Shown in pieces: positions 1-64,000 of a DNA stretch of 64,000 nt. Source of the DNA: Sphingobacteriales bacterium (GTDB lineage Bacteria; Bacteroidota; Bacteroidia; Chitinophagales; Chitinophagaceae); contig JAAXIF010000018.1 in the NCBI GenBank assembly GCA_012270485.1, forward strand, positions 57,674 through 121,673. Reading direction: 5' to 3'. A program made the position numbers and the translations under genes. The notes beneath the pieces are model-generated. The model was not told the origin of the DNA. It made no database searches and worked only from the letters and a program-made list of their open reading frames with translations. Positions within the stretch are counted from its first letter, which is position 1. Each line of letters opens with the position of its first letter.

Positions 1-496
1 CGATCCACCAGATCCAGCTTTCTGTTTTTTTTCTAGCCATTAACCACATCCCTGTATATGCCGAAGCACTGGCAAATGCATCCGCCCAAGGAATGGCTTC
101 CGGTGCAAAACCAGACTGTAACCAGCTCAAGAGTGCAAACAGTAACAAATAGAAGAAAGCAAAAAACAACAACTGTTGTATCCACTCTTTCCGATTACTA
201 TTCGTGATGCGTAAGACGAATTCTTTTTTTATAGCATCTTTTCTGGTCCAAAGAAACCATCCATAAATACTCATGACAGAATAATAGACATTTACACTTG
301 CTTCTCCGAATAGTTGTCCTTTAATACTTAGATAGATATAAATCAGTGTATTGATCAATCCAATGGGATATACCAGTATATGTTCTTTTCTACTAAACCA
401 TACACTGCCAATACCCGCCAATACAGCTACAAACTCAAGAAGTGATGTTTGTCTAATGCCTTGTATAAACTGATCAATGAATACTTGAATGCTCAT
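1..496 (-). CDS. pnuC: PnuC-family nicotinamide mononucleotide transporter, 3' end beyond the window
   Basis: Integral membrane transporter expected to import nicotinamide riboside or a related vitamin precursor for NAD synthesis. About 165 residues are visible, starting at the ATG at 494-496 on the minus strand. The PnuC signature is clear: VYPIGLINTLIYIYLS, then GQLFGEASVN, then YYSVMSIYGWFLW, followed by another hydrophobic pair and a WADAFASAS stretch. PnuC proteins are about 200 residues, so only the C-terminal tail is missing. The family assignment is firm. The exact substrate (riboside, thiamine or riboflavin precursors in some members) is inferred. Confidence 0.88.
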   Translation of the reverse strand, partial: MSIQVFIDQFIQGIRQTSLLEFVAVLAGIGSVWFSRKEHILVYPIGLINTLIYIYLSIKGQLFGEASVNVYYSVMSIYGWFLWTRKDAIKKEFVLRITNSNRKEWIQQLLFFAFFYLLLFALLSWLQSGFAPEAIPWADAFASASAYTGMWLMARKKTESWIWWI

Positions 497-540
497 AAAG
501 AAGAGCAAAATACAGATTCAGACTTGAATACAATCAATTG

Positions 541-1212
541 TTAATTCTCCGGAACGATGAATTGCAATAAAAGTTCCTGATCACGGTATAATTGAAGGTT
601 ATTGCCTGATAATTGATAGCGGTTCACTGCTGTAAGATGTTTCAGGTACAGCGACTCCATTTCCATATCTGTACAAGCCATTTGTGTAGAGCCTACCCCG
701 GAAATAAAAATACGCTGTTGGTCAAAACTTACTTTACCGAAATAACGGTTACATCCTGCTTTACCGGAGATTCTTCCATTTCTTTTATCAAAAGAAATAC
801 TGGGAACAACGTTGTTGCCTACGATTTCCATTTTCCCACTTTTACTGATACGCACCAATGAAAGAGGGCGCTGATCAGGTATCGGCGTATTTTTTAATGC
901 ATAATTTTTAGACCGCTCTTTACTAATAATATTTATCAAGTAGTAATTATAAATACTGCCATCTGACGGCGGACGTTCTCTTTTTACACGCATCACTTCC
1001 AGCTTATAATGATAGCCTTCTTCGTAAGAAAATCCTTCAATACCGGAATAAAACAAAGCATAGGGCTCATCCGGTTTTTCTTTTATCTGTAAGCATAGTC
1101 CCCTTCCTACTCCATAACAATCACCCTTTATATCAGCCACATAGAAAATCATTCGCTGACTAAATGCAAAAGAAGCGCATACAAGTAATAATAAAGTGAA
1201 GCAGATTTTCAT
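541..1212 (-). CDS. Secreted DUF4377 + META domain protein
   Basis: Predicted secreted or periplasmic protein of 223 residues. The chosen start (MKICFTLLLLVCASFAFSQ) gives a clean signal peptide; an upstream in-frame start 12 codons earlier would spoil it. The first half has the DUF4377 pattern (YVADIKGDCYGVG..CLQIKE, then IEGFSYEEGYHYKLEV). The second half matches the META fold (SISFDKRNGRISGKAGCN.YFG, then STQMACTDMEMESLYL), as in the heat-shock lipoprotein HslJ. The role is unknown; META proteins are linked to stress and antibiotic tolerance. It follows pnuC on the same strand after a 44-base gap. Confidence 0.8.
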   Translation of the reverse strand: MKICFTLLLLVCASFAFSQRMIFYVADIKGDCYGVGRGLCLQIKEKPDEPYALFYSGIEGFSYEEGYHYKLEVMRVKRERPPSDGSIYNYYLINIISKERSKNYALKNTPIPDQRPLSLVRISKSGKMEIVGNNVVPSISFDKRNGRISGKAGCNRYFGKVSFDQQRIFISGVGSTQMACTDMEMESLYLKHLTAVNRYQLSGNNLQLYRDQELLLQFIVPEN

Positions 1213-1283
1213 AATAGTATAACAGTAGCAAAGGTCATACCATAACAAATATGATTCGCATCTTTTAACAGATGGCTGTTCTT

Positions 1284-1817
1284 TTAATTCAATGAAATCA
1301 GTCCGTGCTCTATACTTTTCCCGTGATGAGAAGCATGATAGGCTGTAAAATAAAGCATTTCACGAAGTGTTAATTTTCCTAACAGCGGATGCGGTAATAC
1401 ATATCTGTCTAGCGACAACTCACTTTGTTTCAATGTTTTTCGTACGAGTTTTTGTACCAGCCGCTGCAGCTTTTTCAGTAAGACTTCTTTATCTGCCGGG
1501 TTTATTTGCATAGGAGGAACAAATGCGTCGGAAGCTCTACCACCGGCTTGTAGTTTAATGTGATAACGATCTACGAGTGCATCATAGCTACGGGAAGGTC
1601 TGTTTGCAATTCCAAATCTCCAGCTGAGTACGAATTTAGGTAAGCCCATCGCCATATTTACAGGTGCCACACTTTTGATCAAATGATCTAGCTGTTGTAA
1701 AGCATTCCACTTGTCCTTGGGAGCGTATAACAATTCGCGATCACTCAGATTTCGTATTTGGTCAATAACGTGCAGATAATTTTGTTGCAGCAACTGTGCA
1801 AGCGCTTCTTTTTCCAT
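1284..1817 (-). CDS. DinB-like four-helix bundle protein
   Basis: Cytoplasmic protein of about 177 residues, starting at MEKEALAQLLQQNYL; an upstream in-frame ATG adds 11 residues of poor quality. The pattern W(N)ALQQLDHLIKS near residue 40 and AYHASHHGKSI at the end gives the spaced histidines of the DinB/DUF1569 metal-binding four-helix superfamily (YfiT-, thiol-S-transferase-like). Members are putative metal-dependent transferases or stress proteins; the substrate cannot be read from the sequence. It is followed by a DUF4377/META gene on the same strand and preceded by the nfu terminator, so it has its own promoter. Confidence 0.7.
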   Translation of the reverse strand: MEKEALAQLLQQNYLHVIDQIRNLSDRELLYAPKDKWNALQQLDHLIKSVAPVNMAMGLPKFVLSWRFGIANRPSRSYDALVDRYHIKLQAGGRASDAFVPPMQINPADKEVLLKKLQRLVQKLVRKTLKQSELSLDRYVLPHPLLGKLTLREMLYFTAYHASHHGKSIEHGLISLN

Positions 1818-1905
1818 GTTAGACGATTGCAGGATTGGATCTGATAACAAATATAGTTTCCATCTACTATATCACAATGATAACAGCTAAGTCAGGCAAT
1901 TACCC

Positions 1906-1942
1906 GCAAAAAAAAGCGTTGTACCCATCTAGATACAACGCT
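1906..1942 (-). terminator. Rho-independent terminator of nfu
   Basis: Nine-base-pair hairpin AGCGTTGTA / TACAACGCT (1915-1942), followed on the minus strand by a run of eight T. It lies 22 bases past the nfu stop codon. Confidence 0.88.
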
Positions 1943-1963
1943 CCAAAAAATCCAACACTTCAT

Positions 1964-2563
1964 TTATTCGGCCTCGGCCACTACTTCTTTCACTTCCGGG
2001 ATCATTCGCTTCATCATTCCTTCAATACCTGCTTTCAGGGTAATCATGGATGAAGGACACCCACTACAACTTCCCTGTAACATCAGGTTCACAACACCAT
2101 CATTATAACTCTTGAACTGAATAGCACCGCCATCCATTTCAACAGCAGGCTTTACATAATTCTCCAATAATTCTTTTACGCGTTTTACAATATCATCATC
2201 GTCTGCACTCACTGTATTACTTGCTTCCTGCTTCACTTTGGCAACTTCTTCTTCATTGACTACAACGCCGCCATTTTCCAGATACTCTTTCAAGAATTCT
2301 TTGATGGTAGGGATCACATCCTGCCAATCTTCTGTGTCAGAGGTCTTAGTAAGGGTCACAAAATTGCTGGCAATAAATACACTTTTGATAAATGGAAAGC
2401 TGAACAATTCTTTTGCCAATGGAGACGGACCCGCCAAAGCTTCTTCAGCGAAATCGATACTCTTACCGGGATACAATAGCTTGTTTGCCACAAACTTCAT
2501 AGTTTCCGGATTGGGGGTCATCTCAGTATAAATGCTGATTACGGGATTGCCTGTTTTAATCAT
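1964..2563 (-). CDS. nfu: NifU-like Fe-S cluster carrier protein (Nfu)
   Basis: Cytoplasmic Fe-S scaffold/carrier, 199 residues. The N-terminal Nfu_N domain (IYTEMTPNPETMKFVANKLL, residues 10-95) is followed by a linker and a C-terminal NifU domain (VKRVKELLENYVKPAVEMDGG). The domain carries the cluster-binding CSGCPSS motif (CxxC) near residue 165. This is the usual architecture of the two-domain Nfu of Bacteroidota and mitochondria. The gene appears monocistronic: a perfect palindrome and -7 box lie just upstream and a terminator lies downstream. Confidence is high. Confidence 0.95.
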   Translation of the reverse strand: MIKTGNPVISIYTEMTPNPETMKFVANKLLYPGKSIDFAEEALAGPSPLAKELFSFPFIKSVFIASNFVTLTKTSDTEDWQDVIPTIKEFLKEYLENGGVVVNEEEVAKVKQEASNTVSADDDDIVKRVKELLENYVKPAVEMDGGAIQFKSYNDGVVNLMLQGSCSGCPSSMITLKAGIEGMMKRMIPEVKEVVAEAE

Positions 2564-2580
2564 ACCTGTTCATTTAAGCG

Positions 2581-2611
2581 GTGATAAATTATTTATCACT
2601 CCACAAAAATA
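2581..2611 (-). promoter_or_regulatory. nfu promoter with an overlapping palindromic operator-like site
   Basis: On the minus strand a TATTTTTG box (2604-2611) fits the Bacteroidota -7 consensus TAnnTTTG. Immediately downstream, over the expected transcription start, sits a perfect inverted repeat GTGATAAA-TTA-TTTATCAC (2581-2599). The position suits a repressor binding site for nfu. No regulator is identified; an Rrf2-type Fe-S sensor is only a guess. Confidence 0.5.
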
Positions 2612-3011
2612 ATCAAAATACGAGGGCAATCAGGCGCTTGTAGAGGGTTTTTCGGATATCGAAAACCTGCAAACCCTTACCAAAGCTCAAAACGAGCCGA
2701 ACCCTCCAATACCGATACCTGTACCGGCTTGGTCTCTTTTTGCTGCGTGAAATAAGGACGCTCTTTTACACAAGATGGTCTCGAAAAAAGCTTTACTCCA
2801 TCATTTTTAGCTGGATGTGAAAGAAGTGTTGAATGGGTGGGGGCAGCCAATACAACACTTGCTGCACAAGTAGAGTACTAAGTTTTGTAATGCTGCTTTC
2901 ATGTTTTTATCAATTACCCGACAAAAGTATCCCCGTTTCTGCCGCTTTACAACCGCACAAACATGTGAAATGCACGAATTTGCGGGTTTTTATGTCGGAT
3001 TTTTATCACAT
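2612..3011 (-). other. 400-base intergenic stretch with an orphan promoter
   Basis: No convincing gene. On the minus strand there is a good Bacteroidota promoter: TACTTTTG (2922-2929) with a TTG 20 bases upstream (2950-2952). It would drive a leader containing a possible 31-codon ORF (2807-2902, starting MKAALQNL, rich in Cys) of doubtful reality, and could read through to nfu. A hairpin of GGTTTTTCG / CGAAAACC type lies at 2645-2667. A small RNA or long nfu leader is possible. Confidence 0.3.
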
Positions 3012-3040
3012 AAAAAAGCCCCGATCTATTGACCGAGGCT
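3012..3040 (-). terminator. Terminator of the 3086-3910 lipoprotein gene
   Basis: Minus-strand hairpin AGCCTCG / CGGGGCT (one G-T pair) followed by six T. Confidence 0.8.
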
Positions 3041-3085
3041 GGATTCACACAGGGTTATTCTCTATAACTAACTGATTTTCAAATA

Positions 3086-3910
3086 TTAATATTGAAATGT
3101 AGTGTTGGTTACATCATCTGCCATGCCCGTTTCCTTGATCACCGTTTTCCGGGTCAATGGATTTCCCTGGTCATCATAGGTGTAAGTATGGGTTACACTA
3201 GCATACTGTTGACCGGCTTTATCATAATGCTTTTCGGTTAATGGATTATTGGGCATCATTAACAGCAAAGGGATATAGGGGTTATTTTCAAACAGTAAGC
3301 TGGTATTGTGCTTATTATCATAGGTTTCGATCTCGTATACATCTGATTTCTCTAATACGCCACTGGTATGATCCTGATACCAAGTGGTCATAGATTTGAT
3401 ATCCCCATTGGCGTAATAAGCCAGGTCAAAACGCATATTGGGCGTATTACTGATGGTCCCCATCATGCTTCCATAGGCATCTGTTCTTACCAAACGTCCA
3501 TCCTGATAAGTATATGCATAATAGGCAATCACTACATTATTAGGTGTTACAATCTCAACCTTCGTAACATTTGAACCCGTATATGTGTACTTATATTTGG
3601 TTCCATCTGTTACTTTCATTTCAACCAACTTATCGCCATTATAGGTTAATGTATAAATGTTGGTATCATCGCCACCGCTATTCTTCTGAAGGTCTGTAAT
3701 TTTTATCGGCTTGCCTTCGGCATTGTATTGAATAGACATATAACTACCATCATCATAACTAATCTTACTCAGTTTTTTGGTATTGCTTGGTGTACCTGGA
3801 TTATTATCCGGAAGATCTGCTTCAAATTCTTTTGTACATCCCGCTATCAATACAATCGTTGTAATCAATGCCAATAAACGGCCCATCCATCTGTGTATGC
3901 CCTTTTTCAT
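3086..3910 (-). CDS. Lipoprotein with YD/RHS-like beta repeats
   Basis: Probable surface lipoprotein of 274 residues. The signal peptide ends in the lipobox LIAGC (C about residue 25), followed by a short disordered stretch (DLPDNNPGTPSNTKK). The rest is built of repeated short beta-hairpin units of the YD/RHS type, such as ISYDDGSYMSIQYNAEGK, LTYNGDKLVEMKV, YTYTGSNVTKVEI, YYANGDIKSMT and YTYDDQGNPLTRK. Bacteroidota often encode such DUF4595-like cell-surface proteins; no enzymatic motif is visible. It is downstream of a cytochrome c gene (8-base gap), so the two are probably co-transcribed and end at the terminator at 3012-3040. Confidence 0.75.
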   Translation of the reverse strand: MKKGIHRWMGRLLALITTIVLIAGCTKEFEADLPDNNPGTPSNTKKLSKISYDDGSYMSIQYNAEGKPIKITDLQKNSGGDDTNIYTLTYNGDKLVEMKVTDGTKYKYTYTGSNVTKVEIVTPNNVVIAYYAYTYQDGRLVRTDAYGSMMGTISNTPNMRFDLAYYANGDIKSMTTWYQDHTSGVLEKSDVYEIETYDNKHNTSLLFENNPYIPLLLMMPNNPLTEKHYDKAGQQYASVTHTYTYDDQGNPLTRKTVIKETGMADDVTNTTFQY

Positions 3911-3918
3911 CTGCTTAA

Positions 3919-4554
3919 TTATTGTTTAGTAATCTTGATTTCATTCGGTGGAATAGCTGCAGGAACTCGGTTACTAATTGCAGGTAATGACATCAGATAC
4001 TGATACACAGAGCTCAGATCTTCATCCGTCATCTTAGCGATCATATACCATGGTATGGGCGGCATTACTGGTCTTCCTCCTTCTTGTCCAAGATGCTTAC
4101 CCGTGCGAATGGTTTTTACAAACACTTCTTCAGTCCAGTTACCAATTCCCGTTGCCTCATCCGGAGTAAGGTTCGCTCCAAAAGTCATTCGCCAAGGACC
4201 GGCAAATGCTGTAACATCATGAGACATCTTCACCCAGCTCTGGTCTTTTGCCAAAGCCTCACTCAATGTTGGTATTCCTTTTTCTGATGGATAACCAGAC
4301 ATCAATCTTGTTGTATCTGGAATCGGACCCATTGGTGTCATGATCTTAGGTGAATGACAATCGTTGCATCCTGATACAGTAACCAGGTATTTGCCACGTG
4401 CAATCAATTCATCTTTTTCTTTTTTACGAATAGTTGAGATATCATCTTTTTTAGTCTCTTTATCATTACTGCCAGCATCGCTACAGGCTGCAATGATTGC
4501 CATTACCAATAGTACTACTACGGTTATCTGCAAGGTTTTACTTTTCATGTTCAT
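3919..4554 (-). CDS. Mono-heme c-type cytochrome lipoprotein
   Basis: Periplasmic or membrane-anchored electron carrier of about 211 residues. The start is set at ATG 4554 or 4548 (MNMKSKT), because upstream in-frame codons precede the signal peptide. The lipobox is AIIAACS. One heme motif, CNDCH, lies in GKYLVTVSGCNDCHSPK, and a likely axial Met lies in the C-terminal MPPIPWYMIAKMTDEDL segment. The layout (heme near the N-terminus, PxGPxPDTT after it) is like small cytochromes of dehydrogenase or oxidase systems, but no partner enzyme is adjacent. Confidence 0.85.
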   Translation of the reverse strand: MNMKSKTLQITVVVLLVMAIIAACSDAGSNDKETKKDDISTIRKKEKDELIARGKYLVTVSGCNDCHSPKIMTPMGPIPDTTRLMSGYPSEKGIPTLSEALAKDQSWVKMSHDVTAFAGPWRMTFGANLTPDEATGIGNWTEEVFVKTIRTGKHLGQEGGRPVMPPIPWYMIAKMTDEDLSSVYQYLMSLPAISNRVPAAIPPNEIKITKQ

Positions 4555-4687
4555 GTTTGTCGGTATTAAGTGTTTCGTTTGTGATCTGCAGAAAACAAGC
4601 CGCTTTATTGCGATCACGGGGCAAACATAAAACGGCAAATTCCCGCAGCCAATCACACAAAAATGTGGTTGGGATGGAGGGAGGGAG

Positions 4688-4730
4688 AGCGTTGCAAGCG
4701 GTAAGCTGCAAGCTACAAGTGGGGTATAGG
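4688..4730. repeat. AGCT-family degenerate intergenic repeat
   Basis: Short run of AAGCTGCAAGCTACAAG type, the same word family as at 16612-16712 and 25797-25826. It contains no gene. Confidence 0.5.
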
Positions 4731-4750
4731 ATCATTAACCTACTTATAAA

Positions 4751-4784
4751 ACAAAAATACCCGGCAACAAAAGCCGGGTATTTA
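4751..4784 (-). terminator. Strong hairpin terminator
   Basis: Perfect stem ATACCCGGC / GCCGGGTAT (4757-4781) with a T run on the minus strand. It would end transcripts of the response-regulator gene whose 3' end is at 4934. Confidence 0.85.
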
Positions 4785-4933
4785 TAATGATGTTCTTCTT
4801 TTTTGAAATAGGTCTTACTATAGTAAGGTCGATTTCTCCTGCATTTCCTCGCCGAATTAAAGCCCGACGCTATTTAATTGGAGCTTGTTGCTTATCACTT
4901 TCTTGTGTCTTGTTACTTTGTTCTTGTTCCTTC

Positions 4934-5565
4934 CTACACAATTTTATTTCGAAACGCCTTCGCAACAGCCTCACTCTTACTATTTACATGCAGCTTCTCA
5001 TAAATTTTTTTGATGTGTGAACGAACCGTATCAATGGCGATAAACATTTCAGAAGCAATCATCTTATAACTATAGCCATTTACTAATAGTAGTAACACCT
5101 GTTTTTCTCTTTCAGACAAATCATAGTCTTCACCTTTTTCATTATTCAGAGAAGAGAACATTCTCAATACCTGTGTAGCAATAGAAGATGTCATGGGTGC
5201 GCCACCGGTTTGTGCTTCTTGAATATATTCCAATAAGCGCGCAGGTGGTGTTTTCTTCAGTACATATCCATTTGCACCATTGCTGATAGCATCAAATACA
5301 TTTTTGTTATCATCGAAAACCGTCAACATCAGAATTTTTACATCGGTATCAATTTCACGGATTCTTTTTAATCCTTCAATACCATTGGTTCCCGGCATAT
5401 CAATATCCATCAATATTACATCGGGTTTGAATGCTCGTACCTCATCTTCTACATTGTTGCAATTCTTAAAGGCAGATAACACTTCAAATCCATCTGATCC
5501 ATTGATCAACATGTTAGACCTTCACGTAGCTGGGGGTTGTCTTCGTAAATCAATAATTTGGTCAT
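4934..5565 (-). pseudogene. NarL/FixJ-type response regulator split by a frameshift
   Basis: DNA-binding response regulator. The long piece (4934-5512) has most of the receiver domain with the phospho-acceptor Asp in ILMDIDMPG, then a LuxR helix-turn-helix (SEREKQVLLLLVNGYSYKM, then DTVRSHIKKIYEKL). It lacks the first strand and the acidic pocket. These sit just upstream in another frame: ATG 5565 reads MTKLLIYEDNPQLREGLT then hits TGA at 5506-5508. One extra base between the pieces would give a normal protein of about 210 residues. The second ATG overlaps the stop region (ATGTTGA), so re-initiation is possible, but the receiver would be incomplete. Confidence 0.8.
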
Positions 5566-5982
5566 AATTTTCTTTTACTACATCAAAACTACCAGCTATT
5601 ACTTTGTTAGCCAACCGCATAATAATGTTAGGGTAGTCCATGGCTTATGGTTCATAGTCGATAGTAAAGAAAGTAATAATCATTAAATACTATGGACTAT
5701 TGACCATGGACGATGAACTAGATCCATGGTCTATTAAAGTTACTACTCTAAGCCCCTGCTTCAAAATATTTACATCGAAAACCACATACTTATGTCATGT
5801 GTTTTTAACAGCAAAATCAGGCATTTGGCTGACAGACGGTGATTAATGCGGATAGAATGTGATGAATGTTAAAACAAGTAGGCTGCAACACAATTGGGGT
5901 ACTTTTTTTCACATGGAAATGCGGTTGAATAAGGGTTTTTATCGATGCATTTTTTGCACCATCAAATTAAAACAATCAGCAC
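5566..5982. other. Intergenic stretch with ATGGAC-type repeats
   Basis: No gene seen. Bases 5640-5740 carry several degenerate copies of CCATGGACTATGG / CTATGGACTATTGACC words on both strands, a repeat style also found near 27810-27853 and 30990-31010. The remainder is A+T-rich and probably contains the leader of the small ORF at 5983. Confidence 0.45.
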
Positions 5983-6060
5983 ATGAAAGGAAAATTCATC
6001 ACTACCGCACTGATCATAGCAGTGATCGCCGGTGGCAAAAAATCAACTTCACTCGCATAA
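5983..6060 (+). CDS. Possible 25-residue hydrophobic peptide
   Basis: Short ORF encoding MKGKFITTALIIAVIAGGKK and five more residues: one hydrophobic helix with lysines on both sides. It is preceded by an A-rich stretch (AAAACAATCAGC) and followed within 15 bases by a small hairpin AACCCT-AGTA-AGGGTT and T residues. This gene-like arrangement resembles the tiny membrane peptides often missed in Bacteroidota. No family is recognised and its function is unknown; it could also be chance. Confidence 0.35.
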   Translation: MKGKFITTALIIAVIAGGKKSTSLA

Positions 6061-6221
6061 GGCGAGAACAACCCTAGTAAGGGTTTTCAAATTAGGCAAG
6101 TTTGGGTTTTTTATAAGCAGTATGTTAGAAGCAGAGCAAACAGGTTACATAACAAGTGTGTAACCTGTTCTCATTTTAGCACCTACTAAATACATCAAAT
6201 AAGATTTCGCATATTTATTTC

Positions 6222-6257
6222 AGAAAAAAATAGAGCCCGATAAGACTACCGGGCTCT
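6222..6257 (-). terminator. Terminator of the 6339-7181 gene
   Basis: Stem AGAGCCCG / CGGGCTCT (6232-6257) followed on the minus strand by a run of seven T. Confidence 0.88.
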
Positions 6258-6338
6258 TCCCTTGGCAGGGAACCTATAGAAAACAAGAGTAAAAATCACT
6301 TCATCATTGGATATTCTTTATTGGATATTCCCCTGTTC

Positions 6339-7181
6339 TCAAAGCCTGATACCGGCAGAAAGATTCAGATAAAACATGCTTTTACCCCGCTCTGAAAGAT
6401 CTGGTCTTCCTGCCGTAGTTATAAGGTTTTGTGGCATTACATAAGATGGTGTAATGGCCAGATTACATTTGCCCTTGACAAATACAATGGGCATGGCTAT
6501 TTCATAGGAAAGTATATTGAACTGGGTAATATTCTCCGTAGTTCTTTGTGTTACAGGAATACCCAATACATTTTTTCTTTCGAGATAGGTATTGCTAAAT
6601 TGTTGTGTCCCTAAATTGGCAGTAAAAGAAGGCGCCAATGCAATGGCTGCATTGTTCATGCCCTTATTGATAAGAAACAAATGATCTACACCAAAACTGG
6701 CATTGACATCTGTTTTATCACTGAATAATAAATTCAAGCCACCATTCAGGTTCAATATTTTATTCAGATAACTAAGGTTAGCCCCCGTTTGTGATTTGAT
6801 GGCTGATTGTACCAATGTACTCTCATCTTTGTACAAAAAGCGAGAGAAAAATAGGTTACCGGAAAAATGATCTGTCTCCGGAAAACGATACCCGGCTTCA
6901 ATCGTAGCACCCGTATAAGCCGTCGATTGCATACCATTCTGAACAAAAATGAAATTCCCTTGTGCATACAATCCACCTTTAAGCTGAAAGCCTAACATGG
7001 GAAACAAACCACTGCTTCGCAAACTATCGGTTCGACCAAAAAAGTGCAAGGCCGATTGATAATTCATAGATGCATTGAATTCATTTTTTTTCTTGGTTTC
7101 ATCACCGGCCTCTTGTGCCAGCATGAATAAGGGACAAAACATTGCCAGCAAAAGCAATGTGGTGCTTTTGAACTTTTTCAT
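6339..7181 (-). CDS. Predicted outer-membrane beta-barrel protein
   Basis: Secreted protein of 280 residues with a typical signal peptide (MKKFKSTTLLLLAMFCPLFMLAQ). The mature part is a series of alternating hydrophobic/polar strands with aromatic ends (GFQLKGGLYAQGNFIFVQNG, GATIEAGYRFPETDHFSGNL, NASFGVDHLFLINKG, YEIAMPIVFVKG) and ends with a C-terminal strand LNLSAGIRL. This is typical of an outer-membrane barrel of about 12 strands. No specific family is recognised, and whether it is a porin or a structural protein cannot be told. It is transcribed alone, ending at the hairpin at 6222-6257. Confidence 0.65.
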   Translation of the reverse strand: MKKFKSTTLLLLAMFCPLFMLAQEAGDETKKKNEFNASMNYQSALHFFGRTDSLRSSGLFPMLGFQLKGGLYAQGNFIFVQNGMQSTAYTGATIEAGYRFPETDHFSGNLFFSRFLYKDESTLVQSAIKSQTGANLSYLNKILNLNGGLNLLFSDKTDVNASFGVDHLFLINKGMNNAAIALAPSFTANLGTQQFSNTYLERKNVLGIPVTQRTTENITQFNILSYEIAMPIVFVKGKCNLAITPSYVMPQNLITTAGRPDLSERGKSMFYLNLSAGIRL

Positions 7182-7260
7182 AACAATAAAGTTTTAGTAT
7201 GTTTTTATCGACGGCTTATGAGGGTACTATCTACGATTTAGGTATCGCAATACTGTTTTT

Positions 7261-7866
7261 TTAGCTGCCAGACTTTGCTGATCCTTTCGCTTTTACTTCA
7301 CCTGAAGCTGATACAGAAGGTTTCACTTCCTTCGCTTTGGTTTTAGCTTCTGCTGCTTTGTTCATGCCCGCTTCTTTTGCAGCTTCTGCTTTCGCTTTAG
7401 CATCTGCTACTTTTTCTTTTGCCATGTCTTTTTGCTCATCGGCCATTTCTGCTCCTTCACGGAAAGGAGTTTTAGCATTGGCGTTGGCATTCACATCGGC
7501 TTCAGAGCGAGAAGAAGCACGTACCAGTCCTCTTTCTTCTCCGCCTGCATTACTGTTCAACTCTGCCTGACTAGATGCTTTTACGCTCGCATTGGCATTC
7601 ACATCAGTATTCGCTGTTACACGTTTTACTGATCCAACCGTAGCGGCAGTAGTAGCGCGTGTAGCATTCACGGTAGCAGATGTTACCTTACCGGTAGCTA
7701 CTGTTGCTCTAACAGCTGCATTGCTGGCTACTGTGGCGGCGCGTGTGGCATTAACGGTGGCATTGGTAGCTGCACTGGTGGTTGCTCTGACACCTAATTG
7801 TGCTTCTGCGGTCTGTAAAAAGAAAAGACTCGCTAAGGCTGCTGTTGCTTTCATCATTGTTTTCAT
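7261..7866 (-). CDS. Secreted low-complexity Ala/Thr/Asn-rich protein
   Basis: 201 residues. After a signal peptide (MKTMMKATAALASLFFLQTAEAQ) the protein consists almost only of short A/T/N/V words (ATVNATRAATVASNAAVRAT, NANASVKASS) up to residue 130. A helical Lys/Ala/Glu-rich tail follows (MAKEKVADAKAKAEAAKEAG), resembling LEA/YtxH-like coiled segments, and the protein ends in KGSAKSGS. The codon pattern is itself repetitive. No catalytic motif is present. It may be a hydrophilic protective or cell-envelope protein; the function is unknown. Confidence 0.65.
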   Translation of the reverse strand: MKTMMKATAALASLFFLQTAEAQLGVRATTSAATNATVNATRAATVASNAAVRATVATGKVTSATVNATRATTAATVGSVKRVTANTDVNANASVKASSQAELNSNAGGEERGLVRASSRSEADVNANANAKTPFREGAEMADEQKDMAKEKVADAKAKAEAAKEAGMNKAAEAKTKAKEVKPSVSASGEVKAKGSAKSGS

Positions 7867-8120
7867 GATAAATAGATTTTAGTGAATAATCGGTTTCTTA
7901 TTTCTTCCATTTCAAGTACTGTGCCAAAAATTAATTTTTGCCTGAAATTCTTTATTATCAACGATTCTAGAATAAATCAAAAAATACATATGTACGATAT
8001 CGACAAATTTTCGGATTGCCGAAATTGTTAAATTTTGGGGTTGTGAAATTTTTAAAAATCTTTTTTTAAACAAAATCGGGCAACCAATAAGTATTAATTT
8101 GGATGAACTAAAACTGCGGT

Positions 8121-8627
8121 ATGAAAAAAATATTTGTCGTGATCACATGTTTGTTCTCGTCTTTCTCCTATGCACAATATCAACAAGATGTAGTTTCTGA
8201 GGATGCTATCATTAAAGCACTGTATGATGTGATTTCAGGACCTAGCACACAGAACCGCGACTGGGACCGATTTAGAAATCTTTTTACAAAAGAAGCGCGA
8301 ATGATCACAGTGGCATTGCATAAAGACAGTGGTAAAATAGTGCGCACCATCACACCGGAACAATACATTGAAAGAAATGGAAAAAGATTACAGGAGATTG
8401 GATTTATAGAAGCAGAACTCAATCGAATTACAGAAAGCTACGGTGCAGTTACACATGCTTTTTCTACCTATAAATCGGATTATACAGTGAATGGTAATCC
8501 CATGAAAGCAAAGGGTATCAATAGCATTCAATTATTCAATGACGGGAAAAGATTTTATATCGTTTCTGTGTATTGGGATGGAGATAGTAAACTTGTAATG
8601 TCCGAAAAATATCGCGGTAAGGAATAA
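8121..8627 (+). CDS. Secreted NTF2/SnoaL-like protein
   Basis: 168 residues with a signal peptide (MKKIFVVITCLFSSFSYAQ). The mature part follows the NTF2-like cone fold: an N-terminal helix (EDAIIKALYDVISGPSTQNRDWDRFRNLFT), strands (EARMITVAL), a middle helix (TPEQYIERNGKRLQEIGFIEAEL) and final strands (HAFSTYKSDY, INSIQLFNDGKRFYIVSVYWD). Such proteins are usually small ligand-binding or isomerase-like domains. No catalytic residues can be assigned. It stands alone in front of the pxp operon, with 87 bases between. Confidence 0.7.
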   Translation: MKKIFVVITCLFSSFSYAQYQQDVVSEDAIIKALYDVISGPSTQNRDWDRFRNLFTKEARMITVALHKDSGKIVRTITPEQYIERNGKRLQEIGFIEAELNRITESYGAVTHAFSTYKSDYTVNGNPMKAKGINSIQLFNDGKRFYIVSVYWDGDSKLVMSEKYRGKE

Positions 8628-8680
8628 TTCATCTTATAATTGTTATATTAAAATACAATGATTTGTCTCTTACTCGCCTA

Positions 8681-8710
8681 TTGAACATGCTTTATTAACA
8701 TGTATATTTA
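8681..8710 (+). promoter_or_regulatory. Possible promoter of the pxp operon
   Basis: TTG (8681-8683) and TATATTTA (8703-8710) are spaced by 19 bases as in Bacteroidota promoters, and the spacer holds an ACATG...CATGT inverted repeat. The -7 box is only 4 bases before the GTG start, so transcripts would be almost leaderless or the start lies elsewhere. Weak call. Confidence 0.3.
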
Positions 8711-8714
8711 AGTC

Positions 8715-9428
8715 GTGTCAGTAAAGTATACATATCAGTGTTACGCAATAGGAGACCATGCATTAACTTTTTCATTCGGTGATCGCATAGATACCACCGT
8801 TAATGAATATATATTGCAATTGTTTCATCTGTACCGTAATTTTCCCTGGCCCGGTATCAAAGACTGTATTCCCGCATATACTACCATCACTTTTGTATAT
8901 GATGCCCTGTATTTTCTCAATAGAAAAATAGATCCCATTGATACCATTCAAGCGCTAGTTGATGAATTATTGATTCCCAATACCGTTACTCACAAGAAAA
9001 AAACAAACAATCTCGTTCGCATTCCGGTTTGTTATGCTACCTGTTGTGCTCCTGATCTTGCATCACTGGCAACCATCAAACAAATTACTGCCAGTGAGCT
9101 GATTCAACTTCATTCATCAGTTACTTATCGTGTGTTCATGAATGGCTTTTTACCCGGTTTTGCTTATATGGGTAAAGTAGATGAAAAGATCAACGCACCG
9201 CGATTAACATCGCCCCGACAAAAAGTACCTGCCGGTAGTGTGGGCATTGCAGGAGATCAAACAGGTATCTACCCCATGGAATCTCCGGGTGGATGGCAGT
9301 TAATCGGTCGAACACCTCTTTCTCTTTTTAACACTAACGCTGTGAAACCTTGTTTACTGGAACCCGGTGATCAGGTTCAGTTTTATCCGATTTCATGGAA
9401 TGAATTTCAAAACTGGTCTGCCCAATGA
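8715..9428 (+). CDS. pxpB: 5-oxoprolinase subunit PxpB
   Basis: Subunit of the bacterial ATP-dependent 5-oxoprolinase PxpABC, which opens 5-oxoproline (pyroglutamate) to glutamate in the cytoplasm. 237 residues, GTG start. Family motifs are the N-terminal AIGDHALTFSFGD, FMNGFLPGFAYMG near residue 143, and the run PRLTSPRQKVPAGSVGIAGD then YPMESPGGWQLIGRTP. It overlaps pxpC by 4 bases, the normal PxpB-PxpC coupling. It is also known as the KipI family; the metabolic role is the better supported one given pxpC and pxpA next door. Confidence 0.93.
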   Translation: MSVKYTYQCYAIGDHALTFSFGDRIDTTVNEYILQLFHLYRNFPWPGIKDCIPAYTTITFVYDALYFLNRKIDPIDTIQALVDELLIPNTVTHKKKTNNLVRIPVCYATCCAPDLASLATIKQITASELIQLHSSVTYRVFMNGFLPGFAYMGKVDEKINAPRLTSPRQKVPAGSVGIAGDQTGIYPMESPGGWQLIGRTPLSLFNTNAVKPCLLEPGDQVQFYPISWNEFQNWSAQ

Positions 9429-10381
9429 GTATCCGCGTTATCAAAAAAGGAATACTCGATACCATTCAAGATGAAGGTAGGTATGGATACCAGCACTTGG
9501 GTATTCATCCATCCGGTGTTATGGATACTGTAGCCATGCGCATGGCCAATACGTTAATAGGAAACCCTATTCAAGAACCTGTTTTGGAAATGCATTTTCC
9601 AGCTCCCTCACTTTTGTTTGAAGAAGATACATTGATTGCCATTAGCGGCGCAGATTTTGATGCAAGATTAAATCGTGATCTACCTATTCTGATCAATCGA
9701 TGTATTGCTATCAAAGCAGGTACACAATTGTCTTTTCAACAACAGATCCGTGGAGCACGGGCTTATATTGCTGTTCGTGGTGGTGTTCAAAGCACTCTTT
9801 GGCTAAACAGTGCCGCTACACCCGTTGGATTTACTTCCATTGGTACACAATTGCAAAATGAAATGATTCTTCCTTTCAAGAATAATGATTTTCAGGTTGC
9901 TGAAAATAAAATATTCTCTTGGACCGCCCTCTCGCCCGTAAATTATCAGAATACAATCATTCGTTATACTGCAGGACATGAAATCAGCCGATTGAATGAT
10001 GCAATGCAAACATTAGTAGACAACAGTACTTTTATACTCGACAAAAGCAGTAACAGAATGGGGTATCGATTAGTAGGACCTTCCATTATTCCGAATACCC
10101 ATACCGAAATACTTTCTACTGCCGTTTCCCGAGGCACCATACAATTACTTCCTAGTGGACAACTGATCATTTTGATGGCAGACCACCAGACCACTGGCGG
10201 TTATCCAAGAATTGGTCATATCATCACTGCAGATTTCCCTAAGCTTGCGCAGCGAAATCCTGGAGAAGGTTTTCAATTCAAGCAAGTTTCTCTTCAAGAA
10301 GCACACAAAGCCTTACAAGCACAGGAATTACATTTGAAACAATTGGAAACAGGTTGTAAATTGAGAATGGGAGATGTTTGA
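9425..10381 (+). CDS. pxpC: 5-oxoprolinase subunit PxpC
   Basis: 318-residue second subunit of PxpABC, in the biotin-dependent carboxyltransferase-like (KipA/AHS2) family. Visible motifs are TIQDEGRYGYQHLGIHPSG at residue 13, MDTVAMRMAN, PVLEMHFPAPSLLFEEDT, GARAYIAVRGG and, near the C-terminus, MADHQTTGGYPRIGHIITAD. With PxpB it is thought to phosphorylate 5-oxoproline and pass it to PxpA. It overlaps pxpB by 4 bases. A 100-base repeat-bearing gap then precedes pxpA. Confidence 0.93.
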   Translation: MSIRVIKKGILDTIQDEGRYGYQHLGIHPSGVMDTVAMRMANTLIGNPIQEPVLEMHFPAPSLLFEEDTLIAISGADFDARLNRDLPILINRCIAIKAGTQLSFQQQIRGARAYIAVRGGVQSTLWLNSAATPVGFTSIGTQLQNEMILPFKNNDFQVAENKIFSWTALSPVNYQNTIIRYTAGHEISRLNDAMQTLVDNSTFILDKSSNRMGYRLVGPSIIPNTHTEILSTAVSRGTIQLLPSGQLIILMADHQTTGGYPRIGHIITADFPKLAQRNPGEGFQFKQVSLQEAHKALQAQELHLKQLETGCKLRMGDV

Positions 10382-10394
10382 TCGCAGATCGCAG

Positions 10395-10475
10395 ATGTCG
10401 GATGTCTGATATAAGGTATACGAATAGTAAAAATATAAAAATCTGAGATCTGACATTTAAAATCAGACATCACAA
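10395..10475. repeat. GCAGAT/TCTGAT-type inverted repeat between pxpC and pxpA
   Basis: GATGTCTGAT (10401-10410) and ATCAGACATC (10462-10471) are exact inverted copies. Between and beside them lie further degenerate words (CAGATCGCAGATG, ATCTGAGATCTGACAT). It belongs to the short repeat families seen elsewhere in the window. Confidence 0.6.
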
Positions 10476-10483
10476 ATAAAAAA

Positions 10484-11227
10484 ATGGCCATCGATATCAA
10501 CTGCGACTTGGGTGAGGGTATGCCGAATGATGCTGCACTGATGCCGTATATCAGCAGTGCCAATATTGCCTGTGGTTTTCATGCAGGTGATGAAGAGACG
10601 ATGCGTCGAACCATTGCATTGGCGATTGAACACGGTGTGGCCATTGGAGCGCATCCGGGTTTTCCGGATAAAGAAAATTTCGGTAGAACAGAAATGCAGT
10701 TTCCTGAAGAAGATATTGTATCCATTGTATCTGAGCAGATTTATATTATGCTGGATCTTGTTTTTGCGATGGGAGGAAAATTACAGCACGTAAAACCTCA
10801 TGGGGCTTTGTACAACATGTCTGCAAGAGATAGCTCTCTGGCAAATGCCATTGCAAACGCAGTAAAAGACATTGATGAAAATTTAATTCTTTTCGGTCTC
10901 AGTGGCAGCAAGAGTATTCAAGCTGCGGAATCTATTGGATTGCAAACAGCAAACGAAGTATTTGCTGATAGAACCTATTCCTCGGATGGAAATCTTATAT
11001 CCCGTAAAGAAAAAAATGCATTGATCAGTGATGTAAGCAAAATGGAAAAGCAAGTATTACAAATGATTCAGGAACAACAGGTAACCAGTATTGACGGAAC
11101 CATTGTTCCGTTAAAAGCTGATACCATTTGTATTCATGGGGATGGAGAACATGCCATTGTTTTCGCGAAACAGTTACATCAACTATTACACGACCATCAT
11201 ATCATCCTTCAATCATTCATGCGTTGA
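10484..11227 (+). CDS. pxpA: 5-oxoprolinase subunit PxpA (LamB/YcsF family)
   Basis: 247-residue catalytic subunit of 5-oxoprolinase. It opens with the diagnostic MAIDINCDLGEGMPNDAALM, then SSANIACGFHAGDEETMR, GAHPGFPDKENFGR, LQHVKPHGALYN and, near the end, ADTICIHGDGEHA. The His/Asp/Glu residues of these motifs form the family's metal-binding site. The gene ends in TGA that overlaps the TTG start of the downstream transporter. The four-gene order pxpB-pxpC-pxpA-NRAMP has the same membership as the Bacillus ycsF-ycsG-kipI-kipA cluster. Confidence 0.95.
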   Translation: MAIDINCDLGEGMPNDAALMPYISSANIACGFHAGDEETMRRTIALAIEHGVAIGAHPGFPDKENFGRTEMQFPEEDIVSIVSEQIYIMLDLVFAMGGKLQHVKPHGALYNMSARDSSLANAIANAVKDIDENLILFGLSGSKSIQAAESIGLQTANEVFADRTYSSDGNLISRKEKNALISDVSKMEKQVLQMIQEQQVTSIDGTIVPLKADTICIHGDGEHAIVFAKQLHQLLHDHHIILQSFMR

Positions 11228-12399
11228 AACAACTGACGAATAATAGTGCCATTACGGGTGCAGCATTTCTGATGGCCACTTCTGCAATTGGTCCGGGTTT
11301 TCTAACACAAACCACCGTGTTTACACAAAGTTTGCTTGCTAGTTTCGGTTTTGTGATCCTGATTTCTGTTCTGTTAGACATCATTGCACAACTCAATATT
11401 TGGCGCATACTTGCTGTTACCGGTAAACGTGCGCAGGATATTGCCAATGAAGTAGTGCCGGGATTGGGTTATTTATTAGCACTACTGATTATTTTGGGTG
11501 GACTTGCATTCAACATTGGCAATATTGGTGGTTGTGGATTGGGATTGAATGTGCTCACAGGTATTTCTAACACAACAGGTGCAATTATCAGTTGTGGTAT
11601 TGCCTTATTCATTTTTTGGATGAAAGAATTCAGCAGCTTGATGGATGGTTTCACCAAAGTGTTGGGTATATTGATGATTCTACTCACTTTGTATGTAGCG
11701 ATCAGTTCCACCCCTCCTGTGATGGATGCCATACATTATAGTTTTGTTCCAGAACAAATAAATGCCAAAGCCATCGTTACACTGGTTGGTGGTACTGTGG
11801 GAGGATACATTTGTTTTGCGGGTGGACATCGGTTGCTGGATGCAGGATTAACCGGTGTAAACTCCTTACCGCAAGTAAGCAAAAGCGCGGTAACAGGAAT
11901 TTGTGTGACAGCAGTGATGCGTATTGTTTTATTTCTCGCTGTGCTAGGGGTAGTAAGTAAAGGACATTTACTCGATAGCGTAAATCCACCGGCCTCCGTT
12001 TTCAAAATCGCTGCGGGTGAATTGGGATATCGATTCTTTGGAGTAGTGATGTGGTGTGCTGCTATTACTTCTGTTGTGGGGGCGGCTTATACTTCTGTTT
12101 CGTTTCTAAGAACCTTTCACCCTTGGATCGAAAATAATTATCGGATACTTATAAGTGTATTTATTCTATCATCAACATTGATCTATATCAGCATAGGCAA
12201 TCCCGTAAGTATATTGGTAACGGTTGGCTCACTGAATGGGCTTATATTACCCATTGCACTTGCAGTGATGCTAATTATTATGCAACGAAAAAAAATAGAG
12301 GGATATCAACACGCGAAATGGCTCAGTATCTGCGGTTGGATAGTTGTTGCTGTGATGACATACATGAGCTTTCTGACGATCAAAGACTGGCTGAACTAA
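11224..12399 (+). CDS. NRAMP-family transporter of the pxp operon (YcsG-like)
   Basis: Membrane protein of about 391 residues with eleven or so hydrophobic segments in the NRAMP/divalent metal transporter family. It begins MKQLTNNSAITGAAFLMATSAIGPGF, the GPGF-type first helix of the family. The start is taken as TTG 11224, which overlaps the pxpA stop (TTGA). The reading frame is open for 96 more bases upstream, but those run inside pxpA and encode no sensible protein. In this context it may bring in 5-oxoproline or a related compound rather than a metal; that is inference from the operon. Confidence 0.85.
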   Translation: MKQLTNNSAITGAAFLMATSAIGPGFLTQTTVFTQSLLASFGFVILISVLLDIIAQLNIWRILAVTGKRAQDIANEVVPGLGYLLALLIILGGLAFNIGNIGGCGLGLNVLTGISNTTGAIISCGIALFIFWMKEFSSLMDGFTKVLGILMILLTLYVAISSTPPVMDAIHYSFVPEQINAKAIVTLVGGTVGGYICFAGGHRLLDAGLTGVNSLPQVSKSAVTGICVTAVMRIVLFLAVLGVVSKGHLLDSVNPPASVFKIAAGELGYRFFGVVMWCAAITSVVGAAYTSVSFLRTFHPWIENNYRILISVFILSSTLIYISIGNPVSILVTVGSLNGLILPIALAVMLIIMQRKKIEGYQHAKWLSICGWIVVAVMTYMSFLTIKDWLN

Positions 12400-13510
12400 T
12401 TGGTTCATCTTGTTGATGAGTAGTCAACACTTTTTTTGCATTCTCAACCTTGTCTACTGTTTCCAAACTAATCTTTTTAAATACTTGTTCCGGCTTTTCT
12501 CGCATGTTGCTCATGCTTTTGGTATAAAAGCGATCGTAGTAATGAAGTAATACTCCAAAAGCACCATGCAAATCATTTTCGATCAAATAATTCACAGTCG
12601 TTTTTGCTTCTAGTCCACCCAAGCGTTTTTGTATTCTAACTGTTGCGTTGATGAGGTCTTCTTTTTTAAACTTACCATATCCTGCTATCACATAATTCAA
12701 TCGCTCTTCAAAAGGTATATCTAAAAAGTATACGCGACAGGTACGCATATACTTAAAAATTGAAATGGGAATATTGACTTCACCAATACGCTGACTTTCA
12801 TCTTCCAGCCAAATGGTACTGTTATTTGCAGATGCAACAGCCAAGGCATTGGCTAAAAGGTTTTCAAACATTTCCTGTTTGGGCTGTTGTGGTTGTCCGA
12901 GATTACCAAAAGCAGAACCTCTATGACAAGCCAATCCTTCTAAATCAATAATCGTTTCTCCTTGTTGTGCAAGTGCATGTAGTACTTCTGTTTTACCGCT
13001 ACCCGTATATCCACCAATGATCTTGAATGGATATTCTTTTTCAAACTGTTTCAACACCCAATTGCGATAAGATTTATATCCACCCACTAATGTATACACT
13101 TTAAATCCATACAAATCCAACAACCAAGCCACGCCCGCACTCCGCATTCCTCCCCGCCAACAATATACCAGTACCACTTTATCTGCTATCTCTATCGGCT
13201 TACTCTCTTTCTTCCCATTCTTCTTCCCGTCAACTGTCAATTGTTCACTACCAACCACTCTCTCCACTTCCTCTACCATCTTCACCATCTTGGGACCAAA
13301 ATATTCCAATCCCAGTTTAATAGCTTTCTGTTTACTCTCTTGTTTATATGCGGTGCCTACCACTTTTCGTTCTTCATTGTTAAACAAAGGAAGACTATGG
13401 GCAGTCGGGAAACAGGCATGCTGATACTCTCCTTCGCTTCTTACATCGAAGACGGGATATTGCTTGGCCATTGCGATAAAATCTTCTATGAGCAGTCGGG
13501 TTACAGGCAT
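12380..13510 (-). CDS. mnmH: tRNA 2-selenouridine synthase MnmH
   Basis: Converts 2-thiouridine at the tRNA wobble base to 2-selenouridine (through a geranylated intermediate) using selenophosphate. 376 residues. An N-terminal rhodanese domain starts PVFDVRSEGEYQHACFPTAHSLPL; its active-site loop is YCWRGGMRS at about residue 116. A P-loop domain follows with Walker A GGYTGSGKT at 166-174 and LEDESQRIG. Residues 86-109, just before the active-site strand, are a polar insertion (VGSEQLTVDGKKNGKKESKP) that looks repeat-derived. No selD is in the window. The last 20 bases overlap the convergent NRAMP gene. Confidence 0.92.
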   Translation of the reverse strand: MPVTRLLIEDFIAMAKQYPVFDVRSEGEYQHACFPTAHSLPLFNNEERKVVGTAYKQESKQKAIKLGLEYFGPKMVKMVEEVERVVGSEQLTVDGKKNGKKESKPIEIADKVVLVYCWRGGMRSAGVAWLLDLYGFKVYTLVGGYKSYRNWVLKQFEKEYPFKIIGGYTGSGKTEVLHALAQQGETIIDLEGLACHRGSAFGNLGQPQQPKQEMFENLLANALAVASANNSTIWLEDESQRIGEVNIPISIFKYMRTCRVYFLDIPFEERLNYVIAGYGKFKKEDLINATVRIQKRLGGLEAKTTVNYLIENDLHGAFGVLLHYYDRFYTKSMSNMREKPEQVFKKISLETVDKVENAKKVLTTHQQDEPISSASL

Positions 13511-13549
13511 GCATACAAATGTAAGTGGACTTTATTGTAACTTTTCAGC

Positions 13550-14044
13550 ATGAAAGAACTTCTTGTGATCAGACATGCCAAAAGCGGCTGGGCCAATGCT
13601 TTTCAAGGAGATTTTGAGCGTCCGTTAAACGACCGCGGACATCGCAATGCTCCTGCAATGGCCGAAAGAATATTGAAACGGGGTATCGGTATTCAATGTT
13701 TTGCTTCCAGTACCGCCAATCGTGCACTTACTACTGCTGTATATTTCGCAGAAGCGTATGGTAAAAACAAGAAAGATATTCTTTTGTTCCCCGAATTGTA
13801 CCATGCACCCAAAGAAACGTTCTATAATGTAATCGAAAGGTTACCCGATCATTATAATACTGTTGCGATCTTCTCTCATAATCCCGGCATCACTGATTTC
13901 GTAAATAGTCTCACCAACACGCGCATAGATAATATGCCCACTTGTGGCATTTTTTCCATCAAGGCAGATACCAATGAATGGAACTTGTTTGAGCGTGCGG
14001 AAAAGGAGTTTTGGTTTTTTGATTACCCAAAGCTGGATCTGTGA
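13550..14044 (+). CDS. SixA-like histidine phosphatase
   Basis: 164-residue member of the histidine phosphatase (phosphoglycerate mutase-like) superfamily, SixA branch. The catalytic His is in LLVIRHAKSGWA at the N-terminus, a second Arg in STANRALTTA, and the acid/base and second His in IFSHNPGITDFVNSL. SixA removes phosphate from phosphohistidine on histidine phosphotransfer proteins; the true substrate here is not known. The RHAKS motif with short length separates it from cofactor-dependent mutases. It is divergent from mnmH with only 39 bases between starts. Confidence 0.85.
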   Translation: MKELLVIRHAKSGWANAFQGDFERPLNDRGHRNAPAMAERILKRGIGIQCFASSTANRALTTAVYFAEAYGKNKKDILLFPELYHAPKETFYNVIERLPDHYNTVAIFSHNPGITDFVNSLTNTRIDNMPTCGIFSIKADTNEWNLFERAEKEFWFFDYPKLDL

Positions 14045-14157
14045 TCTTTGATTTCTTGATTTTTTGATCCCTGTCTGCCGATCGGCAGGTGTGATTTTTT
14101 GAATTTTTACTTTTTAATTCTTCTAAAAATCTCTAATGGAGTCCTTCAGACAAAAAA
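14045..14157. repeat. Intergenic repeat region with a 14-base palindrome
   Basis: Degenerate copies of TTTGATTTCTTGATTTTTTGAT words are interrupted by the perfect palindrome CTGCCGATCGGCAG (14075-14088). Similar CTGCC..GGCAG palindromes occur at 38471-38485. It could double as a transcription stop for the flanking convergent genes. Confidence 0.5.
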
Positions 14158-15048
14158 TCACAGATTTCTTTTTCGAAGATTCACCAAATAGACACCGCTA
14201 AAAATACAGATGGCTGCCAGTGCTTTTGTGATAGTAAAATGTTCCCCCATAAATACCATGGCGATAATAGCGGCGAAGACAGGTTGGGTATAGATATATG
14301 AACCTGTTGCCGATGAACCGATCACTGAAAGTCCGTATACATTAAAGAGGTAAGCAAAGAAGGTTACAAACAAAGCCACAAAAGCCAATGCGATCCATTG
14401 AGTTGTACCAAAAGCAGCCCAGTTGGTATCCATGAATTGTTCAAGTCCGAATGGAAGAATCATGAAAGTACCAAATGTAAAGACCCAGCGTAATACATGT
14501 ATCGGTTTATAATGCTCCATTAACGGACGCACCAACACCAAATAAAATGCATATGAAATGGCATTGATGATGATCAAGATATCGCCTAGTAACATATCTT
14601 TTCCACTCGTGCTATTATCTTTCATGAGTATCAACATGGCAGCACCGCCGATACCCAATGCAAGTCCGGCAATTTTATAAAGCGTGAGCTTTTCTTTGAG
14701 TAACCATGCTGCTATGATGGTAATGAAAATGGGTGTCCCCAGTGATAGTAAAGAACTATGGATGGCCGTTGTCAACGATAATCCCTTGATGAAAAGTAAT
14801 TGATTGATGGCTACACCTGTTAGTGCACACAATAAAAAACGAGGAAGATGTTTTCTTTCAAATCCCGCATTACTGGGTTTCATCAAAAAAAGCAACCAGA
14901 ATAATAATAAACTGGATAGTACCCGTACCACATTCAAAGCAAAGGGAGCAATGAATTCCGGTGTAATGGTCTTTACTACAGCATAACCCGCTCCGAAAAT
15001 AAAGTTGGCTGCTAATACAGCGAGATGTGCTTTGGTGGTTTTATTCAT
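14158..15048 (-). CDS. EamA/DMT-family transporter
   Basis: Inner-membrane protein of 296 residues with ten hydrophobic helices in two repeated halves, as in drug/metabolite transporters. The EamA pattern is visible at the start (LAVLAANFIFGAGYAVVKTI), the end of the first half (GTPIFITIIAAWLLKEKLTLYKIAGLALGIGG) and the end of the second (YIYTQPVFAAIIAMVFMGEH). The family exports amino acids, nucleosides or other metabolites; the substrate cannot be predicted. The ATG start has a good signal-anchor helix. Confidence 0.88.
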   Translation of the reverse strand: MNKTTKAHLAVLAANFIFGAGYAVVKTITPEFIAPFALNVVRVLSSLLLFWLLFLMKPSNAGFERKHLPRFLLCALTGVAINQLLFIKGLSLTTAIHSSLLSLGTPIFITIIAAWLLKEKLTLYKIAGLALGIGGAAMLILMKDNSTSGKDMLLGDILIIINAISYAFYLVLVRPLMEHYKPIHVLRWVFTFGTFMILPFGLEQFMDTNWAAFGTTQWIALAFVALFVTFFAYLFNVYGLSVIGSSATGSYIYTQPVFAAIIAMVFMGEHFTITKALAAICIFSGVYLVNLRKRNL

Positions 15049-15080
15049 TGCTTTGCAAAAATAAGATAGGCGAGGTCGAT

Positions 15081-16136
15081 TTAAGAAGAAGCTTTTACAA
15101 ATACTGTTGCCATTAGTCTTTTCAAATCTGTTTCTTCAAAAAAATTAAAAGAAGCAAAAACAGCATTTGATTGATCTGCTTTTGTTAATACATCATTCAA
15201 ATTCAGTTTAGATTGATCAACATACATCGCATAACCTTTTTCTGCACATCGCTTTGCCAAGTATTCTTGTTCTGTTTGTCCGGGTGTAGGTATTAAGAGG
15301 GTCTTGCATCGCAAGCGTGAAAAATCCATCAGGCTACTATAACCACTTCTGGCAATCACTAGTTTAGTTTTCAATAATTGTTCCTGTAAATTGGCTGCCG
15401 AAAGATGGTTCACCAATTTCACATGCGGTGGTACCGAGATGGAAGAAGTGTCCGCAGGTAATCCTCTTACCAATACTACCGGTTCTGTGAATGTTGACAA
15501 TTGCAACACTATTTTTTCTTCCAATATTGTTCTTTGCGGTTCTGGACCGGATAGTAAAATAGTGATTGCTTGTTGGTCGATATGATTTCCTTGCTCAAAA
15601 CGCGACAGTAATCCCATATAAGTAACCGGAATGGCAGGTTGCTTACTAGGGTGGGAAAGCGTTCCCGCCAATCCTCCCGCTTGCTCCTGATCAGGTACCC
15701 AACAAGTGGTAAATCGATTGATAAACCGATAATGAAGCCATCGAACGATTGGCTCGAGTAGTACTGGTGCTTTGATATTTAACTGATGGGTCATAAAAAC
15801 CGATGGACATTTTTGACTCCATAGTCCATAGCGGTTATCCGATATCACCAGATCGATACCATATTGTTCAATTGCATCCTCCAACCAGCGGTGTTCCCAT
15901 TGAACAATACGTAGTAGGGCTGGCAATTGTTGCATTATTTTGAAGGGCAGCCAACCTTTGGTTCGACTGTAACGTACCTGGTAACCGGGGAGTTTGATAA
16001 AACGATGATGAGGAAACTCTTGTTGCAAAAGGGTTTGTTGAGGTCCATCGGTAGCTATGAAAACCTTGTATCCAGCATTGTTCAAAGCACGAATCAATGG
16101 AATACAACGTGTGGCATGACCGAGACCCCAGTCCAA
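15081..16136 (-). CDS. MurG-like (GT-B) glycosyltransferase with missing normal start
   Basis: Putative nucleotide-sugar glycosyltransferase of about 351 residues from a TTG at 16136. The Gly-rich N-terminal loop DWGLGHATRCIPLIRAL and the C-terminal sugar-nucleotide motif (RSGYSSLMDFSRLRCKTLLIPTPGQTEQEYLA) match the GT28/MurG-type fold of small Bacteroidota glycosyltransferases. The same frame continues upstream as IQNILIAPL, the expected first beta strand, but reaches TAA at 16218-16220 without any ATG, GTG or TTG. An ATA at 16158-16160 sits where an ATG would be expected. The gene may use a rare start or be damaged. Confidence 0.75.
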   Translation of the reverse strand: MDWGLGHATRCIPLIRALNNAGYKVFIATDGPQQTLLQQEFPHHRFIKLPGYQVRYSRTKGWLPFKIMQQLPALLRIVQWEHRWLEDAIEQYGIDLVISDNRYGLWSQKCPSVFMTHQLNIKAPVLLEPIVRWLHYRFINRFTTCWVPDQEQAGGLAGTLSHPSKQPAIPVTYMGLLSRFEQGNHIDQQAITILLSGPEPQRTILEEKIVLQLSTFTEPVVLVRGLPADTSSISVPPHVKLVNHLSAANLQEQLLKTKLVIARSGYSSLMDFSRLRCKTLLIPTPGQTEQEYLAKRCAEKGYAMYVDQSKLNLNDVLTKADQSNAVFASFNFFEETDLKRLMATVFVKASS

Positions 16137-16227
16137 TGGTGCGATCAGTATGTTTTGTATGTTAAAATCGGTAGGCAGTGCTGATGGGTTTATGATGGTT
16201 TGATCGAAAGCTGTATTTTAGATCATT

Positions 16228-16353
16228 ATGAAACTCAAAATAAACCAAATATTCGTTCTGCTGTTACTTATTACCATGGCCAGTTCCTGTGGTATATTCC
16301 AGAAAGGAAGGAATGGCAGAGGGGGCTGTAACTGTCCCAATAATGTTCGATAA
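16228..16353 (+). CDS. Small (41-residue) lipoprotein
   Basis: ATG at 16228, encoding MKLKINQIFVLLLLITMASS then CGIFQKG and a Cys-containing tail (GGCNCPNN). The leader plus Ser-Ser-Cys is a lipobox, so the mature peptide of about 20 residues would be lipid-anchored. Tiny lipoproteins with a CxC-P tail occur in this group. It is divergent from the glycosyltransferase and 11 bases in front of the 16365 gene, probably as an operon. Function unknown. Confidence 0.6.
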   Translation: MKLKINQIFVLLLLITMASSCGIFQKGRNGRGGCNCPNNVR

Positions 16354-16364
16354 ACCATAGAGGT

Positions 16365-16613
16365 ATGAAAGACATGAACCGTGATCTCTGGCTGCTCTGT
16401 AAACATGATTACATGACACAGTCTGAACTCGATCGTCAGGTGAGCCTGTTGAATACCCTTTTATACCATGCTGAGAATTGGAATAATTTCTGTTCTTCCC
16501 ACGAAATCCTCGATATCAACCGCCGCAAAATCATCCGCAAGCCACATCTGATGCAAAGTATTTTGCATGAAAGAAGGTTGAAGGCGTTTGTGTTTGTGAA
16601 TAATCTAAATTAA
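16365..16613 (+). CDS. Small conserved-looking protein of unknown function
   Basis: 82 residues, cytoplasmic, rich in Leu, His, Arg and aromatic residues (MNRDLWLLCKHDYMTQSELD, then SILHERRLKAFVFVNNLN). It has no signal peptide or transmembrane segment; helices dominate. A start at either Met (first or fourth codon) is possible. It lies directly behind the small lipoprotein gene. I do not recognise the family; the amphipathic, non-repetitive composition and lack of an overlapping alternative gene argue that it is real. Confidence 0.55.
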   Translation: MKDMNRDLWLLCKHDYMTQSELDRQVSLLNTLLYHAENWNNFCSSHEILDINRRKIIRKPHLMQSILHERRLKAFVFVNNLN

Positions 16614-16712
16614 GCTGCTAGCTTCAAGCTACTAGCCTCTAGTTTTTAACTGGTTATTAGAAGCCCAAAACACTCTTCTAGCTAGAAGCTAGTAGCTAGT
16701 AGCTGATAGCTT
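16612..16712. repeat. AGCT-word repeat overlapping a gene end
   Basis: Roughly 100 bases of degenerate (T)AGCTxxxAGCT words on both strands (AAGCTGCTAGCTTCAAGCTA and GCTAGAAGCTAGTAGCTAGT). The right part encodes the last residues (LSATSY) and the TAG stop of the aminotransferase at 16689. Confidence 0.65.
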
Positions 16713-17966
16713 GCTTAAAGCACTTTCCAACTTCTCCAACATCTCCCCAATTTCTTCTTTCTTACAAGTGCCCACACTTAAACGATACCATGGACTATTG
16801 GCGCCGGCACCGAAGGCTGAGAAGGGTACTACTGCTAGTTTGGCTTCTGCAAGGATGTAAGATGTTACGTCTGATTGTGTTTCAAGTTTTTTTCCGTCGG
16901 CTGTGGTTTTACCTACGAGGTCTATTTTGATGGTAAGATAGATCGCAGCTTGTGGTGCAACAGCATCAACCGGATAGCCCTTTTGTTTGAGGGCAATAAA
17001 ACCATCATGAATATTTCTCAAACGCAATTCCACTTCTGATTTGAAATGGCTGAGGTAGCGTTGAATATTTTCTTTCTGCAATAAATATTGAGCCACCGCT
17101 TTCTGTTCTGCCATGGGTGCCCATGCACCTACATGACTTAAAATTGCTTTCATCTTGGCGATCACTGTACTCGGTCCTAAAGCCCAACCTACACGTACAC
17201 CGGTAGCTGCAAATACTTTGGAGATACCATCAATGAAAATAGTATAGTCTTTCATCGCAGGTCTCAATTGCAAGGGGTTGTGGTGAACTGTTGTGCCATA
17301 GGTAAGTGTCCAATACATTTGATCAAACATCAAATAACATTTCTTCTCGCCTTCACCTCTTTTTGCATTTTCTTCCAATATCAGATCACAAATAGCTTCC
17401 AGACTTTCTTTTTTGAGTGTGGTGCCTGTTGGATTCTGTGGCGTACAAATACAAATAAGTGTAGCACCACTGATATTTTTTTTGATATCTTCTACTGTAG
17501 GCATAAAATCATTCTCTACCCTACACTCTACCACACAATGCACCGCATCGGTCAAGTGTGTATAGTGATTGTTATTCCAAGAGGGAACACCATAAATCAC
17601 TTTATCGCCTTTGTCAACGATGGCTTTGAATAAAGTATAGATCAACGGACGGCCACCGGCTGCTATTTGAATTTCATTCGGTTCAAAACTCAATCCTTCC
17701 CATTCTTTAATGAATGCTGCTACCGACTTACGCAGATCCAACACACCTTCTGCTGCAGGATAGCTTGTGTTTCTATTGCGATAAGAATCGATGATGAGTT
17801 CCTCCAGCTCTGTAGGAATGGGAAATACAGAAGGATCAAAATCACCAATAGTGAGGTTATATATCTTTTCACCATTACGAATACGTTCACTGATGGCATT
17901 ACCTAGTTTCACGATCTCACTGCCCGATAAGGTTTCAGCTAAATGACTCAGTTTTGGCATACTCAT
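16689..17966 (-). CDS. PLP-dependent aminotransferase, class I/II
   Basis: Cytoplasmic transaminase of 425 residues, related to aspartate and aromatic aminotransferases. The PLP lysine lies in IDGISKVFAATGVRVGW (about residue 235), with the phosphate-binding Arg in the same motif. Other landmarks are AAGGRPLIYTLFKAIVDKGD (cofactor contact region), CTPQNPTGTTLKKE and the C-terminal substrate Arg in SPWYRLSVG. The amino acid substrate is not predictable. The 3' end has been captured by an intergenic repeat, which supplies the final residues. Confidence 0.9.
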   Translation of the reverse strand: MSMPKLSHLAETLSGSEIVKLGNAISERIRNGEKIYNLTIGDFDPSVFPIPTELEELIIDSYRNRNTSYPAAEGVLDLRKSVAAFIKEWEGLSFEPNEIQIAAGGRPLIYTLFKAIVDKGDKVIYGVPSWNNNHYTHLTDAVHCVVECRVENDFMPTVEDIKKNISGATLICICTPQNPTGTTLKKESLEAICDLILEENAKRGEGEKKCYLMFDQMYWTLTYGTTVHHNPLQLRPAMKDYTIFIDGISKVFAATGVRVGWALGPSTVIAKMKAILSHVGAWAPMAEQKAVAQYLLQKENIQRYLSHFKSEVELRLRNIHDGFIALKQKGYPVDAVAPQAAIYLTIKIDLVGKTTADGKKLETQSDVTSYILAEAKLAVVPFSAFGAGANSPWYRLSVGTCKKEEIGEMLEKLESALSKLSATSY

Positions 17967-18084
17967 ACTAAAGGTTTTGTTCCGGCGGCAAAATTAAGTT
18001 TTTCCAATGGAGAACGGTGGAAATATTGAATGTTGAATAATGAATATCGAAGGGAAATTGACGGTTGGGTGACATGAGAGAGGT

Positions 18085-18138
18085 AAAGCCGCAGATTTGC
18101 AGATTAATGTCATTAAAAATCTGCGAATCTGCGGCTTT
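18085..18138. repeat. Imperfect 20-bp hairpin of the GCAGATT family
   Basis: AAAGCCGCAGATTTGCAGAT and ATCTGCGAATCTGCGGCTTT form a long imperfect stem with a 13-base loop. The words recur at 27240 and 27736. It could act as a bidirectional terminator between the aminotransferase start and the Cdd1-like gene. Confidence 0.65.
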
Positions 18139-18153
18139 ATATATTATTAAGAA

Positions 18154-18185
18154 ACTTTTGGAAAGTTCCGGAACTTTCCAAAAGT
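18154..18185. repeat. 32-base perfect palindrome
   Basis: ACTTTTGGAAAGTTCC followed by its exact reverse complement. Its last base is part of the stop codon of the Cdd1-like gene. The left half together with the preceding TAAGAA also recurs at 19701-19720. It may serve as terminator of the Cdd1-RhuM operon. Confidence 0.85.
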
Positions 18186-18658
18186 CAGCGATCAAACCAA
18201 GCTTTTTGAGGTCTGGTTTTTGGATAACCGTTTTCAGCGCGAAACTTTTTTCGTTCTTCGGTAAAGTCCCACCAGGTTTTTTGCATGTCATGTGTGTTTG
18301 CAAAGTTCACGACCAATCTAAATTGGTCTTCCACACAAGGGTCAACCCAATAACCTTTTTTCTGTTCGTATTCGTCTGTGAGTTGAGCGCCGTCTTTTTG
18401 TTTGAGTTCATTGAGTGAATAATAACCCAAAAACACAAGGTCTTCAGCAAACTTTATTCCGACTGAAGGAACCGTTTGAAATGCTGCTAACGCATAAATT
18501 TCTTTTGCGCGTTCTTTTGTGGCGTTTAATAATGCTTCTAATTCGTCGGATGCGAAATCGAGAATGTTCGCGATTTTGATTTTATGCTTTCTCAAATGAG
18601 ATTTCTCTATTTCAGTTAATGGAAGTTTTATGTTTTTCTTATTTTTCATTCTCAGCAA
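18185..18658 (-). CDS. Helix-hairpin-helix 'pathogenicity locus' (Cdd1) protein
   Basis: 157 residues. The C-terminal 100 residues match the Cdd1 family: a helix-hairpin-helix core (FQTVPSVGIKFAEDLVFLGY), LNELKQKDGAQLTDEYEQ, the hallmark WVDPCVEDQFRLVVNFA, and the final aromatic KTWWDF. Helix-hairpin-helix units bind DNA without sequence preference; the function of Cdd1 proteins is not established. It starts 3 bases after the RhuM-like gene on the same strand, so the two are one operon, and both lie between copies of a 20-base direct repeat. Confidence 0.8.
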   Translation of the reverse strand: MLRMKNKKNIKLPLTEIEKSHLRKHKIKIANILDFASDELEALLNATKERAKEIYALAAFQTVPSVGIKFAEDLVFLGYYSLNELKQKDGAQLTDEYEQKKGYWVDPCVEDQFRLVVNFANTHDMQKTWWDFTEERKKFRAENGYPKTRPQKAWFDR

Positions 18659-18661
18659 AAG

Positions 18662-19663
18662 TTATTGATCCTTTTTCTTTTTCAGAAGCGCAATATCTCT
18701 TTCCAACTCTTGTAGGCTTTGTTCTTTTTCGATTGCCTTTTGTGCGAGTTGGTATTTTTCAAATTCTTCTTCTGATTTCTTCACCGCCATTTCGTGACTG
18801 ATTTTTCCTGCGTGAGAAAGTAATTCTCTTGCGTTTAATTGCAAAATGGCATCTAGGCGCTGAATCCAGTCATTCATATACATGGGCGTACGCTGCTGCG
18901 CCATTGTTTCGGCAAAAGCAAGGTATTGTTCTACCAAAAGTCCGAGCAGTTTTATTTCATCTTCATTCAGGTAATTTTTGGCAATGCCGGTATCTGATTT
19001 TTTGATAGGAACAGCTTCTTTCTTATCATACGATTGCATACCCATTAAAGGAAGCGTTGCATCTGCTCTGCGATACACAAGCTCCGCTGCTGTTTGCTGG
19101 CTGATAGCCCACAATAGTTTATTTTGAACCCCTTTAAAGAATGTGATTGTTTTTTCGTCTTTAGGGTCGTAATCAATACTGGTGGTGTAGATGTCTTTTA
19201 TTTTTTGATAAAAGAACCGTTCCGAAATACGTATTTCCCGAATGCGTTCCTGCAATTCGTTGAAATAGTTCATGGAAGTGCCCGACTTAAATCGATCATC
19301 ATTCAACGCGAATCCCTTAATAATATATTCCTTCAATCGCTGGGTTGCCCAAATACGAAACTGTGTGCCCTGGGGGGATTTTACGCGATAACCTACTGAA
19401 ATGATGACGTCTAGATTATAGTATTTTGTATCATAGTTTTTGCCATCAGCAGCAGTATGTCGGAAATTCCGACATACTGAGTTTTCATTCAGTTCTCCCT
19501 CTATAAAAATATTTTGTATGTGTTCTGTTATAGTGGTTCTACCTTTACCAAACAGTTCTGCCATTTGAGCCTGTGTAAGCCAAACGGTTTCTTCCTCCAG
19601 CCGAACATCTATTTTAATGTTGCCTTCGGTATTTTGATAGATGATGATTTCGCCGCTAGTCAT
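18662..19663 (-). CDS. RhuM-family protein
   Basis: 333 residues, cytoplasmic. The N-terminus EIIIYQNTEGNIKIDVRLE then VWLTQAQMAELFGKGRTTIT is the winged-helix-like opening of the RhuM family (COG3943). It is followed by KYYNLDVIISVGYRVKSPQG and FRIWATQRLKEYIIKGFALN, the conserved central motif. A Lys/Glu-rich coiled C-terminus follows. RhuM was named from a Salmonella pathogenicity island; such genes are common in mobile islands, often beside restriction genes or toxins, and their activity is unknown. It is the upstream gene of the Cdd1 operon. Confidence 0.88.
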   Translation of the reverse strand: MTSGEIIIYQNTEGNIKIDVRLEEETVWLTQAQMAELFGKGRTTITEHIQNIFIEGELNENSVCRNFRHTAADGKNYDTKYYNLDVIISVGYRVKSPQGTQFRIWATQRLKEYIIKGFALNDDRFKSGTSMNYFNELQERIREIRISERFFYQKIKDIYTTSIDYDPKDEKTITFFKGVQNKLLWAISQQTAAELVYRRADATLPLMGMQSYDKKEAVPIKKSDTGIAKNYLNEDEIKLLGLLVEQYLAFAETMAQQRTPMYMNDWIQRLDAILQLNARELLSHAGKISHEMAVKKSEEEFEKYQLAQKAIEKEQSLQELERDIALLKKKKDQ

Positions 19664-19700
19664 TGTACACTGATGCTTTTAATAACCATTACTAAAGACC

Positions 19701-19720
19701 TAAGAAACTTTTGGAAAGTT
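19701..19720. repeat. Direct-repeat copy flanking the Cdd1-RhuM pair
   Basis: TAAGAAACTTTTGGAAAGTT, identical to 18148-18167. The two copies bracket exactly the two-gene unit. This may be the footprint of an insertion, or two members of an intergenic repeat family. Confidence 0.6.
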
Positions 19721-19725
19721 TTCGA

Positions 19726-21939
19726 TTACATACTTATTACCTTTTCAAATATTCCAATTACTTTAAAGTTTATTAACTTATCATTTGTTAGTTCAATATC
19801 CGAGTACTCTTGATTATCTGATAAAGATTTCAAAATTATTACTGCATGATTCCATCCATCTGATGAAATATTCTTTACACTATGGTATTCTTTTACTGTA
19901 TAACCTGAGCCAAAATCGCTGTCATGGATATCTGTTGATTCTACTAATACTATTTTACCATCTCGAGATCCTCCCTCGTATTGTTTGAAGAGGCAATATG
20001 AACCGTTAGGAATTTTTTGATTCATAGATTCTCCTAAAACCTTACAAATAAAGTACCCTTTTTTAGCAGAAATATTAAATGGTGGCTCTACCCAAGTTAA
20101 TTCGGAGTGAATTTGTAGATCACTAAACTTTCCAGCTGCAGCTGTAATATCAATTAAAGGAATAGAATTTATGTATGGAATTACCTCTTCCAAACGTAAT
20201 ATCCTAAATGGAAGATCCTTTTTGAAAGTTTCTATATGTTGTTTCAAATAATCTTTTAGTTCTTTATTACAAGCATATATAAAAGTACCCCTAATACCTC
20301 GATACATTATCGTTTTATATATATTGACGATGTATGACTTCAAAGACTCTGGATCAGAAATTCCTTTTTTTCCATTAATATCAAAATAGTGATTTGAATC
20401 AATTTCAATACAGCCTTTCTCTTTATTATAGTTAATCTCTTTACCAAATATTATTACTGCATAATTCAAGTCATAGCCTTGCGTTGTATGTATGCACCCG
20501 ATTTCATTAAAAGCATTAGCTGAATTTATCCAATCCTTATCTGTAGAGTTCCATTTAAACTTCAAACCATCTAACTCAATATCAGTAACTTCAGGAGATG
20601 GTTTTGGATCAAGTTTTGGATTTGATAACCAAGGCCATGAATATCCCGCTATCATTCTACACAGTCCGAATTCATTTTCACGATCGATTAACTCGGTATG
20701 TAGATCACAAAAATTCTCAAATATGTACAATTCATAATTTTCTTCTCTGTATTTATTTTTTTCCGTTCTTTCCACATGGAGTAAATCATGAACAAATTGA
20801 ATATAATTATTACCTCCCTTCACCCGCATTTGAGACTTGAGTTCAATTTTTAATGTGCTCTTTTCATTTAAAAGATCAGTAAATCTTATTGCGTCAACAT
20901 CTGATGGTTTTATAGATTGAGCAGAGTCATAGAAGAAAATTTGGTTTTTACTATTTGCCATTATCCAATCTAGCTCTGTTCCTGTATCATCAAGTCCTAA
21001 TTTCTCATTATTCTTTTTAAAAATACCCATCCATCCTATATTCTTATACTTCCTTAATCGATGAGCCTCATCAACAATTAATAAATCATACTTCTCTTTC
21101 GACTTAAGTGTTTCTGATGGATTTATAACCATTGATGACTTTAATCCCGGTACCTTCTTAAAGACTTTTTCTAAAGACTCTCTAAGCGATGTCATTGCTA
21201 CAACTAAACCAATTTTTGCATTTGGATATTTTTTATTAAAGTTCTTTATATAGTTGATCTCTCGTAACTCATCATCATTTAACTCCTCAATTCGTTCATT
21301 TTCTACATCGGTAGTAAGTAGTTTCATTAAATATGTAGCCAATATAGTTTTCCCAGTTCCAGCACTACCACTTATAAATATTCGATTTGATGTATTTGAA
21401 GTCAACCCATCTAGGATTTCTAGAACTGAATTATATTGGTCTTCATTCAGAGATTTATATGGAGAATATTTGAATAGTTCTGAGTTTTCAATTTCATTCA
21501 AAGATTTAGTTACAATCTTTTTCTCAATTAACTTATTCCAAACTTCTTTGAAGAGGTTCTTGTAAAGATCTTGCTGATAGTATTTATGATTGATTAAACC
21601 AAAGTTTCCATTTTGAAGTTCGTAGGTTCCTTCCGCTGTGATATATTGAATTAAACTAGATTCAATATCTAATGTGGCTGATTTATTAAACTTGTCAGAC
21701 CCAATTATTGAAATTTTATTGAGTTTACATCTTTCGGGATTGGCTAAATGGTTTTGTATTCGCTTAGATGCATTTGTTGACTCCCCAACATATGCCACTT
21801 TTATTGAATCGTTCTGAATAAAATAAACCAGTGGCCATTGACTTTTAACCCATAGATTTTGCTCAATCTTATTTAAAGACTCTTTGGAGAAATCATATTG
21901 TTCTGAAATTTCAATAGATAATTCAAAAGAAGTACTCAT
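19726..21939 (-). CDS. GIY-YIG nuclease / SF1 helicase (DUF2075) / S24 peptidase-like fusion
   Basis: 737-residue, three-part protein. (1) Residues 30-100 are a GIY-YIG-type nuclease domain (PLVYFIQNDSIKVAYVGEST then ASKRIQNHL). (2) Residues 165-600 are a DUF2075 superfamily 1 helicase/ATPase with Walker A SGSAGTGKT, Walker B DLLIVDEAHRL, a SQMR motif and C-terminal helicase motifs (CIHTTQGYDLNYAVII, MYRGIRGTFIYA). (3) Residues 615-737 resemble a LexA/S24 serine-lysine peptidase: AAAGKFSD, catalytic-Ser motif VLGESMNQKIPNGSYC, GKIVLVES and a Lys in GYTVKEYHS. The start overlaps the upstream MazG-like stop by 4 bases. It is probably a nucleic-acid-processing defence protein; that role is inferred. 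Confidence 0.85.
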   Translation of the reverse strand: MSTSFELSIEISEQYDFSKESLNKIEQNLWVKSQWPLVYFIQNDSIKVAYVGESTNASKRIQNHLANPERCKLNKISIIGSDKFNKSATLDIESSLIQYITAEGTYELQNGNFGLINHKYYQQDLYKNLFKEVWNKLIEKKIVTKSLNEIENSELFKYSPYKSLNEDQYNSVLEILDGLTSNTSNRIFISGSAGTGKTILATYLMKLLTTDVENERIEELNDDELREINYIKNFNKKYPNAKIGLVVAMTSLRESLEKVFKKVPGLKSSMVINPSETLKSKEKYDLLIVDEAHRLRKYKNIGWMGIFKKNNEKLGLDDTGTELDWIMANSKNQIFFYDSAQSIKPSDVDAIRFTDLLNEKSTLKIELKSQMRVKGGNNYIQFVHDLLHVERTEKNKYREENYELYIFENFCDLHTELIDRENEFGLCRMIAGYSWPWLSNPKLDPKPSPEVTDIELDGLKFKWNSTDKDWINSANAFNEIGCIHTTQGYDLNYAVIIFGKEINYNKEKGCIEIDSNHYFDINGKKGISDPESLKSYIVNIYKTIMYRGIRGTFIYACNKELKDYLKQHIETFKKDLPFRILRLEEVIPYINSIPLIDITAAAGKFSDLQIHSELTWVEPPFNISAKKGYFICKVLGESMNQKIPNGSYCLFKQYEGGSRDGKIVLVESTDIHDSDFGSGYTVKEYHSVKNISSDGWNHAVIILKSLSDNQEYSDIELTNDKLINFKVIGIFEKVISM

Positions 21940-22265
21940 AGCTCATCATATTTTTTTGCAGATCCTTTTGCTTTATCAACAGGATATTTCTCTCCATTTT
22001 TTTTAATCTTATCAAGAACTATCTGCTTTACATCGAATTTATATTTTTCAGCAAGGAGGAAGGCAAAAGCAAAAACATCTGCTAATTCTTCTTTTACACT
22101 TTCAGGATTTGCATCATTTGCATTCTTCCAGAGAAATAATTCTAAAAGCTCTGCGGCCTCAATATTGACCGCTAACGCAAGATCTTTAGGATTATGAAAC
22201 TGCTCCCATTCTCTTTCGTTTCTAAACTTCAAGAGCGCTTGTATAATTTCTTCGCATTCTTTCAT
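21936..22265 (-). CDS. MazG-like nucleotide pyrophosphohydrolase
   Basis: 109-residue all-alpha NTP pyrophosphatase of the MazG/RS21-C6 type. The metal-binding pattern is complete: DLALAVNIEAAELLELFLW carries the ExxE part and VKEELADVFAFAFLLAEKY the ExxD part. The family hydrolyses (d)NTPs to monophosphates. Upstream gene of the coupled pair with the GIY-YIG/helicase/S24 protein (ATGA overlap). It may deplete or cleanse nucleotides during infection, but that is inference from the neighbour. Confidence 0.88.
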   Translation of the reverse strand: MKECEEIIQALLKFRNEREWEQFHNPKDLALAVNIEAAELLELFLWKNANDANPESVKEELADVFAFAFLLAEKYKFDVKQIVLDKIKKNGEKYPVDKAKGSAKKYDEL

Positions 22266-22475
22266 TTCTTTCTGTGTTTAAAGATAAAAGCACTACAAGG
22301 GTATCGTGAATAGCTAAATTTTTATACGCGATTTTGTATGAATCTGTTTTTGAGCTTAATTCCTTACGAAGAAATCTCTTTCAACATAATCGCTTTCTGA
22401 TAAACATACGATTTTTTTTATATGGCTTTAAGATGATTTCTATGAATTAGGCGAATTTTTTCAAGACTTTAAATT
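22266..22475. other. A+T-rich intergenic stretch, likely promoter of the MazG-helicase pair
   Basis: No gene seen on either strand. It must hold the start signals of the MazG-like gene on the minus strand, but no -7/-33 pair could be fixed with confidence. Confidence 0.4.
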
Positions 22476-22504
22476 AAAAGGGACCACCAATGGTGGTCCC
22501 TTTT
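22476..22504 (-). terminator. Bidirectional terminator after the BNR-repeat gene
   Basis: Stem AAAAGGGACCACC / GGTGGTCCCTTTT with a 3-base loop; T runs on both strands. It is 22 bases past the stop of the 22526 gene. Confidence 0.92.
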
Positions 22505-22525
22505 ATGCTCTTTAAAAAATATTTC

Positions 22526-25500
22526 CTACTCTATCACCTTATAATCCTTAAACAACTTCAACTCAATCTTATCCGCCACTGCTCTAAATGCTTTCCACTT
22601 GGCATCAAACAAGGTATTAGCACGGTTGATGACTTCTGAAATTTTATCTTCTGCTGTTTTCATCAGTCTTTCTTCCTGCTCACCTGGTACCATTGTTTTA
22701 CCGGTGATGTTGGAGCGCGCTTCATTGAGATAACCATTGATGGTTACCTGTGGTATATTACCGTAGCCCTGTTTGGTTTGTGGTTTGCCATTCAGCATTT
22801 CACGAATGGCTTGTATTTCTTCACGAATAGGCTTCATGGTTTTGCGAATGGTATCGGCTTGTTTCGCATCGATATCACGCAAAGCGGTTTCTACTTTATT
22901 CATGATGCCTTCTGCATCACTGAAACGCTCATTCAACGTACCCAGTCTGATCGAACTCTTATTCAAACGATCCGTCGCTTTACGCAATGCATCACGCACT
23001 GCTTTTGGCGTTGGTGCATATGGATCATCATTCACAACAATTGTGGTACTATCACTGATATTTCTTCCAAGGTTCATTACTACTTTATAGGTACCCGGAT
23101 CAACAGGTAATCCTGCCGGTTCTGCAGTAGCTCCACCACCACCACCAAAACGTCCGCCACCGCCGCCTCTTCCGCCAAAACCTCCACCACCGGGTATTCT
23201 CACACCTCTTCCTTCCATTCCCCAGTAGTAACGGTTCAATCCGGTATCTGCTTTAGCAGTAAGTGTTCTTATGAGTACATTGTTTGCATCATAAATGTGC
23301 ATGGTTACGGTATCACTCAATTTGTTTCGTCCGGTATCGGCTGCTGTTTTATTTACAAAGAAACTGATCGGTGCTCCTGATCTTCTGTTCTCTCCTTCAT
23401 AAGTACCCCATACACTATATTCAATACCCGATGCATTTTTACGCTTGGCCTGATAACCATCAGGTAATGCAAAAGCAGTCAGTTTATTGCTGAACACTTG
23501 TCCTTTATTCGCAGCCAATTTGCGAAGCGGACGAATATCATCCAGTATCCACAGTGCACGTCCAAAAGTTGCGATCACCAGATCCGCTTCTCTTTCTTGA
23601 ATCACCATATCATACGTAGATACAGAAGGATATCCATTTTTGAATTGCTGGAAGTTGGTTCCATAATCCAAACTGATGAACAAACCTTGCTCTGTTCCAA
23701 GAAAGATCAAATTTGGTTCTGTTGGGTCTTGTACTACACACAAAGTATATCCGGTTACTTTTTTCTCATCTACCAAATTCGTCCAGGTTTTACCATAATC
23801 GGTTGTACGGAATAAATAGGGTTTGTTGTTACCACGACGATAATCATTCACTACTACATATGCTTCACCACCATTATGTCTAGATGCACGGATCTGTGGA
23901 ACCCAAGCGCCCGTTGGCATGCCTGGGATTTTACCGCGGAAATTTGTCCAGGTTTTACCACCATCTCTCGTGAGTTGAACATTGCCATCATCGGTTCCTA
24001 CCCAAATCACTCCTTTTTCTTTTGCAGAGGGTTCGATAGCAATAATGGTACAATGGTTTTCTGCACCCGTAATATCTACCGATAAACCACCATTATTACT
24101 TTGATCAATTTTTGCACTATCATTGTTCGTGAGATCACCAGAGATCTGTGTCCAGGAAGCACCTTTATCGGTACTCATGTTCACTAGCTGACTTCCATAA
24201 TAGATGGTCTTCTTATCAAATGGATCTTGCGCGATCGCAGCATTCCAGTTGAATCGCTGACGAACACCATTTGCAGTTGTTGGCGGACGAATACTCCATC
24301 TTTCTCCGGTAGTAATATTATAACGTCCTACATTTCCTCCCTGACTCATACTGTATACCCAATTTTCATCTTCCGGATCAGGCATTACATCAAAACCATC
24401 ACCACCACCTACTGCTTCCCAGAATGCATTGCGGATACCGCTTTGTCTCCATACATAAGCCGGGCCATGCCAGCTACCGTTATCCTGCAAACCACCCATG
24501 ACATTGTAAGGAATTTTGTTGTCTACATTGATATGATAGAATTGTCCGAGTGGTAATTTCTCATCAAACTGCCAGTTCTTTCCGCGATCACGCGTAATGG
24601 CGATACCACCATCATTACCATCAATGATAAAGTTGCCATCTTTTGGATGGATCCAGAAAGCGTGGTGATCAGGATGAATACCTGCATAAGGGATCACGGT
24701 TTTGAAGGTTTTACCTGCATCTTCACTTACAGTAATGATCTGATTGATATTGTACAATCTGTTTTCATTGGTAGGATCCACCGCGATATCCTGAAAATAA
24801 AACGCACGATTGGTCACTACTGCTGCATCGCTGTTCACCAGTTCCCAGTTATTACCTCCATCATCACTTTTATACAATCCATTTTTAGTAGCTTCTACCA
24901 ATGCATATACACGCTTTGGATCATTGCGTGCAATGGTGATACCGATACGACCATAATCACCATCAGGCAAACCATTGGACTTGTCTAGTTTGGTCCAGTT
25001 TTTACCGCCATCATAGGTTACATAAAAACCACTGCCTTTACCACCGCCCTGTAAACTCCAGGGAGTACGCTGGTGCTGATACATGTTCACAAACAATTTA
25101 TTCGGATTGGCCGGATCCATCGCCATATCACCTACACCCGAAATATCATTCGTGTACAAAATTTTATTCCAGGTAAAACCACCATCGGTTGTTTTGTACA
25201 CACCACGCTCAGGATGTGCGGCGAAAGGATTGCCGATCACTCCAACATACACTACATCCGGATTATTTGGATCGATAATGATGCGGTGGATATTACTGGT
25301 TTTTTCCAGTCCCATCATTTTCCAGGTCTTACCACCGTCAATGCTTTTGTAGATACCGCCGCCTAAACTAATAGAGTTACGCGGATTACCCTCACCGGTT
25401 CCTGCCCATACCACACTTGGATTACTTTGTGTGATAGCTACAGCACCAATATTTAAAATGGGTTGATCATCAAAGATCGACTCCCAGCTGGCGCCACCAT

Positions 25501-25714
25501 TTTCAGTTTTCCATACACCACCACTCGCTGTTCCGAGGTAAATGATGTTGGGATTGGTCCATACTGCATCGATAGCAGTTACTCGTCCACTCATACCGGC
25601 CGGACCGATATTACGTGGTTTCATGTTTTTAAAGTGTTTTGAAAGATCTGCCTGTTGGGCAAAAGAAAGAATTGCAGTGCTGAATAGCATTGCAGCAAAC
25701 AGTAGTTTTTTCAT
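22526..25714 (-). CDS. Secreted BNR/sortilin-like beta-propeller protein
   Basis: 1062 residues with a signal peptide (MKKLLFAAMLFSTAILSFAQ). The first 720 residues are BNR/Asp-box units (SxDxGxTW), for example SIDGGKTWKMMG, TTDGGFTWNK, TYDGGKNWTK, SDDGGNNWELV, TRDGGKTWTNF and TTDYGKTWTNL. They form ten-bladed sortilin/VPS10-type propellers opening with KPRNIGPAGMSGRVTAID. A Gly-rich linker (about residue 848, GGGGFGGRGGGGGRFGGGG) and a helical C-terminal domain follow. Related genes are annotated as glycosyl hydrolase or photosystem assembly-like proteins; no sialidase catalytic set is evident. Possibly a secreted binding or peptide-handling protein. Confidence 0.85.
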   Translation of the reverse strand: MKKLLFAAMLFSTAILSFAQQADLSKHFKNMKPRNIGPAGMSGRVTAIDAVWTNPNIIYLGTASGGVWKTENGGASWESIFDDQPILNIGAVAITQSNPSVVWAGTGEGNPRNSISLGGGIYKSIDGGKTWKMMGLEKTSNIHRIIIDPNNPDVVYVGVIGNPFAAHPERGVYKTTDGGFTWNKILYTNDISGVGDMAMDPANPNKLFVNMYQHQRTPWSLQGGGKGSGFYVTYDGGKNWTKLDKSNGLPDGDYGRIGITIARNDPKRVYALVEATKNGLYKSDDGGNNWELVNSDAAVVTNRAFYFQDIAVDPTNENRLYNINQIITVSEDAGKTFKTVIPYAGIHPDHHAFWIHPKDGNFIIDGNDGGIAITRDRGKNWQFDEKLPLGQFYHINVDNKIPYNVMGGLQDNGSWHGPAYVWRQSGIRNAFWEAVGGGDGFDVMPDPEDENWVYSMSQGGNVGRYNITTGERWSIRPPTTANGVRQRFNWNAAIAQDPFDKKTIYYGSQLVNMSTDKGASWTQISGDLTNNDSAKIDQSNNGGLSVDITGAENHCTIIAIEPSAKEKGVIWVGTDDGNVQLTRDGGKTWTNFRGKIPGMPTGAWVPQIRASRHNGGEAYVVVNDYRRGNNKPYLFRTTDYGKTWTNLVDEKKVTGYTLCVVQDPTEPNLIFLGTEQGLFISLDYGTNFQQFKNGYPSVSTYDMVIQEREADLVIATFGRALWILDDIRPLRKLAANKGQVFSNKLTAFALPDGYQAKRKNASGIEYSVWGTYEGENRRSGAPISFFVNKTAADTGRNKLSDTVTMHIYDANNVLIRTLTAKADTGLNRYYWGMEGRGVRIPGGGGFGGRGGGGGRFGGGGGATAEPAGLPVDPGTYKVVMNLGRNISDSTTIVVNDDPYAPTPKAVRDALRKATDRLNKSSIRLGTLNERFSDAEGIMNKVETALRDIDAKQADTIRKTMKPIREEIQAIREMLNGKPQTKQGYGNIPQVTINGYLNEARSNITGKTMVPGEQEERLMKTAEDKISEVINRANTLFDAKWKAFRAVADKIELKLFKDYKVIE

Positions 25715-25796
25715 TCCATTGGTTTTTGGGATCGGAATTTCTGCAATTAATGGGGTATTGCCAAATTAGAAGGATAATTGGGTGAAGAGGGTGCGA

Positions 25797-25921
25797 GCTT
25801 TGAGCGACAAGCTACAGGCTACAAGTTTTGAATAACCAATTTCTCAGTGTTCTTCTGTGTCTTCAGTGGCAATCTATCAACAAAAAAGATATTGCCACTG
25901 AAGACACAGAAGAGCACTGAG
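25797..25921. repeat. AGCT-word repeat and a 31-bp near-perfect inverted repeat
   Basis: After AGCT-type words (25797-25826) come arms 25843-25873 and 25891-25921, which match in 30 of 31 positions with a 17-base loop. The arms read CTCAGTG(T/C)TCTTCTGTG.... A related word string (TTCTGTGTCCTTCTGTGCCC) occurs at 47424-47443. Confidence 0.85.
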
Positions 25922-25965
25922 GTTTTGGCAGGAGTTTACCTATATTTATTGCAAACAACCAAGAC

Positions 25966-27225
25966 TTGAATACAAAATCAGTTTTCAAAGGCTCGCCCAT
26001 ACAAGTAGGTATTTATGCTGCAGTAGCTGCTTTCCTCACGTACACCATGATCTTCGGTTTCCGCAAATCATTTACTGTTTGCACATTTGATGGAATGACC
26101 GTTGGTACGCTGAGTTATAAAACCGTATTGGTACTGAGTCAGATGATGGGTTATTTGATGGCCAAGTTTTATGGTATCAAATTCATTTCTGAGTTAAACC
26201 GTTTTGGAAGAAATAAGATCATTCTCCTCCTCGTGGGAATCGCATGGCTGGCTTGGTTGTGTTTTGCGTTGATACCTGCTCCATATAATATTATCTTTCT
26301 TTTCATCAATGGTTTTCCGCTCGGTATGTTATGGGGCGTGGTTTTCTCTTATGTAGAGGGAAGAAGAAGTACTGATTTTATTGGAGCTGCATTGGCGGTG
26401 AGTTTTATTTTCTCTTCGGGTTTTGTAAAGTCGGTTGGGGGATGGTTGATTCAATTAGGTGTTACTGAATTCTGGGTGCCTTTTTGCACAGGCTTGGTTT
26501 TTGCATTGCCACTGTTATTGTTTATCTATTTGATGGAACGGATACCTGCACCAGATGCCGAGGATGAAGCGGCACGAATGAATCGAACACCCATGAGTGC
26601 TGAACAACGCAAAGCATTTGTTCGTTCTTTCTTACCGGGTATTATTGCTTGTATTTTTATTTATGGTTTTGCCACCATCTTCCGCGATATCAGAGATAAT
26701 TTCAGTGCAGACATGTGGAAGGAAATGGGATACCTGAATCAACCTGCTATTTTTTCTAAAACAGAAACGCCTATCACACTCGTGATTCTTGCACTCATCG
26801 GCAGTATGGTCATCATCAAAAACAGTTTTAAAGCATTGATGATTGCACATTTATTTATTGCCATTGGATTTATCATTGCAGGAGTGAGCACTTATTTATT
26901 CACCCAAGGAATGGTAGCGCCTATTTGGTGGATGACCTTGGTGGGATTGGGGTTATACATGGTATACATTCCTTTCAACTCAGTATTCTTTGAAAGAATG
27001 ATTGCAGCATTTCGTTTTACAGGCAATGTGGGTTTTTTGATTTATCTCGCTGATTCATTCGGCTACCTGGGTAGCGTGAGCGTGTTATTGAGTAAAGAAA
27101 TTTTCAAAGTTCAACTGAATTGGGTTCAATTCTTTTCTAACAGTGTGATGATATTGTCTGTAGTGGGTGTTGCAATTACGGTGTATGCGGGTTGGTACTT
27201 TTATCAGAAGAAAAAAGCTATTTAG
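25966..27225 (+). CDS. DUF5690 family MFS-like membrane protein
   Basis: 419 residues with about twelve hydrophobic helices. Characteristic stretches are FLTYTMIFGFRKSFTVCTFD near residue 20, LLVGIAWLAWLCFALIPAPYN, FPLGMLWGVVFSYVEGRRSTD and DSFGYLGSVSVLL near the end, which fit the DUF5690 family of Bacteroidota, a branch of the major facilitator fold. The substrate is unknown. The start is TTG; a TATATTTAT box lies 25 bases upstream. Monocistronic. Confidence 0.85.
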   Translation: MNTKSVFKGSPIQVGIYAAVAAFLTYTMIFGFRKSFTVCTFDGMTVGTLSYKTVLVLSQMMGYLMAKFYGIKFISELNRFGRNKIILLLVGIAWLAWLCFALIPAPYNIIFLFINGFPLGMLWGVVFSYVEGRRSTDFIGAALAVSFIFSSGFVKSVGGWLIQLGVTEFWVPFCTGLVFALPLLLFIYLMERIPAPDAEDEAARMNRTPMSAEQRKAFVRSFLPGIIACIFIYGFATIFRDIRDNFSADMWKEMGYLNQPAIFSKTETPITLVILALIGSMVIIKNSFKALMIAHLFIAIGFIIAGVSTYLFTQGMVAPIWWMTLVGLGLYMVYIPFNSVFFERMIAAFRFTGNVGFLIYLADSFGYLGSVSVLLSKEIFKVQLNWVQFFSNSVMILSVVGVAITVYAGWYFYQKKKAI

Positions 27226-27239
27226 TTTTTGAGGAGGAT

Positions 27240-27330
27240 GGGACGCAGATTTTTATGATTTATGCAGATTAGTTGCGAATAAAAAATCATGATCCATAAT
27301 ATCAATGAACTTCTGCAGAAAAAAACTGCA
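27240..27330. repeat. GGGACGCAGAT repeat copy and small hairpin
   Basis: GGGACGCAGATTTTTATGAT at 27240-27259 is an exact inverse of part of the repeat at 27736-27790. It is followed by CTGCAG-A7-CTGCAG, a weak hairpin that may stop transcription of the flanking convergent genes. Confidence 0.6.
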
Positions 27331-27341
27331 GTCTATTTAAA

Positions 27342-27659
27342 TTAATGTTGCCAACAATAGCTTCTTCCAGATTGCGCATTTCTGCTGCATCTGGTTCCTT
27401 TTTTTGTTTTTGCTATACATTGACCTGATGATTTTTCAATGACAGGTTTCTTTTCCGCAACAGGTTTTCGTTTAACAGTACACACACCGCAGCTTCCTCC
27501 TGATGTACAATATTTACAACTCGAACAGCTACTACAAGCTCTACAGGTACTACTTCCGGTACATTTACCAGAAGCCGTACTGCAACATGGGTCTTTTTTA
27601 GCAAATACATTGAAGAGGAAAAATAAAAAGTAGATAAAAATTAGTCCTCTTTTTTTCAT
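27342..27659 (-). CDS. Secreted Cys-rich protein with DUF5763 tail
   Basis: 105 residues: a signal peptide (MKKRGLIFIYFLFFLFNVFA), then a Cys-rich region with about a dozen Cys in CxxC and CxxCxxC spacing (CRACSSCSSCKYC, CGVC), a Lys/Pro spacer, and the C-terminal motif QCIAKTKKGTRCSRNA then GRSYCWQH. The tail is the DUF5763 pattern CxxxTxxGxxCxxxxxxGxxxCxxH. The cysteines suggest metal binding or disulfide stabilisation. Function unknown. Confidence 0.75.
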   Translation of the reverse strand: MKKRGLIFIYFLFFLFNVFAKKDPCCSTASGKCTGSSTCRACSSCSSCKYCTSGGSCGVCTVKRKPVAEKKPVIEKSSGQCIAKTKKGTRCSRNAQSGRSYCWQH

Positions 27660-27735
27660 ATAGAAAATTTTCTACATGAATAGAGAAAACGGATTTTGGA
27701 TATGCAAGTTTTGAATCGAATAATAGATGAATTGA

Positions 27736-27853
27736 AATGGGACGCAGATAAAATATCATCATAACCCATCATAAAAATCTGCGTCCCATACTTCGCATAA
27801 AAATGGTTCATAACAAATAGTGAATCACCATTTGCCATGAACCATTAGTCATA
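27736..27853. repeat. Inverted repeats between the Cys-rich gene and msrB
   Basis: ATGGGACGCAGAT and ATCTGCGTCCCAT form a 13-base-pair exact inverted repeat, followed by ATGGTTCAT...ATGAACCAT words (27803-27847). No gene is present. Confidence 0.7.
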
Positions 27854-27858
27854 AGCTA

Positions 27859-28419
27859 CTAACCCTTCTTACCTTCCTCGTATTTCTTCTTCGCCGCTTC
27901 TGCTTTTTCAAAATCAAGGATCACGCCATTGATACAGTAGCGTAATCCGGTTGGGGGCGGACCATCTTCGAATACATGCCCTAAATGACTCTTACATCTT
28001 CCGCATTGTACTTCTGTTCTTACCATGCCATGTGTGTTATCCGGCAGATAGATAATCGCACTCTTGCTAATAGGCTCATAAAAACTTGGCCAACCGCAAC
28101 CACTATCAAATTTGGTATCACTTTTAAACAACGCATTGCCACAAGCAGCACAATAATAAGTTCCTATCTCCTTAAAGTTCTCAAACTTGCTGGTCCATGG
28201 TCGCTCAGTTCCTTTTTGTCTAGCTATATAATACACATCCGGAGAAAGGATCTTTTTCCATTCATCTTCTTTCAAATTCACTTTTGATTTGTCGGTTCTT
28301 GAATACACCGGATTGTTCTTTTCTGTACTATCCATTTTTACTTCTTTCTGTTTTGTTTGTTGTGAATAACAGCCCTGCACTATTAAAGTTGCGAGGAGCA
28401 GCATCTTAAAGCCCTTCAT
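27859..28419 (-). CDS. msrB: Lipid-anchored methionine sulfoxide reductase B
   Basis: Reduces methionine-R-sulfoxide in oxidised proteins, here on the periplasmic side. About 186 residues from [17 protein letters not shown], whose Cys is a lipobox; the in-frame ATG 7 codons upstream is less likely. The MsrB domain is complete: zinc cysteines in YYCAACG and [28 protein letters not shown], and the catalytic Cys in [10 protein letters not shown] charged tail ([13 protein letters not shown]) ends the protein. It is transcribed alone, divergent from adk. Confidence 0.94.
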
Positions 28420-28565
28420 ATGCCAATACTTTTGATACATTAAAATTACGTTTATCGTGGGTGAATAGTTTACTGTTAAACTGACGAACAGTTGTTTTTT
28501 CCCTTACAATTTGCAGTTATTCAAGGTTTTAATGTGTTGTTAAATGTTTTTTAAACGATGAGGCT

Positions 28566-28573
28566 TATATTTG
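28566..28573 (+). promoter_or_regulatory. Putative -7 box of adk
   Basis: TATATTTG, an exact match to TAnnTTTG, 26 bases before the adk start codon. No clear -33 element could be fixed. Confidence 0.5.
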
Positions 28574-28598
28574 TTCTTCACGTAAGGTTAGTTAGTAC

Positions 28599-29177
28599 AT
28601 GTTTAATATTATTCTGTTTGGACCTCCGGGCAGTGGAAAGGGAACACAAAGCGAAAAACTGATCGCTGCTTACGGACTGAAGCATTTATCTACCGGTGAT
28701 TTATTAAGAAGTGAAATTGCAGCCCAAACACCATTGGGACTGGAAGCCAAGTCTATTATGGACAAGGGTCAGCTGGTACCCGATGAAGTGGTGGTAGGTA
28801 TGATTAGCTCTGCGCTGGATCAAAACCCTCAAGCAAAAGGATTCCTGTTCGATGGTTTCCCCAGAACTGAAGCCCAAAGTATTGCGCTGGATAAGCTGTT
28901 GAAGCTGAAAAATACCGAGATTGGAGTGGTGCTGGCATTGGATGTAAGCGAGGAAGAACTGGTAAGTCGTTTATTGAATCGTGGTAAAACCAGCGGTAGA
29001 AGCGATGATACCAATGAGTCTGTGATCCGTGCCCGTATTGCAGAATACAAAGCCAAAACAACGGTAGTGGCCAATTATTACAGCACTTTTGACAAGGTCG
29101 TTCATATTAAAGGTGAGGGTTCGGTTGACGAAATTTTTGAATCGCTACACAGCGAGATCGACAAAAGAATGTCTTAA
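28599..29177 (+). CDS. adk: Adenylate kinase
   Basis: Essential cytoplasmic enzyme (AMP + ATP to 2 ADP). 192 residues, the short-lid type. The P-loop is FGPPGSGKGTQ at residue 6, followed by LKHLSTGDLLRSEIA, the AMP-binding GFLFDGFPRT, and a short lid (SRLLNRGKTSGRSDDTNES) without the four zinc ligands of long forms. The closing stretch VVANYYSTFDKVVHIKGEG is normal. The ATG start is well placed behind the -7 box, and a terminator follows. Confidence 0.96.
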   Translation: MFNIILFGPPGSGKGTQSEKLIAAYGLKHLSTGDLLRSEIAAQTPLGLEAKSIMDKGQLVPDEVVVGMISSALDQNPQAKGFLFDGFPRTEAQSIALDKLLKLKNTEIGVVLALDVSEEELVSRLLNRGKTSGRSDDTNESVIRARIAEYKAKTTVVANYYSTFDKVVHIKGEGSVDEIFESLHSEIDKRMS

Positions 29178-29218
29178 TCTAATTATATATAAGAGTTTAA
29201 CAACCAATAACCAACTGC

Positions 29219-29248
29219 ACCCGCTCTTTTTTTTGAGCGGGTTTTTTA
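29219..29248 (+). terminator. adk terminator
   Basis: Stem ACCCGCTC / GAGCGGGT with a T-rich loop, followed by six T on the plus strand. Confidence 0.92.
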
Positions 29249-29360
29249 TGCCTGATGGCTGTCAAGATGCTGTTAAAGCTGAACGATCACTACACACGCT
29301 TTCACCCAACAGACTTAGTTTTGCCCTCCCCCGTGCTGAAGTGGCGTGGAATCAATGTGT

Positions 29361-30059
29361 ATGATCAGCAAAAAAATTCAACTTGTTTTATTTTGTCTGG
29401 CAATAGCTTCCGGTTTTTCTTTCAAAGAGAAATCGACAGCTATTACAAACAAACGAATATCGGCTTCGCATTTTAATACAGCCATCTATGAAAGCCTGGA
29501 TCTGGCATCACTTGGACTTTCCAAAAAAGCCTACGATTGGGCATTGGCCGGTTATGAACGCTTAAAGTCTAGTGGACAAATTATTCAAGAGCATATCATA
29601 TCCGTTGTTGACTTTAGTCTGCCTTCTAATCAGAAAAGATTATTTGTGATTGATGTATTGAAAGGCGAATTGCTCTTTCATACCTATGTATCACACGGAA
29701 AAAATTCCGGTAAGTTGATGGCTAAAAAATTCTCGAATAAAGCCAGTAGTTTTCAAAGCAGTATTGGTTTCTATACTACTGGAGAGCCTTATGAGGGAAA
29801 ACATGGCTTATCACTTCGTTTGATCGGGAAAGAAAAGGGTATTAATGATAAAGCTTTTCAACGGGGCATTGTGATTCATGGTGCGGATTATGCCGAAGAA
29901 AGCATTGCAGCCAGACAAGGTTATTTGGGAAGAAGCTTGGGGTGTCCTGCAGTTCCTCAATCTATTCATCGCGAATTGATCGCTACCATTCAAAATGGAA
30001 GTTGTTTTTTTATCTATGCACCGATGCTCGGCTACTCTAAACGGTCAAAATTCATTTAA
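29361..30059 (+). CDS. L,D-transpeptidase catalytic domain family protein
   Basis: Envelope enzyme of about 232 residues, probably acting on peptidoglycan cross-links. The start is taken as the third in-frame candidate (MISKKIQLVLFCLAIASGFS), giving a signal peptide. The catalytic signature IVIHGADYAEESIAARQGYL then GRSLGCPAVP holds the His and nucleophilic Cys of the YkuD-like murein L,D-transpeptidase group found in Bacteroidota. Upstream, LFVIDVLKGELLFHTYVSHG is the usual opening strand pair. It follows the adk terminator and is probably independent. Confidence 0.88.
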   Translation: MISKKIQLVLFCLAIASGFSFKEKSTAITNKRISASHFNTAIYESLDLASLGLSKKAYDWALAGYERLKSSGQIIQEHIISVVDFSLPSNQKRLFVIDVLKGELLFHTYVSHGKNSGKLMAKKFSNKASSFQSSIGFYTTGEPYEGKHGLSLRLIGKEKGINDKAFQRGIVIHGADYAEESIAARQGYLGRSLGCPAVPQSIHRELIATIQNGSCFFIYAPMLGYSKRSKFI

Positions 30060-30097
30060 TCATTTGTTCCGACCGTACAACCTATTTTAACAGCTAT

Positions 30098-30982
30098 TTG
30101 CCCTTATGTGCTGTCTATCTTTATTATAAGGTGCAACACGTAGAATTTTTTCATACCGACCATTTCGAACAGAACTACAGACGACAGAAGGCGGCTTCGT
30201 CTATTTCGTATTTCATCGACTTTTTCTGGGAAACAGATTTTGATCACCTGTGGGATTCGTATCCCAAAGGTTTTTCAGATGCCCTATTCCCAAATACCGG
30301 CTATACCTATCTGATCAATTTGGGTACTCCTTTTGTGATGCAGGTAGGAGAAAAGCGGTTTGACATGAAGACCGATGGTTTTCTTCCCAGACATCGCGCC
30401 ATTGAATGTTTCCATCAAAAGGGAAATAAACTCTTTGGTATCAAGTTCAAAATATCACCCGTCATTTTTGAGAAGAAAATCAACTTCTCAGAATACCGAG
30501 AATATATTTTCCCCTTAAGTTATTTGATGAACTCTGGTACGTTGAGTAAAATAAAAACCTGTTCTTCATTTGATGAGCGGGTATCTATTCTCACTCATTA
30601 TTTTGAAAAGATCATTGATCAATATTCCGGCTCTTTAAAGCCGATTGAAATTGTTTCGAAAATATTGGCACATTGTGAAACCAAGAGAGATTTTATAACG
30701 CCGATTGAAGATTTTGCCAAACAATACAATATCTCTTCCCGAACATTACAGCGCTACTTTGAAACAGCTACCAGCATCAGCACTAAAACAGCTATTCAAA
30801 TCATGCGCATCAGAAAAGCCACTGAACATCTGGCTACTGATCCGGACACTTTTAACAGCGCAGACTATGGCTACTATGATCACAGCCATTTCTACAAACA
30901 CCTCAAAAGTTTCCTCCAAAAAAATACACTTAAAAAATTACAGCCACATTTGAAGTTGTTGGAGAAGTTGCATGGGAGGTAG
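30098..30982 (+). CDS. AraC-family transcriptional regulator
   Basis: About 283-294 residues. The start is uncertain between TTG 30098 and GTG 30131 (VQHVEFFHTDHFEQ); the latter is better supported. The N-terminal 150 residues resemble the DUF6597 sensing domain of AraC proteins (DALFPNTGYTYLINLGTPF). The C-terminal 100 residues form an AraC helix-turn-helix pair, the second with NISSRTLQRYFETATSIST and DYGYYDHSHFYKHLKSFL. The usual Phe-Pro ligand loop is changed. It is a DNA-binding activator; the targets are unknown. It might control the adjacent broken hydrolase. Confidence 0.82.
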   Translation: MPLCAVYLYYKVQHVEFFHTDHFEQNYRRQKAASSISYFIDFFWETDFDHLWDSYPKGFSDALFPNTGYTYLINLGTPFVMQVGEKRFDMKTDGFLPRHRAIECFHQKGNKLFGIKFKISPVIFEKKINFSEYREYIFPLSYLMNSGTLSKIKTCSSFDERVSILTHYFEKIIDQYSGSLKPIEIVSKILAHCETKRDFITPIEDFAKQYNISSRTLQRYFETATSISTKTAIQIMRIRKATEHLATDPDTFNSADYGYYDHSHFYKHLKSFLQKNTLKKLQPHLKLLEKLHGR

Positions 30983-31120
30983 TTAATAGCGAATGAACCA
31001 TAGTTCATGGCAAGAAGAACAATCAGTGGACCTTCATTAAAAGAGAGTCGCCTGATTTTTACATTTCTTCTCTGCGATTTTTATTCATCAACGCTCATGA
31101 TCCCTTTTTATATTTGTCAG

Positions 31121-31801
31121 ATGCAACCTATATTACTGTTACACGGAGCCATCGGATCAACTGATTCCTCTTAGAAATGAACTCCGCACGGAATTCGATG
31201 TTTACAGTTTCAATTTCCCCGGGCATGGTGGCACTGGTCCTTTTGAATCCTTTTCGATGGACGCATTTGCGAAAACAACCTTAGATTTCATAAAACACAT
31301 CAACTCAAAAATCTACCGGTATTTGGTTATAGCATGGGTGGTTATGTTGCGTTATACTTAGAGTCCATGTATCCGGGCACTCTTCAAAAAGTGATTACAT
31401 TGGGAACCAAATATGAATGGAGCGAAGAGATCGCCGCGAAAGAAATCAAAATGCTACAACCGGATATTATTGAACAAAAAATACCCACTTTTGCACAGCA
31501 ATTAGCCAATAGACATGGCGCCACGGAATGGAAAAATGTTCTAGATAAAACCGCCGCCATGTTAGTATCATTGGGTAAACACCCATTGCTTTCTCCTGCT
31601 GTGTTACAAAAGATTAATTGCCCAACACTTGTTTTATTAGGTGAAAAAGACAATATGGTTTCAGTAGAGGAAACACAAAATGCAGCAGTGGCTTTGACTA
31701 ATGGACAGTATGAACTTTTACCCAATGCCATGCACCCCATAGAACAAATAAGTGTAAGTATATTGGCAGAAAAAATCAAAACTTTTTGCTTGACTCACTG
31801 A
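31121..31801 (+). pseudogene. Alpha/beta hydrolase disrupted by two frameshifts
   Basis: The pieces together make a normal hydrolase of about 230 residues: MQPILLLHGAIGS in the first frame, then DQLIPLRNELRTEFDVYSFN and FPGHGGTGPFESF in a second, then NLPVFGYSMGGYVALYLES to CLTH in the third. GYSMGG is the nucleophile elbow; HPIEQ near the end holds the His. The first break (31151-31160) looks like loss of one 8-base copy of CAACTGAT. The second (about 31307-31311) is loss of one A from an A run. The long 3' frame (31334-31801) lacks the oxyanion strand and cannot work alone. Confidence 0.85.
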
Positions 31802-34167
31802 TGGTAAATCTTCACCAATAATTTCAAGAACTCTTCGGGTTCGAAAGGTTTTGTAACAACTGCGTTGATTGAAAGATCGCGCGCGCGTTCTTCTACTTCA
31901 GAAGGTAAGCTGGCGGTGAGCGCTATGATTGGAATATCAATTCCTTTACTTCGAATAATTTTTACTGCTGCATACCCATCCATTACAGGCATGTGCATAT
32001 CCATTAAGATCATTTGATGTTTCGTGGTATCCAACTTACCAACTGCTTCCTCGCCATTTACCGCTACATCAATTGTTGCTCCCCATTTTTCCAAAAATGT
32101 TTTTGCCACCAATACATTCAACTCATTGTCTTCAGCCATTAATAAAGAAAGGCCTGAGAGCGGGCGGCCTTTTTCAATATCATACGGTATGGTTTCTCCT
32201 TGAGAGAAATTAAAGGCTTGTGATACAGGGAAGGTTTGCGTGAAAAAGAAAACCGATCCTTTACCCGGCTCACTTTGTAGTTGCAATTGTGATCCTTGAA
32301 GTTCCAGTATTTTTTTACAGATAGCAAGACCCAAGCCTGTGCCGCCAAAACTCCTGGAAGTAGATGTATCAGCTTGTGTAAAGCGATCAAAAATCAATTT
32401 CTGTTTTTCTGCCGCGATACCAATACCGGTGTCTTCCACTTTGATCGTAAGCGTGATGTGTTGCTTTTGAATTTTCTCTTGCTGAATGATCAACCTTACA
32501 TGACCCGATTGTGTAAACTTAATCGCATTTTGCAACAAATTTCCAATGACCTGACTAATACGAGTAGGGTCTGCAATAATACGGTGATGAAAGGCAGGAT
32601 CTTTTTCTAAGATCAATGCAATTCCTTTTTCATCGGCAAGTGTTTTCAATCCTGATAAAAGGTCATGTGATACTTTTACCAAGTCCATGTCAATGTATTC
32701 GAAATTGATCTTACCTGCTTCAATTTTATTGTAATCAAGAATATCATTCACAATATTCAAAAGATTATTGGCAGAAAAAAGTAGTACATTCAATTGCTCT
32801 TTCTGATCTTCTCTTGGTTGATTGTCTAAGAGTATGTGTGAAAGTCCGATCACAGAATTCAGTGGTGTTCTGATTTCGTGTGACATATTGGATAGGAGGT
32901 CACTTTTAGCTATCAATCCCTGCTCTGCTTCTTTTCTAGCCTTATTCAATAAATACGAATAGCGATAAGAAAGAATCAATGATTGCAAAAAGAAAAATAA
33001 TAGATATCCAACAAACAAAAGCTCTTTTTGTGGTGCTACAAAACCGAAATACTGTAAGTTGATGATGATAAAAATAATCATCACTACACCAGTGCTTAGT
33101 AGTGCATATCCGGCCCCCAATCTTTTTCTTTTATAAGCAATTATATATACATAGAACGCATGCGCAATCACAAAAAACATTACCACCAGAAATGGATTGA
33201 TCAATTGTGTGAAAACGGCAGGGGGGAAAATGAGGGTGACCAATGATAAAATGATACAGGCCCACATTTCAATGGCTGTAATAATTTTATTGGAATCCTC
33301 TGGATATAGATTTTGTGTGTATCGTGTAAAAAAGATAACACTGACAAATAAAGAGAGATATTCCAAGTGAATAGTGAGCGCCCAAGGAAGATCCGGAAAA
33401 ACAGTATGTAAAGAATATTGAGATGTGCCAATGATCCGATAACTATAAGTAATACAGAAAAGCGCAAAATAAAGAATGGTTCTATCGTAGCGACCAAAGA
33501 AGTATAAACCAAAGAAGAAGAGTCCACACATGATAATACTTCCGGTAAGAATAAAGTTGAAAGCATTGTCTCTGTTTCTTTTGCTGAACAACTTTTCTTT
33601 GTTACCAATCGTGATTGATTTATATGGGCCCCCCTTAGAGTGTAGGAAATTAGCTACCTGTAAAATCAGTCGCACCGTATCTTTTTTTATAAATAACTCT
33701 CTTGTAAACTGCTGCCATTTAGGTTGGGTTGTTTCAGAAGAAACACCCGGTACACCCGATTGTACAAAAACCTTATCATCTACAAACAGTTTATAGCTTG
33801 TATAAGTATCGGGAATATCTAGTGCTAAGTTGGATGCATTCTTGGGTAATAAAACGGTAAGCATATAAGAAGCATACCCTTTTGCTGTAATTTTTTTCCC
33901 GCCAATGACCATGTTGTCCCAACGTTTGGGAAAACCGATCATTCCAGTCATCTTTTCGGCGGTTTCACCGGGTTCACATAGTTTTTCCCAACATAGCCCC
34001 CATTCTCCATCCAATGGAACAGATTGTTTGGATAAATCGATAGTACGAAGATCGATGACAGCATGTTTAGCGACCGGTAATTGTGCAAATGAAGAAAATG
34101 AAAAAAGAAAGCAACAGAAAATAATCACGGAAATGAGCCTGCCTTTTCTATTAAATTTTGAATACAT
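31795..34167 (-). CDS. 7TMR-DISM hybrid sensor histidine kinase / response regulator
   Basis: Membrane signalling protein of about 790 residues, starting at MYSKFNRKGRLISVII. After the signal peptide comes a periplasmic sugar-binding-like 7TMR-DISM domain (residues 30-190, VPLDGEWGLCWEKL), seven transmembrane helices (190-410), HisKA with the phospho-His in LLSNMSHEIRTPLNSVIG, HATPase with DTGIGIAAEKQKLIFDRF and GTGLGLAICKKILEL, and a C-terminal receiver domain (LLMAEDNELN, phospho-Asp in ILMDMHMPVMDG, ALTAS). No output domain is fused, so it passes phosphate on or regulates itself. The ligand is unknown. Confidence 0.93.
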   Translation of the reverse strand: MYSKFNRKGRLISVIIFCCFLFSFSSFAQLPVAKHAVIDLRTIDLSKQSVPLDGEWGLCWEKLCEPGETAEKMTGMIGFPKRWDNMVIGGKKITAKGYASYMLTVLLPKNASNLALDIPDTYTSYKLFVDDKVFVQSGVPGVSSETTQPKWQQFTRELFIKKDTVRLILQVANFLHSKGGPYKSITIGNKEKLFSKRNRDNAFNFILTGSIIMCGLFFFGLYFFGRYDRTILYFALFCITYSYRIIGTSQYSLHTVFPDLPWALTIHLEYLSLFVSVIFFTRYTQNLYPEDSNKIITAIEMWACIILSLVTLIFPPAVFTQLINPFLVVMFFVIAHAFYVYIIAYKRKRLGAGYALLSTGVVMIIFIIINLQYFGFVAPQKELLFVGYLLFFFLQSLILSYRYSYLLNKARKEAEQGLIAKSDLLSNMSHEIRTPLNSVIGLSHILLDNQPREDQKEQLNVLLFSANNLLNIVNDILDYNKIEAGKINFEYIDMDLVKVSHDLLSGLKTLADEKGIALILEKDPAFHHRIIADPTRISQVIGNLLQNAIKFTQSGHVRLIIQQEKIQKQHITLTIKVEDTGIGIAAEKQKLIFDRFTQADTSTSRSFGGTGLGLAICKKILELQGSQLQLQSEPGKGSVFFFTQTFPVSQAFNFSQGETIPYDIEKGRPLSGLSLLMAEDNELNVLVAKTFLEKWGATIDVAVNGEEAVGKLDTTKHQMILMDMHMPVMDGYAAVKIIRSKGIDIPIIALTASLPSEVEERARDLSINAVVTKPFEPEEFLKLLVKIYHQ

Positions 34168-34369
34168 GCTTATCTGCTTGCTTGATAAATTTCGCTGCAA
34201 GGGTATCAGCGCTTCCGTTTCTTAAATGTATTAATTCTTCTGCTAAAAAATCTATTTTAATCTGTTTCCATAATAAAAAAATAAATCCGTTGTTTCCTGT
34301 AAAAATAGTGCCGCCATCATGGGTTTTAAGCCGCTCATCCGTAACCACATTTTTAAGTGATTCATACAA
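34151..34369 (-). CDS. Possible small protein upstream of the DISM kinase
   Basis: 72-residue frame from a TTG, ending 17 bases inside the kinase gene. The text is not repetitive and has a helical C-terminal half (LAEELIHLRNGSADTLAAKF), which looks more like a real protein than the antisense frame at the same place. The TTG start and the short length keep this a weak call; the frame may simply be the kinase leader. Confidence 0.35.
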   Translation of the reverse strand: MYESLKNVVTDERLKTHDGGTIFTGNNGFIFLLWKQIKIDFLAEELIHLRNGSADTLAAKFIKQADKHVFKI

Positions 34370-34415
34370 ACCCAGTGTTATAGCAGTTTTGTACTAACAA
34401 ACTAAAAACAATCAC

Positions 34416-35099
34416 ATGAATCACTTAACACGATATAACCCTTTTCACCAAATACATCAGGGTTTAAGAGCCCTATTGTACCACTGTTCTTTACAGGTAC
34501 AGCATACCAATTTTGCTGACGAAGAGCAAGCATCTATAACTATTGCACAACTTAAAGAGCTGATTTGGCTTTTTGATGGACATGCACACACCGAAGACAC
34601 AAAAGTTTTTTCATTGCTCGCAGATAAAGCACCTGAAGTCATCGCAGATTTTGAGTAACAGCATGATAAAGACCATATGCTGGCTGCTCATTTACAAGGC
34701 TGTATTGAACAGTACGAAGTAGCAGTGAAAACTTCTGATAAAGTTTTTGCAGGCAGACAAATACAGTTCTCACTTGCGGAGTTTACTGCATTCAATTTGT
34801 CGCACATGAATATGGAAGAAGTAATCATTAAAGAATTGATTTGGCAATATTATACAGATGAGCAGTTGCATGAGTTAACCATGGAGATTGTTGGCTCTCT
34901 TCCACCCGATAAAAATGCACGATACAGCTACTGGATGTTAAAAGGATTATCAATCCAAGAAGTTGCAGAATGGTTTCGTGCCATTCAGGCTACAGCACCG
35001 CCTTTTGTAATGGACCAAATGATGGAGTTGGCTTCAGCTGCACTGGATTGTGCTGATTTTAATGAAATTCAAAAATCTTTGGCACTAGAAATGGCTTAA
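34416..35099 (+). pseudogene. Hemerythrin-like protein interrupted by an in-frame stop
   Basis: One reading frame of 227 codons is interrupted only by TAA at 34656-34658, between KAPEVIADFE and QHDKDHMLAAHLQGC. Changing this codon to GAA or CAA would restore a protein with the hemerythrin-like four-helix pattern: H in the first helix (IHQGLRALLYHC), FDGHAHTEDTKVFSL, EQHDKDHMLAAH, and LSHMNMEEVII. Such domains bind a di-iron centre and sense or store oxygen or NO-type ligands. As written, only an 80-residue N-terminal piece would be made unless the stop is read through. It is either a recent nonsense mutation or a sequencing error. Confidence 0.85.
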
Positions 35100-35122
35100 T
35101 TACTCCTAATTATTGCCAAACA

Positions 35123-35148
35123 GAAAACCTCGCAATTGCGAGGTTTTT
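35123..35148. terminator. Bidirectional terminator
   Basis: AAAACCTCGCAATTGCGAGG followed by TTTTT: a stem with A/T runs on both sides, placed between the convergent hemerythrin-like and OmpA genes. Confidence 0.92.
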
Positions 35149-35181
35149 CTTTAGGCGTATATGGTTGGGTTAGTAAGCGCT

Positions 35182-36096
35182 TTATTGTTGTGGTTTTGTC
35201 TCCAATAATTTGAAGAACTGATCCAACATCGGCTGAATAACAATACGTGTTCTACGATTAGCTGCACGTCCTTCAGATGTACTATTATCTTTCAAAGGAA
35301 TATACTGACTTCTTCCGGCTGCTGTCATGCGCTTAGGATCAATTCCATAGGTTTCTTGTAGGATGCGCACCACTGTTGTTGCTCTCCGTACACTCAAATC
35401 CCAATTATCTTGAATTACTGCTGTCTTAATAGGAAGCGAATCTGTATGTCCTTCTACAATAAACTCGATTTCAGGTTGAGCATTCAACACTTTGGCAACC
35501 TTACCCAGTACTTCTTTTGCTCTGTCTGTTACTTCATAACTCGCGCTTTTGAATAAAAGCTTATCAGAGATATCAACATATACCACTCCCTTATCTACTT
35601 TGATATTGATGTCTTCGTCATTCAGATTGCCAATGGCACCTTTCAGGTTCATCACCAATGCCATATTCAAAGAATCTTTGCGTGCGATAGATCCTTGCAG
35701 ATCGCGGATATAGAGATCTTTCGCACCAATATTTTCAAGCGACTTTTTGATACTTTCAGCCTGTGCCCCCGTTACAACAGAAAGATCTTTTAGCTGATTC
35801 AATACTGTTGTATTATTCTGCTTCAGAAAGTCGATCTGCTTGTTCAGGTCTGCTATTTGATCTTCCAATGCCTGCTTACGGGCATTCAGTTCATTATTTT
35901 GTCCTTTTGATTTGGCCAGTTGATTTTCCAGGTCTTTAATCTGGTCTTGCAATTCTCGATATTTTCCCTGCATTTCCAAATAAGCCCCGCTCAGTTGTAC
36001 ATACTTGGCTTCTGACTCTTTGAATTTTTTACTACTCACACAGGAAAACAGTAGTACAGAAGAAGCTACTGCAACTATAAAACGATTGGTTCTCAT
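35182..36096 (-). CDS. OmpA-family lipoprotein with coiled coil
   Basis: 304 residues anchored in the outer membrane by a lipobox (LLFSCVSS, Cys at about 19). Residues 25-125 are a long coiled coil (YRELQDQIKDLENQLAKSKG and LEDQIADLNKQIDFLKQNN). Residues 165-290 are an OmpA peptidoglycan-binding domain with IEFIVEGHTDSLPIKT and NWDLSVRRATTVVRILQE, and a second Arg in GRAANRRTRIVI. It links the outer membrane to the cell wall. It is transcribed alone. Confidence 0.92.
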   Translation of the reverse strand: MRTNRFIVAVASSVLLFSCVSSKKFKESEAKYVQLSGAYLEMQGKYRELQDQIKDLENQLAKSKGQNNELNARKQALEDQIADLNKQIDFLKQNNTTVLNQLKDLSVVTGAQAESIKKSLENIGAKDLYIRDLQGSIARKDSLNMALVMNLKGAIGNLNDEDINIKVDKGVVYVDISDKLLFKSASYEVTDRAKEVLGKVAKVLNAQPEIEFIVEGHTDSLPIKTAVIQDNWDLSVRRATTVVRILQETYGIDPKRMTAAGRSQYIPLKDNSTSEGRAANRRTRIVIQPMLDQFFKLLETKPQQ

Positions 36097-36188
36097 GCAT
36101 TTATGGTTTGAAATGTGATCATTCGATATCTATAACGAAAGAACCATTACAATATTGTGCCAAAAATGAGAGAAAGAGCGGATCAACC

Positions 36189-37829
36189 CTATTCAAAAAC
36201 AATCATTTGTTCCGAACGTAGCCAATCTGTATATGCATGAGCATATTGTTGATCAATATTTTTTCGCTTGATCTTAAGTGTCGGGGTTAATAAACCATTT
36301 TGAATACTCCATTCTTCTTTACAAATCACCATTCTTGTCAATTGCTCATGATGTTCTAGTTGTGCATTCAGATTTTGCAATAAAGTTTCCAGCTCTTGTT
36401 GTATATCATTTGCCGGAACCGTTTTTGCCTGTTCCGATAAAGTACACAAGACTAGTGCCGAAGGCATACCCGAGCCTACCACACAGACCTGTCCAACATA
36501 AGCATGAGCCCCTAATGTATTTTCCATCGGAGCCGGTGTAATGTATTTCCCCTTTCCTGTCTTGAACTGGTCTTTGATTCTTCCTGTGATGGTCAGATAC
36601 CCTTGTTCATCAATGGATCCTTCATCTCCTGTTTTCAAAAATCCATCTTCGAAACATTGGGCCGACAATTCCGGTTCTTTATAATAGCCTAACATAGAGG
36701 CCGGACTCTTTACCTGCACTTCATTGTCTTTACCTAATCTCACTTCAACAGTTGCATAAGGTTGACCCACTGTTCCAAATTTGGCAGCATGTTTTTTATT
36801 CACGTGAGACAGTGCTACGTTCTCTGTCATACCATATGCTTCTTGGATAATGATTCCCAGTTTTGCATACCAATGTAATAATGCCGGATTGATCGGCGAT
36901 GCTCCTGTGAAAATATGCTGTGCTCTTGCCAACCCTAATTTTTTGCGGATCATTTTTTTAATCAAGGTACTGATCAAAGGAATTTTTAATAAACGATCGA
37001 GTTTGGCTTGTGACATTTTTTTCAGAACACCTTCCTGCATCTTTTCCCAGATACGCGGTACAGCCAGAAAAACAGTAGGCTGTGTATGTGCAAGGTTAGC
37101 AGCAAAAGTATCCAACGACTCTACAAAGTAAACGGTACTACCTGTGAAAACGGTTCCACATTCTACCAGCATTCTTTCTGCTACATGACAAAGCGGTAAA
37201 TAAGAAAAGAATATTTCTTTTTTGATCTCAGGAAAATTATCGAGGAAGGACTGTACTGCAAAAGACATAGCATGATACGTATGCATCACACCTTTTGATT
37301 GTCCGGTAGTTCCTGATGTATATACAATACAAGCCAAAGCATAAGGATCTATTTCAGGTACTCCTTGCAATGGTTCATGGCTTTTTACCAAATCATTCCA
37401 ATTGATACACTCTGCATTCGGATAAAAAGGAAATGTGATCTGTAATAATGAATCAGGTACTCCCGGGCGAATAGCTTCCGGATTGTCCAGCTTTCCGATA
37501 AAGATGGCTTTGCTTTCGCTATGAATAATGATATCGCGCAAAGCATCTGCCGTAATATTGGGATACAAGGGTACAGATACACATCCTGCCATGGCAATGG
37601 CCAGATCGGCCATGATCCAGTGAGCGCAATTTTTACTAAGTATCGCTATTTTGTCATCTTTGCCATAGCCGAAAGAACGCAGGGCTGCAGCCATACTTCT
37701 GATTTGTACACCCGCTTCTGCCCAGGTAAAATTTTGATATACACCCTTCACCGGTTCAGCTAAAAAAAGCCTTGTAGGTGTTGCTTTTTCATACTCGCAA
37801 AATTTGTCAACAATATTGGGCTGGTTCAT
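36189..37829 (-). CDS. Long-chain acyl-CoA synthetase (AMP-forming)
   Basis: 546-residue cytoplasmic or membrane-associated ligase that activates fatty acids to acyl-CoA through an acyl-AMP. Motifs are IVYTSGTTGQSKGVMHTY (ATP/AMP binding, about residue 168), YLPLCHVAERM, IQEAYGMTENV (A5), LKTGDEGSIDEQGYLTITGR (A7) and KFKTGKGKYITPAP, of the FadD15-like bacterial/plant type. The C-terminal lysine is in LTPTLKIKRKNI. It lies 21 bases behind an acyltransferase gene on the same strand, so the pair probably feeds fatty acids into phospholipids. Confidence 0.93.
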   Translation of the reverse strand: MNQPNIVDKFCEYEKATPTRLFLAEPVKGVYQNFTWAEAGVQIRSMAAALRSFGYGKDDKIAILSKNCAHWIMADLAIAMAGCVSVPLYPNITADALRDIIIHSESKAIFIGKLDNPEAIRPGVPDSLLQITFPFYPNAECINWNDLVKSHEPLQGVPEIDPYALACIVYTSGTTGQSKGVMHTYHAMSFAVQSFLDNFPEIKKEIFFSYLPLCHVAERMLVECGTVFTGSTVYFVESLDTFAANLAHTQPTVFLAVPRIWEKMQEGVLKKMSQAKLDRLLKIPLISTLIKKMIRKKLGLARAQHIFTGASPINPALLHWYAKLGIIIQEAYGMTENVALSHVNKKHAAKFGTVGQPYATVEVRLGKDNEVQVKSPASMLGYYKEPELSAQCFEDGFLKTGDEGSIDEQGYLTITGRIKDQFKTGKGKYITPAPMENTLGAHAYVGQVCVVGSGMPSALVLCTLSEQAKTVPANDIQQELETLLQNLNAQLEHHEQLTRMVICKEEWSIQNGLLTPTLKIKRKNIDQQYAHAYTDWLRSEQMIVFE

Positions 37830-37849
37830 GTTTTGGGGGTTATCATGAA

Positions 37850-38419
37850 TTAAGCAAATGATGATTCTTTCAGGTGCGCAAGTCCTTGTTCCGGAATTTT
37901 TCCTTGAACAGGTGCATAGAAATCTATGATCTTTTTAAAATCCGCCACCTCGTTGTCTGTAGTAAGAAACGGTTCTGAAAACCAGGTTTCTTTTTTCGTG
38001 AAATCCATTGCAGCCATCACAATGGGCACTTTTGCTTTTTTAGCAATATGATAAAAACCGGTTCTTAACCGATCTACTTTTTTTCTGGTTCCTTCGGGTG
38101 AAAGCACCAATACAAATTCATCATGTTGTTCAAACTGCTCAGCCACCTGATCTACCATATGTTTGTTATTGAATCGATCTACCGGATAGCCGCCCATTCT
38201 GCGAAAGAAAAAACCAAATCTTCCCTGAAACAGTTCTGCTTTGCCTAAATATTTTACATGTGTGAGTCGGAGTACACTTCGAATGGCAAGACCCATTACA
38301 AAATCCCATGCACTGGTATGCGGCGCAACTATGACGATGCATTTTTTCAGATGGTAAGGGAAATTATCCCGCACTTTCCATCCCGTAATCCACAGGTAGA
38401 TTTTCCAGAGTAGTCTCAT
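37850..38419 (-). CDS. 1-acyl-glycerol-3-phosphate acyltransferase-type protein
   Basis: Membrane-bound acyltransferase of 189 residues starting at MRLLWKIYLW (an upstream TTG would add three residues). The HxxxxD motif is IVAPHTSAWDFVMG at residue 31, and the glycerol-phosphate-binding motif is VLSPEGTRKKVDRLRTGFYH. GKAELFQGRFGFFFRRMGGY fits the loop seen in small PlsC-like Bacteroidota enzymes. It is upstream of the acyl-CoA synthetase, as in phospholipid remodelling pairs. Confidence 0.88.
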   Translation of the reverse strand: MRLLWKIYLWITGWKVRDNFPYHLKKCIVIVAPHTSAWDFVMGLAIRSVLRLTHVKYLGKAELFQGRFGFFFRRMGGYPVDRFNNKHMVDQVAEQFEQHDEFVLVLSPEGTRKKVDRLRTGFYHIAKKAKVPIVMAAMDFTKKETWFSEPFLTTDNEVADFKKIIDFYAPVQGKIPEQGLAHLKESSFA

Positions 38420-38470
38420 GGCAAGCAATTAATACAAGATAAGAGATAATTTGAAAATGTGGCAATTTGA

Positions 38471-38485
38471 TCTGCCTTAGGCAGA
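38471..38485. repeat. TCTGCCTTAGGCAGA palindrome at the uvrB 3' end
   Basis: Palindromic CTGCC..GGCAG word that includes the uvrB stop codon (TAA on the minus strand). Same family as 14075-14088. Confidence 0.55.
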
Positions 38486-40516
38486 CAAATTATCTAACTT
38501 CTTCTTCATCGAAAACATTTCATCTCTCAATCTTGCTGCTTCAATAAAATCAAGATCGCGGGCAGCTTTTTCCATTTGCTTTTTGATGGCGTTGATGGCT
38601 TTCTCCAATTGCGGAATCGTTTTATATTCTACCTGTTCTTCTGCTGCTGTTTGTATGAGTGGTTCATCTTTTTGTAGCGCATATGGATTGGATGGATCAT
38701 ATCCTTTAATATCCAACACTGAAGTTTGTGCAAATACTTGCTCCTTACTTTTTGAAACTGTTTTAGGTGTAATACCGTGTTCAATATTATAGGAAATCTG
38801 TTTTTCTCTTCGTCTGCTGGTCTCGTCAATGGTTCTTTGCATACTTTCTGTGATCGTATCCGCATAAAAGATCACCAGTCCATCCACGTTTCTGGCTGCA
38901 CGTCCTGCAGTTTGCGTCAATGATCTTTCATTACGTAAGAACCCTTCTTTATCGGCATCTAAAATGGCAACAAGAGAAACTTCCGGAAGATCCAATCCTT
39001 CTCTTAAAAGATTAACACCCACCAATACGTCAATCACCCCCAATCGCAGATCACGCAAAATTTCAACTCGCTCTAATGTATCTACATCACTATGTATGTA
39101 TTTGGATTTGATATTGATTCGTCCCAAGTATTTATCCATCTCCTCAGCCATTCGCTTCGTAAGTGTGGTTACTAAAACCCGATCTCCTTTTTTTACTCGT
39201 TTATCAATTTCATCCAAGAGATCATCAATCTGATTCACGCTAGGCCTAATCTCAATCGGTGGATCTAATAACCCTGTTGGTCTTACCACTTGCTCTACAA
39301 CCACACCTCCTGTTTTCTCCAATTCATAATCACCTGGTGTGGCACTTACAAAAACAGTTTGTCCGATCAGTGATTCAAATTCATGAAAGTTCAGTGGACG
39401 GTTATCCATGGCACTGGGTAAACGGAATCCATAATCTACCAGTACGAGTTTTCTGCTTCTGTCGCCACCGTACATACCTGCCACTTGAGGAATGGTTTGA
39501 TGACTTTCATCGATCACACATAAAAAGTCTTTGGGGAAATAATCCAACAAACAGAAGGGACGGGTGCCCGGTTTTCTTCGATCAAAAAAGCGGGAATAGT
39601 TTTCAATACCATTACAATATCCCAATTCGCGAATCATTTCCAGATCGAACTCTACTCTTTCTTTGATTCGTTGTGCTTCAATAAATTTTCCGGTATTCTT
39701 AAAATATTCAACCTGTGCCATCATTTCATCCTGTATCTCATTCATCACCTGTTGTATCATGTCTTTAGGTGCGAGATAAAGATTGGCCGGAAAGATGGCT
39801 GCATTTTCCATCAACCCAATTCTTTTGCTCGTAGCTGTTTCAATGCTTTCTATTTCTTCGATTTCATCGCCAAAAAAAGTAATCCGGTATCCAAAATCTA
39901 CATAGGGTAGGTTAATATCCACCGTATCTCCTTTTACACGAAACGTACCGCGCTTGAATTCTTCCTGACTTCTATTGTACAAAGCATTCACCAGTTGATG
40001 TAAAAACCCTTGACGGGAAATGACCTGGCCTTTATGAATTCGAATGATCCCGTTTTCATATTCGGTCGGATTGCCCATACCATAAATACAACTCACACTG
40101 GCTACCACAATGATATCACGTCTGCCGCTCAATAATTGTGACGTGGCTTGTAAACGCAGCTTATCCAACTCCTCATTGATGCTCAGGTCTTTTTCAATAT
40201 AGGTATCACTGACCGGCATATAGGCTTCCGGTTGGTAATAATCATAATAGCTTACAAAATAACCAACCGCATTTTCCGGAAAGAACTGTTTGAATTCACC
40301 ATACAATTGCGCTACCAGTGTTTTATTATGTGTCAATACCAGCGTAGGTCTTTGCACCTGTTGAATCACATTGGCCATGGTAAAGGTTTTACCACTGCCC
40401 GTTACGCCTAATAAAGTCTGGTACTGTTCGCCATTCAGAATACCCTCTGTTAATTGTGCAATGGCAGAGGGTTGATCGCCCGCAGGGGAATAAGATGAAT
40501 GGAGATTAAATGGCAT
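38477..40516 (-). CDS. uvrB: Excinuclease ABC subunit B
   Basis: DNA-damage-recognition helicase of nucleotide excision repair, 679 residues. Walker A is TLLGVTGSGKTFTMANV (about residue 40), and the beta-hairpin region is YYDYYQPEAYMP. The DEAD-type box is CVIDESHQTIPQ, and motifs V/VI appear as LREGLDLPEVSLVAILDADK and TQTAGRAARN. A C-terminal UVR domain (MEKAARDLDFIEAARLRDEM) contacts UvrC. Length and order are those of a complete UvrB. It is transcribed alone. Confidence 0.98.
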   Translation of the reverse strand: MPFNLHSSYSPAGDQPSAIAQLTEGILNGEQYQTLLGVTGSGKTFTMANVIQQVQRPTLVLTHNKTLVAQLYGEFKQFFPENAVGYFVSYYDYYQPEAYMPVSDTYIEKDLSINEELDKLRLQATSQLLSGRRDIIVVASVSCIYGMGNPTEYENGIIRIHKGQVISRQGFLHQLVNALYNRSQEEFKRGTFRVKGDTVDINLPYVDFGYRITFFGDEIEEIESIETATSKRIGLMENAAIFPANLYLAPKDMIQQVMNEIQDEMMAQVEYFKNTGKFIEAQRIKERVEFDLEMIRELGYCNGIENYSRFFDRRKPGTRPFCLLDYFPKDFLCVIDESHQTIPQVAGMYGGDRSRKLVLVDYGFRLPSAMDNRPLNFHEFESLIGQTVFVSATPGDYELEKTGGVVVEQVVRPTGLLDPPIEIRPSVNQIDDLLDEIDKRVKKGDRVLVTTLTKRMAEEMDKYLGRINIKSKYIHSDVDTLERVEILRDLRLGVIDVLVGVNLLREGLDLPEVSLVAILDADKEGFLRNERSLTQTAGRAARNVDGLVIFYADTITESMQRTIDETSRRREKQISYNIEHGITPKTVSKSKEQVFAQTSVLDIKGYDPSNPYALQKDEPLIQTAAEEQVEYKTIPQLEKAINAIKKQMEKAARDLDFIEAARLRDEMFSMKKKLDNLSA

Positions 40517-40657
40517 TTGATAACACTTAAGAAAAGAGATTAAAGTTACAGGAGATAATATTTAAACAACAGAGAATTTTGTTAGGTTGTATTTCTATTT
40601 TATAAGTATTTGATACAGTATATTTACAAGACAAGAGTTGTATCAATTGATTATTCC

Positions 40658-41743
40658 ATGGAATTGAGTTCAAGATCTGATATCGATATCTCGGCTTACC
40701 GTCTTGAAAATTTTTTCGAGCTCTCTGCAGATTTGTTTTGTATCGCGAGCTATGATGGTTATTTCAAGAAAATCAATAGTGCCGTTGTTAAAGTGTTGGG
40801 CTATTCAGAAGAAGAATTAAAGTCTCGGAAAATATCCACCTTTATTCATCCCGACGATCAAGATAAAACAGCAAAACATCGAAAAGAATTATTAAACGGC
40901 TCGCCTCTTTATCATTTCGAAAATCGCTACATCACAAAAAGCGGTGATATTGTTTGGTTATACTGGACCTCCATGCCGGTTGCGGAAGAAGAACTGGTCT
41001 ATGCAATTGCAAAAAATATTACCCATAAAAAGAAAGAAGAAGAAGACAGAAATAAACTGATTTCTGAATTGTCTGCATTGAATGCAGGTCTAAAGCGACT
41101 GTCTTATACAACATCCCACGACCTGCGTTCACCGGTCAATAATTTGTTGAATGTTTTTAACCTACTCAATAAAAGAAAAATTGAGGATGAACAGGTACAA
41201 CAGTTTTTATCGATCCTTAAATCAGGTACAGAACAACTGAAAGCAACTTTGAATGATTATGTAGACGTACTCGCAGAAAATGACCGTTTAAATGCCGAAA
41301 AAGAATCTGTACTCTTTGAAGAAGTGTTGAAAAAAGTAACACATTCTATCAGTAGCCTAATTATTGATTCTCGTACCATTATTCAAACAGATTTTGAATC
41401 GCTTCCATCCGTTCTTTTCAAAAAAAGTTATTTGGAAAGTGTTTTTCTGAACCTGATTACCAATTCCATCAAATATGCCATGCCGGGTAGAAACCCCCTC
41501 ATTGATATACATAGCTGGGTAGAAGATGAAAAACAATACCTAAGTATTACCGATAATGGAAGTGGATTTGATATGGAGCTGGTAAAAGATAAAATATTTG
41601 GAAAACACCAGCGTTTTCACGACCATGCAGACAGCAAGGGAATTGGTCTGTACCTCGTTCACAATCACATTACCAGTATGGGCGGAACCATCCAGGTGAA
41701 TAGTGAGATCGGAAAAGGCACCCGTTTTGTGATTTGTTTTTAA
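40658..41743 (+). CDS. PAS sensor histidine kinase
   Basis: Cytoplasmic kinase of 361 residues starting at MELSSRSDIDISAYRL; 16 upstream in-frame residues are unlikely. A PAS domain covers residues 15-130 (LFCIASYDGYFKKINSAVVK, VLGYSEEEL, FIHPDDQDKTAKH). A linker is followed by HisKA with the phospho-His in SYTTSHDLRSPVNNLLNVF and an HATPase domain (NLITNSIKYAMPG, ITDNGSGFDMELV, GIGLYLVHNHITSMGG). No receiver is attached, and the partner is unknown. A TTTTATAAGTATTTG stretch about 50 bases upstream may be the promoter. Confidence 0.9.
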   Translation: MELSSRSDIDISAYRLENFFELSADLFCIASYDGYFKKINSAVVKVLGYSEEELKSRKISTFIHPDDQDKTAKHRKELLNGSPLYHFENRYITKSGDIVWLYWTSMPVAEEELVYAIAKNITHKKKEEEDRNKLISELSALNAGLKRLSYTTSHDLRSPVNNLLNVFNLLNKRKIEDEQVQQFLSILKSGTEQLKATLNDYVDVLAENDRLNAEKESVLFEEVLKKVTHSISSLIIDSRTIIQTDFESLPSVLFKKSYLESVFLNLITNSIKYAMPGRNPLIDIHSWVEDEKQYLSITDNGSGFDMELVKDKIFGKHQRFHDHADSKGIGLYLVHNHITSMGGTIQVNSEIGKGTRFVICF

Positions 41744-41757
41744 ATCCATTCATTTTA

Positions 41758-42572
41758 TTGATTGATATATCAACTCGAAAACATCTTATTCTTTTGTGCA
41801 GTCTCGTATGCTTATTCCTGACAACAAGCGCTCAAAAATCCATTGAACAATTCTTTGCTTTTAAAGAAGATTGGTCGGCTGCAAACAGTATTAATAGGGC
41901 TACTTATTTTATGTACAAGCTAAAAGAAAATGATACCACTTTTTCTTGCCGCTTCTACCATAAAAACGGCCCCATGATTCGTTGTGAAACTTATCGTGAT
42001 AACGAACTGCAAATACCACATGGCCGTTTTGCATGGTATAATAACAGTGGTCATATAGACAGTACAGGATTGGTAAGCTTTGGTAAAAAGACTGTTATTG
42101 GGAATACAAAAGACCGGATGGAACCACAACTAGCGTAGTGCATTTTAATAGTGGCAAAAGAATCTTGACAAGAAACTATGACACGAGAACCATTTATTAT
42201 ACTGATGGAAGACTCGATGAGCCGATGGATGCATTGTTTTTCATGAAGAATAACTTTACCAACGATAATAAACCCCCTGAATTCAAAGGCGGGGTACGAG
42301 GCTGGATCAACTACCTCGAGAAAAAGCTGGAGATGCCCGGAAGATTCAGACAAATATTTGGACCCTGTACAAAAGGAACCGTTGTAGTCAGTTTTAAGGT
42401 AGACACAATAGGAGTCGTTTCAGAGCTGAATATTGATAAATCGGTAGAGTGGTCAGTAGACATGGAAACACTTCGTGTTTTTAAAAGAAGCCCAAAATGG
42501 GAGCCCGCTACTCAAAATGGAAAAATTGTCAGCTATTATCATCGACACTCTATTACCCATGTGATTAATTAA
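41758..42572 (+). pseudogene. YwqK-like / TonB C-terminal protein split by a frameshift
   Basis: Two frames make one protein of about 270 residues. The first (41758 or upstream TTG to 42138) has a signal peptide (HLILLCSLVCLFLTTSAQ) and YwqK/MORN-like text (FYHKNGPMIRCETYRDNELQ, HGRFAWYNNSGHIDS). The second (to 42572) should begin GYWEYKRPDGTTTSVVHFNS and ends in a TonB C-terminal-like domain (GTVVVSFKVDTIGVVSELNI). Insertion of one G in ACTGTTATTGG (about 42094) restores the continuous text. TonB-like domains on periplasmic proteins may contact outer-membrane partners; no transporter is near. Confidence 0.8.
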
Positions 42573-42657
42573 CTAAAAATCAAGGAGTTAGTAGGTCAGC
42601 AAAGATTTAATATTAAATAATTGTTACCATTTCGTAAATTCATTAAGCATAAATGCG

Positions 42658-43866
42658 GTGAATTTGACGAAAAAGGGGTACATATTATTCATAATCACAG
42701 TTTTATACATATCCACGGCCTTTTCACAGACCCGTTCGGAAGGCTCTTTGGTAGTCGTTGATTTTTACGGAGATAGTTTATCCTTTCCTGTTGACGCTAC
42801 CGTTCATGTCCCTTTTGAAGAACAACTTTCCAAAAAAAGCATCAGCAGTTTTTATGAGAACATGCTCAAGGGATTTTATCAACCCATGATACAAACCCTG
42901 GTTCAGTACCGAGATGAGAAGAAGTTGGACGACTGGTTCTATTATCAACTCATCAGAACCACCGCCGAAAAGCTGAGTCCGAAAGCAGATAATTACCATC
43001 GTTATACCTTGTACAAATGGTTTTTATTGAATGAATCCGGCTATTCCTCCACTACACGTTTTAGAAATGATACTTTGTTATTGTATGTAAGAAGTGAAGA
43101 AGTGATTTATGATGTGCCATATTATATGGCAGGTGATCAACAATATGTTTGTTTAAATTATCACGACTACAACAGCAATGTAAATTTTGATGCCATCACT
43201 TTTACTACGCTTTCTTTGTCGGTGGGAGGCAACAATCGATTCTCTTATAAAGTAACCAGCTTACCTGTTATTAAAAAGAACAATTACACGGTTAAGCAAA
43301 TACAGTTTGACTATAAAAACAAAGACTATCGGTTTAATGTGGTATTGGATCAGCAGATGCAAAAAATATTTACCAATTATCCGGTAGTAGAATATGCTTC
43401 GCAATTCGGTATTCCTTTGAGTCAGACCACCTATAATTCTTTGATTCCCGTACTGCGTGAAGCGGTGAAAGGAATGACACAACAACAGGGGGTTGACTAT
43501 TTGATGCAATTCACACGCTCAGCTTTTTTGTTCCAAACAGATACAAAAGCATACGGTAAAGAAAAGAGGTTGTCTGCAGAACAAACCCTGTTTTACGATT
43601 ACAGCGATTGTGAGGATCGCTCGGCATTCTTCTTTAATATCATTAAGGAGATTTACAACCTACCCATGATTGTCTTGTCGTATCCAACACATATTACTGT
43701 TGCTGTTCACTTTGATTTTGCCAATGGTACCCCCATTGTTTACAATGGAGAACAGTATTGGGTTTGCGAACCTACTCCGCAAAAAAAGAACCTCAAGATC
43801 GGAGAGATTCTTCCTTCCTTGAAAAAGCAACCCTATGAAATAGTGTATGCTTATAAACCTTTTTGA
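42658..43866 (+). CDS. Secreted transglutaminase-like protein of unknown function
   Basis: 402 residues from GTG, with a signal peptide ending at AFSQ. The middle is beta-rich. The C-terminal 120 residues carry a Cys-His-Asp arrangement like papain-fold transglutaminases: FYDYSDCEDRSAFFFNIIKE (Cys), VLSYPTHITVAVHFDFANGT (His) and YWVCEPTP (possible acid region). This suggests a protease or cross-linking enzyme outside the cytoplasm; no target is evident. It is followed by a minus-strand gene, with a terminator between. Confidence 0.7.
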   Translation: MNLTKKGYILFIITVLYISTAFSQTRSEGSLVVVDFYGDSLSFPVDATVHVPFEEQLSKKSISSFYENMLKGFYQPMIQTLVQYRDEKKLDDWFYYQLIRTTAEKLSPKADNYHRYTLYKWFLLNESGYSSTTRFRNDTLLLYVRSEEVIYDVPYYMAGDQQYVCLNYHDYNSNVNFDAITFTTLSLSVGGNNRFSYKVTSLPVIKKNNYTVKQIQFDYKNKDYRFNVVLDQQMQKIFTNYPVVEYASQFGIPLSQTTYNSLIPVLREAVKGMTQQQGVDYLMQFTRSAFLFQTDTKAYGKEKRLSAEQTLFYDYSDCEDRSAFFFNIIKEIYNLPMIVLSYPTHITVAVHFDFANGTPIVYNGEQYWVCEPTPQKKNLKIGEILPSLKKQPYEIVYAYKPF

Positions 43867-43918
43867 TTCCGCTTAACCTTCTTTCCAATAGCTTAACTCT
43901 TCTTTTTCTTTTAAGGCA

Positions 43919-43949
43919 TAAAAAAGCCATCCGCCTAAGGCGAATGGCT
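43919..43949 (-). terminator. Terminator of the 43972-45603 operon
   Basis: Minus-strand stem AGCCATTCGCC / GGCGGATGGCT followed by T5-6. Confidence 0.9.
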
Positions 43950-43971
43950 GAGATTTGGATGGGTGTATTAT

Positions 43972-44757
43972 TTAGTATTTCTTCTTCTCTCTGATCTCCA
44001 GCACTTCTTTTTTCAATGGAGCCAGCTCATTAGGATCCAAGTGATTCCAAGAAGTATTGAATACCTGCTTGTAATAATCTTCTAAAGCTTCAATCATTGG
44101 GTTGATAACACCCGGGTCGCGACTGAAACCAATATTAAAGCTTCTCTCAAGCGTATTGTACACGGGTGCGATATATACTTGTTTCTGCTTCAGTGGAATA
44201 CTCTTAGCCCATAATTTTTCTTTAGTAAGTGGTTCAGCGGCAACCAGGTTTACTTTACCGGATAAGATAAAGAAGCCGGCATACTTATATGCTGTTCTGT
44301 AAGTAGCATAACGACCTTTACCAGATACATATTCAGAATAAGAGTTCCAGTTTACGTTGGAGCTATTGATATCAAAATCAATTTCTACCTGTAATAACAA
44401 GTCGCTTTCTTTTTTATCATTGTACACCACCTGATCATAATACTCGAAGGGTCCACGTACCGAATATCCTTTAGCGGTTAATGATTCGTTGTAGTCGGCA
44501 GCCATTGCTTTGGAAAAATCACTGAATATTTTATAATTCGAGTAAGCAAATTTTTCTTGATAAGCCGGATCTACAAGCAGAAATACTACCTGAGCAGATT
44601 TAGCAGGTGCTTTTTGTGGTGGTTCAAAGTCATAACTAGGCGCTTTGATGGTAGGGGCCGGTGGTGGTGCCGTTACTTTTGGTCCGGAGCTTGCCACATA
44701 CAATACTGCATAAGACAATACGACCAATATTGCCATTAGATTTTTTTTGTTTCTCAT
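43972..44757 (-). CDS. HpaA-like / unknown membrane-anchored protein
   Basis: 261 residues from MRNKKNLMAILVVLSYAVLY (a start upstream would add text that belongs to the overlapping gene). The single N-terminal helix could be a signal anchor. The rest is soluble: a Pro/Ala linker (TAPPPAPTIKAPSYDFEPP), then AYQEKFAYSNYKIFSDFSKA, LTAKGYSVRGPFEYYDQVVY and DLLLQVEIDFDIN. This recalls the neuraminyllactose-binding HpaA family, but the match is by eye only. Last gene of a three-gene operon with the two upstream membrane/secreted proteins (overlap of 4 bases). Confidence 0.6.
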   Translation of the reverse strand: MRNKKNLMAILVVLSYAVLYVASSGPKVTAPPPAPTIKAPSYDFEPPQKAPAKSAQVVFLLVDPAYQEKFAYSNYKIFSDFSKAMAADYNESLTAKGYSVRGPFEYYDQVVYNDKKESDLLLQVEIDFDINSSNVNWNSYSEYVSGKGRYATYRTAYKYAGFFILSGKVNLVAAEPLTKEKLWAKSIPLKQKQVYIAPVYNTLERSFNIGFSRDPGVINPMIEALEDYYKQVFNTSWNHLDPNELAPLKKEVLEIREKKKY

Positions 44758-45125
44758 ATTCGTTTTGTTTTGTGTAGGATATATACGGTTATAATCGCCA
44801 TTTGGTACATCAATACATCTATCCAATCTCCGGTTCCGTGCATCCAGCCCAACCATTGAAACAATTCAGTTGCAGAAACCATCAATGCTATTCCAATTTT
44901 CCAGCCCTTGGGTATCTGCTCCCATCCATCCCAAACTACTACCATGGCCATCCACAGGGAAACACCCCACAAATAATCGGGTATCCATATGGAGCCGGGA
45001 AAAGAACTTGTTTCTTTTGAATGATACAATAACCATCTTTCAAATAAAACCGGAACTTTTCTTCCTTTCAGGTATATCAAAGCTCCAGCGGTCATGGGAA
45101 TTATAACCCAGACCAACCTCATCAT
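44754..45125 (-). CDS. Small membrane protein, VanZ/DUF2809-like
   Basis: 123 residues from MMRLVWVIIPMTAGALIYLK. Four hydrophobic helices follow each other: VWVIIPMTAGALIYL, IPDYLWGVSLWMAMVVVW, IGIALMVSATELFQWLG and WIDVLMYQMAIITVYIL. The text LPD-like...LWG and GTGDWIDVLMY resembles small VanZ-like or DUF2809 proteins. No catalytic residues are known. It overlaps the following gene by 4 bases and follows the upstream gene after 10 bases, so it is part of one operon. Confidence 0.6.
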   Translation of the reverse strand: MMRLVWVIIPMTAGALIYLKGRKVPVLFERWLLYHSKETSSFPGSIWIPDYLWGVSLWMAMVVVWDGWEQIPKGWKIGIALMVSATELFQWLGWMHGTGDWIDVLMYQMAIITVYILHKTKRI

Positions 45126-45135
45126 CAAAACCCTT

Positions 45136-45603
45136 CTACTCGCGCTCAAGCTCTTCTGTATTGATGCGGTCATCAAAAAAGACGACCACATAGTTTTCCG
45201 ATTTCAGTTTGGCAATCAGATCATCACGGTATTCTATAATTTCCTGCAGTGTTGCAAACAGCTTCGGTGATTTCCATGTCTGTGTTACTTTATCTTTAAA
45301 ATAACCCAGCTTTTCAAACTTATTTTTAAAATGCCCCACAGATCTTGTTGCTACAGAACTATAAAAATCCCTGGCTTTATAAAAACCACTGATGATCGCA
45401 AATTTTTTATAGTGTGCTGAGCCTTTCGGGTTACACTCTATACATGTGGTGGAAAGATACATGAATCCATAACCCCCCGTTGTGTCGGCAAATTTGTCGA
45501 CCTGTTGGGTTGAATCAGGTTCTTGGGCCTTCAATACCGTAGTTCCGAAGATGAATAAGAGGCATACCAATAACTGGCGATAACTGAAAACTCGTTCACG
45601 CAT
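45136..45603 (-). CDS. Secreted protein of unknown function
   Basis: 155 residues with a signal peptide (LLVCLLFIFGTTVLKAQ). Later text has a CIECNP motif (CxxC), YKKFAIISGFYKARDFYSSV and a charged C-terminal part (EIIEYRDDLIAKLKSENYVV, VFFDDRINTEELERE). I do not recognise it. It is the first gene of the operon ending at the terminator at 43919. Confidence 0.55.
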   Translation of the reverse strand: MRERVFSYRQLLVCLLFIFGTTVLKAQEPDSTQQVDKFADTTGGYGFMYLSTTCIECNPKGSAHYKKFAIISGFYKARDFYSSVATRSVGHFKNKFEKLGYFKDKVTQTWKSPKLFATLQEIIEYRDDLIAKLKSENYVVVFFDDRINTEELERE

Positions 45604-45682
45604 TATATAGTAAAATTAGGCTTGTTTAAATCTATAAAAAATACCTGAAAATGAGTAGTTTATCTCTATTTTTCTATGATTC

Positions 45683-46270
45683 TTATTTTCTTTTGACATT
45701 ATAAATAGCTACCGGTGGATCAAGGTACTGGTTTCTGTCATTCTGCATATAAATCTTTCGCACGATATTCATTCCTTTGATCACTTTTCCAAAAGCTGCA
45801 TAGCCCAACTTGTCTTCTACATTTTCTCCTCCTTCATCAAGTCCGGGTTGGTCATCGATGCAAATAAAAAATTCACTGCCTGCCGTTCCCGGCGCTAGTC
45901 GGGCAACCGATATCACACCGTCTTTATGTTTTACGCCGGTTTTTCCGGTGCTTTCATGTGGTATGCCCGTAATGCTTCTTGCTTTTTCATTTTTAGTTCG
46001 CCATAAACCGCCTTGCAAAATTTCTGTCTTAGGTGCATTTGATGGCTGATTGTTTACATTTAATACACGATAAAAAGAAGTATTCTCATAAAATCCGGAG
46101 TCTACATAACTTAAAAACGCGGCGGTGGTAGCGGGTGCTTTATCTACATACAGTTCTACTTCTATTTCTCCATATTTTGTTTCTATCATCACACGTGGAT
46201 TTCCGGAATTGGTGGGCTCTTTACAGGTAATGAGGGCTGATAAAAGAAAAAGATAACTCAGTTGCTTCAT
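45683..46270 (-). CDS. Cyclophilin-type peptidyl-prolyl isomerase lipoprotein
   Basis: Folding catalyst of 195 residues anchored in the periplasm by a lipobox (SALITCKEP). The cyclophilin core is visible: VMIETKYGEIEVELYVDKAP, FYRVL (the active-site Arg), EILQGGLW, GVISVARLAPGTAGSEFFICID and YAAFGKVIKGMNIVRKIY. This is the short bacterial type used in the envelope. It is behind a phytase-like gene and overlaps its stop by 4 bases. Confidence 0.9.
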   Translation of the reverse strand: MKQLSYLFLLSALITCKEPTNSGNPRVMIETKYGEIEVELYVDKAPATTAAFLSYVDSGFYENTSFYRVLNVNNQPSNAPKTEILQGGLWRTKNEKARSITGIPHESTGKTGVKHKDGVISVARLAPGTAGSEFFICIDDQPGLDEGGENVEDKLGYAAFGKVIKGMNIVRKIYMQNDRNQYLDPPVAIYNVKRK

Positions 46271-47409
46271 AACGATTCATTCACTTCAAACAAAAATAGC
46301 TGCGACTTTTCTAATGCTGAGAAATTATTATCAGCAATCATCCATAAAGATCGCTTTCCATTTTTTAATCTAGGGCCCAAACACATGCCTTCTACATTAT
46401 CAGTATAAATACCCAGCTCATCCAGATTCAATAATAATTTTTTTCGAAGCGGTTTTTGGGGTGGATTATTTTTTAAGCTGTTGATCGAGCTAATATCTTC
46501 CGCATCATTCAAATCAACCATAAAAATTTTAATCGTACATGCTAATCTACCCGTGGAGAAAGATCTTTCCATTACGAGTAATTTATTATTTCCGATATCC
46601 ATGATATCGGGAATACCATTCACCATAAAACTCCCCGGCGGATTGGGTGCATACGCTACAGGATCGAGTTTATATGCATACTGCGCAACCGCTTTCCCAT
46701 TGGATACATTGAATTTGTATAGGCGAACCCAAGCATCATTCGGTTCCAGGATTGCTTGCGGACCATCTTCATACCTGGGTTCTTCCAGACTTACCAATAA
46801 GTTTTGATAGTTATTGGTGAATGTAGCGCCCTCTAAAACACCATTGCGTCTTGGCCCTTTTTCCAGAGCAGACATCCGCAAGTTATCCGGAAGTGAAAAC
46901 CTGCGTACGTATGTTCCCGATCTATCCACTACTTGAATAGAGGGGTCTGCTATTATGGTATCTTTTGCTGTTACCATTCTTTCTCCTTCGCTAGTCCAAA
47001 CAAGTTGTTTTGTGATGGGATGGTAACGTATGGCTTCAGGATCGGGTGTTAGTTGTGGGTTTTCTTTAGAGGAAGGATAGGGTTGTCCGTTCGGTTGTTG
47101 CAATGTAACGGCTTGTTGGAACAAAACCGTATCGATCTTTTCATCCTTTAATATAACCTTCATCGTGTAAAATCGCGCCGATTGTAATGCAGATCGGTCA
47201 TCACTAATAGTATAGAAAACTTGTTCTGTTTTATCAAAATCTATTCCCGATAAACCGCCCACTGTTGTTTGTTGAAATGAAAACTGGTACGGGATATCAT
47301 ACACATCTATCAACCGAAGCGAGCTTGGCACTACCTGCAGCATTCCTCTTTTTGTTGGAGAACAAGCATAGATAACGAATACAAAACAAACAGCTATAAA
47401 TGATTTCAA
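46267..47409 (-). CDS. Phytase-like esterase domain lipoprotein
   Basis: 380 residues, lipobox VIYACSPT. Text such as GGLSGIDFDKTEQVFYTISD, DPEAIRYHPITKQLVWTSEG, GVLEGATFTNNYQNLLVSLE and DNVEGMCLGPRLKNGKRSLWMIADNNF is the 'esterase-like activity of phytase' beta-propeller family. Substrates are uncertain (phosphoesters or simple esters). It is the upstream gene of a pair with the cyclophilin (4-base overlap). Confidence 0.85.
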   Translation of the reverse strand: MKSFIAVCFVFVIYACSPTKRGMLQVVPSSLRLIDVYDIPYQFSFQQTTVGGLSGIDFDKTEQVFYTISDDRSALQSARFYTMKVILKDEKIDTVLFQQAVTLQQPNGQPYPSSKENPQLTPDPEAIRYHPITKQLVWTSEGERMVTAKDTIIADPSIQVVDRSGTYVRRFSLPDNLRMSALEKGPRRNGVLEGATFTNNYQNLLVSLEEPRYEDGPQAILEPNDAWVRLYKFNVSNGKAVAQYAYKLDPVAYAPNPPGSFMVNGIPDIMDIGNNKLLVMERSFSTGRLACTIKIFMVDLNDAEDISSINSLKNNPPQKPLRKKLLLNLDELGIYTDNVEGMCLGPRLKNGKRSLWMIADNNFSALEKSQLFLFEVNESL

Positions 47410-47490
47410 AACCTAATTAATTTTTCTGTGTCCTTCTGTGCCCTCTCCGAAGGAGTCCTTTGGACTGTGGCTATCAATAAAAACAGACCC
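47410..47490. repeat. TTCTGTGTCC-type repeat words
   Basis: TTCTGTGTCCTTCTGTGCCC and CTTTGGACTGTGGCTATCAA resemble the arms of the inverted repeat at 25843-25921. CCGAAGGAGTCCTTTGG contains a small hairpin. No gene. Confidence 0.45.
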
Positions 47491-47492
47491 TC

Positions 47493-48284
47493 CTAATTTT
47501 TCTTCACCCTCTTCTTATGCGAAAACAACCAAGGCAATAATTTAGGCTCTGCAAAAGCATTGGTCCAACTATCATGTGCCACACCCGGATACTCTGAATA
47601 AGTAACATCTTGTGCGCCGGCGGTCATCAGCGCCTTGTATAACTCTCGATTGGGTTCGGGTGAGACCACAGGATCTTTTTCTCCATGAAAAATCCACATC
47701 GGAACATCTTTTGCGTTTTGTACCAGCAATGGAATATCAGCAATACCACAAATCGGAAATGCCGCGGCAAAAAAATCAGGATAACGACGCAAGAGGTCAT
47801 AAGCACCAAATGCACCCATCGATAACCCTCCGAGATAAACCCTTCTTGGATTGACATGCCTATTGTCTACCAAACTATCCATCAACTGTTTTACCAATTG
47901 TTGTGAAATAGGAGCATCTCCTTCAGAGTCTACCGCAGCCCATTGTTTTTCTGCTGATCGTTTGTATTTAGACCAGGTCATGTTTTTGGGGCATTGCGGA
48001 AAAATAACAATGCCTTCAAAGTATTTACGATTGGTGGGTTCGAGGAAGAGTTTAGCACCATGGGTTAGCTGCGCTTCATTATCATTCCCTCTTTCTCCTG
48101 ATCCATGGAGAAACATGACCAATGGATAGGCTTTGTTCTTTTTATACTTGGCAGGATACAGTATACGATAGTGTAGGGTATCGTTTCCTTTGATGAATTG
48201 TTTCTTTTCATAGGCAGAAAAGTCCTGTGCACTCAGTGTAGTAGAAAAGGAGAAAAGAAACAGCAATGACAGGATGTTTTTCAT
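47493..48284 (-). CDS. Secreted alpha/beta hydrolase (PHB depolymerase / prolyl oligopeptidase type)
   Basis: 263 residues with a signal peptide (ILSLLFLFSFSTTLSAQ). Catalytic landmarks are YPLVMFLHGSGERGNDNEAQ (oxyanion region), YLGGLSMGAFGAYDLL (nucleophile Ser in GLSMG), WIFHGEKDPVVSPEPN (Asp) and YPGVAHDSWTNAF (His). This is the esterase-type group of putative secreted peptidases and polyester hydrolases. It is transcribed alone. Confidence 0.88.
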   Translation of the reverse strand: MKNILSLLFLFSFSTTLSAQDFSAYEKKQFIKGNDTLHYRILYPAKYKKNKAYPLVMFLHGSGERGNDNEAQLTHGAKLFLEPTNRKYFEGIVIFPQCPKNMTWSKYKRSAEKQWAAVDSEGDAPISQQLVKQLMDSLVDNRHVNPRRVYLGGLSMGAFGAYDLLRRYPDFFAAAFPICGIADIPLLVQNAKDVPMWIFHGEKDPVVSPEPNRELYKALMTAGAQDVTYSEYPGVAHDSWTNAFAEPKLLPWLFSHKKRVKKN

Positions 48285-48444
48285 ATGGGATTGTTTGGAT
48301 AAATCTACTGCAATTTTTATAACTGGCAGTTTTCACTAGAAAAATTAATTGACCGAGTTTAAGCTTACAATCCATTAAAAATTGCGGTAAATACGGTAAG
48401 CCTATTTAAGAAACAGGTCTACATTTATTATTAAGCTAAAAACT

Positions 48445-49602
48445 ATGAACCGAATACATTTATCGCCATTTTTATTGTTAGGAGAAGAGAGAATTGGATT
48501 AAACTATCCCCCTGATGCCATAATAACCGGATTAATTAAGTCATTAAAGGACGTTCGTTGGAGCCGTGAAAAAAATGGTTGGCACATTCCGTGTAATAAA
48601 CCCGCTTATGAAGCTTTGGTAGACAAGCTGATGGGGATTGCTACAGTGGAGAATGCAGAATTAAGAAAATACCTTGAGCAGCGAAAAATTATAGTAAAGC
48701 AAAATCAAAATAAGTTGTCGTCGGGGACGCATAAAATGATGCTAAATCATCCCTTATCCGTTCCCAACCTTAGCGCGTATGAAAAATTCAGAGACATGCT
48801 GGTGCTGAAAGGGTATAGCGCCAATACTATTCGAAACTATAGTAACGAGTTTCATCAACTTTTGAGGGTTTTAGGTAATAAACCGGCTGATACATTAAAT
48901 AAAGAGCAACTTCTTTCTTATTTATTATGGCTATTGAAAGAAAAAGGCTGTAGCGAAACGCAAGTTCATACGGCAGTCAATGCAATAAAGTTTTATTATG
49001 AACAAGTTTTGGGGAGAGATAAAGAACTTTATGATTTACCACGCCCGAAGAAGGCCTTTACCTTGCCGGATATTTTAGCAGAAGAAGAGATTGTGGAATT
49101 AATTCACGCGATACCCAATATAAAGCATCGATCTATGATAATGATTGCCTATTCTGCCGGATTGAGGGTAAGCGAAATTGTGAAGTTGCGAATTACTGAT
49201 ATTGACAGTAAACGAATGATGATTCATTTACGAGCCGCTAAAGGTAAAAAAGATAGGATGGTTACTTTATCAAAAAAAATACTAGCTGTTTTACGCGAAT
49301 ATTTTTTGCTCTATAAACCCAGGATATATTTATTTGAAGGCCAAAATGGTGGCGAGTATAGTGTCAGGAGTGTTCAAAAAATAGTACAGGATGCTAAAAT
49401 AAGAGCCGGCATTACAAAGAAGGGGGGAGTACACAGTTTAAGGCATAGCTACGCTACTCATCTATTAGAAGCAGGAACCGACATTCGAATCATTCAAGAA
49501 TTATTAGGACATAACAGTATTAAGACAACCATGTTGTACACCCATGTTGCGAATAAAATAATGAGCAAAATTGAGAGTCCTCTAGATAAATTAGATTGGT
49601 GA
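48445..49602 (+). CDS. Integron-like tyrosine recombinase (cassette integrase)
   Basis: 385 residues. An 85-residue N-terminal extension (ALKDVRW-like text: SLKDVRWSREKNGWHIPCNK) precedes a core-binding SAM-like domain (YEKFRDMLVLKGYSANTIRN) and the catalytic domain. All active-site residues are present: Arg in SAGLRVSEIV, Lys in GKKDR, HSLRHSYATHLLEAG (HxxR), ELLGHNS and the nucleophile Tyr in TTMLYTHV. The ending IESPLDKLDW resembles integron integrases, but the stretch between the Lys and HxxR motifs is about 30 residues shorter than in class 1 IntI, so the additional IntI domain is absent. It lies just before a cassette array on the same strand. Confidence 0.9.
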   Translation: MNRIHLSPFLLLGEERIGLNYPPDAIITGLIKSLKDVRWSREKNGWHIPCNKPAYEALVDKLMGIATVENAELRKYLEQRKIIVKQNQNKLSSGTHKMMLNHPLSVPNLSAYEKFRDMLVLKGYSANTIRNYSNEFHQLLRVLGNKPADTLNKEQLLSYLLWLLKEKGCSETQVHTAVNAIKFYYEQVLGRDKELYDLPRPKKAFTLPDILAEEEIVELIHAIPNIKHRSMIMIAYSAGLRVSEIVKLRITDIDSKRMMIHLRAAKGKKDRMVTLSKKILAVLREYFLLYKPRIYLFEGQNGGEYSVRSVQKIVQDAKIRAGITKKGGVHSLRHSYATHLLEAGTDIRIIQELLGHNSIKTTMLYTHVANKIMSKIESPLDKLDW

Positions 49603-49724
49603 CTACTATTTCGCTTTTTCGACCACATCAACCCAAAAAACGAAATCATAAATAGTTGCTTATGAATACATATTTCCATTTTTTTTGTTACTTTTTATGA
49701 GCGAGGAATTGCGTACTTTTATTG
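49603..49724 (+). other. Inferred attI-like primary integration site region
   Basis: 122 bases between the integrase stop and the first crossover point G^TT at 49724/49725. It is A+T-rich with no ORF; it contains TTTTTTGTTAC and GCGAGGAATTGCG words. Classical attI sites lie here relative to cassette 1, but the exact recombinase-binding boxes cannot be fixed by eye. Confidence 0.6.
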
Positions 49725-50724
49725 TTAGCTGCCAGCAGTAACAACCTACTATGTTTGGACTATTTTCAAAGAAAAATAATAATGAATGCCCGATAGACTC
49801 TGAGATGCGACTCTGGATGGAAAATTCTTTCTTGTGGTTGGCAACACAGTTTGGACACGACAACATTGCTACAAAACCAATACTTCTTCCTACACCTGAA
49901 CACTTCCCAATTCGCTTTGACGGCTCAAAAGAATCATTGACAAAGACCGCAGAGATTGTAGCTCGTCAAATGGAGATTGACATCAATGAAATTAACCTTG
50001 ATACTTATGAGCAAAACATTCAAGAGTTTAGTGGCGGCTTTGGACATAGAATCTGGACAGAGGTTGACAAGGACAATGATGAAAAAATGGCTGCGGGTTT
50101 ATACTTTGACAAAAACGAACAAGGTAAATACGACATCCTAATTGAGAAAAAGAATTTAACCGATCCCGAAAATCTTACAGCAACCCTTGCCCATGAGTTT
50201 TCACATATTAAAATTTTAGGTGAAAAAAGACTTGATTTCAATGACGAACAGCTAACCGATTTGACACCTGTTGTTTTTGGTTTAGGCATCTTTAATGCAA
50301 ACTCTGCATACAAAGAATGGAAGTCATTTGACAGTTACGGACACAACAGCATCGGTTATTTAAAACAAAGAGAATGGGGTTACGCTTTAGCACTTTATGC
50401 CTTTTTCAGACAAGAAGAAAATCCCGACTGGATAAAGTTCCTGACACCTAACATAAAATCAGACGTTAAAAAAAGTTTGGACTTTATCTATGCCAACACT
50501 GACAAAGTTTTTATTGAAGAATATAAAGGCGGCAGCTAACAGGCAGTTTTGCGTCAGCAGGGGCGACGAATAAATCCTCATCTTAGTGCTACTATCAGCT
50601 ACATATCCGGCTGACCGAACACGAATGAGCAACAGAATATGTTTTCAACTTTTGTAACTTCGGTCGGCTGCAGTTCCGGGCTAGACGTTTTCCAAATGCC
50701 CTGCCGAACGCAAAGCTGTGGCCG
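49725..50724 (+). mobile_element. Gene cassette 1 (1000 bp)
   Basis: It starts right after G49724 (TTAGCTGCC...) and ends at G50724. Its first bases with the preceding G, GTTAGCTGCC (49724-49733), are the exact reverse complement of GGCAGCTAAC (50531-50540), the left arm of the attC-like site at its end. This is the signature of a cassette that was once a circle. It carries one gene (49751-50539). Confidence 0.9.
49751..50539 (+). CDS. Zincin-like (HExxH) protein in cassette 1
   Basis: 262 residues, no signal peptide. A zinc-metallopeptidase helix LTATLAHEFSHIKILGEKRL lies near residue 145 (HExxH). A possible third ligand is in the following DEQLTDLTP. The C-terminal part has aromatic helices (YLKQREWGYALALYAFF). 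The start is 26 bases inside the cassette, as usual for integron genes. I do not recognise the family. A role as a toxin, a phage-response protein or a metal-dependent hydrolase is possible; none can be claimed. The coding text is A-rich like cassette 2. Confidence 0.7.
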   Translation: MFGLFSKKNNNECPIDSEMRLWMENSFLWLATQFGHDNIATKPILLPTPEHFPIRFDGSKESLTKTAEIVARQMEIDINEINLDTYEQNIQEFSGGFGHRIWTEVDKDNDEKMAAGLYFDKNEQGKYDILIEKKNLTDPENLTATLAHEFSHIKILGEKRLDFNDEQLTDLTPVVFGLGIFNANSAYKEWKSFDSYGHNSIGYLKQREWGYALALYAFFRQEENPDWIKFLTPNIKSDVKKSLDFIYANTDKVFIEEYKGGS

Positions 50725-50732
50725 TTATAGCC
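50531..50732 (+). repeat. attC-like recombination site 1 (end of cassette 1)
   Basis: Large imperfect inverted repeat. The left arm is GGCAGCTAAC then AGGCAGTTTTGCG; the right arm is CGCAAAGCTG-TGGCC-GTTATAGCC. Inner stem CAGTTTTGCG (50544-50553) / CGCAAAGCTG (50709-50718) is 9 of 10. A second stem is AGCAGGG / CCCTGCC. The outer arms do not match each other (GGCAGCTAAC against GTTATAGCC): the right outer part belongs to cassette 2. Conserved words inside are GACGAATAAATCCTCATC and GTTCCGGGCTAGACGTT. The gene's stop codon lies in the left arm. Crossover point G50724^T. Confidence 0.88.
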
Positions 50733-50934
50733 AATGGTAGGACGACCGTGCAAACGACAAACGACCGACCAAAATTTAAACGTTCAAACAAAGACAAACC
50801 ATTTTGACAGGTGACCAACATACAGACCATATTTCTAACGGACAACGAGTAAGCCGACACTCATTGCCAACGCTTCAGTATTTTTTATTTTCCCCACCGC
50901 ACATTTTTTTTAATTCAATTTTAGCCAACCGCAC

Positions 50935-50998
50935 ATTTGGCACATTTGGTTTTGCCCGACACACAAGCCGACCCTTCGCAAAACCAAAAGAGCCAAAT
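50935..50998 (+). repeat. ACAT/AAGA structured element, copy 1
   Basis: Outer stem ATTTGGC / GCCAAAT, internal loop ACAT (50942-50945) opposite AAGA (50988-50991), inner stem TTGGTTTTGC / GCAAAACCAA (10 of 10), and a 22-base C/A-rich loop with ACACAAGCCGACCC. It lies in the untranslated left part of cassette 2. See the finding on all four copies. Confidence 0.8.
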
Positions 50999-51088
50999 TT
51001 TCCCACCCACAGAAAGAAATTTTCAGAGCGACACACTTTGGCGTTTCATGCTTCTACTTTTGTTGCAGAAATTAGAAACAAAGAAAGT

Positions 51089-52237
51089 ATGCAAACAAAT
51101 AATTTAACACTTAGCCCAACAACTGACAGACCTTTTGAACTTGCTAATACATCAGCAAAAATGACTATTTCAGAAGTTTTTGCAGAACGGAAGGGTTCAT
51201 ACTTAAACGAGTTTACTCTTTTTGTTGCTCACTTTAATTCAATCCCAAACTTTATTCATGAAGTTGACATTGACTGCAAAAAAGCCAACAACTGGTTTTC
51301 TGAAAAATACAAATCAGAAATAAAAGACTTCTATTATGACAAACGATATTTCAACAGAAGTAAAAAAGCTGAGATAGATGATATTTTTTATTTCCTCTAT
51401 GATGATTTAATTGTTGACTTTGACACAAACTGTTCAACAGTTCGTTTTTTATTCCGTAAAACCGACCTTTCAAAAGTTGAAGACATTATAAATTCAATCC
51501 ACAAATTCAAGAAAAGGAAACAAAAACAAAAACCCGAAATATCATTGCTTGTAAATAGCATGACAGGCATTGAAACAAAATCTTTGCAAATTACTAAGCC
51601 TAAATTAAGTATCGAAGACAACTATAACGAAGACTTTAAGGAAATACATGGAACTATATTAAAAAGACTTTCTCGCAAAAACGATAAAGGATTAGTGTTA
51701 CTTCATGGCAAACCTGGAACAGGAAAAACTTCATACATCCGTTACTTAATTGCTTCTCTAAAAAAGGATGTTATTTTCTTGCCTCCAAATATGGCAAGTG
51801 CCATTACAAACCCCAGTCTTATTTCAATTCTCATAGACAATCCAAATTCAATTTTTGTAATTGAAGATGCAGAAAACATTGTAGTTGACAGAGAAAAGGA
51901 CGGCAGTTCTCCAGTTTCGGCATTATTAAATATTTCTGACGGCTTACTTGCCGACTGTTTGAACGTTCAAATAATTTGTTCGTTCAATACTGACATTTCA
52001 AAAATTGATAGTGCCTTGATGAGAAAAGGACGATTGATTGCAAAGTATGAATTTAAAGAATTGGAAGTTGAAAAGGCACAACTGCTTTCAAATAAATTAG
52101 GCTTTGATACAAACATCAATAGTCCAATGACTTTAACATCAATATACAACCAAGACGAAAAAGATTTTCAACAATCAAGAACAAGCAATCCAATAGGATT
52201 TAAAGCAATAAACAATAACAGGTTAGCCGAAAACTGA
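51089..52237 (+). CDS. AAA-family ATPase, first gene of cassette 2
   Basis: 382 residues from ATG 51089 (MQTNNLTLSP). A start far upstream is excluded because it would translate the ACAT/AAGA element. The N-terminal 180 residues are helical and unrecognised (FTLFVAHFNSIPNFIHEVDI). The AAA core follows: Walker A LLHGKPGTGKTSYIRYL at about 205, Walker B-like IFVIEDAENI, a sensor 1 Asn (CSFNTDI) and arginine finger candidates in SALMRKGRLIAKYEF. This is a BCS1/FtsH-like AAA fold. The RBS region is AGAAACAAAGAAAGT. It is likely the motor or sensor part of the cassette-2 system. Confidence 0.8.
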   Translation: MQTNNLTLSPTTDRPFELANTSAKMTISEVFAERKGSYLNEFTLFVAHFNSIPNFIHEVDIDCKKANNWFSEKYKSEIKDFYYDKRYFNRSKKAEIDDIFYFLYDDLIVDFDTNCSTVRFLFRKTDLSKVEDIINSIHKFKKRKQKQKPEISLLVNSMTGIETKSLQITKPKLSIEDNYNEDFKEIHGTILKRLSRKNDKGLVLLHGKPGTGKTSYIRYLIASLKKDVIFLPPNMASAITNPSLISILIDNPNSIFVIEDAENIVVDREKDGSSPVSALLNISDGLLADCLNVQIICSFNTDISKIDSALMRKGRLIAKYEFKELEVEKAQLLSNKLGFDTNINSPMTLTSIYNQDEKDFQQSRTSNPIGFKAINNNRLAEN

Positions 52238-52269
52238 ACAGAGTAGGCATTAAAATAAAAAAGTAAAAC

Positions 52270-52569
52270 ATGATTTCAGATGTAAGAGAAAAAGGAAGCC
52301 TCATTGAAGTTTTTGATGCAAACAGCAAAAGAATTTCATACATGAGTGCAGGAAGCAAAGAACTTGTAGGAGTTGCAAGCAACTTCTTTGTTATTATCAA
52401 CGGTTCACTAATTGAAGTGTATGATGAAAAATGCAAACGTATTTCATACATGAGCCAAGGAAGCAAGATTGTAAGAGGTGCAGCAGGAAATACGTTTACA
52501 GTTAAAAACGGAAGCCTTATTGAAACCTATGATGATAATTGCAAAAGAATAAGTTACAAAAGTGCTTAA
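52270..52569 (+). CDS. Three-repeat beta protein
   Basis: 99 residues made of three copies of a 33-residue unit: GSLIEVFDANSKRISYMSAG, GSLIEVYDEKCKRISYMSQG and GSLIETYDDNCKRISYKSA, joined by V(A/G)xNxFxVxNG linkers. Each would form a small beta-blade. No catalytic residues are present; it may be a binding module. It lies between the AAA gene (32 bases behind) and the exonuclease (8-base overlap), so it belongs to the same operon. Confidence 0.75.
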   Translation: MISDVREKGSLIEVFDANSKRISYMSAGSKELVGVASNFFVIINGSLIEVYDEKCKRISYMSQGSKIVRGAAGNTFTVKNGSLIETYDDNCKRISYKSA

Positions 52570-53056
52570 TTCTTACACCGCCATAGATTTTGAAACCGCA
52601 CAAGGCAAGCGTTGGAGCATTTGTCAAGTTGGATTGGTTCGTGTAGAAAATCAAATTATTACAGAGCAGCTATCAATTTTGGTTCAACCACCTGATAATT
52701 ATTATTGGAATAACTTCATTGATATTCACGGAATTTCTCCCAAACAAACGGCAGATGCACCAACATTTGATAAAATTTGGTATCAAATTGAGCCATTCAT
52801 CAAGAATCAAAATGTTGTTGCTCATAACGGTTTTGCGTTTGACTTTCATTGCTTAAAGCAAACTTTAGGTTACTATGAAATTTCATCGCCTGAATTTACT
52901 GGACATTGCACCTATCGTATTTTTGGAGATAATCTAGCGTCACTTTGTAACCAATATAAAATCAACTTAAATCATCATGATGCTTTGAGTGATGCTAAAG
53001 CTTGTGCAGAACTGTTTTTAATACATTTGAAGGAAAATAATGAATATGGAGCATAA
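52562..53056 (+). CDS. DEDDh 3'-5' exonuclease (DnaQ fold)
   Basis: 164 residues, GTG start that overlaps the preceding stop. The motifs are complete: YTAIDFETAQGKRWSICQVG (DxE), VVAHNGFAFDFHCLKQTL (ExoII Asp) and HHDALSDAKACAELF (H...D, ExoIII). This DnaQ/PolC epsilon-like exonuclease acts on single-stranded or mismatched DNA or RNA. It overlaps the first DUF262 gene by 17 bases (start at 53040), implying translational coupling. Confidence 0.9.
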   Translation: MLNSYTAIDFETAQGKRWSICQVGLVRVENQIITEQLSILVQPPDNYYWNNFIDIHGISPKQTADAPTFDKIWYQIEPFIKNQNVVAHNGFAFDFHCLKQTLGYYEISSPEFTGHCTYRIFGDNLASLCNQYKINLNHHDALSDAKACAELFLIHLKENNEYGA

Positions 53057-54737
53057 CAATATATCAATTAGGACTATAAACGATTTGCTGAAAAACAACT
53101 TTTTTATACCATCCTATCAAAGAGGTTATCGTTGGACAGAACAACAAGTGACAGAATTATTGAATGACATCAATGAATTTTCTCCAAAGGAAATTGAAAA
53201 TTCAAATGAAAAAACATGGTATTGCTTACAGCCGATTGTGGTAAAGAAAAAAGATGATAATGAGTGGGACGTAATTGATGGACAACAAAGGCTCACGACA
53301 ACTTTTTTAATCTTACATCATTTAAATCAAGGCTATGTTGAAAACCGTAGAAAGAAATTATTTGGCTTAAAATACGAAACAAGAGAAAATTCAGCCGACT
53401 ATTTACAAAAAGAATTAAACGGAGAAACGATAAACGACACAAACATTGATTATTATTTTATTTCTTCTGCTTACAAAACAATTTGTGATTGGTTCAAAAA
53501 CAAAGGAGAGCAATTTGATGTAAATACATTTGAATCAAAATTCAACTTTTCTACAAAAGTTATTTGGTATGAAACTTCGGCAAAAGATGATTCTATTGAT
53601 ATTTTCACGAGGATAAATAGCGGTAAAATTCCACTAACAAATGCTGAATTGATTAAGGCTTTGTTTTTAAATAGTTCAAATTTCGCAAAAGCAGACAGCG
53701 AAAAACTACGTTTGAAACAATTAGAAATTGCTTCAGAATGGGACAGAATTGAATATGCCTTACAAGACGATTCTTTTTGGTATTTCATCAACAAAAATGA
53801 AAATACCTTGGCAACGAGAATAGAGTTTATTTTTAATTTAATGTCAGACAAGCCAAGTGATGACAAGTATTCCACTTTCCATTTCTTTAATGAAAAATTT
53901 AAAACCAAATCAGAAAAAGAAATAAACGACAATTGGCAGGAAATTAAAAAGTATTTCCAAACTCTTGAAGAGTGGTATAATGACAGAGAATTATATCACA
54001 AAATTGGTTATCTAATTGCGATTGGAACAAACATCAAAAACATTCTTAAAGAGAAAAAAGAAAAATCAAAAACGAAGTTTTCATATTGGATAGACCAAGA
54101 AATAGAATCCAAATTTAAAAATGTGAATTTGGAAGAAGTCGAATATAACGGAAAATATGTTCGTGAAATTTTATTGCTTCACAACATACAAACTATGCTC
54201 AACAACGAAAACGAAACTAATCGTTTCCCTTTTGACCGTTACAAAAAAGAATCTTGGGACGTTGAACACATTCACGCTATCGCAACAGAAGTTAATGTGA
54301 AAATAGAAAATCAAATTGACTGGCTAAAAAACAACTTCATTAAAACAGACAATCATCACAACGAGGAGTTAAATAATCGAATTGAATTCATAAAATCAGG
54401 CAACACAATTGATGAAAATGAATTTGAAGACATTGTTGACTATGTATTGGGCGAAGAAGATAATAGCTTACGAAACCTGTGTTTATTAGATAGTGGAACT
54501 AATCGTTCTTACAAAAACGATTCTTTCAAAGAAAAAAGAAAGAAAATAATTGAAAGAGAAATTGAAGGAACTTTTATTCCCATTTGCACAAAAAATGTTT
54601 TTATGAAATATTATACAGCAAACGTGAAAGACATTGAAGTTTGGAATGAAAACGATAGAACTTCATATTTTGAAAAAATACAAAAAGTAATAAATCAGTA
54701 TTTACCTCAAATGACATTGGCAGAAAATGAGCAATAA
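53040..54737 (+). CDS. DUF262 + HNH (DUF1524) protein, GmrSD-like
   Basis: 565 residues. The ParB-like NTPase N-terminus has FFIPSYQRGYRWTEQQV and WDVIDGQQRLTTTFLIL. The GIP-type inner motif is IDIFTRINSGKIPLTNAE, as in GmrS-like DUF262 domains. The C-terminus (from about 410) has the HNH-type DUF1524 pattern: KESWDVEHIHAIA and LRNLCLLDSGTNRSYKNDSF with EKRKK. GmrSD proteins are type IV restriction enzymes that use NTP to cleave modified DNA. It overlaps the next gene by 11 bases (54727-54737). Its role against phage is inferred from the family. Confidence 0.88.
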   Translation: MNMEHNNISIRTINDLLKNNFFIPSYQRGYRWTEQQVTELLNDINEFSPKEIENSNEKTWYCLQPIVVKKKDDNEWDVIDGQQRLTTTFLILHHLNQGYVENRRKKLFGLKYETRENSADYLQKELNGETINDTNIDYYFISSAYKTICDWFKNKGEQFDVNTFESKFNFSTKVIWYETSAKDDSIDIFTRINSGKIPLTNAELIKALFLNSSNFAKADSEKLRLKQLEIASEWDRIEYALQDDSFWYFINKNENTLATRIEFIFNLMSDKPSDDKYSTFHFFNEKFKTKSEKEINDNWQEIKKYFQTLEEWYNDRELYHKIGYLIAIGTNIKNILKEKKEKSKTKFSYWIDQEIESKFKNVNLEEVEYNGKYVREILLLHNIQTMLNNENETNRFPFDRYKKESWDVEHIHAIATEVNVKIENQIDWLKNNFIKTDNHHNEELNNRIEFIKSGNTIDENEFEDIVDYVLGEEDNSLRNLCLLDSGTNRSYKNDSFKEKRKKIIEREIEGTFIPICTKNVFMKYYTANVKDIEVWNENDRTSYFEKIQKVINQYLPQMTLAENEQ

Positions 54738-56922
54738 TCCGACATCAAAAAAAATAAATTTTCTGCAATTGGTTTCTAACGAAGAAGCTATATATGAAAA
54801 TGAAACTTGGCAACCGCTGAGTAAAATTGAAATTCCAATTATACAACGAGATTACGCTCAGGGTAGAGAAGGAAAAGAAGAACTAAGAGAAAACTTCTTA
54901 AAGTTTTTACTTGAAGCAGTTAATGGAACACCAAAGGAATTGGATTTTGTTTATGGTAGCGTAAGAAATAAAATTTTACAACCGCTTGACGGACAACAAA
55001 GATTAACAACATTGTTTTTGTTGCATTGGTTTGTTGCAGTTAAAGAAAACAAGTTAAATGATGAATTAAAATTTCTATTGACAAAATTCACTTACGAAAC
55101 ACGAACAAGTTCACGAGAATTTTGTATTGACTTAATCAACAAAGGAATTATTTACAATCCCGAACAAAATATTTCTACACTTATCATTGATAGCTCTTGG
55201 TTTTTTCTTTCGTGGAAAAGAGACCAGACCATAAAATCAATGTTGACAATGTTAGATGACATTCAGCAAACATTTCAAAATGAAACGGAAGTTTGGGACA
55301 AACTAAACAAAATTAGTTTTCACTACATAGAACTGCAAAACTTCGGACTTTCAGATGATTTGTATATCAAAATGAATGCAAGAGGTAAAGCACTTACTGA
55401 TTTTGAAAATTTTAAAGCCAAGTTTGAACAACATATAAACAAAGAGGGTTGGGAAAGCAATGCAGAAGCAACCGAAACATTTTCACATCAAATTGATACA
55501 CTTTGGACAGATTTGTTTTGGAATTATCGTGATAATACCGAAAATGTTTTTGACGAACAGCTTTTGAATTTTTTCAGAACAATGGCTGTAATAAATTACA
55601 CACTAAAAGCCCCAAAAGACGATAAATTCAGACGCATAATTGATTTATTGAGAGGTGGTCAAAAAGTTTCATTCAATCAATATTTGGACTTAGGCTGTTT
55701 TGATGAGGATTATTTTACAACGTTGAAATTCGTTTTAAATAAAATATCTGATAAAAGCGGATTGAAGACATTTCTTTCTGACACGACTTATGCAGATGAA
55801 AAAGACATTTTCAACGGTGCAATTAAAAACAATTTAGGCTATGCCGAACTATTGAAATTATTTGCTTTATACCAATATTTATCTTGTGAAAATGATATTG
55901 ATAAAGTGAATCTGCAAAATTGGTTGAGAATAGTCCGAAATTTTGTTGAAGCACATAGATTGTATTATGACAATGCAAATACATTTGCAGATTCACTATT
56001 GTTTTTATCAAAGATCATTCCGGTTAGAAATAACATAGTTGAATATTTTAAAGATTCCGTAAATCCAGAAGATAAAGGCTTTCCAAAATTCATAATTGAA
56101 GAAGAAAAGACAAAAGCGAATCTTATTTTACAAAATGATGATTGGAGAAACGCAATTATTGAAATTGAAAATCACGGTTATTTCAACGGACAAATCGGCT
56201 TTATTTTAGATTGGTGTAAAGACGAAAACGGAATATACAATATTGATAAATTCAAAGAATACGCAGAAAAAGCAAAAGCCGTATTTAGTAATGACGGATT
56301 GAAAAACTTTGACAATTATCTTTTTGAAAGAGCCTTGTTGGCAACAGGAGATTATTTGTTGAGTATTGGTAGAAATTATAGTTTTTTAATCAGCAAAGGA
56401 CGTAATGAACGTGATATTAGTTGGAAAAGGTTATTAAGAGATGATAACAATCAACGCAAAGTTTTAAAATCATTATTTGATAATATCAATCCAACGACTT
56501 TGTTTCAAGATTTAGAAAAAATCATTGTAGATTTTTCAGACAAAAATGATTGGCGTTATTACTTCGTTAAACAGTTTGAAATGATTGACAATTGCGGAAG
56601 TCAAAAACTTGCACGCTTTAATGACAACAATGAATTTGATATTCTTTTATTAGGTTCAACCATGACAAGCGGTTTTCATAAGGAGTATTATTCTTATTCT
56701 CTTTTCGTGGAATTGAAAGAAAAACTTTCGTTAGACGAGAGCTCATACAAAGACCAAAAATCGGTTGATTATTGGAAATACTTTGAATTAAACGGACAGC
56801 AAGTCGCATTTGATTGCAAAACAGGAAAATACATTTGGACACAAAACAACGATTGGGACAATCCACAAGAATATGACGATAGAGAAATAGTAATATTTGA
56901 ACTAACTGGAGAAAGCTACTAA
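54727..56922 (+). CDS. Second DUF262 protein, no HNH domain seen
   Basis: 731 residues. N-terminal DUF262: EIPIIQRDYAQGREGKEELR, LDFVYGSVRNKILQPLDGQQ and RLTTLFLLHWFVAV, then YIKMNARGKALTDFENFKAK. The rest, about 450 residues, is helical with a C-terminal (DKNDWRYYFVKQFEMIDNCG) region of unknown fold; no HNH or nuclease motif could be found by eye. Large DUF262 proteins act as partner subunits in two-protein systems. It overlaps the HNH-bearing partner by 11 bases and the WYL gene by 1 base (TAATG). Confidence 0.82.
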   Translation: MSNNPTSKKINFLQLVSNEEAIYENETWQPLSKIEIPIIQRDYAQGREGKEELRENFLKFLLEAVNGTPKELDFVYGSVRNKILQPLDGQQRLTTLFLLHWFVAVKENKLNDELKFLLTKFTYETRTSSREFCIDLINKGIIYNPEQNISTLIIDSSWFFLSWKRDQTIKSMLTMLDDIQQTFQNETEVWDKLNKISFHYIELQNFGLSDDLYIKMNARGKALTDFENFKAKFEQHINKEGWESNAEATETFSHQIDTLWTDLFWNYRDNTENVFDEQLLNFFRTMAVINYTLKAPKDDKFRRIIDLLRGGQKVSFNQYLDLGCFDEDYFTTLKFVLNKISDKSGLKTFLSDTTYADEKDIFNGAIKNNLGYAELLKLFALYQYLSCENDIDKVNLQNWLRIVRNFVEAHRLYYDNANTFADSLLFLSKIIPVRNNIVEYFKDSVNPEDKGFPKFIIEEEKTKANLILQNDDWRNAIIEIENHGYFNGQIGFILDWCKDENGIYNIDKFKEYAEKAKAVFSNDGLKNFDNYLFERALLATGDYLLSIGRNYSFLISKGRNERDISWKRLLRDDNNQRKVLKSLFDNINPTTLFQDLEKIIVDFSDKNDWRYYFVKQFEMIDNCGSQKLARFNDNNEFDILLLGSTMTSGFHKEYYSYSLFVELKEKLSLDESSYKDQKSVDYWKYFELNGQQVAFDCKTGKYIWTQNNDWDNPQEYDDREIVIFELTGESY

Positions 56923-57839
56923 TGTCAAAACGAGGCTACATATCAAGATACCTGCTTATTCTCAAAAAGTTGAAAGTAAAACCTTATTCAACTTATGAGG
57001 AATTACAAGCCTATATTGAAAATCAGTTTGACTATCTGCAAATGCAAGACGATAATTTGCAAATAGGTTTTTCAAAACGAACCTTGCAACGTGATATAAA
57101 GGAAATCAGAAACGTATTTGGAATTGACATTGAGTATTCAAAATCTCAAAAGGGCTATTTCATCAGCCAAAATGAAAATGAAAACATGAATTTTCAAAGA
57201 ATGATGGAGGCATTTGATATGTTTAATTCTCTAAACCTTGCACAAGACTTAACACCTTTTATTCATTTGGAAAAACGCAGACCGCAAGGAACAGAGAATT
57301 TATATGGTTTGCTTCATGCCATTAAAAACAGACTTCAAATCAAGTTCAATTATCAGAAATTTTGGGAAGAAGAATTAAGCCAGCGTTTTGTAGAGCCTTA
57401 TGCCTTAAAGGAGTTTAAGAACCGTTGGTATATCATGGCAAAAGATAGTAAGGACAACAACATAAAGAGTTTTGCACTTGACCGTTTGACAAACCTTGAA
57501 ATAACAAATCAAACATACCAGTATCCCGATAATTACAGCATTGAGCAAAGTTACCGCTACTGCTTTGGTATTATTAGCCCAAATGACGAAGAGCCGCAAG
57601 ACATCATTCTATCATTTGACCCATTTCAAGGTAAGTATATCAAGACACTTCCATTACACAACACTCAACAAGTATTGGTGGACAATGACGAAGAAATGAA
57701 AATTAAACTTAAACTTTGCCTGACACATGACCTTGTAATGGAACTACTTTCTTTCGGTGACAACATGAAAGTTATTGAACCTAAATCGTTGGCTGACCAA
57801 ATTAAACAAGCGCATGAAAAAGCGTATAGACAATATTAA
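56922..57839 (+). CDS. WYL-domain transcriptional regulator
   Basis: 305 residues. N-terminal helix-turn-helix-like part (YLLILKKLKVKPYSTYEELQ, SKRTLQRDIKEIRNVFGI). A WYL domain follows from about residue 130: IKFNYQKFWEEELSQRFVEP, YALKEFKNRWYIMAKDSKD and FALDRLTNLEITNQTYQ, ending with a WCX-type C-terminus. WYL regulators often control phage-defence operons such as BREX and DUF262 systems. It is the last gene of the operon, 1-base overlap with the DUF262 gene; the S2 element begins 13 bases past its stop. Confidence 0.88.
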   Translation: MSKRGYISRYLLILKKLKVKPYSTYEELQAYIENQFDYLQMQDDNLQIGFSKRTLQRDIKEIRNVFGIDIEYSKSQKGYFISQNENENMNFQRMMEAFDMFNSLNLAQDLTPFIHLEKRRPQGTENLYGLLHAIKNRLQIKFNYQKFWEEELSQRFVEPYALKEFKNRWYIMAKDSKDNNIKSFALDRLTNLEITNQTYQYPDNYSIEQSYRYCFGIISPNDEEPQDIILSFDPFQGKYIKTLPLHNTQQVLVDNDEEMKIKLKLCLTHDLVMELLSFGDNMKVIEPKSLADQIKQAHEKAYRQY

Positions 57840-57851
57840 AAGCCATCGCAC

Positions 57852-57920
57852 AGGTGTAAGCACATTTGCAAGCCACGCAAGCCCAAGCACAGTCCAAAGC
57901 TTGCAAAAGAGCTTCCACCT
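57852..57920 (+). repeat. ACAT/AAGA structured element, copy 2
   Basis: Outer stem AGGTGTAAGC / GCTTCCACCT (9 of 10), ACAT (57862-57865) opposite AAGA (57907-57910), inner stem TTGCAAGC / GCTTGCAA (8 of 8), 25-base loop with CACGCAAGCCCAAGCACAG. It is near the right end of cassette 2, just behind the WYL gene. Confidence 0.82.
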
Positions 57921-58068
57921 TTCCAACGCGGACAAAATTGAATTTAAAAAAATCTCCTCCCCTTCTAAAAATAAAAAATACGCAACCGCACAGACCAACA
58001 CGACAAAGACAATGACGGTGAAACGCAACAACGACAATGGTTTGCAAGGACGGACGACAAGAACCACT

Positions 58069-58203
58069 GGCTATAACAGCGGTTTTGCAAAAAAGCGGGT
58101 TCAGTGGTTAATTGAACATTCTACCTCGCATCAACTTTTGTGGTATGTTGACAGTTTTGAGCTCCGAAATCCGCTTCTTCGCAAAGCCGCAAAACGTTGT
58201 ACG
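58069..58203 (+). repeat. attC-like recombination site 2 (end of cassette 2)
   Basis: Left arm GGCTATAAC-A-GCGGTTTTGC (58069-58088), right arm GCAAAGCCGC-AAAAC-GTTGTACG. Stem GCGGTTTTGC / GCAAAGCCGC is 9 of 10, with the single wobble at the same place as in site 1. A second stem AGCGG / CCGCT lies inside. Left and right outer arms do not match each other; the right belongs to cassette 3. The central block GTTAATTGAACATTCTACCT differs from sites 1 and 3. Crossover G58196^T. Confidence 0.9.
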
Positions 58204-58276
58204 TCACCCTAACGAACTTCCTGCTAACATTCATCATTCCGACAAATACAAAAATCAGCCGACCCGACCCTACGCT

Positions 58277-58341
58277 ATTTTTAGCACATGGCAAGGCACA
58301 CAAACCCCGACACAAAGCCAACCTTGCCAAGAGCTAATAAT
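58277..58341 (+). repeat. ACAT/AAGA structured element, copy 3
   Basis: Outer stem ATTTTTAGC / GCTAATAAT (8 of 9), ACAT (58286-58289) opposite AAGA (58329-58332), inner stem GGCAAGG / CCTTGCC (7 of 7), 25-base loop with CACACAAACCCCGACACAAA. Near the left end of cassette 3. Confidence 0.82.
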
Positions 58342-58554
58342 GCCAAGGCCCCATGCCCACCCACCACCCAGCGGACTGAATTCTTATCGGCATCTCCTTA
58401 AATATGAAAAAATTACTACCATCAGCAACCCACAATATTTTACAACATCCTCCCATTGCGACTTTCCAATGTTTTCAACATAAAGTGTATAACAACTTGC
58501 CCCAATTTTAAATTTAGGTTATTATTTTACACCACATTTTGGTTGACAATTCGC

Positions 58555-58712
58555 CACAAGCGGATTTCATTAAAAGGGAATCAAGTTTAAGTCTTGAACT
58601 ATCCCCGTAGCTGTAAGCTCCACCAAAGTTGTTTAATCCCCATGCCACTGTCATTTTGGACGGGAAGGCTTTAAACAATGGAGCAAGTCAGAAGACCTGC
58701 CAGAATCAAACA
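58555..58712 (+). promoter_or_regulatory. Cobalamin (AdoCbl) riboswitch upstream of nrdBA
   Basis: Class of B12 aptamer recognised from its conserved cores: AAAAGGGAATCAAG (58572-58585), ATCCCCGTAGCTGTAAGC, ATGCCACTG, GGGAAGGC and AGTCAGAAGACCTGCC. Downstream GCTTTCGGGTGAAAGGC (58725-58741) forms a hairpin that could block expression when B12 is bound. The first gene, nrdB, starts at 58836. Such elements normally repress B12 synthesis or transport; before a class I ribonucleotide reductase the logic is repression of the B12-independent enzyme while B12 lasts, as known in Streptomyces. Confidence 0.88.
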
Positions 58713-58835
58713 TTTAGTAACAACGCTTTCGGGTGAAAGGCATGGTACTGACAGTCTTCGCTGCTTCATGCGGCTCATTCTTTCAGCACTATATTTTTCT
58801 CCTGTAGCTAAAAATTTTTGAAACAAATATTGATT

Positions 58836-59807
58836 ATGGTACATACAGAAGAAATACTTTTAAAAGAAAATAAAGACCGCTTTGTTATCCTGCCAATTAA
58901 TTACCCAAAAATTTGGGAACAATACAAAAGACATGAAGCCAGCTTTTGGACAGCCGAAGAAATTGATTTAAGTGGCGACTTAAAAGATTGGGCTGCACTA
59001 AATGATGGAGAACGCCATTTTATCTCTCATGTGTTAGCCTTTTTTGCTGCAAGTGATGGCATCGTAAATGAAAATCTTGCGGTAAACTTTATGAGTGAAG
59101 TGCAATTACCCGAAGCCAGATGCTTTTATGGTTTTCAGATAATGATGGAAAATATACACAGCGAAACCTACGCTTTGCTTATTGACACTTACATCAAAGA
59201 CCCACAAGAAAAACATAAACTATTTCATGCTATTGACACTGTACCAGCAGTAAAGAAAAAAGCAGAATGGGCTTTGCGTTGGATTGACAATGGAAATTTT
59301 GCTGAACGCCTTGTTGCATTTGCAGCAGTAGAAGGAATATTTTTTAGCGGCAGTTTCTGTTCTATTTTCTGGATGAAAAAAAGAGGCTTAATGCCGGGGC
59401 TTACGTTCAGTAATGAATTAATAAGCCGTGATGAAGGTTTACATTGTGAGTTTGCTTGTCTACTTTATAGTATGCTGCAAAACAAATTGTCAGAAAAAAA
59501 AGTCCAGGATATTATTGCCGATGCTGTAACAATAGAAAAGGAATTTATTACTGAAGCATTACCTGTTGATTTAATTGGTATGAACGCTAAATTGATGCAA
59601 CAATACATTGAGTTTGTTGCAGACCGTTGGCTAAGTGAATTAGGTTGTACAAAAATTTACAACGCCACCAATCCATTTGACTTTATGGAAATGATTTCAT
59701 TGCAAGGCAAAACAAACTTTTTTGAAAAAAGAGTTGGCGATTATCAAAAAGCTGGAGTAATGGGTAATAAAGAAACTCAAGTATTTTCAACTGAAGAAGA
59801 TTTTTGA
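58836..59807 (+). CDS. nrdB: Class I ribonucleotide reductase small subunit
   Basis: 323 residues from ATG 58836 ([14 protein letters not shown]); the TTG six codons upstream is less likely. Radical-generating beta subunit. Iron ligands and the radical Tyr are in [20 protein letters not shown] (ExxH and the Tyr after SET). Further ligands are in [20 protein letters not shown] and [13 protein letters not shown] (ExxxH region). The C-terminus ([12 protein letters not shown]) should bind the alpha subunit. Eukaryotic-like class Ia type. It is 25 bases ahead of nrdA; both are behind the riboswitch. Confidence 0.96.
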
Positions 59808-59832
59808 ACAACATTAAATATATACTACACCC

Positions 59833-62232
59833 ATGTTTGTAATAAAAAGAAACGGTAAGCAGGAATCTGTAAAATTTGACAAAGTAACCGCAAGAATTGA
59901 AAAATTAAGTTACAGTTTAAGCCCAATGGTGAATGTAATTGATGTTGCAAAGAAAACCATTGAAGGTATTTATGCAGGCGTGCCGACAACAGAGCTGGAC
60001 AACCTTGCAGCAGAAACAGCAGCATCGCTTACTATCACACATCCCGACTATGCAATACTTGCGTCAAGAATTGCAGTAAGCAACCTGCATAAGAATACCA
60101 TTAAAAGTTTTTCTGCAACAATGCAAAGGCTTTATAATTATACAGATGCTGCAACAGGAAAAAAATTACCACTAATAGCAGATGATGTGATGCAGATAAT
60201 TGAAGAACATGCAGAGTTACTGGACAGCACCATTATTTACGACAGAGATTTTGGTTTTGACTATTTTGGTTTTAAAACTTTGGAAAAATCGTACCTGCTA
60301 AAAGTTGATGGAAAAATTGCAGAACGTCCGCAACACATGTATATGAGAGTTGCAATAGGCATACACAAAGAAGATATTGAGAGTGCCATAAAAACATATC
60401 ACTTAATGAGTGAACGATGGATGACACATGCCACACCAACATTGTTTAATGCAGGTTCTCCTAAACCTCAAATGAGTTCATGTTTTCTTTTAACAATGAA
60501 AGAAGATAGCATTGACGGCATTTACGACACACTAAAACAAACAGCAAAAATTTCTCAAAGTGCTGGTGGTATTGGTTTAGCCATTCACAATATCAGAGCC
60601 ACAGGCAGTTATATTGGCGGCACAAATGGAACAAGCAACGGCATTATTCCAATGCTCCGTGTATTTAATGATACTGCCAGATATGTTGACCAAGGTGGCG
60701 GAAAACGCAAAGGTGCTTTTGCTATTTACTTAGAGCCATGGCATAGTGATGTATTTGAGTTTTTAGATTTAAGAAAAAATCATGGTAAAGAAGAAATGAG
60801 GGCAAGAGATTTATTTTTTGCTTTATGGATTTGCGATTTGTTTATGAAACGGGTGGAAGCAAATGGTGATTGGAGTTTGTTTTGCCCCAATGAGGCACCG
60901 GGGTTAAGTGAGTGTTGGGGTAAAGAATTTGAAACGCTTTACGTTAAATATGAAGCTGAAGGCAAAGCAAGAAAAACAGTGAAAGCACAGGATTTGTGGT
61001 TTGCGATTTTACAATCACAAATTGAAACAGGTACACCCTACATGTTATATAAAGATGCTGCAAACAGTAAAAGTAATCAGCAAAATCTAGGCACAATTAA
61101 AAGCAGTAATCTTTGTACTGAAATAATGGAATATACCAGCCCTGATGAAGTGGCAGTTTGTAATTTAGCTTCATTGGCATTACCCCGTTTTGTTATTGAT
61201 GGAAAGTTTGACCAGCAAAAACTATATGAAGTAACTTATCAAGTAACAAAAAACCTCAACAAAATAATTGACAATAATTACTACCCAATAGAAGAGGCAA
61301 GAACTTCCAATATGAAGCACCGCCCAATTGGTTTGGGTGTGCAGGGCTTAGCAGATGTATTTATTTTATTGCGTTTGCCATTCGAAAGTGAGTTGGCAAA
61401 ACTGTTAAATAAAAATATTTTTGAAACCATCTACTTTGCGGCAATGACAGCCAGTAAAGATTTGGCAAAAGAACAAGGTGCTTATGAAACCTTTGTAGAT
61501 TCGCCAGTTTCAAAAGGTATTTTTCAATTTGATATGTGGGGTGTAACACCAACTGACTGTTGGGATTGGGCTTTGCTAAAAGAAGAGGTAAAACAATACG
61601 GAGTACGTAATTCGCTTTTATTAGCGCCTATGCCTACTGCTTCTACGTCACAAATATTTGGCAACAACGAATGTTTTGAGCCGTATACAAGCAATATTTA
61701 TACAAGAAGGGTTTTAAGCGGTGAATTTATAATCGTAAATAAACATCTCTTAAAAGACTTAGTGAATTTAGGATTGTGGAATAACAGTATGAAAAATAAA
61801 ATTATTGCTGCCAATGGTTCTATCCAAAACATTGCAGAAATACCAACCGACATAAAAGAATTATACAAAACAGTTTGGGAAATAAAACAACGCAATATTA
61901 TTGATATGGCAGCTGACAGAGGGGCATACATTTGTCAATCCCAATCGTTGAATTTATTTGTTGACAACCCAAATACTTCTAAACTTACTTCTATGCACTT
62001 TTACGCATGGAAGAAAGGTTTAAAAACTGGCATGTATTATTTGCGTACACAAGCCGCCACACAAGCTGTTCAATTTACAGTAGAAAAGCAAGGTAGCAAT
62101 GAAATAAGCCCTGTAGTTCCATCAACAGAAATAGTAAATCAACAACCACAAATAAATAATGATGTGGAGCCAACGCAAACTGATGCCCCAAGTTGCAATA
62201 TGGAAGATGGTTGTATTAGTTGTGGTTCGTAA
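59833..62232 (+). CDS. nrdA: Class I ribonucleotide reductase large subunit
   Basis: 799 residues. ATP-cone N-terminus ([20 protein letters not shown]) for allosteric activity control. Active site: the first redox Cys in [23 protein letters not shown] (substrate Asn, thiyl Cys, Glu) and the second redox Cys in [35 protein letters not shown] is the conserved substrate-binding loop; C-terminal shuttle cysteines are in DGCISCGS. The chain is complete. It makes dNDPs for DNA synthesis with NrdB. It is oxygen-dependent, so the riboswitch implies that the host has another, B12-dependent enzyme elsewhere. Confidence 0.97.
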
Positions 62233-62241
62233 AATAAGCAA

Positions 62242-62685
62242 GTGAAAATAAGAAATCTCATAGTTGCTTTTTGGCTATTGGTATCGGCTTGTCATACGAC
62301 TGCCAAAATTAGCCAGCAAACATTAAAGCAGATGCCATCTGCCTTACTTGGAAACTTTAAAGATGATTACGGAAGCAGCTATATTATTACAAACAAAGAA
62401 TGGGTGCAAGGTAAAAGCATAAAGTATCACTTGTTACAGTACAACAAGGCTGAAAATTTTTTTATTGCAAAGAATGATGAAGCTAATCCTTCGGACGGTG
62501 GGCTGTACACAAGGATAGACATAATGTATTTTGAAAACATGAAACCCTGGCATTGGGGTTATTGCCTTACTACATATAAAGCAAGTACTATGGAGGAAGC
62601 AATGAATACAGCAACGGCAGATAGGATTAACCCCCGTAAAGGATGTAATGGTTATCCATTTTCAAGGATGAAACGAACTGATTAA
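62242..62685 (+). CDS. Small lipoprotein of unknown function
   Basis: 147 residues from GTG, lipobox LLVSACHTT. The mature part contains GNFKDDYGSSYIITNKEWVQ, LLQYNKAENFFIAKND and WHWGYCLTTYKA with a second Cys. No family is recognised. It is 9 bases behind nrdA, so it is co-transcribed and possibly riboswitch-controlled. A link to dNTP metabolism is not visible. Confidence 0.65.
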   Translation: MKIRNLIVAFWLLVSACHTTAKISQQTLKQMPSALLGNFKDDYGSSYIITNKEWVQGKSIKYHLLQYNKAENFFIAKNDEANPSDGGLYTRIDIMYFENMKPWHWGYCLTTYKASTMEEAMNTATADRINPRKGCNGYPFSRMKRTD

Positions 62686-62696
62686 AACTAATAACT

Positions 62697-63158
62697 ATGG
62701 CACATCCACTTTTATGCTGGGATATATGTTTAGAAGGATTGCACAGAAGAATGCAATTAGCCAATGACTTGAGAATAATGCAAAGTATAATGAATGCAGG
62801 TAACTGGCATAAACCCCTCGTTTCTCTTGACAATACATTGGTTTGGGAAAACAAAGTGATTATTATTACGGATACGAAACTCAATATCATTCATGCTACT
62901 GAAAATATATTTGCCATGAATGGTTACAGACAGGAGGATGTAATTCACAAAAAGCCCACAATGTTTCAAGGTGCTAAAACTGAAATTATAGAAAGAGAAA
63001 AAATTAAAATAGCGGTTGATAAACAAAACCCATTTAAAAGTATCATTACAAATTATAAAAAAGACGGGAGTATTTACAAATGCCAAATTGAAGGTTATCC
63101 TGTCTTCAACAAAAAAGGGAATTTAGTAAACTTCATTGCAATTGAAAATGTTGCATAA
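62697..63158 (+). CDS. PAS-domain protein, LOV-like without the photoactive Cys
   Basis: 153 residues, cytoplasmic. After 45 residues comes a PAS domain (VIIITDTKLNIIHATENIFA, MNGYRQEDVIHKKPTMFQGA, then FKSIITNYKKDGSIYKCQIE and GYPVFNKKGNLVNFIAIE). The MNGY..EDV...PTMFQG line is built like the LOV motif NCRFLQG, but the reactive Cys position is Lys or Pro. So it is probably not a light sensor; it could bind another ligand. No output domain is attached. It is located between the lipoprotein and thioesterase genes, all on one strand. Confidence 0.75.
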   Translation: MAHPLLCWDICLEGLHRRMQLANDLRIMQSIMNAGNWHKPLVSLDNTLVWENKVIIITDTKLNIIHATENIFAMNGYRQEDVIHKKPTMFQGAKTEIIEREKIKIAVDKQNPFKSIITNYKKDGSIYKCQIEGYPVFNKKGNLVNFIAIENVA

Positions 63159-63542
63159 ATGATGAACGAAGAAAAAATTGAAAAATCAATCACAAGAATA
63201 TTTAAAGCTGTATTTCCCGACAGTACAAATCATTATGACACTTTATTTGGTGGGACAGCAATGCACTTGATGGATGAAGTGGCTTTTATAACTGCAACCC
63301 GTTACAGCAGACAAAAAATGGTAACTGTTAGCAGCGACAGAATAGATTTTAAAATGCCCATACCTGCAGGAACTATAATAGAGTTGGTTGGTAAAGTATC
63401 TTATACCGGCAATACGAGCTTAAAAGTAAGAGTTGATATTTTTGTTGAACAGATGTATTCTAACGACAGACAAAAAGCAGTAAGCGGAGAGTTTACATTT
63501 GTTGCTATTGACGACAATAAAAAGCCAACGAAAATCAATTGA
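63159..63542 (+). CDS. YciA-type acyl-CoA thioesterase
   Basis: 127 residues with the hot-dog fold. FPDSTNHYDTLFGGTAMHLM carries the conserved HYDTLFGG, followed by DEVAFITATRYSRQKMVTVS with the likely catalytic Asp/Glu. Later IDFKMPIPAGTIIELVGKVS and VSGEFTFVAIDDNKKP are present. It hydrolyses acyl-CoAs in the cytoplasm. It starts right at the PAS stop codon (ATGATG after TAA) and ends the operon in cassette 3. Confidence 0.88.
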   Translation: MMNEEKIEKSITRIFKAVFPDSTNHYDTLFGGTAMHLMDEVAFITATRYSRQKMVTVSSDRIDFKMPIPAGTIIELVGKVSYTGNTSLKVRVDIFVEQMYSNDRQKAVSGEFTFVAIDDNKKPTKIN

Positions 63543-63597
63543 CCAAACACACAATGACAAAAGGACAATAAGCGAAGTCTCCAATAGCCAACGCCGC

Positions 63598-63665
63598 AAG
63601 GCAAGCACATTGGCAGGCACACAAAACCCACAGCACAGAAGCCAACCTGCCAAAGAGCTTGCCTT
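63598..63665 (+). repeat. ACAT/AAGA structured element, copy 4
   Basis: Outer stem AAGGCAAGC / GCTTGCCTT (9 of 9), ACAT (63607-63610) opposite AAGA (63653-63656), inner stem TGGCAGG / CCTGCCA (7 of 7), 28-base loop with CACACAAAACCCACAGCACA. Near the right end of cassette 3. Confidence 0.82.
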
Positions 63666-63745
63666 CTTGCTCGGCTTGGGTAACAGTCTTTAGGTTGACA
63701 CAGTTAAAATGCAACACTCTACTACTGGACAGAGAAAAGGGCGAA

Positions 63746-63945
63746 CGTACAACAGGGGGTTTGCTGCTATACTGGCGGACGAACATATCCTCATCTTTTT
63801 GTTCGCTATCAGCACCAGTTCCAGCCGACGTAATTCTATTTGGCTTTTAGTTGTTAACTTCAACTACATATTTGCAATCATCAGGGGTTCCGGGCTGGAC
63901 GTTCAATGAATACCAGCACAGCAGCAAGCCCTGTCCGTTAGCTGT
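63746..63945 (+). repeat. attC-like recombination site 3 (end of cassette 3)
   Basis: Left arm ACGTACAAC-AGGGGG-TTTGCTGC, right arm GCAGCAAGCCCTGTCC-GTTAGCTG. The stem TTTGCTGC / GCAGCAAG is nearly perfect, with the same T/C wobble as in the other two sites. Shared with site 1 are GACGAACATATCCTCATC and GTTCCGGGCTGGACGTT. The right outer part begins cassette 4. Crossover G63937^T. Confidence 0.87.
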
Positions 63946-64000
63946 TGTAAGCTCCCCTTTTTTTCGGGCCAGTTAAAAGTATAATTTTCTTTTTTCAGTT
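63938..64000 (+). mobile_element. Start of gene cassette 4, cut by the window edge
   Basis: TTAGCTGTTGTAAGC... begins the next cassette; no gene is seen in the remaining 63 bases. If the array continues, its closing site should carry a left arm complementary to GTTAGCTGTTG. Confidence 0.6.

Follow-up and report, generated by a model that had tools for sequence, protein, structure and literature searches.

The cassette array and its genes

The window, by which we mean the whole 64,000-nucleotide stretch of DNA that was analysed, corresponds to G000:C78:57674-121673 in an assembly of 4.04 Mb and 108 contigs, and its base 64000 coincides with the end of the contig. Its right-hand part holds a tyrosine recombinase gene, followed by an attI-like site and three consecutive cassettes, each of which is terminated by a large hairpin site (Table 1). 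The single ORF of cassette 1 has no match in Pfam, NCBIfam or PADLOC. Cassette 2 resembles a defence island in its gene content, and cassette 3 carries a class I ribonucleotide reductase together with a cobalamin riboswitch. The notion that an essential gene resides on a mobile cassette was rejected, because the genome has further matches to the ribonucleotide reductase large subunit on other contigs.

Table 1. Features of the recombinase gene and cassette array (window coordinates)
Feature	Position	Strand	Basis
XerA/XerD-like tyrosine recombinase, 385 aa, predicted cassette integrase	48445..49602	+	Pfam, NCBIfam, alignment
attI-like primary site, TGCGTACTTTTATTG^TT	49710..49726	+	related motif before G^TT in relatives, and in loci L041 and L051
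Cassette 1, one ORF (49751-50539, 262 aa)	49725..50724	+	arm match 7/7
attC-like site 1, long type (AAC 50538-50540, GTT 50724-50726)	50524..50738	+	
Cassette 2, 7472 bp	50725..58196	+	arm match 7/7
Cassette 2: AAA ATPase	50804-52237		
Cassette 2: DEDDh exonuclease	52562-53056		
Cassette 2: two GmrSD-N (DUF262-type) proteins	53040-54737, 54727-56922		
Cassette 2: WYL regulator	56922-57839		
attC-like site 2, short type (AAC 58075-58077, GTT 58196-58198)	58061..58212	+	
Cassette 3, 5741 bp	58197..63937	+	same cassette in G017 and G037
Cassette 3: cobalamin riboswitch, 5' of nrdB	58523..58718	+	Rfam RF00174, 96.2 bits
Cassette 3: class I ribonucleotide reductase, NrdB	58818-59807		
Cassette 3: class I ribonucleotide reductase, NrdA	59833-62232		
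Cassette 3: ORF without family	62242-62685		
Cassette 3: PAS	62697-63158		
Cassette 3: thioesterase	63159-63542		
attC-like site 3, long type (AAC 63751-63753, GTT 63937-63939)	63737..63953	+	
End of inserted element, interrupts start of cassette 4 and breaks contig	63946..64000	.	read by eye

Hairpin sites and the closure of cassettes

The initial annotation had proposed an integron-like array on the basis of three inverted repeats with AAC...GTT ends, in each of which the outer left arm is the reverse complement of the start of the cassette that the repeat terminates. All three repeats are present in the sequence, as are the matches: GTTAGCTGCC (49724) with GGCAGCTAAC for cassette 1, GTTATAGCCAATGG (50724) with CCACTGGCTATAAC for cassette 2, in 13 of 14 positions, and GTTGTACGT (58196) with ACGTACAAC for cassette 3. 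Over the 7 bases beyond the triplet the three matches score 7/7, 7/7 and 6/7. Random pairs drawn from the pooled arms of 113 sites reach 6-7 of 7 in ~4% of cases and 7/7 in 0.9%.

Sites of this kind also occur in related genomes. Used as a DNA query, site 2 finds matches in 31 of 120 related genomes, and these matches typically end near both arms. Profiles built from sites 1-3 and run over 30 retrieved stretches, 24 of them with sites, yield 140 sites in 17 genomes (73 of the short and 67 of the long type, the window's three counted). All sites in a stretch lie on a single strand in 24/24 site-bearing regions, and the largest arrays number up to 36 sites in G037 and 20 in G017. The spacing from AAC to GTT is exactly 124 in 31 of 56 short sites and exactly 158 in 21 of 55 long ones, with most other long sites at 184-194. 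The stems covary, with double changes in 16 of 17 pairs among short sites (n=48) and in 12 of 16 pairs among long sites (n=31). GTTR is present in 111 of 113 sites, and the integron consensus boxes GTTRRRY and RYYYAAC are fitted by 6 and 2 of the 113, respectively. Rfam, searched across four sources, has no family that covers the sites.

The relation between arm and cassette seen in the window recurs in most adjacent pairs of this family. For the closure analysis 113 sites were kept and 27 dropped (those cut off, at stretch ends or without AAC/GTT, including intron-bearing and N-masked ones). The left arm matches the start of its own cassette in 6-7 of 7 bases, hereafter closure, in 70 of 93 adjacent pairs, against a mean of 13.0/93 and a maximum of 24 when sites were shuffled within arrays (5000 rounds); the two arms of one and the same site match at that level in 9 of 113. 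Closure fails in 23 pairs: in 12 the interval exceeds 7.5 kb or contains an intron or a dropped site, and 11 are unexplained. Among the pairs that the covariance model described below found in named genomes, 12 of 21 close.

In the 67 best pairs, defined by identity of the first nine bases, triplet included, the arm extends over ~15 bp, interrupted by a constant mismatch at position 11 (1/67 identical); position 16 is again mismatched (identical in 4/67), and between 11 and 16 pairing occurs in 47-58 of 67. Folding a site with its own cassette's start improves the energy by 6.6 kcal/mol on average, and does so in 68/70 cases. The bottom-strand hairpin is stabler than that of the top strand in 61/70, a bias that is only suggestive as evidence of mechanism.

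Closure also bears on what lies past the contig end. Read by eye, the inserted element in which the window breaks off has matching inverted ends TGTAAGCTCCCC and a 4-bp duplication, CTGT, at the end of the window and at the end of contig C82. Contig C82 carries a short and then a long site, in order, of which the first closes on the last arm of the window and the second closes on the first. The array therefore probably continues past the contig end, onto C82 behind the inserted element. By eye, cassette 4 would encode an ArsR-like regulator and a transporter, and cassette 5 a Fic/Doc-like pair.

Group II introns at the crossover

Ten copies of group II introns are found in sites of G037 and G064, each inserted right after the C that precedes the crossover. 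On the 3' side, TT follows in 9/10, and the tenth copy abuts another intron copy. Their identity is given by Rfam matches in the scanned loci, five to D1D4 and six to domain V, and by an RT/maturase ORF. Where an intron has a next listed site (n=8), five run into an arm that closes on that site, and a sixth closes on a site that had been dropped from the closure set. From their positions and the arms that continue beyond them, the introns interrupt the exact crossover point.

Cassettes and their exchange between genomes

The 70 closed cassettes have a median length of 1.13 kb (range 287-7472 bp). In 68 of them the array strand carries the longest ORF; in one this ORF is on the opposite strand, and one has no ORF. 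The cassette borders put forward in the initial annotation, those of Table 1, stand. For cassette 3 they are confirmed to the base in two other genomes, G017 and G037, where the cassette is bounded exactly at the predicted G^TT borders. These are the only genomes among 299 relatives in which it is complete, other matches being partial and at most 83% identical. Over the 5740 bases compared, the three genomes show 1, 1 and 0 differences, although a 2-kb backbone gene is only 77-78% identical among the same genomes. The cassette has three different left and three different right neighbours, its flanking sites are unrelated and of different type, and the genomes diverge altogether to the left of the first TT and to the right of the last G. 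Further cassettes are common to different arrays; one of 1110 bp, for example, is 100% identical between G037 and G064, and its end is at most 3 bases from the G in G037 and falls at the right-hand site in G064. As read from these genome comparisons, at least one cassette is shown to have been exchanged between species. Cassettes would carry whole metabolic modules between species, such as a ribonucleotide reductase under control of a B12 riboswitch.

The many related copies per genome might suggest that the hairpins are dispersed palindromic repeats, and that the arrays grew by ordinary homologous recombination between copies. The sites that flank cassette 3, however, are unrelated and differ in type, and its ends coincide with G^TT to the base; every array keeps to a single strand in all 24 site-bearing regions, and the sequence of the sites varies while their arms track the cassette. 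Growth by ordinary homologous recombination between repeats was rejected on the exact borders of cassette 3, and this explanation is scarcely credible.

The attI-like site and the recombinase

A motif like TGCGTACTTTTAAGTG^TT lies downstream of the integrase at 10 places in 8 genomes, the pattern having been written only after the first examples had been seen. It closes on the first site at 6 of the 8 places that have one; the two that do not close are the second copy in G037 and one in G064, and the same recurrent element follows both. The attI-like site adjoins the integrase gene, which is a criterion for integrons. At the crossover, the only bases common to the attI-like site and the hairpin sites are GTT. 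Ordinary double-strand tyrosine recombination uses a longer identical overlap, and an identity restricted to GTT does not fit it.

The recombinase has the domains PF00589 and PF13495 of Pfam, preceded by an N-terminal extension of ~110 aa. It just misses the XerA equivalog NF040815 of NCBIfam (219.1 against a cut-off of 220), and scores 200.1 bits against the curated IntI model TIGR02249, whose cut-off is 265. Residues R241, K266, H330, R333, H356 and Y365, which we take to be the catalytic residues, are invariant in an alignment of 18 rows. The IntI-specific domain is absent: between reference positions 287 and 309 the recombinase has 23 residues and its 28 compared relatives 23-28, versus 65 in 9/9 IntI, and against IntI4 (2a3v) there is a gap of ~43 residues. 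Passages in four papers present this domain as distinguishing IntI and permitting single-strand recombination (PMC9024848, PMC9668308, PMC8138268, PMC7790495).

The nearest named integrases, 55-63% identical, are those of Chitinophagaceae (Sediminibacterium, Ferruginibacter), and the host probably belongs to this family. A structure model (pLDDT 84.5, pTM 0.56, with a weak C-terminus) finds XerA and IntI about equally well. In a tree of 55 recombinases IntI forms one clade (100/100) with the relatives of the window integrase outside it; the unity of those relatives is weak (43/24), as is the deep branching (70/68).

A Xer-like protein without the single-strand domain could be taken to point to double-stranded exchange between short identical cores, in the manner of dif modules, with the hairpins as by-products, for instance terminators, which the sites would indeed make well. 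Against this, the attI-like and hairpin sites share no more than GTT at the crossover, the arms vary between cassettes and are complementary within one, and the stems covary, so that exchange of this kind is an improbable account of the array.

Distribution in Bacteroidota

A covariance model of the short sites was applied to 392 genomes drawn evenly from the phylum, with at most 9 candidates scored per genome, and short-type sites were found in at least 188 of them. None of 33 genomes outside the phylum, reached via 33 of 39 loci with another phylum in the title, had short-type sites, an empty answer that by itself shows little. Of the 392 genomes, 115 carry the window's integrase type (E 1e-50) and 109 carry classical IntI (E 1e-60). 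With counts of sites taken as lower bounds, sites occur in 97 of 115 genomes with the integrase versus 91 of 277 without it (odds ratio 11, p 1.5e-21), and in 39 of 109 genomes with IntI versus 149 of 283 without it (odds ratio 0.5). The association with the integrase has exceptions on both sides: 18/115 integrase-bearing genomes have no short-type site among the candidates scored, and 91/188 site-bearing genomes have no integrase at E 1e-50.

The sites are also arranged in a regular way around the integrase gene. Among the listed rows in which a site and an integrase of this type are no more than 30 kb apart, two arrangements occur and no others: the site lies downstream of the gene and shares its strand (17 genomes), or lies upstream and has the opposite strand (4 genomes). 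In the surroundings of 80 named relatives the model has 41 matches (E up to 0.1), spread over 20 loci, all with Bacteroidota titles; 38 of the matches are downstream on the integrase's strand and 3 upstream on the other strand. Cultured carriers include Flavobacterium aciduliphilum DSM 25663 and Algoriphagus ornithinivorans DSM 15282.

Integrons are considered rare in this phylum, a passage on IntegronFinder 2.0 reporting one complete Bacteroidetes integron besides those of Chlorobi and Ignavibacteriae (PMC9024848). TIGR02249 is matched over its cut-off in 107 of the 392 genomes, and no site-bearing genome of the window's own class is one of these. In contrast to the reported rarity of integrons, sites of the kind described here occur in at least 188 of the 392.

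A classical integron, with IntI located elsewhere or highly diverged, would share the scheme of attI, hairpin sites and G^TT, and IntI is common elsewhere in the phylum, as just stated. Yet the genome itself has no TIGR02249 match at E 1e-60, a search by which a hidden classical IntI was rejected, and at the same threshold IntI is found in 0 of 78 site-bearing genomes from the window's own genus up to its own class. The sites are depleted, not enriched, in genomes with IntI. In ten genomes that have both IntI and a listed site, no listed site lies within 30 kb of IntI, and 6/10 have one within 30 kb of a XerA-like gene. Together with the boxes, few of which fit GTTRRRY or RYYYAAC, these points make a concealed classical integron highly improbable.

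A cassette platform probably run by a XerA-like recombinase

The locus is very probably a chromosomal gene-cassette platform that is integron-like in its working and driven by the XerA-like recombinase. It falls outside the definition by IntI and is not a classical integron. The integron-like array with split hairpins and G^TT borders claimed in the initial annotation is supported by the 70 closures and by the three contexts of cassette 3, and further by the sites that follow this type of integrase in relatives and by the introns at the crossover.

The XerA-like recombinase would be the catalyst, presumably with single-stranded DNA as its substrate, and cassettes presumably exist as circles and are expressed. 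Each circle would carry a single hairpin site whose left arm pairs with the first bases of the same cassette. One strand of the site, probably the bottom strand, would be folded by the recombinase and joined to the attI-like site or to another site, the cut falling between G and TT. Once the circle is integrated, the next cassette would provide the hairpin's right half, with the consequence that the arms look mismatched in the array, yet match the cassette start.

On a wider scale, the balance tilts towards an integron of the Bacteroidota's own, a phylum-wide system of gene capture whose Xer-type recombinase has no I2 helix and acts on hairpins of folded single-stranded DNA. Passages in one account of structural work on IntI (PMC7790495) ascribe the transition from double- to single-strand recombination to the I2 helix, describe intermediates as missing, and credit this extra helix with permitting single-strand recombination, making a recombinase without it an awkward candidate. 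If the proposal is true, single-strand recombination of cassettes was either invented twice, or the system represents a stage preceding the acquisition of I2. Either way, the idea that I2 is the key step would need revision, and the origin of integrons becomes directly testable. It would also mean that a major phylum harbours a large reservoir of mobile genes that has escaped labelling, since search tools depend on attC models and the IntI domain. In the portions of the open-access literature searched, a scope to which bioRxiv does not belong, no description of this system was found.

Comparison with known systems

The closest solved relatives of the recombinase, by sequence and by fold, are the XerA-type recombinases (5hxy, 4a8e). 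The known role of XerA is chromosome resolution. The window recombinase differs from them in its N-terminal extension and in its association with cassette arrays.

The group II introns occupy these sites as group IIC-attC introns occupy attC. They differ in lying on the array strand, at the right-hand crossover, and the copies are known here as group II only; the published IIC-attC introns, in the passages available (PMC7923331), are on the bottom strand at R''.

The system shares several features with sedentary chromosomal integrons: a tyrosine recombinase gene adjoining the array, a primary site, crossover at G^TT, hairpin halves that come from neighbouring cassettes, sites of conserved structure and variable sequence, long arrays, and cassettes that mostly hold one ORF on the array strand. 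In contrast to integrons, the recombinase has no IntI-specific domain and falls short of the IntI model, the sites measure 124, ~158 or ~188 nt from AAC to GTT, with a longer arm and a constant mismatch, the boxes misfit GTTRRRY/RYYYAAC, and the integrase is usually read in the direction of the array.

Features carried within the cassettes

Both large cassettes of the window, the defence-island-like cassette 2 and the ribonucleotide reductase cassette 3, bear paired palindromes of the same kind close to each inner end, and related copies occur in three related genomes (G017, G037, and G090), likewise towards large-cassette ends, where they lie 106-237 bp after the GTT and 114-188 bp before the AAC. 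In cassette 3, an Rfam search placed a cobalamin riboswitch ahead of the B12-independent ribonucleotide reductase, both within one mobile cassette, an arrangement that, judged from sequence, would make the cassette a self-regulated metabolic module. One stretch inside cassette 2 scores 36.5 bits against the DUF805b RNA motif of Rfam (cut-off 35.6), and locus L069 has two further matches.

Features of the window and of related arrays
Feature	Location	Remark
Paired palindromes, one kind	window 50935-50998, 57852-57920, 58283-58335, 63598-63665	close to inner ends
Cobalamin riboswitch	window 58523-58718	inside mobile cassette; Rfam
DUF805b RNA	window 52217-52249	inside cassette 2
Recurrent element	L042, L050, G037 region position 34759, G064a after position 5807	
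Group II introns, G037/G064 arrays	L069, L070, L073, L074, L076-L078	

Array extent and insertions at crossovers

The array probably continues on another contig of the same genome, C82, where locus L218 carries putative ArsR-like, transporter, and Fic/Doc-like genes. In at least 13 of the relatives' matches listed, the integrase 3' end lies <500 bp from a contig end, as if assemblies stopped where the first cassettes vary among cells. An element beginning GTTG(A/C)GGCGAAATTCGTCAGCTGATT recurs in several genomes directly at attI or site crossovers, and is perhaps an insertion element targeting G^TT. The G037 and G064 arrays also hold group II introns (n=10), on the array strand and at the site crossover point, in which they differ from the IIC-attC introns described in the literature.
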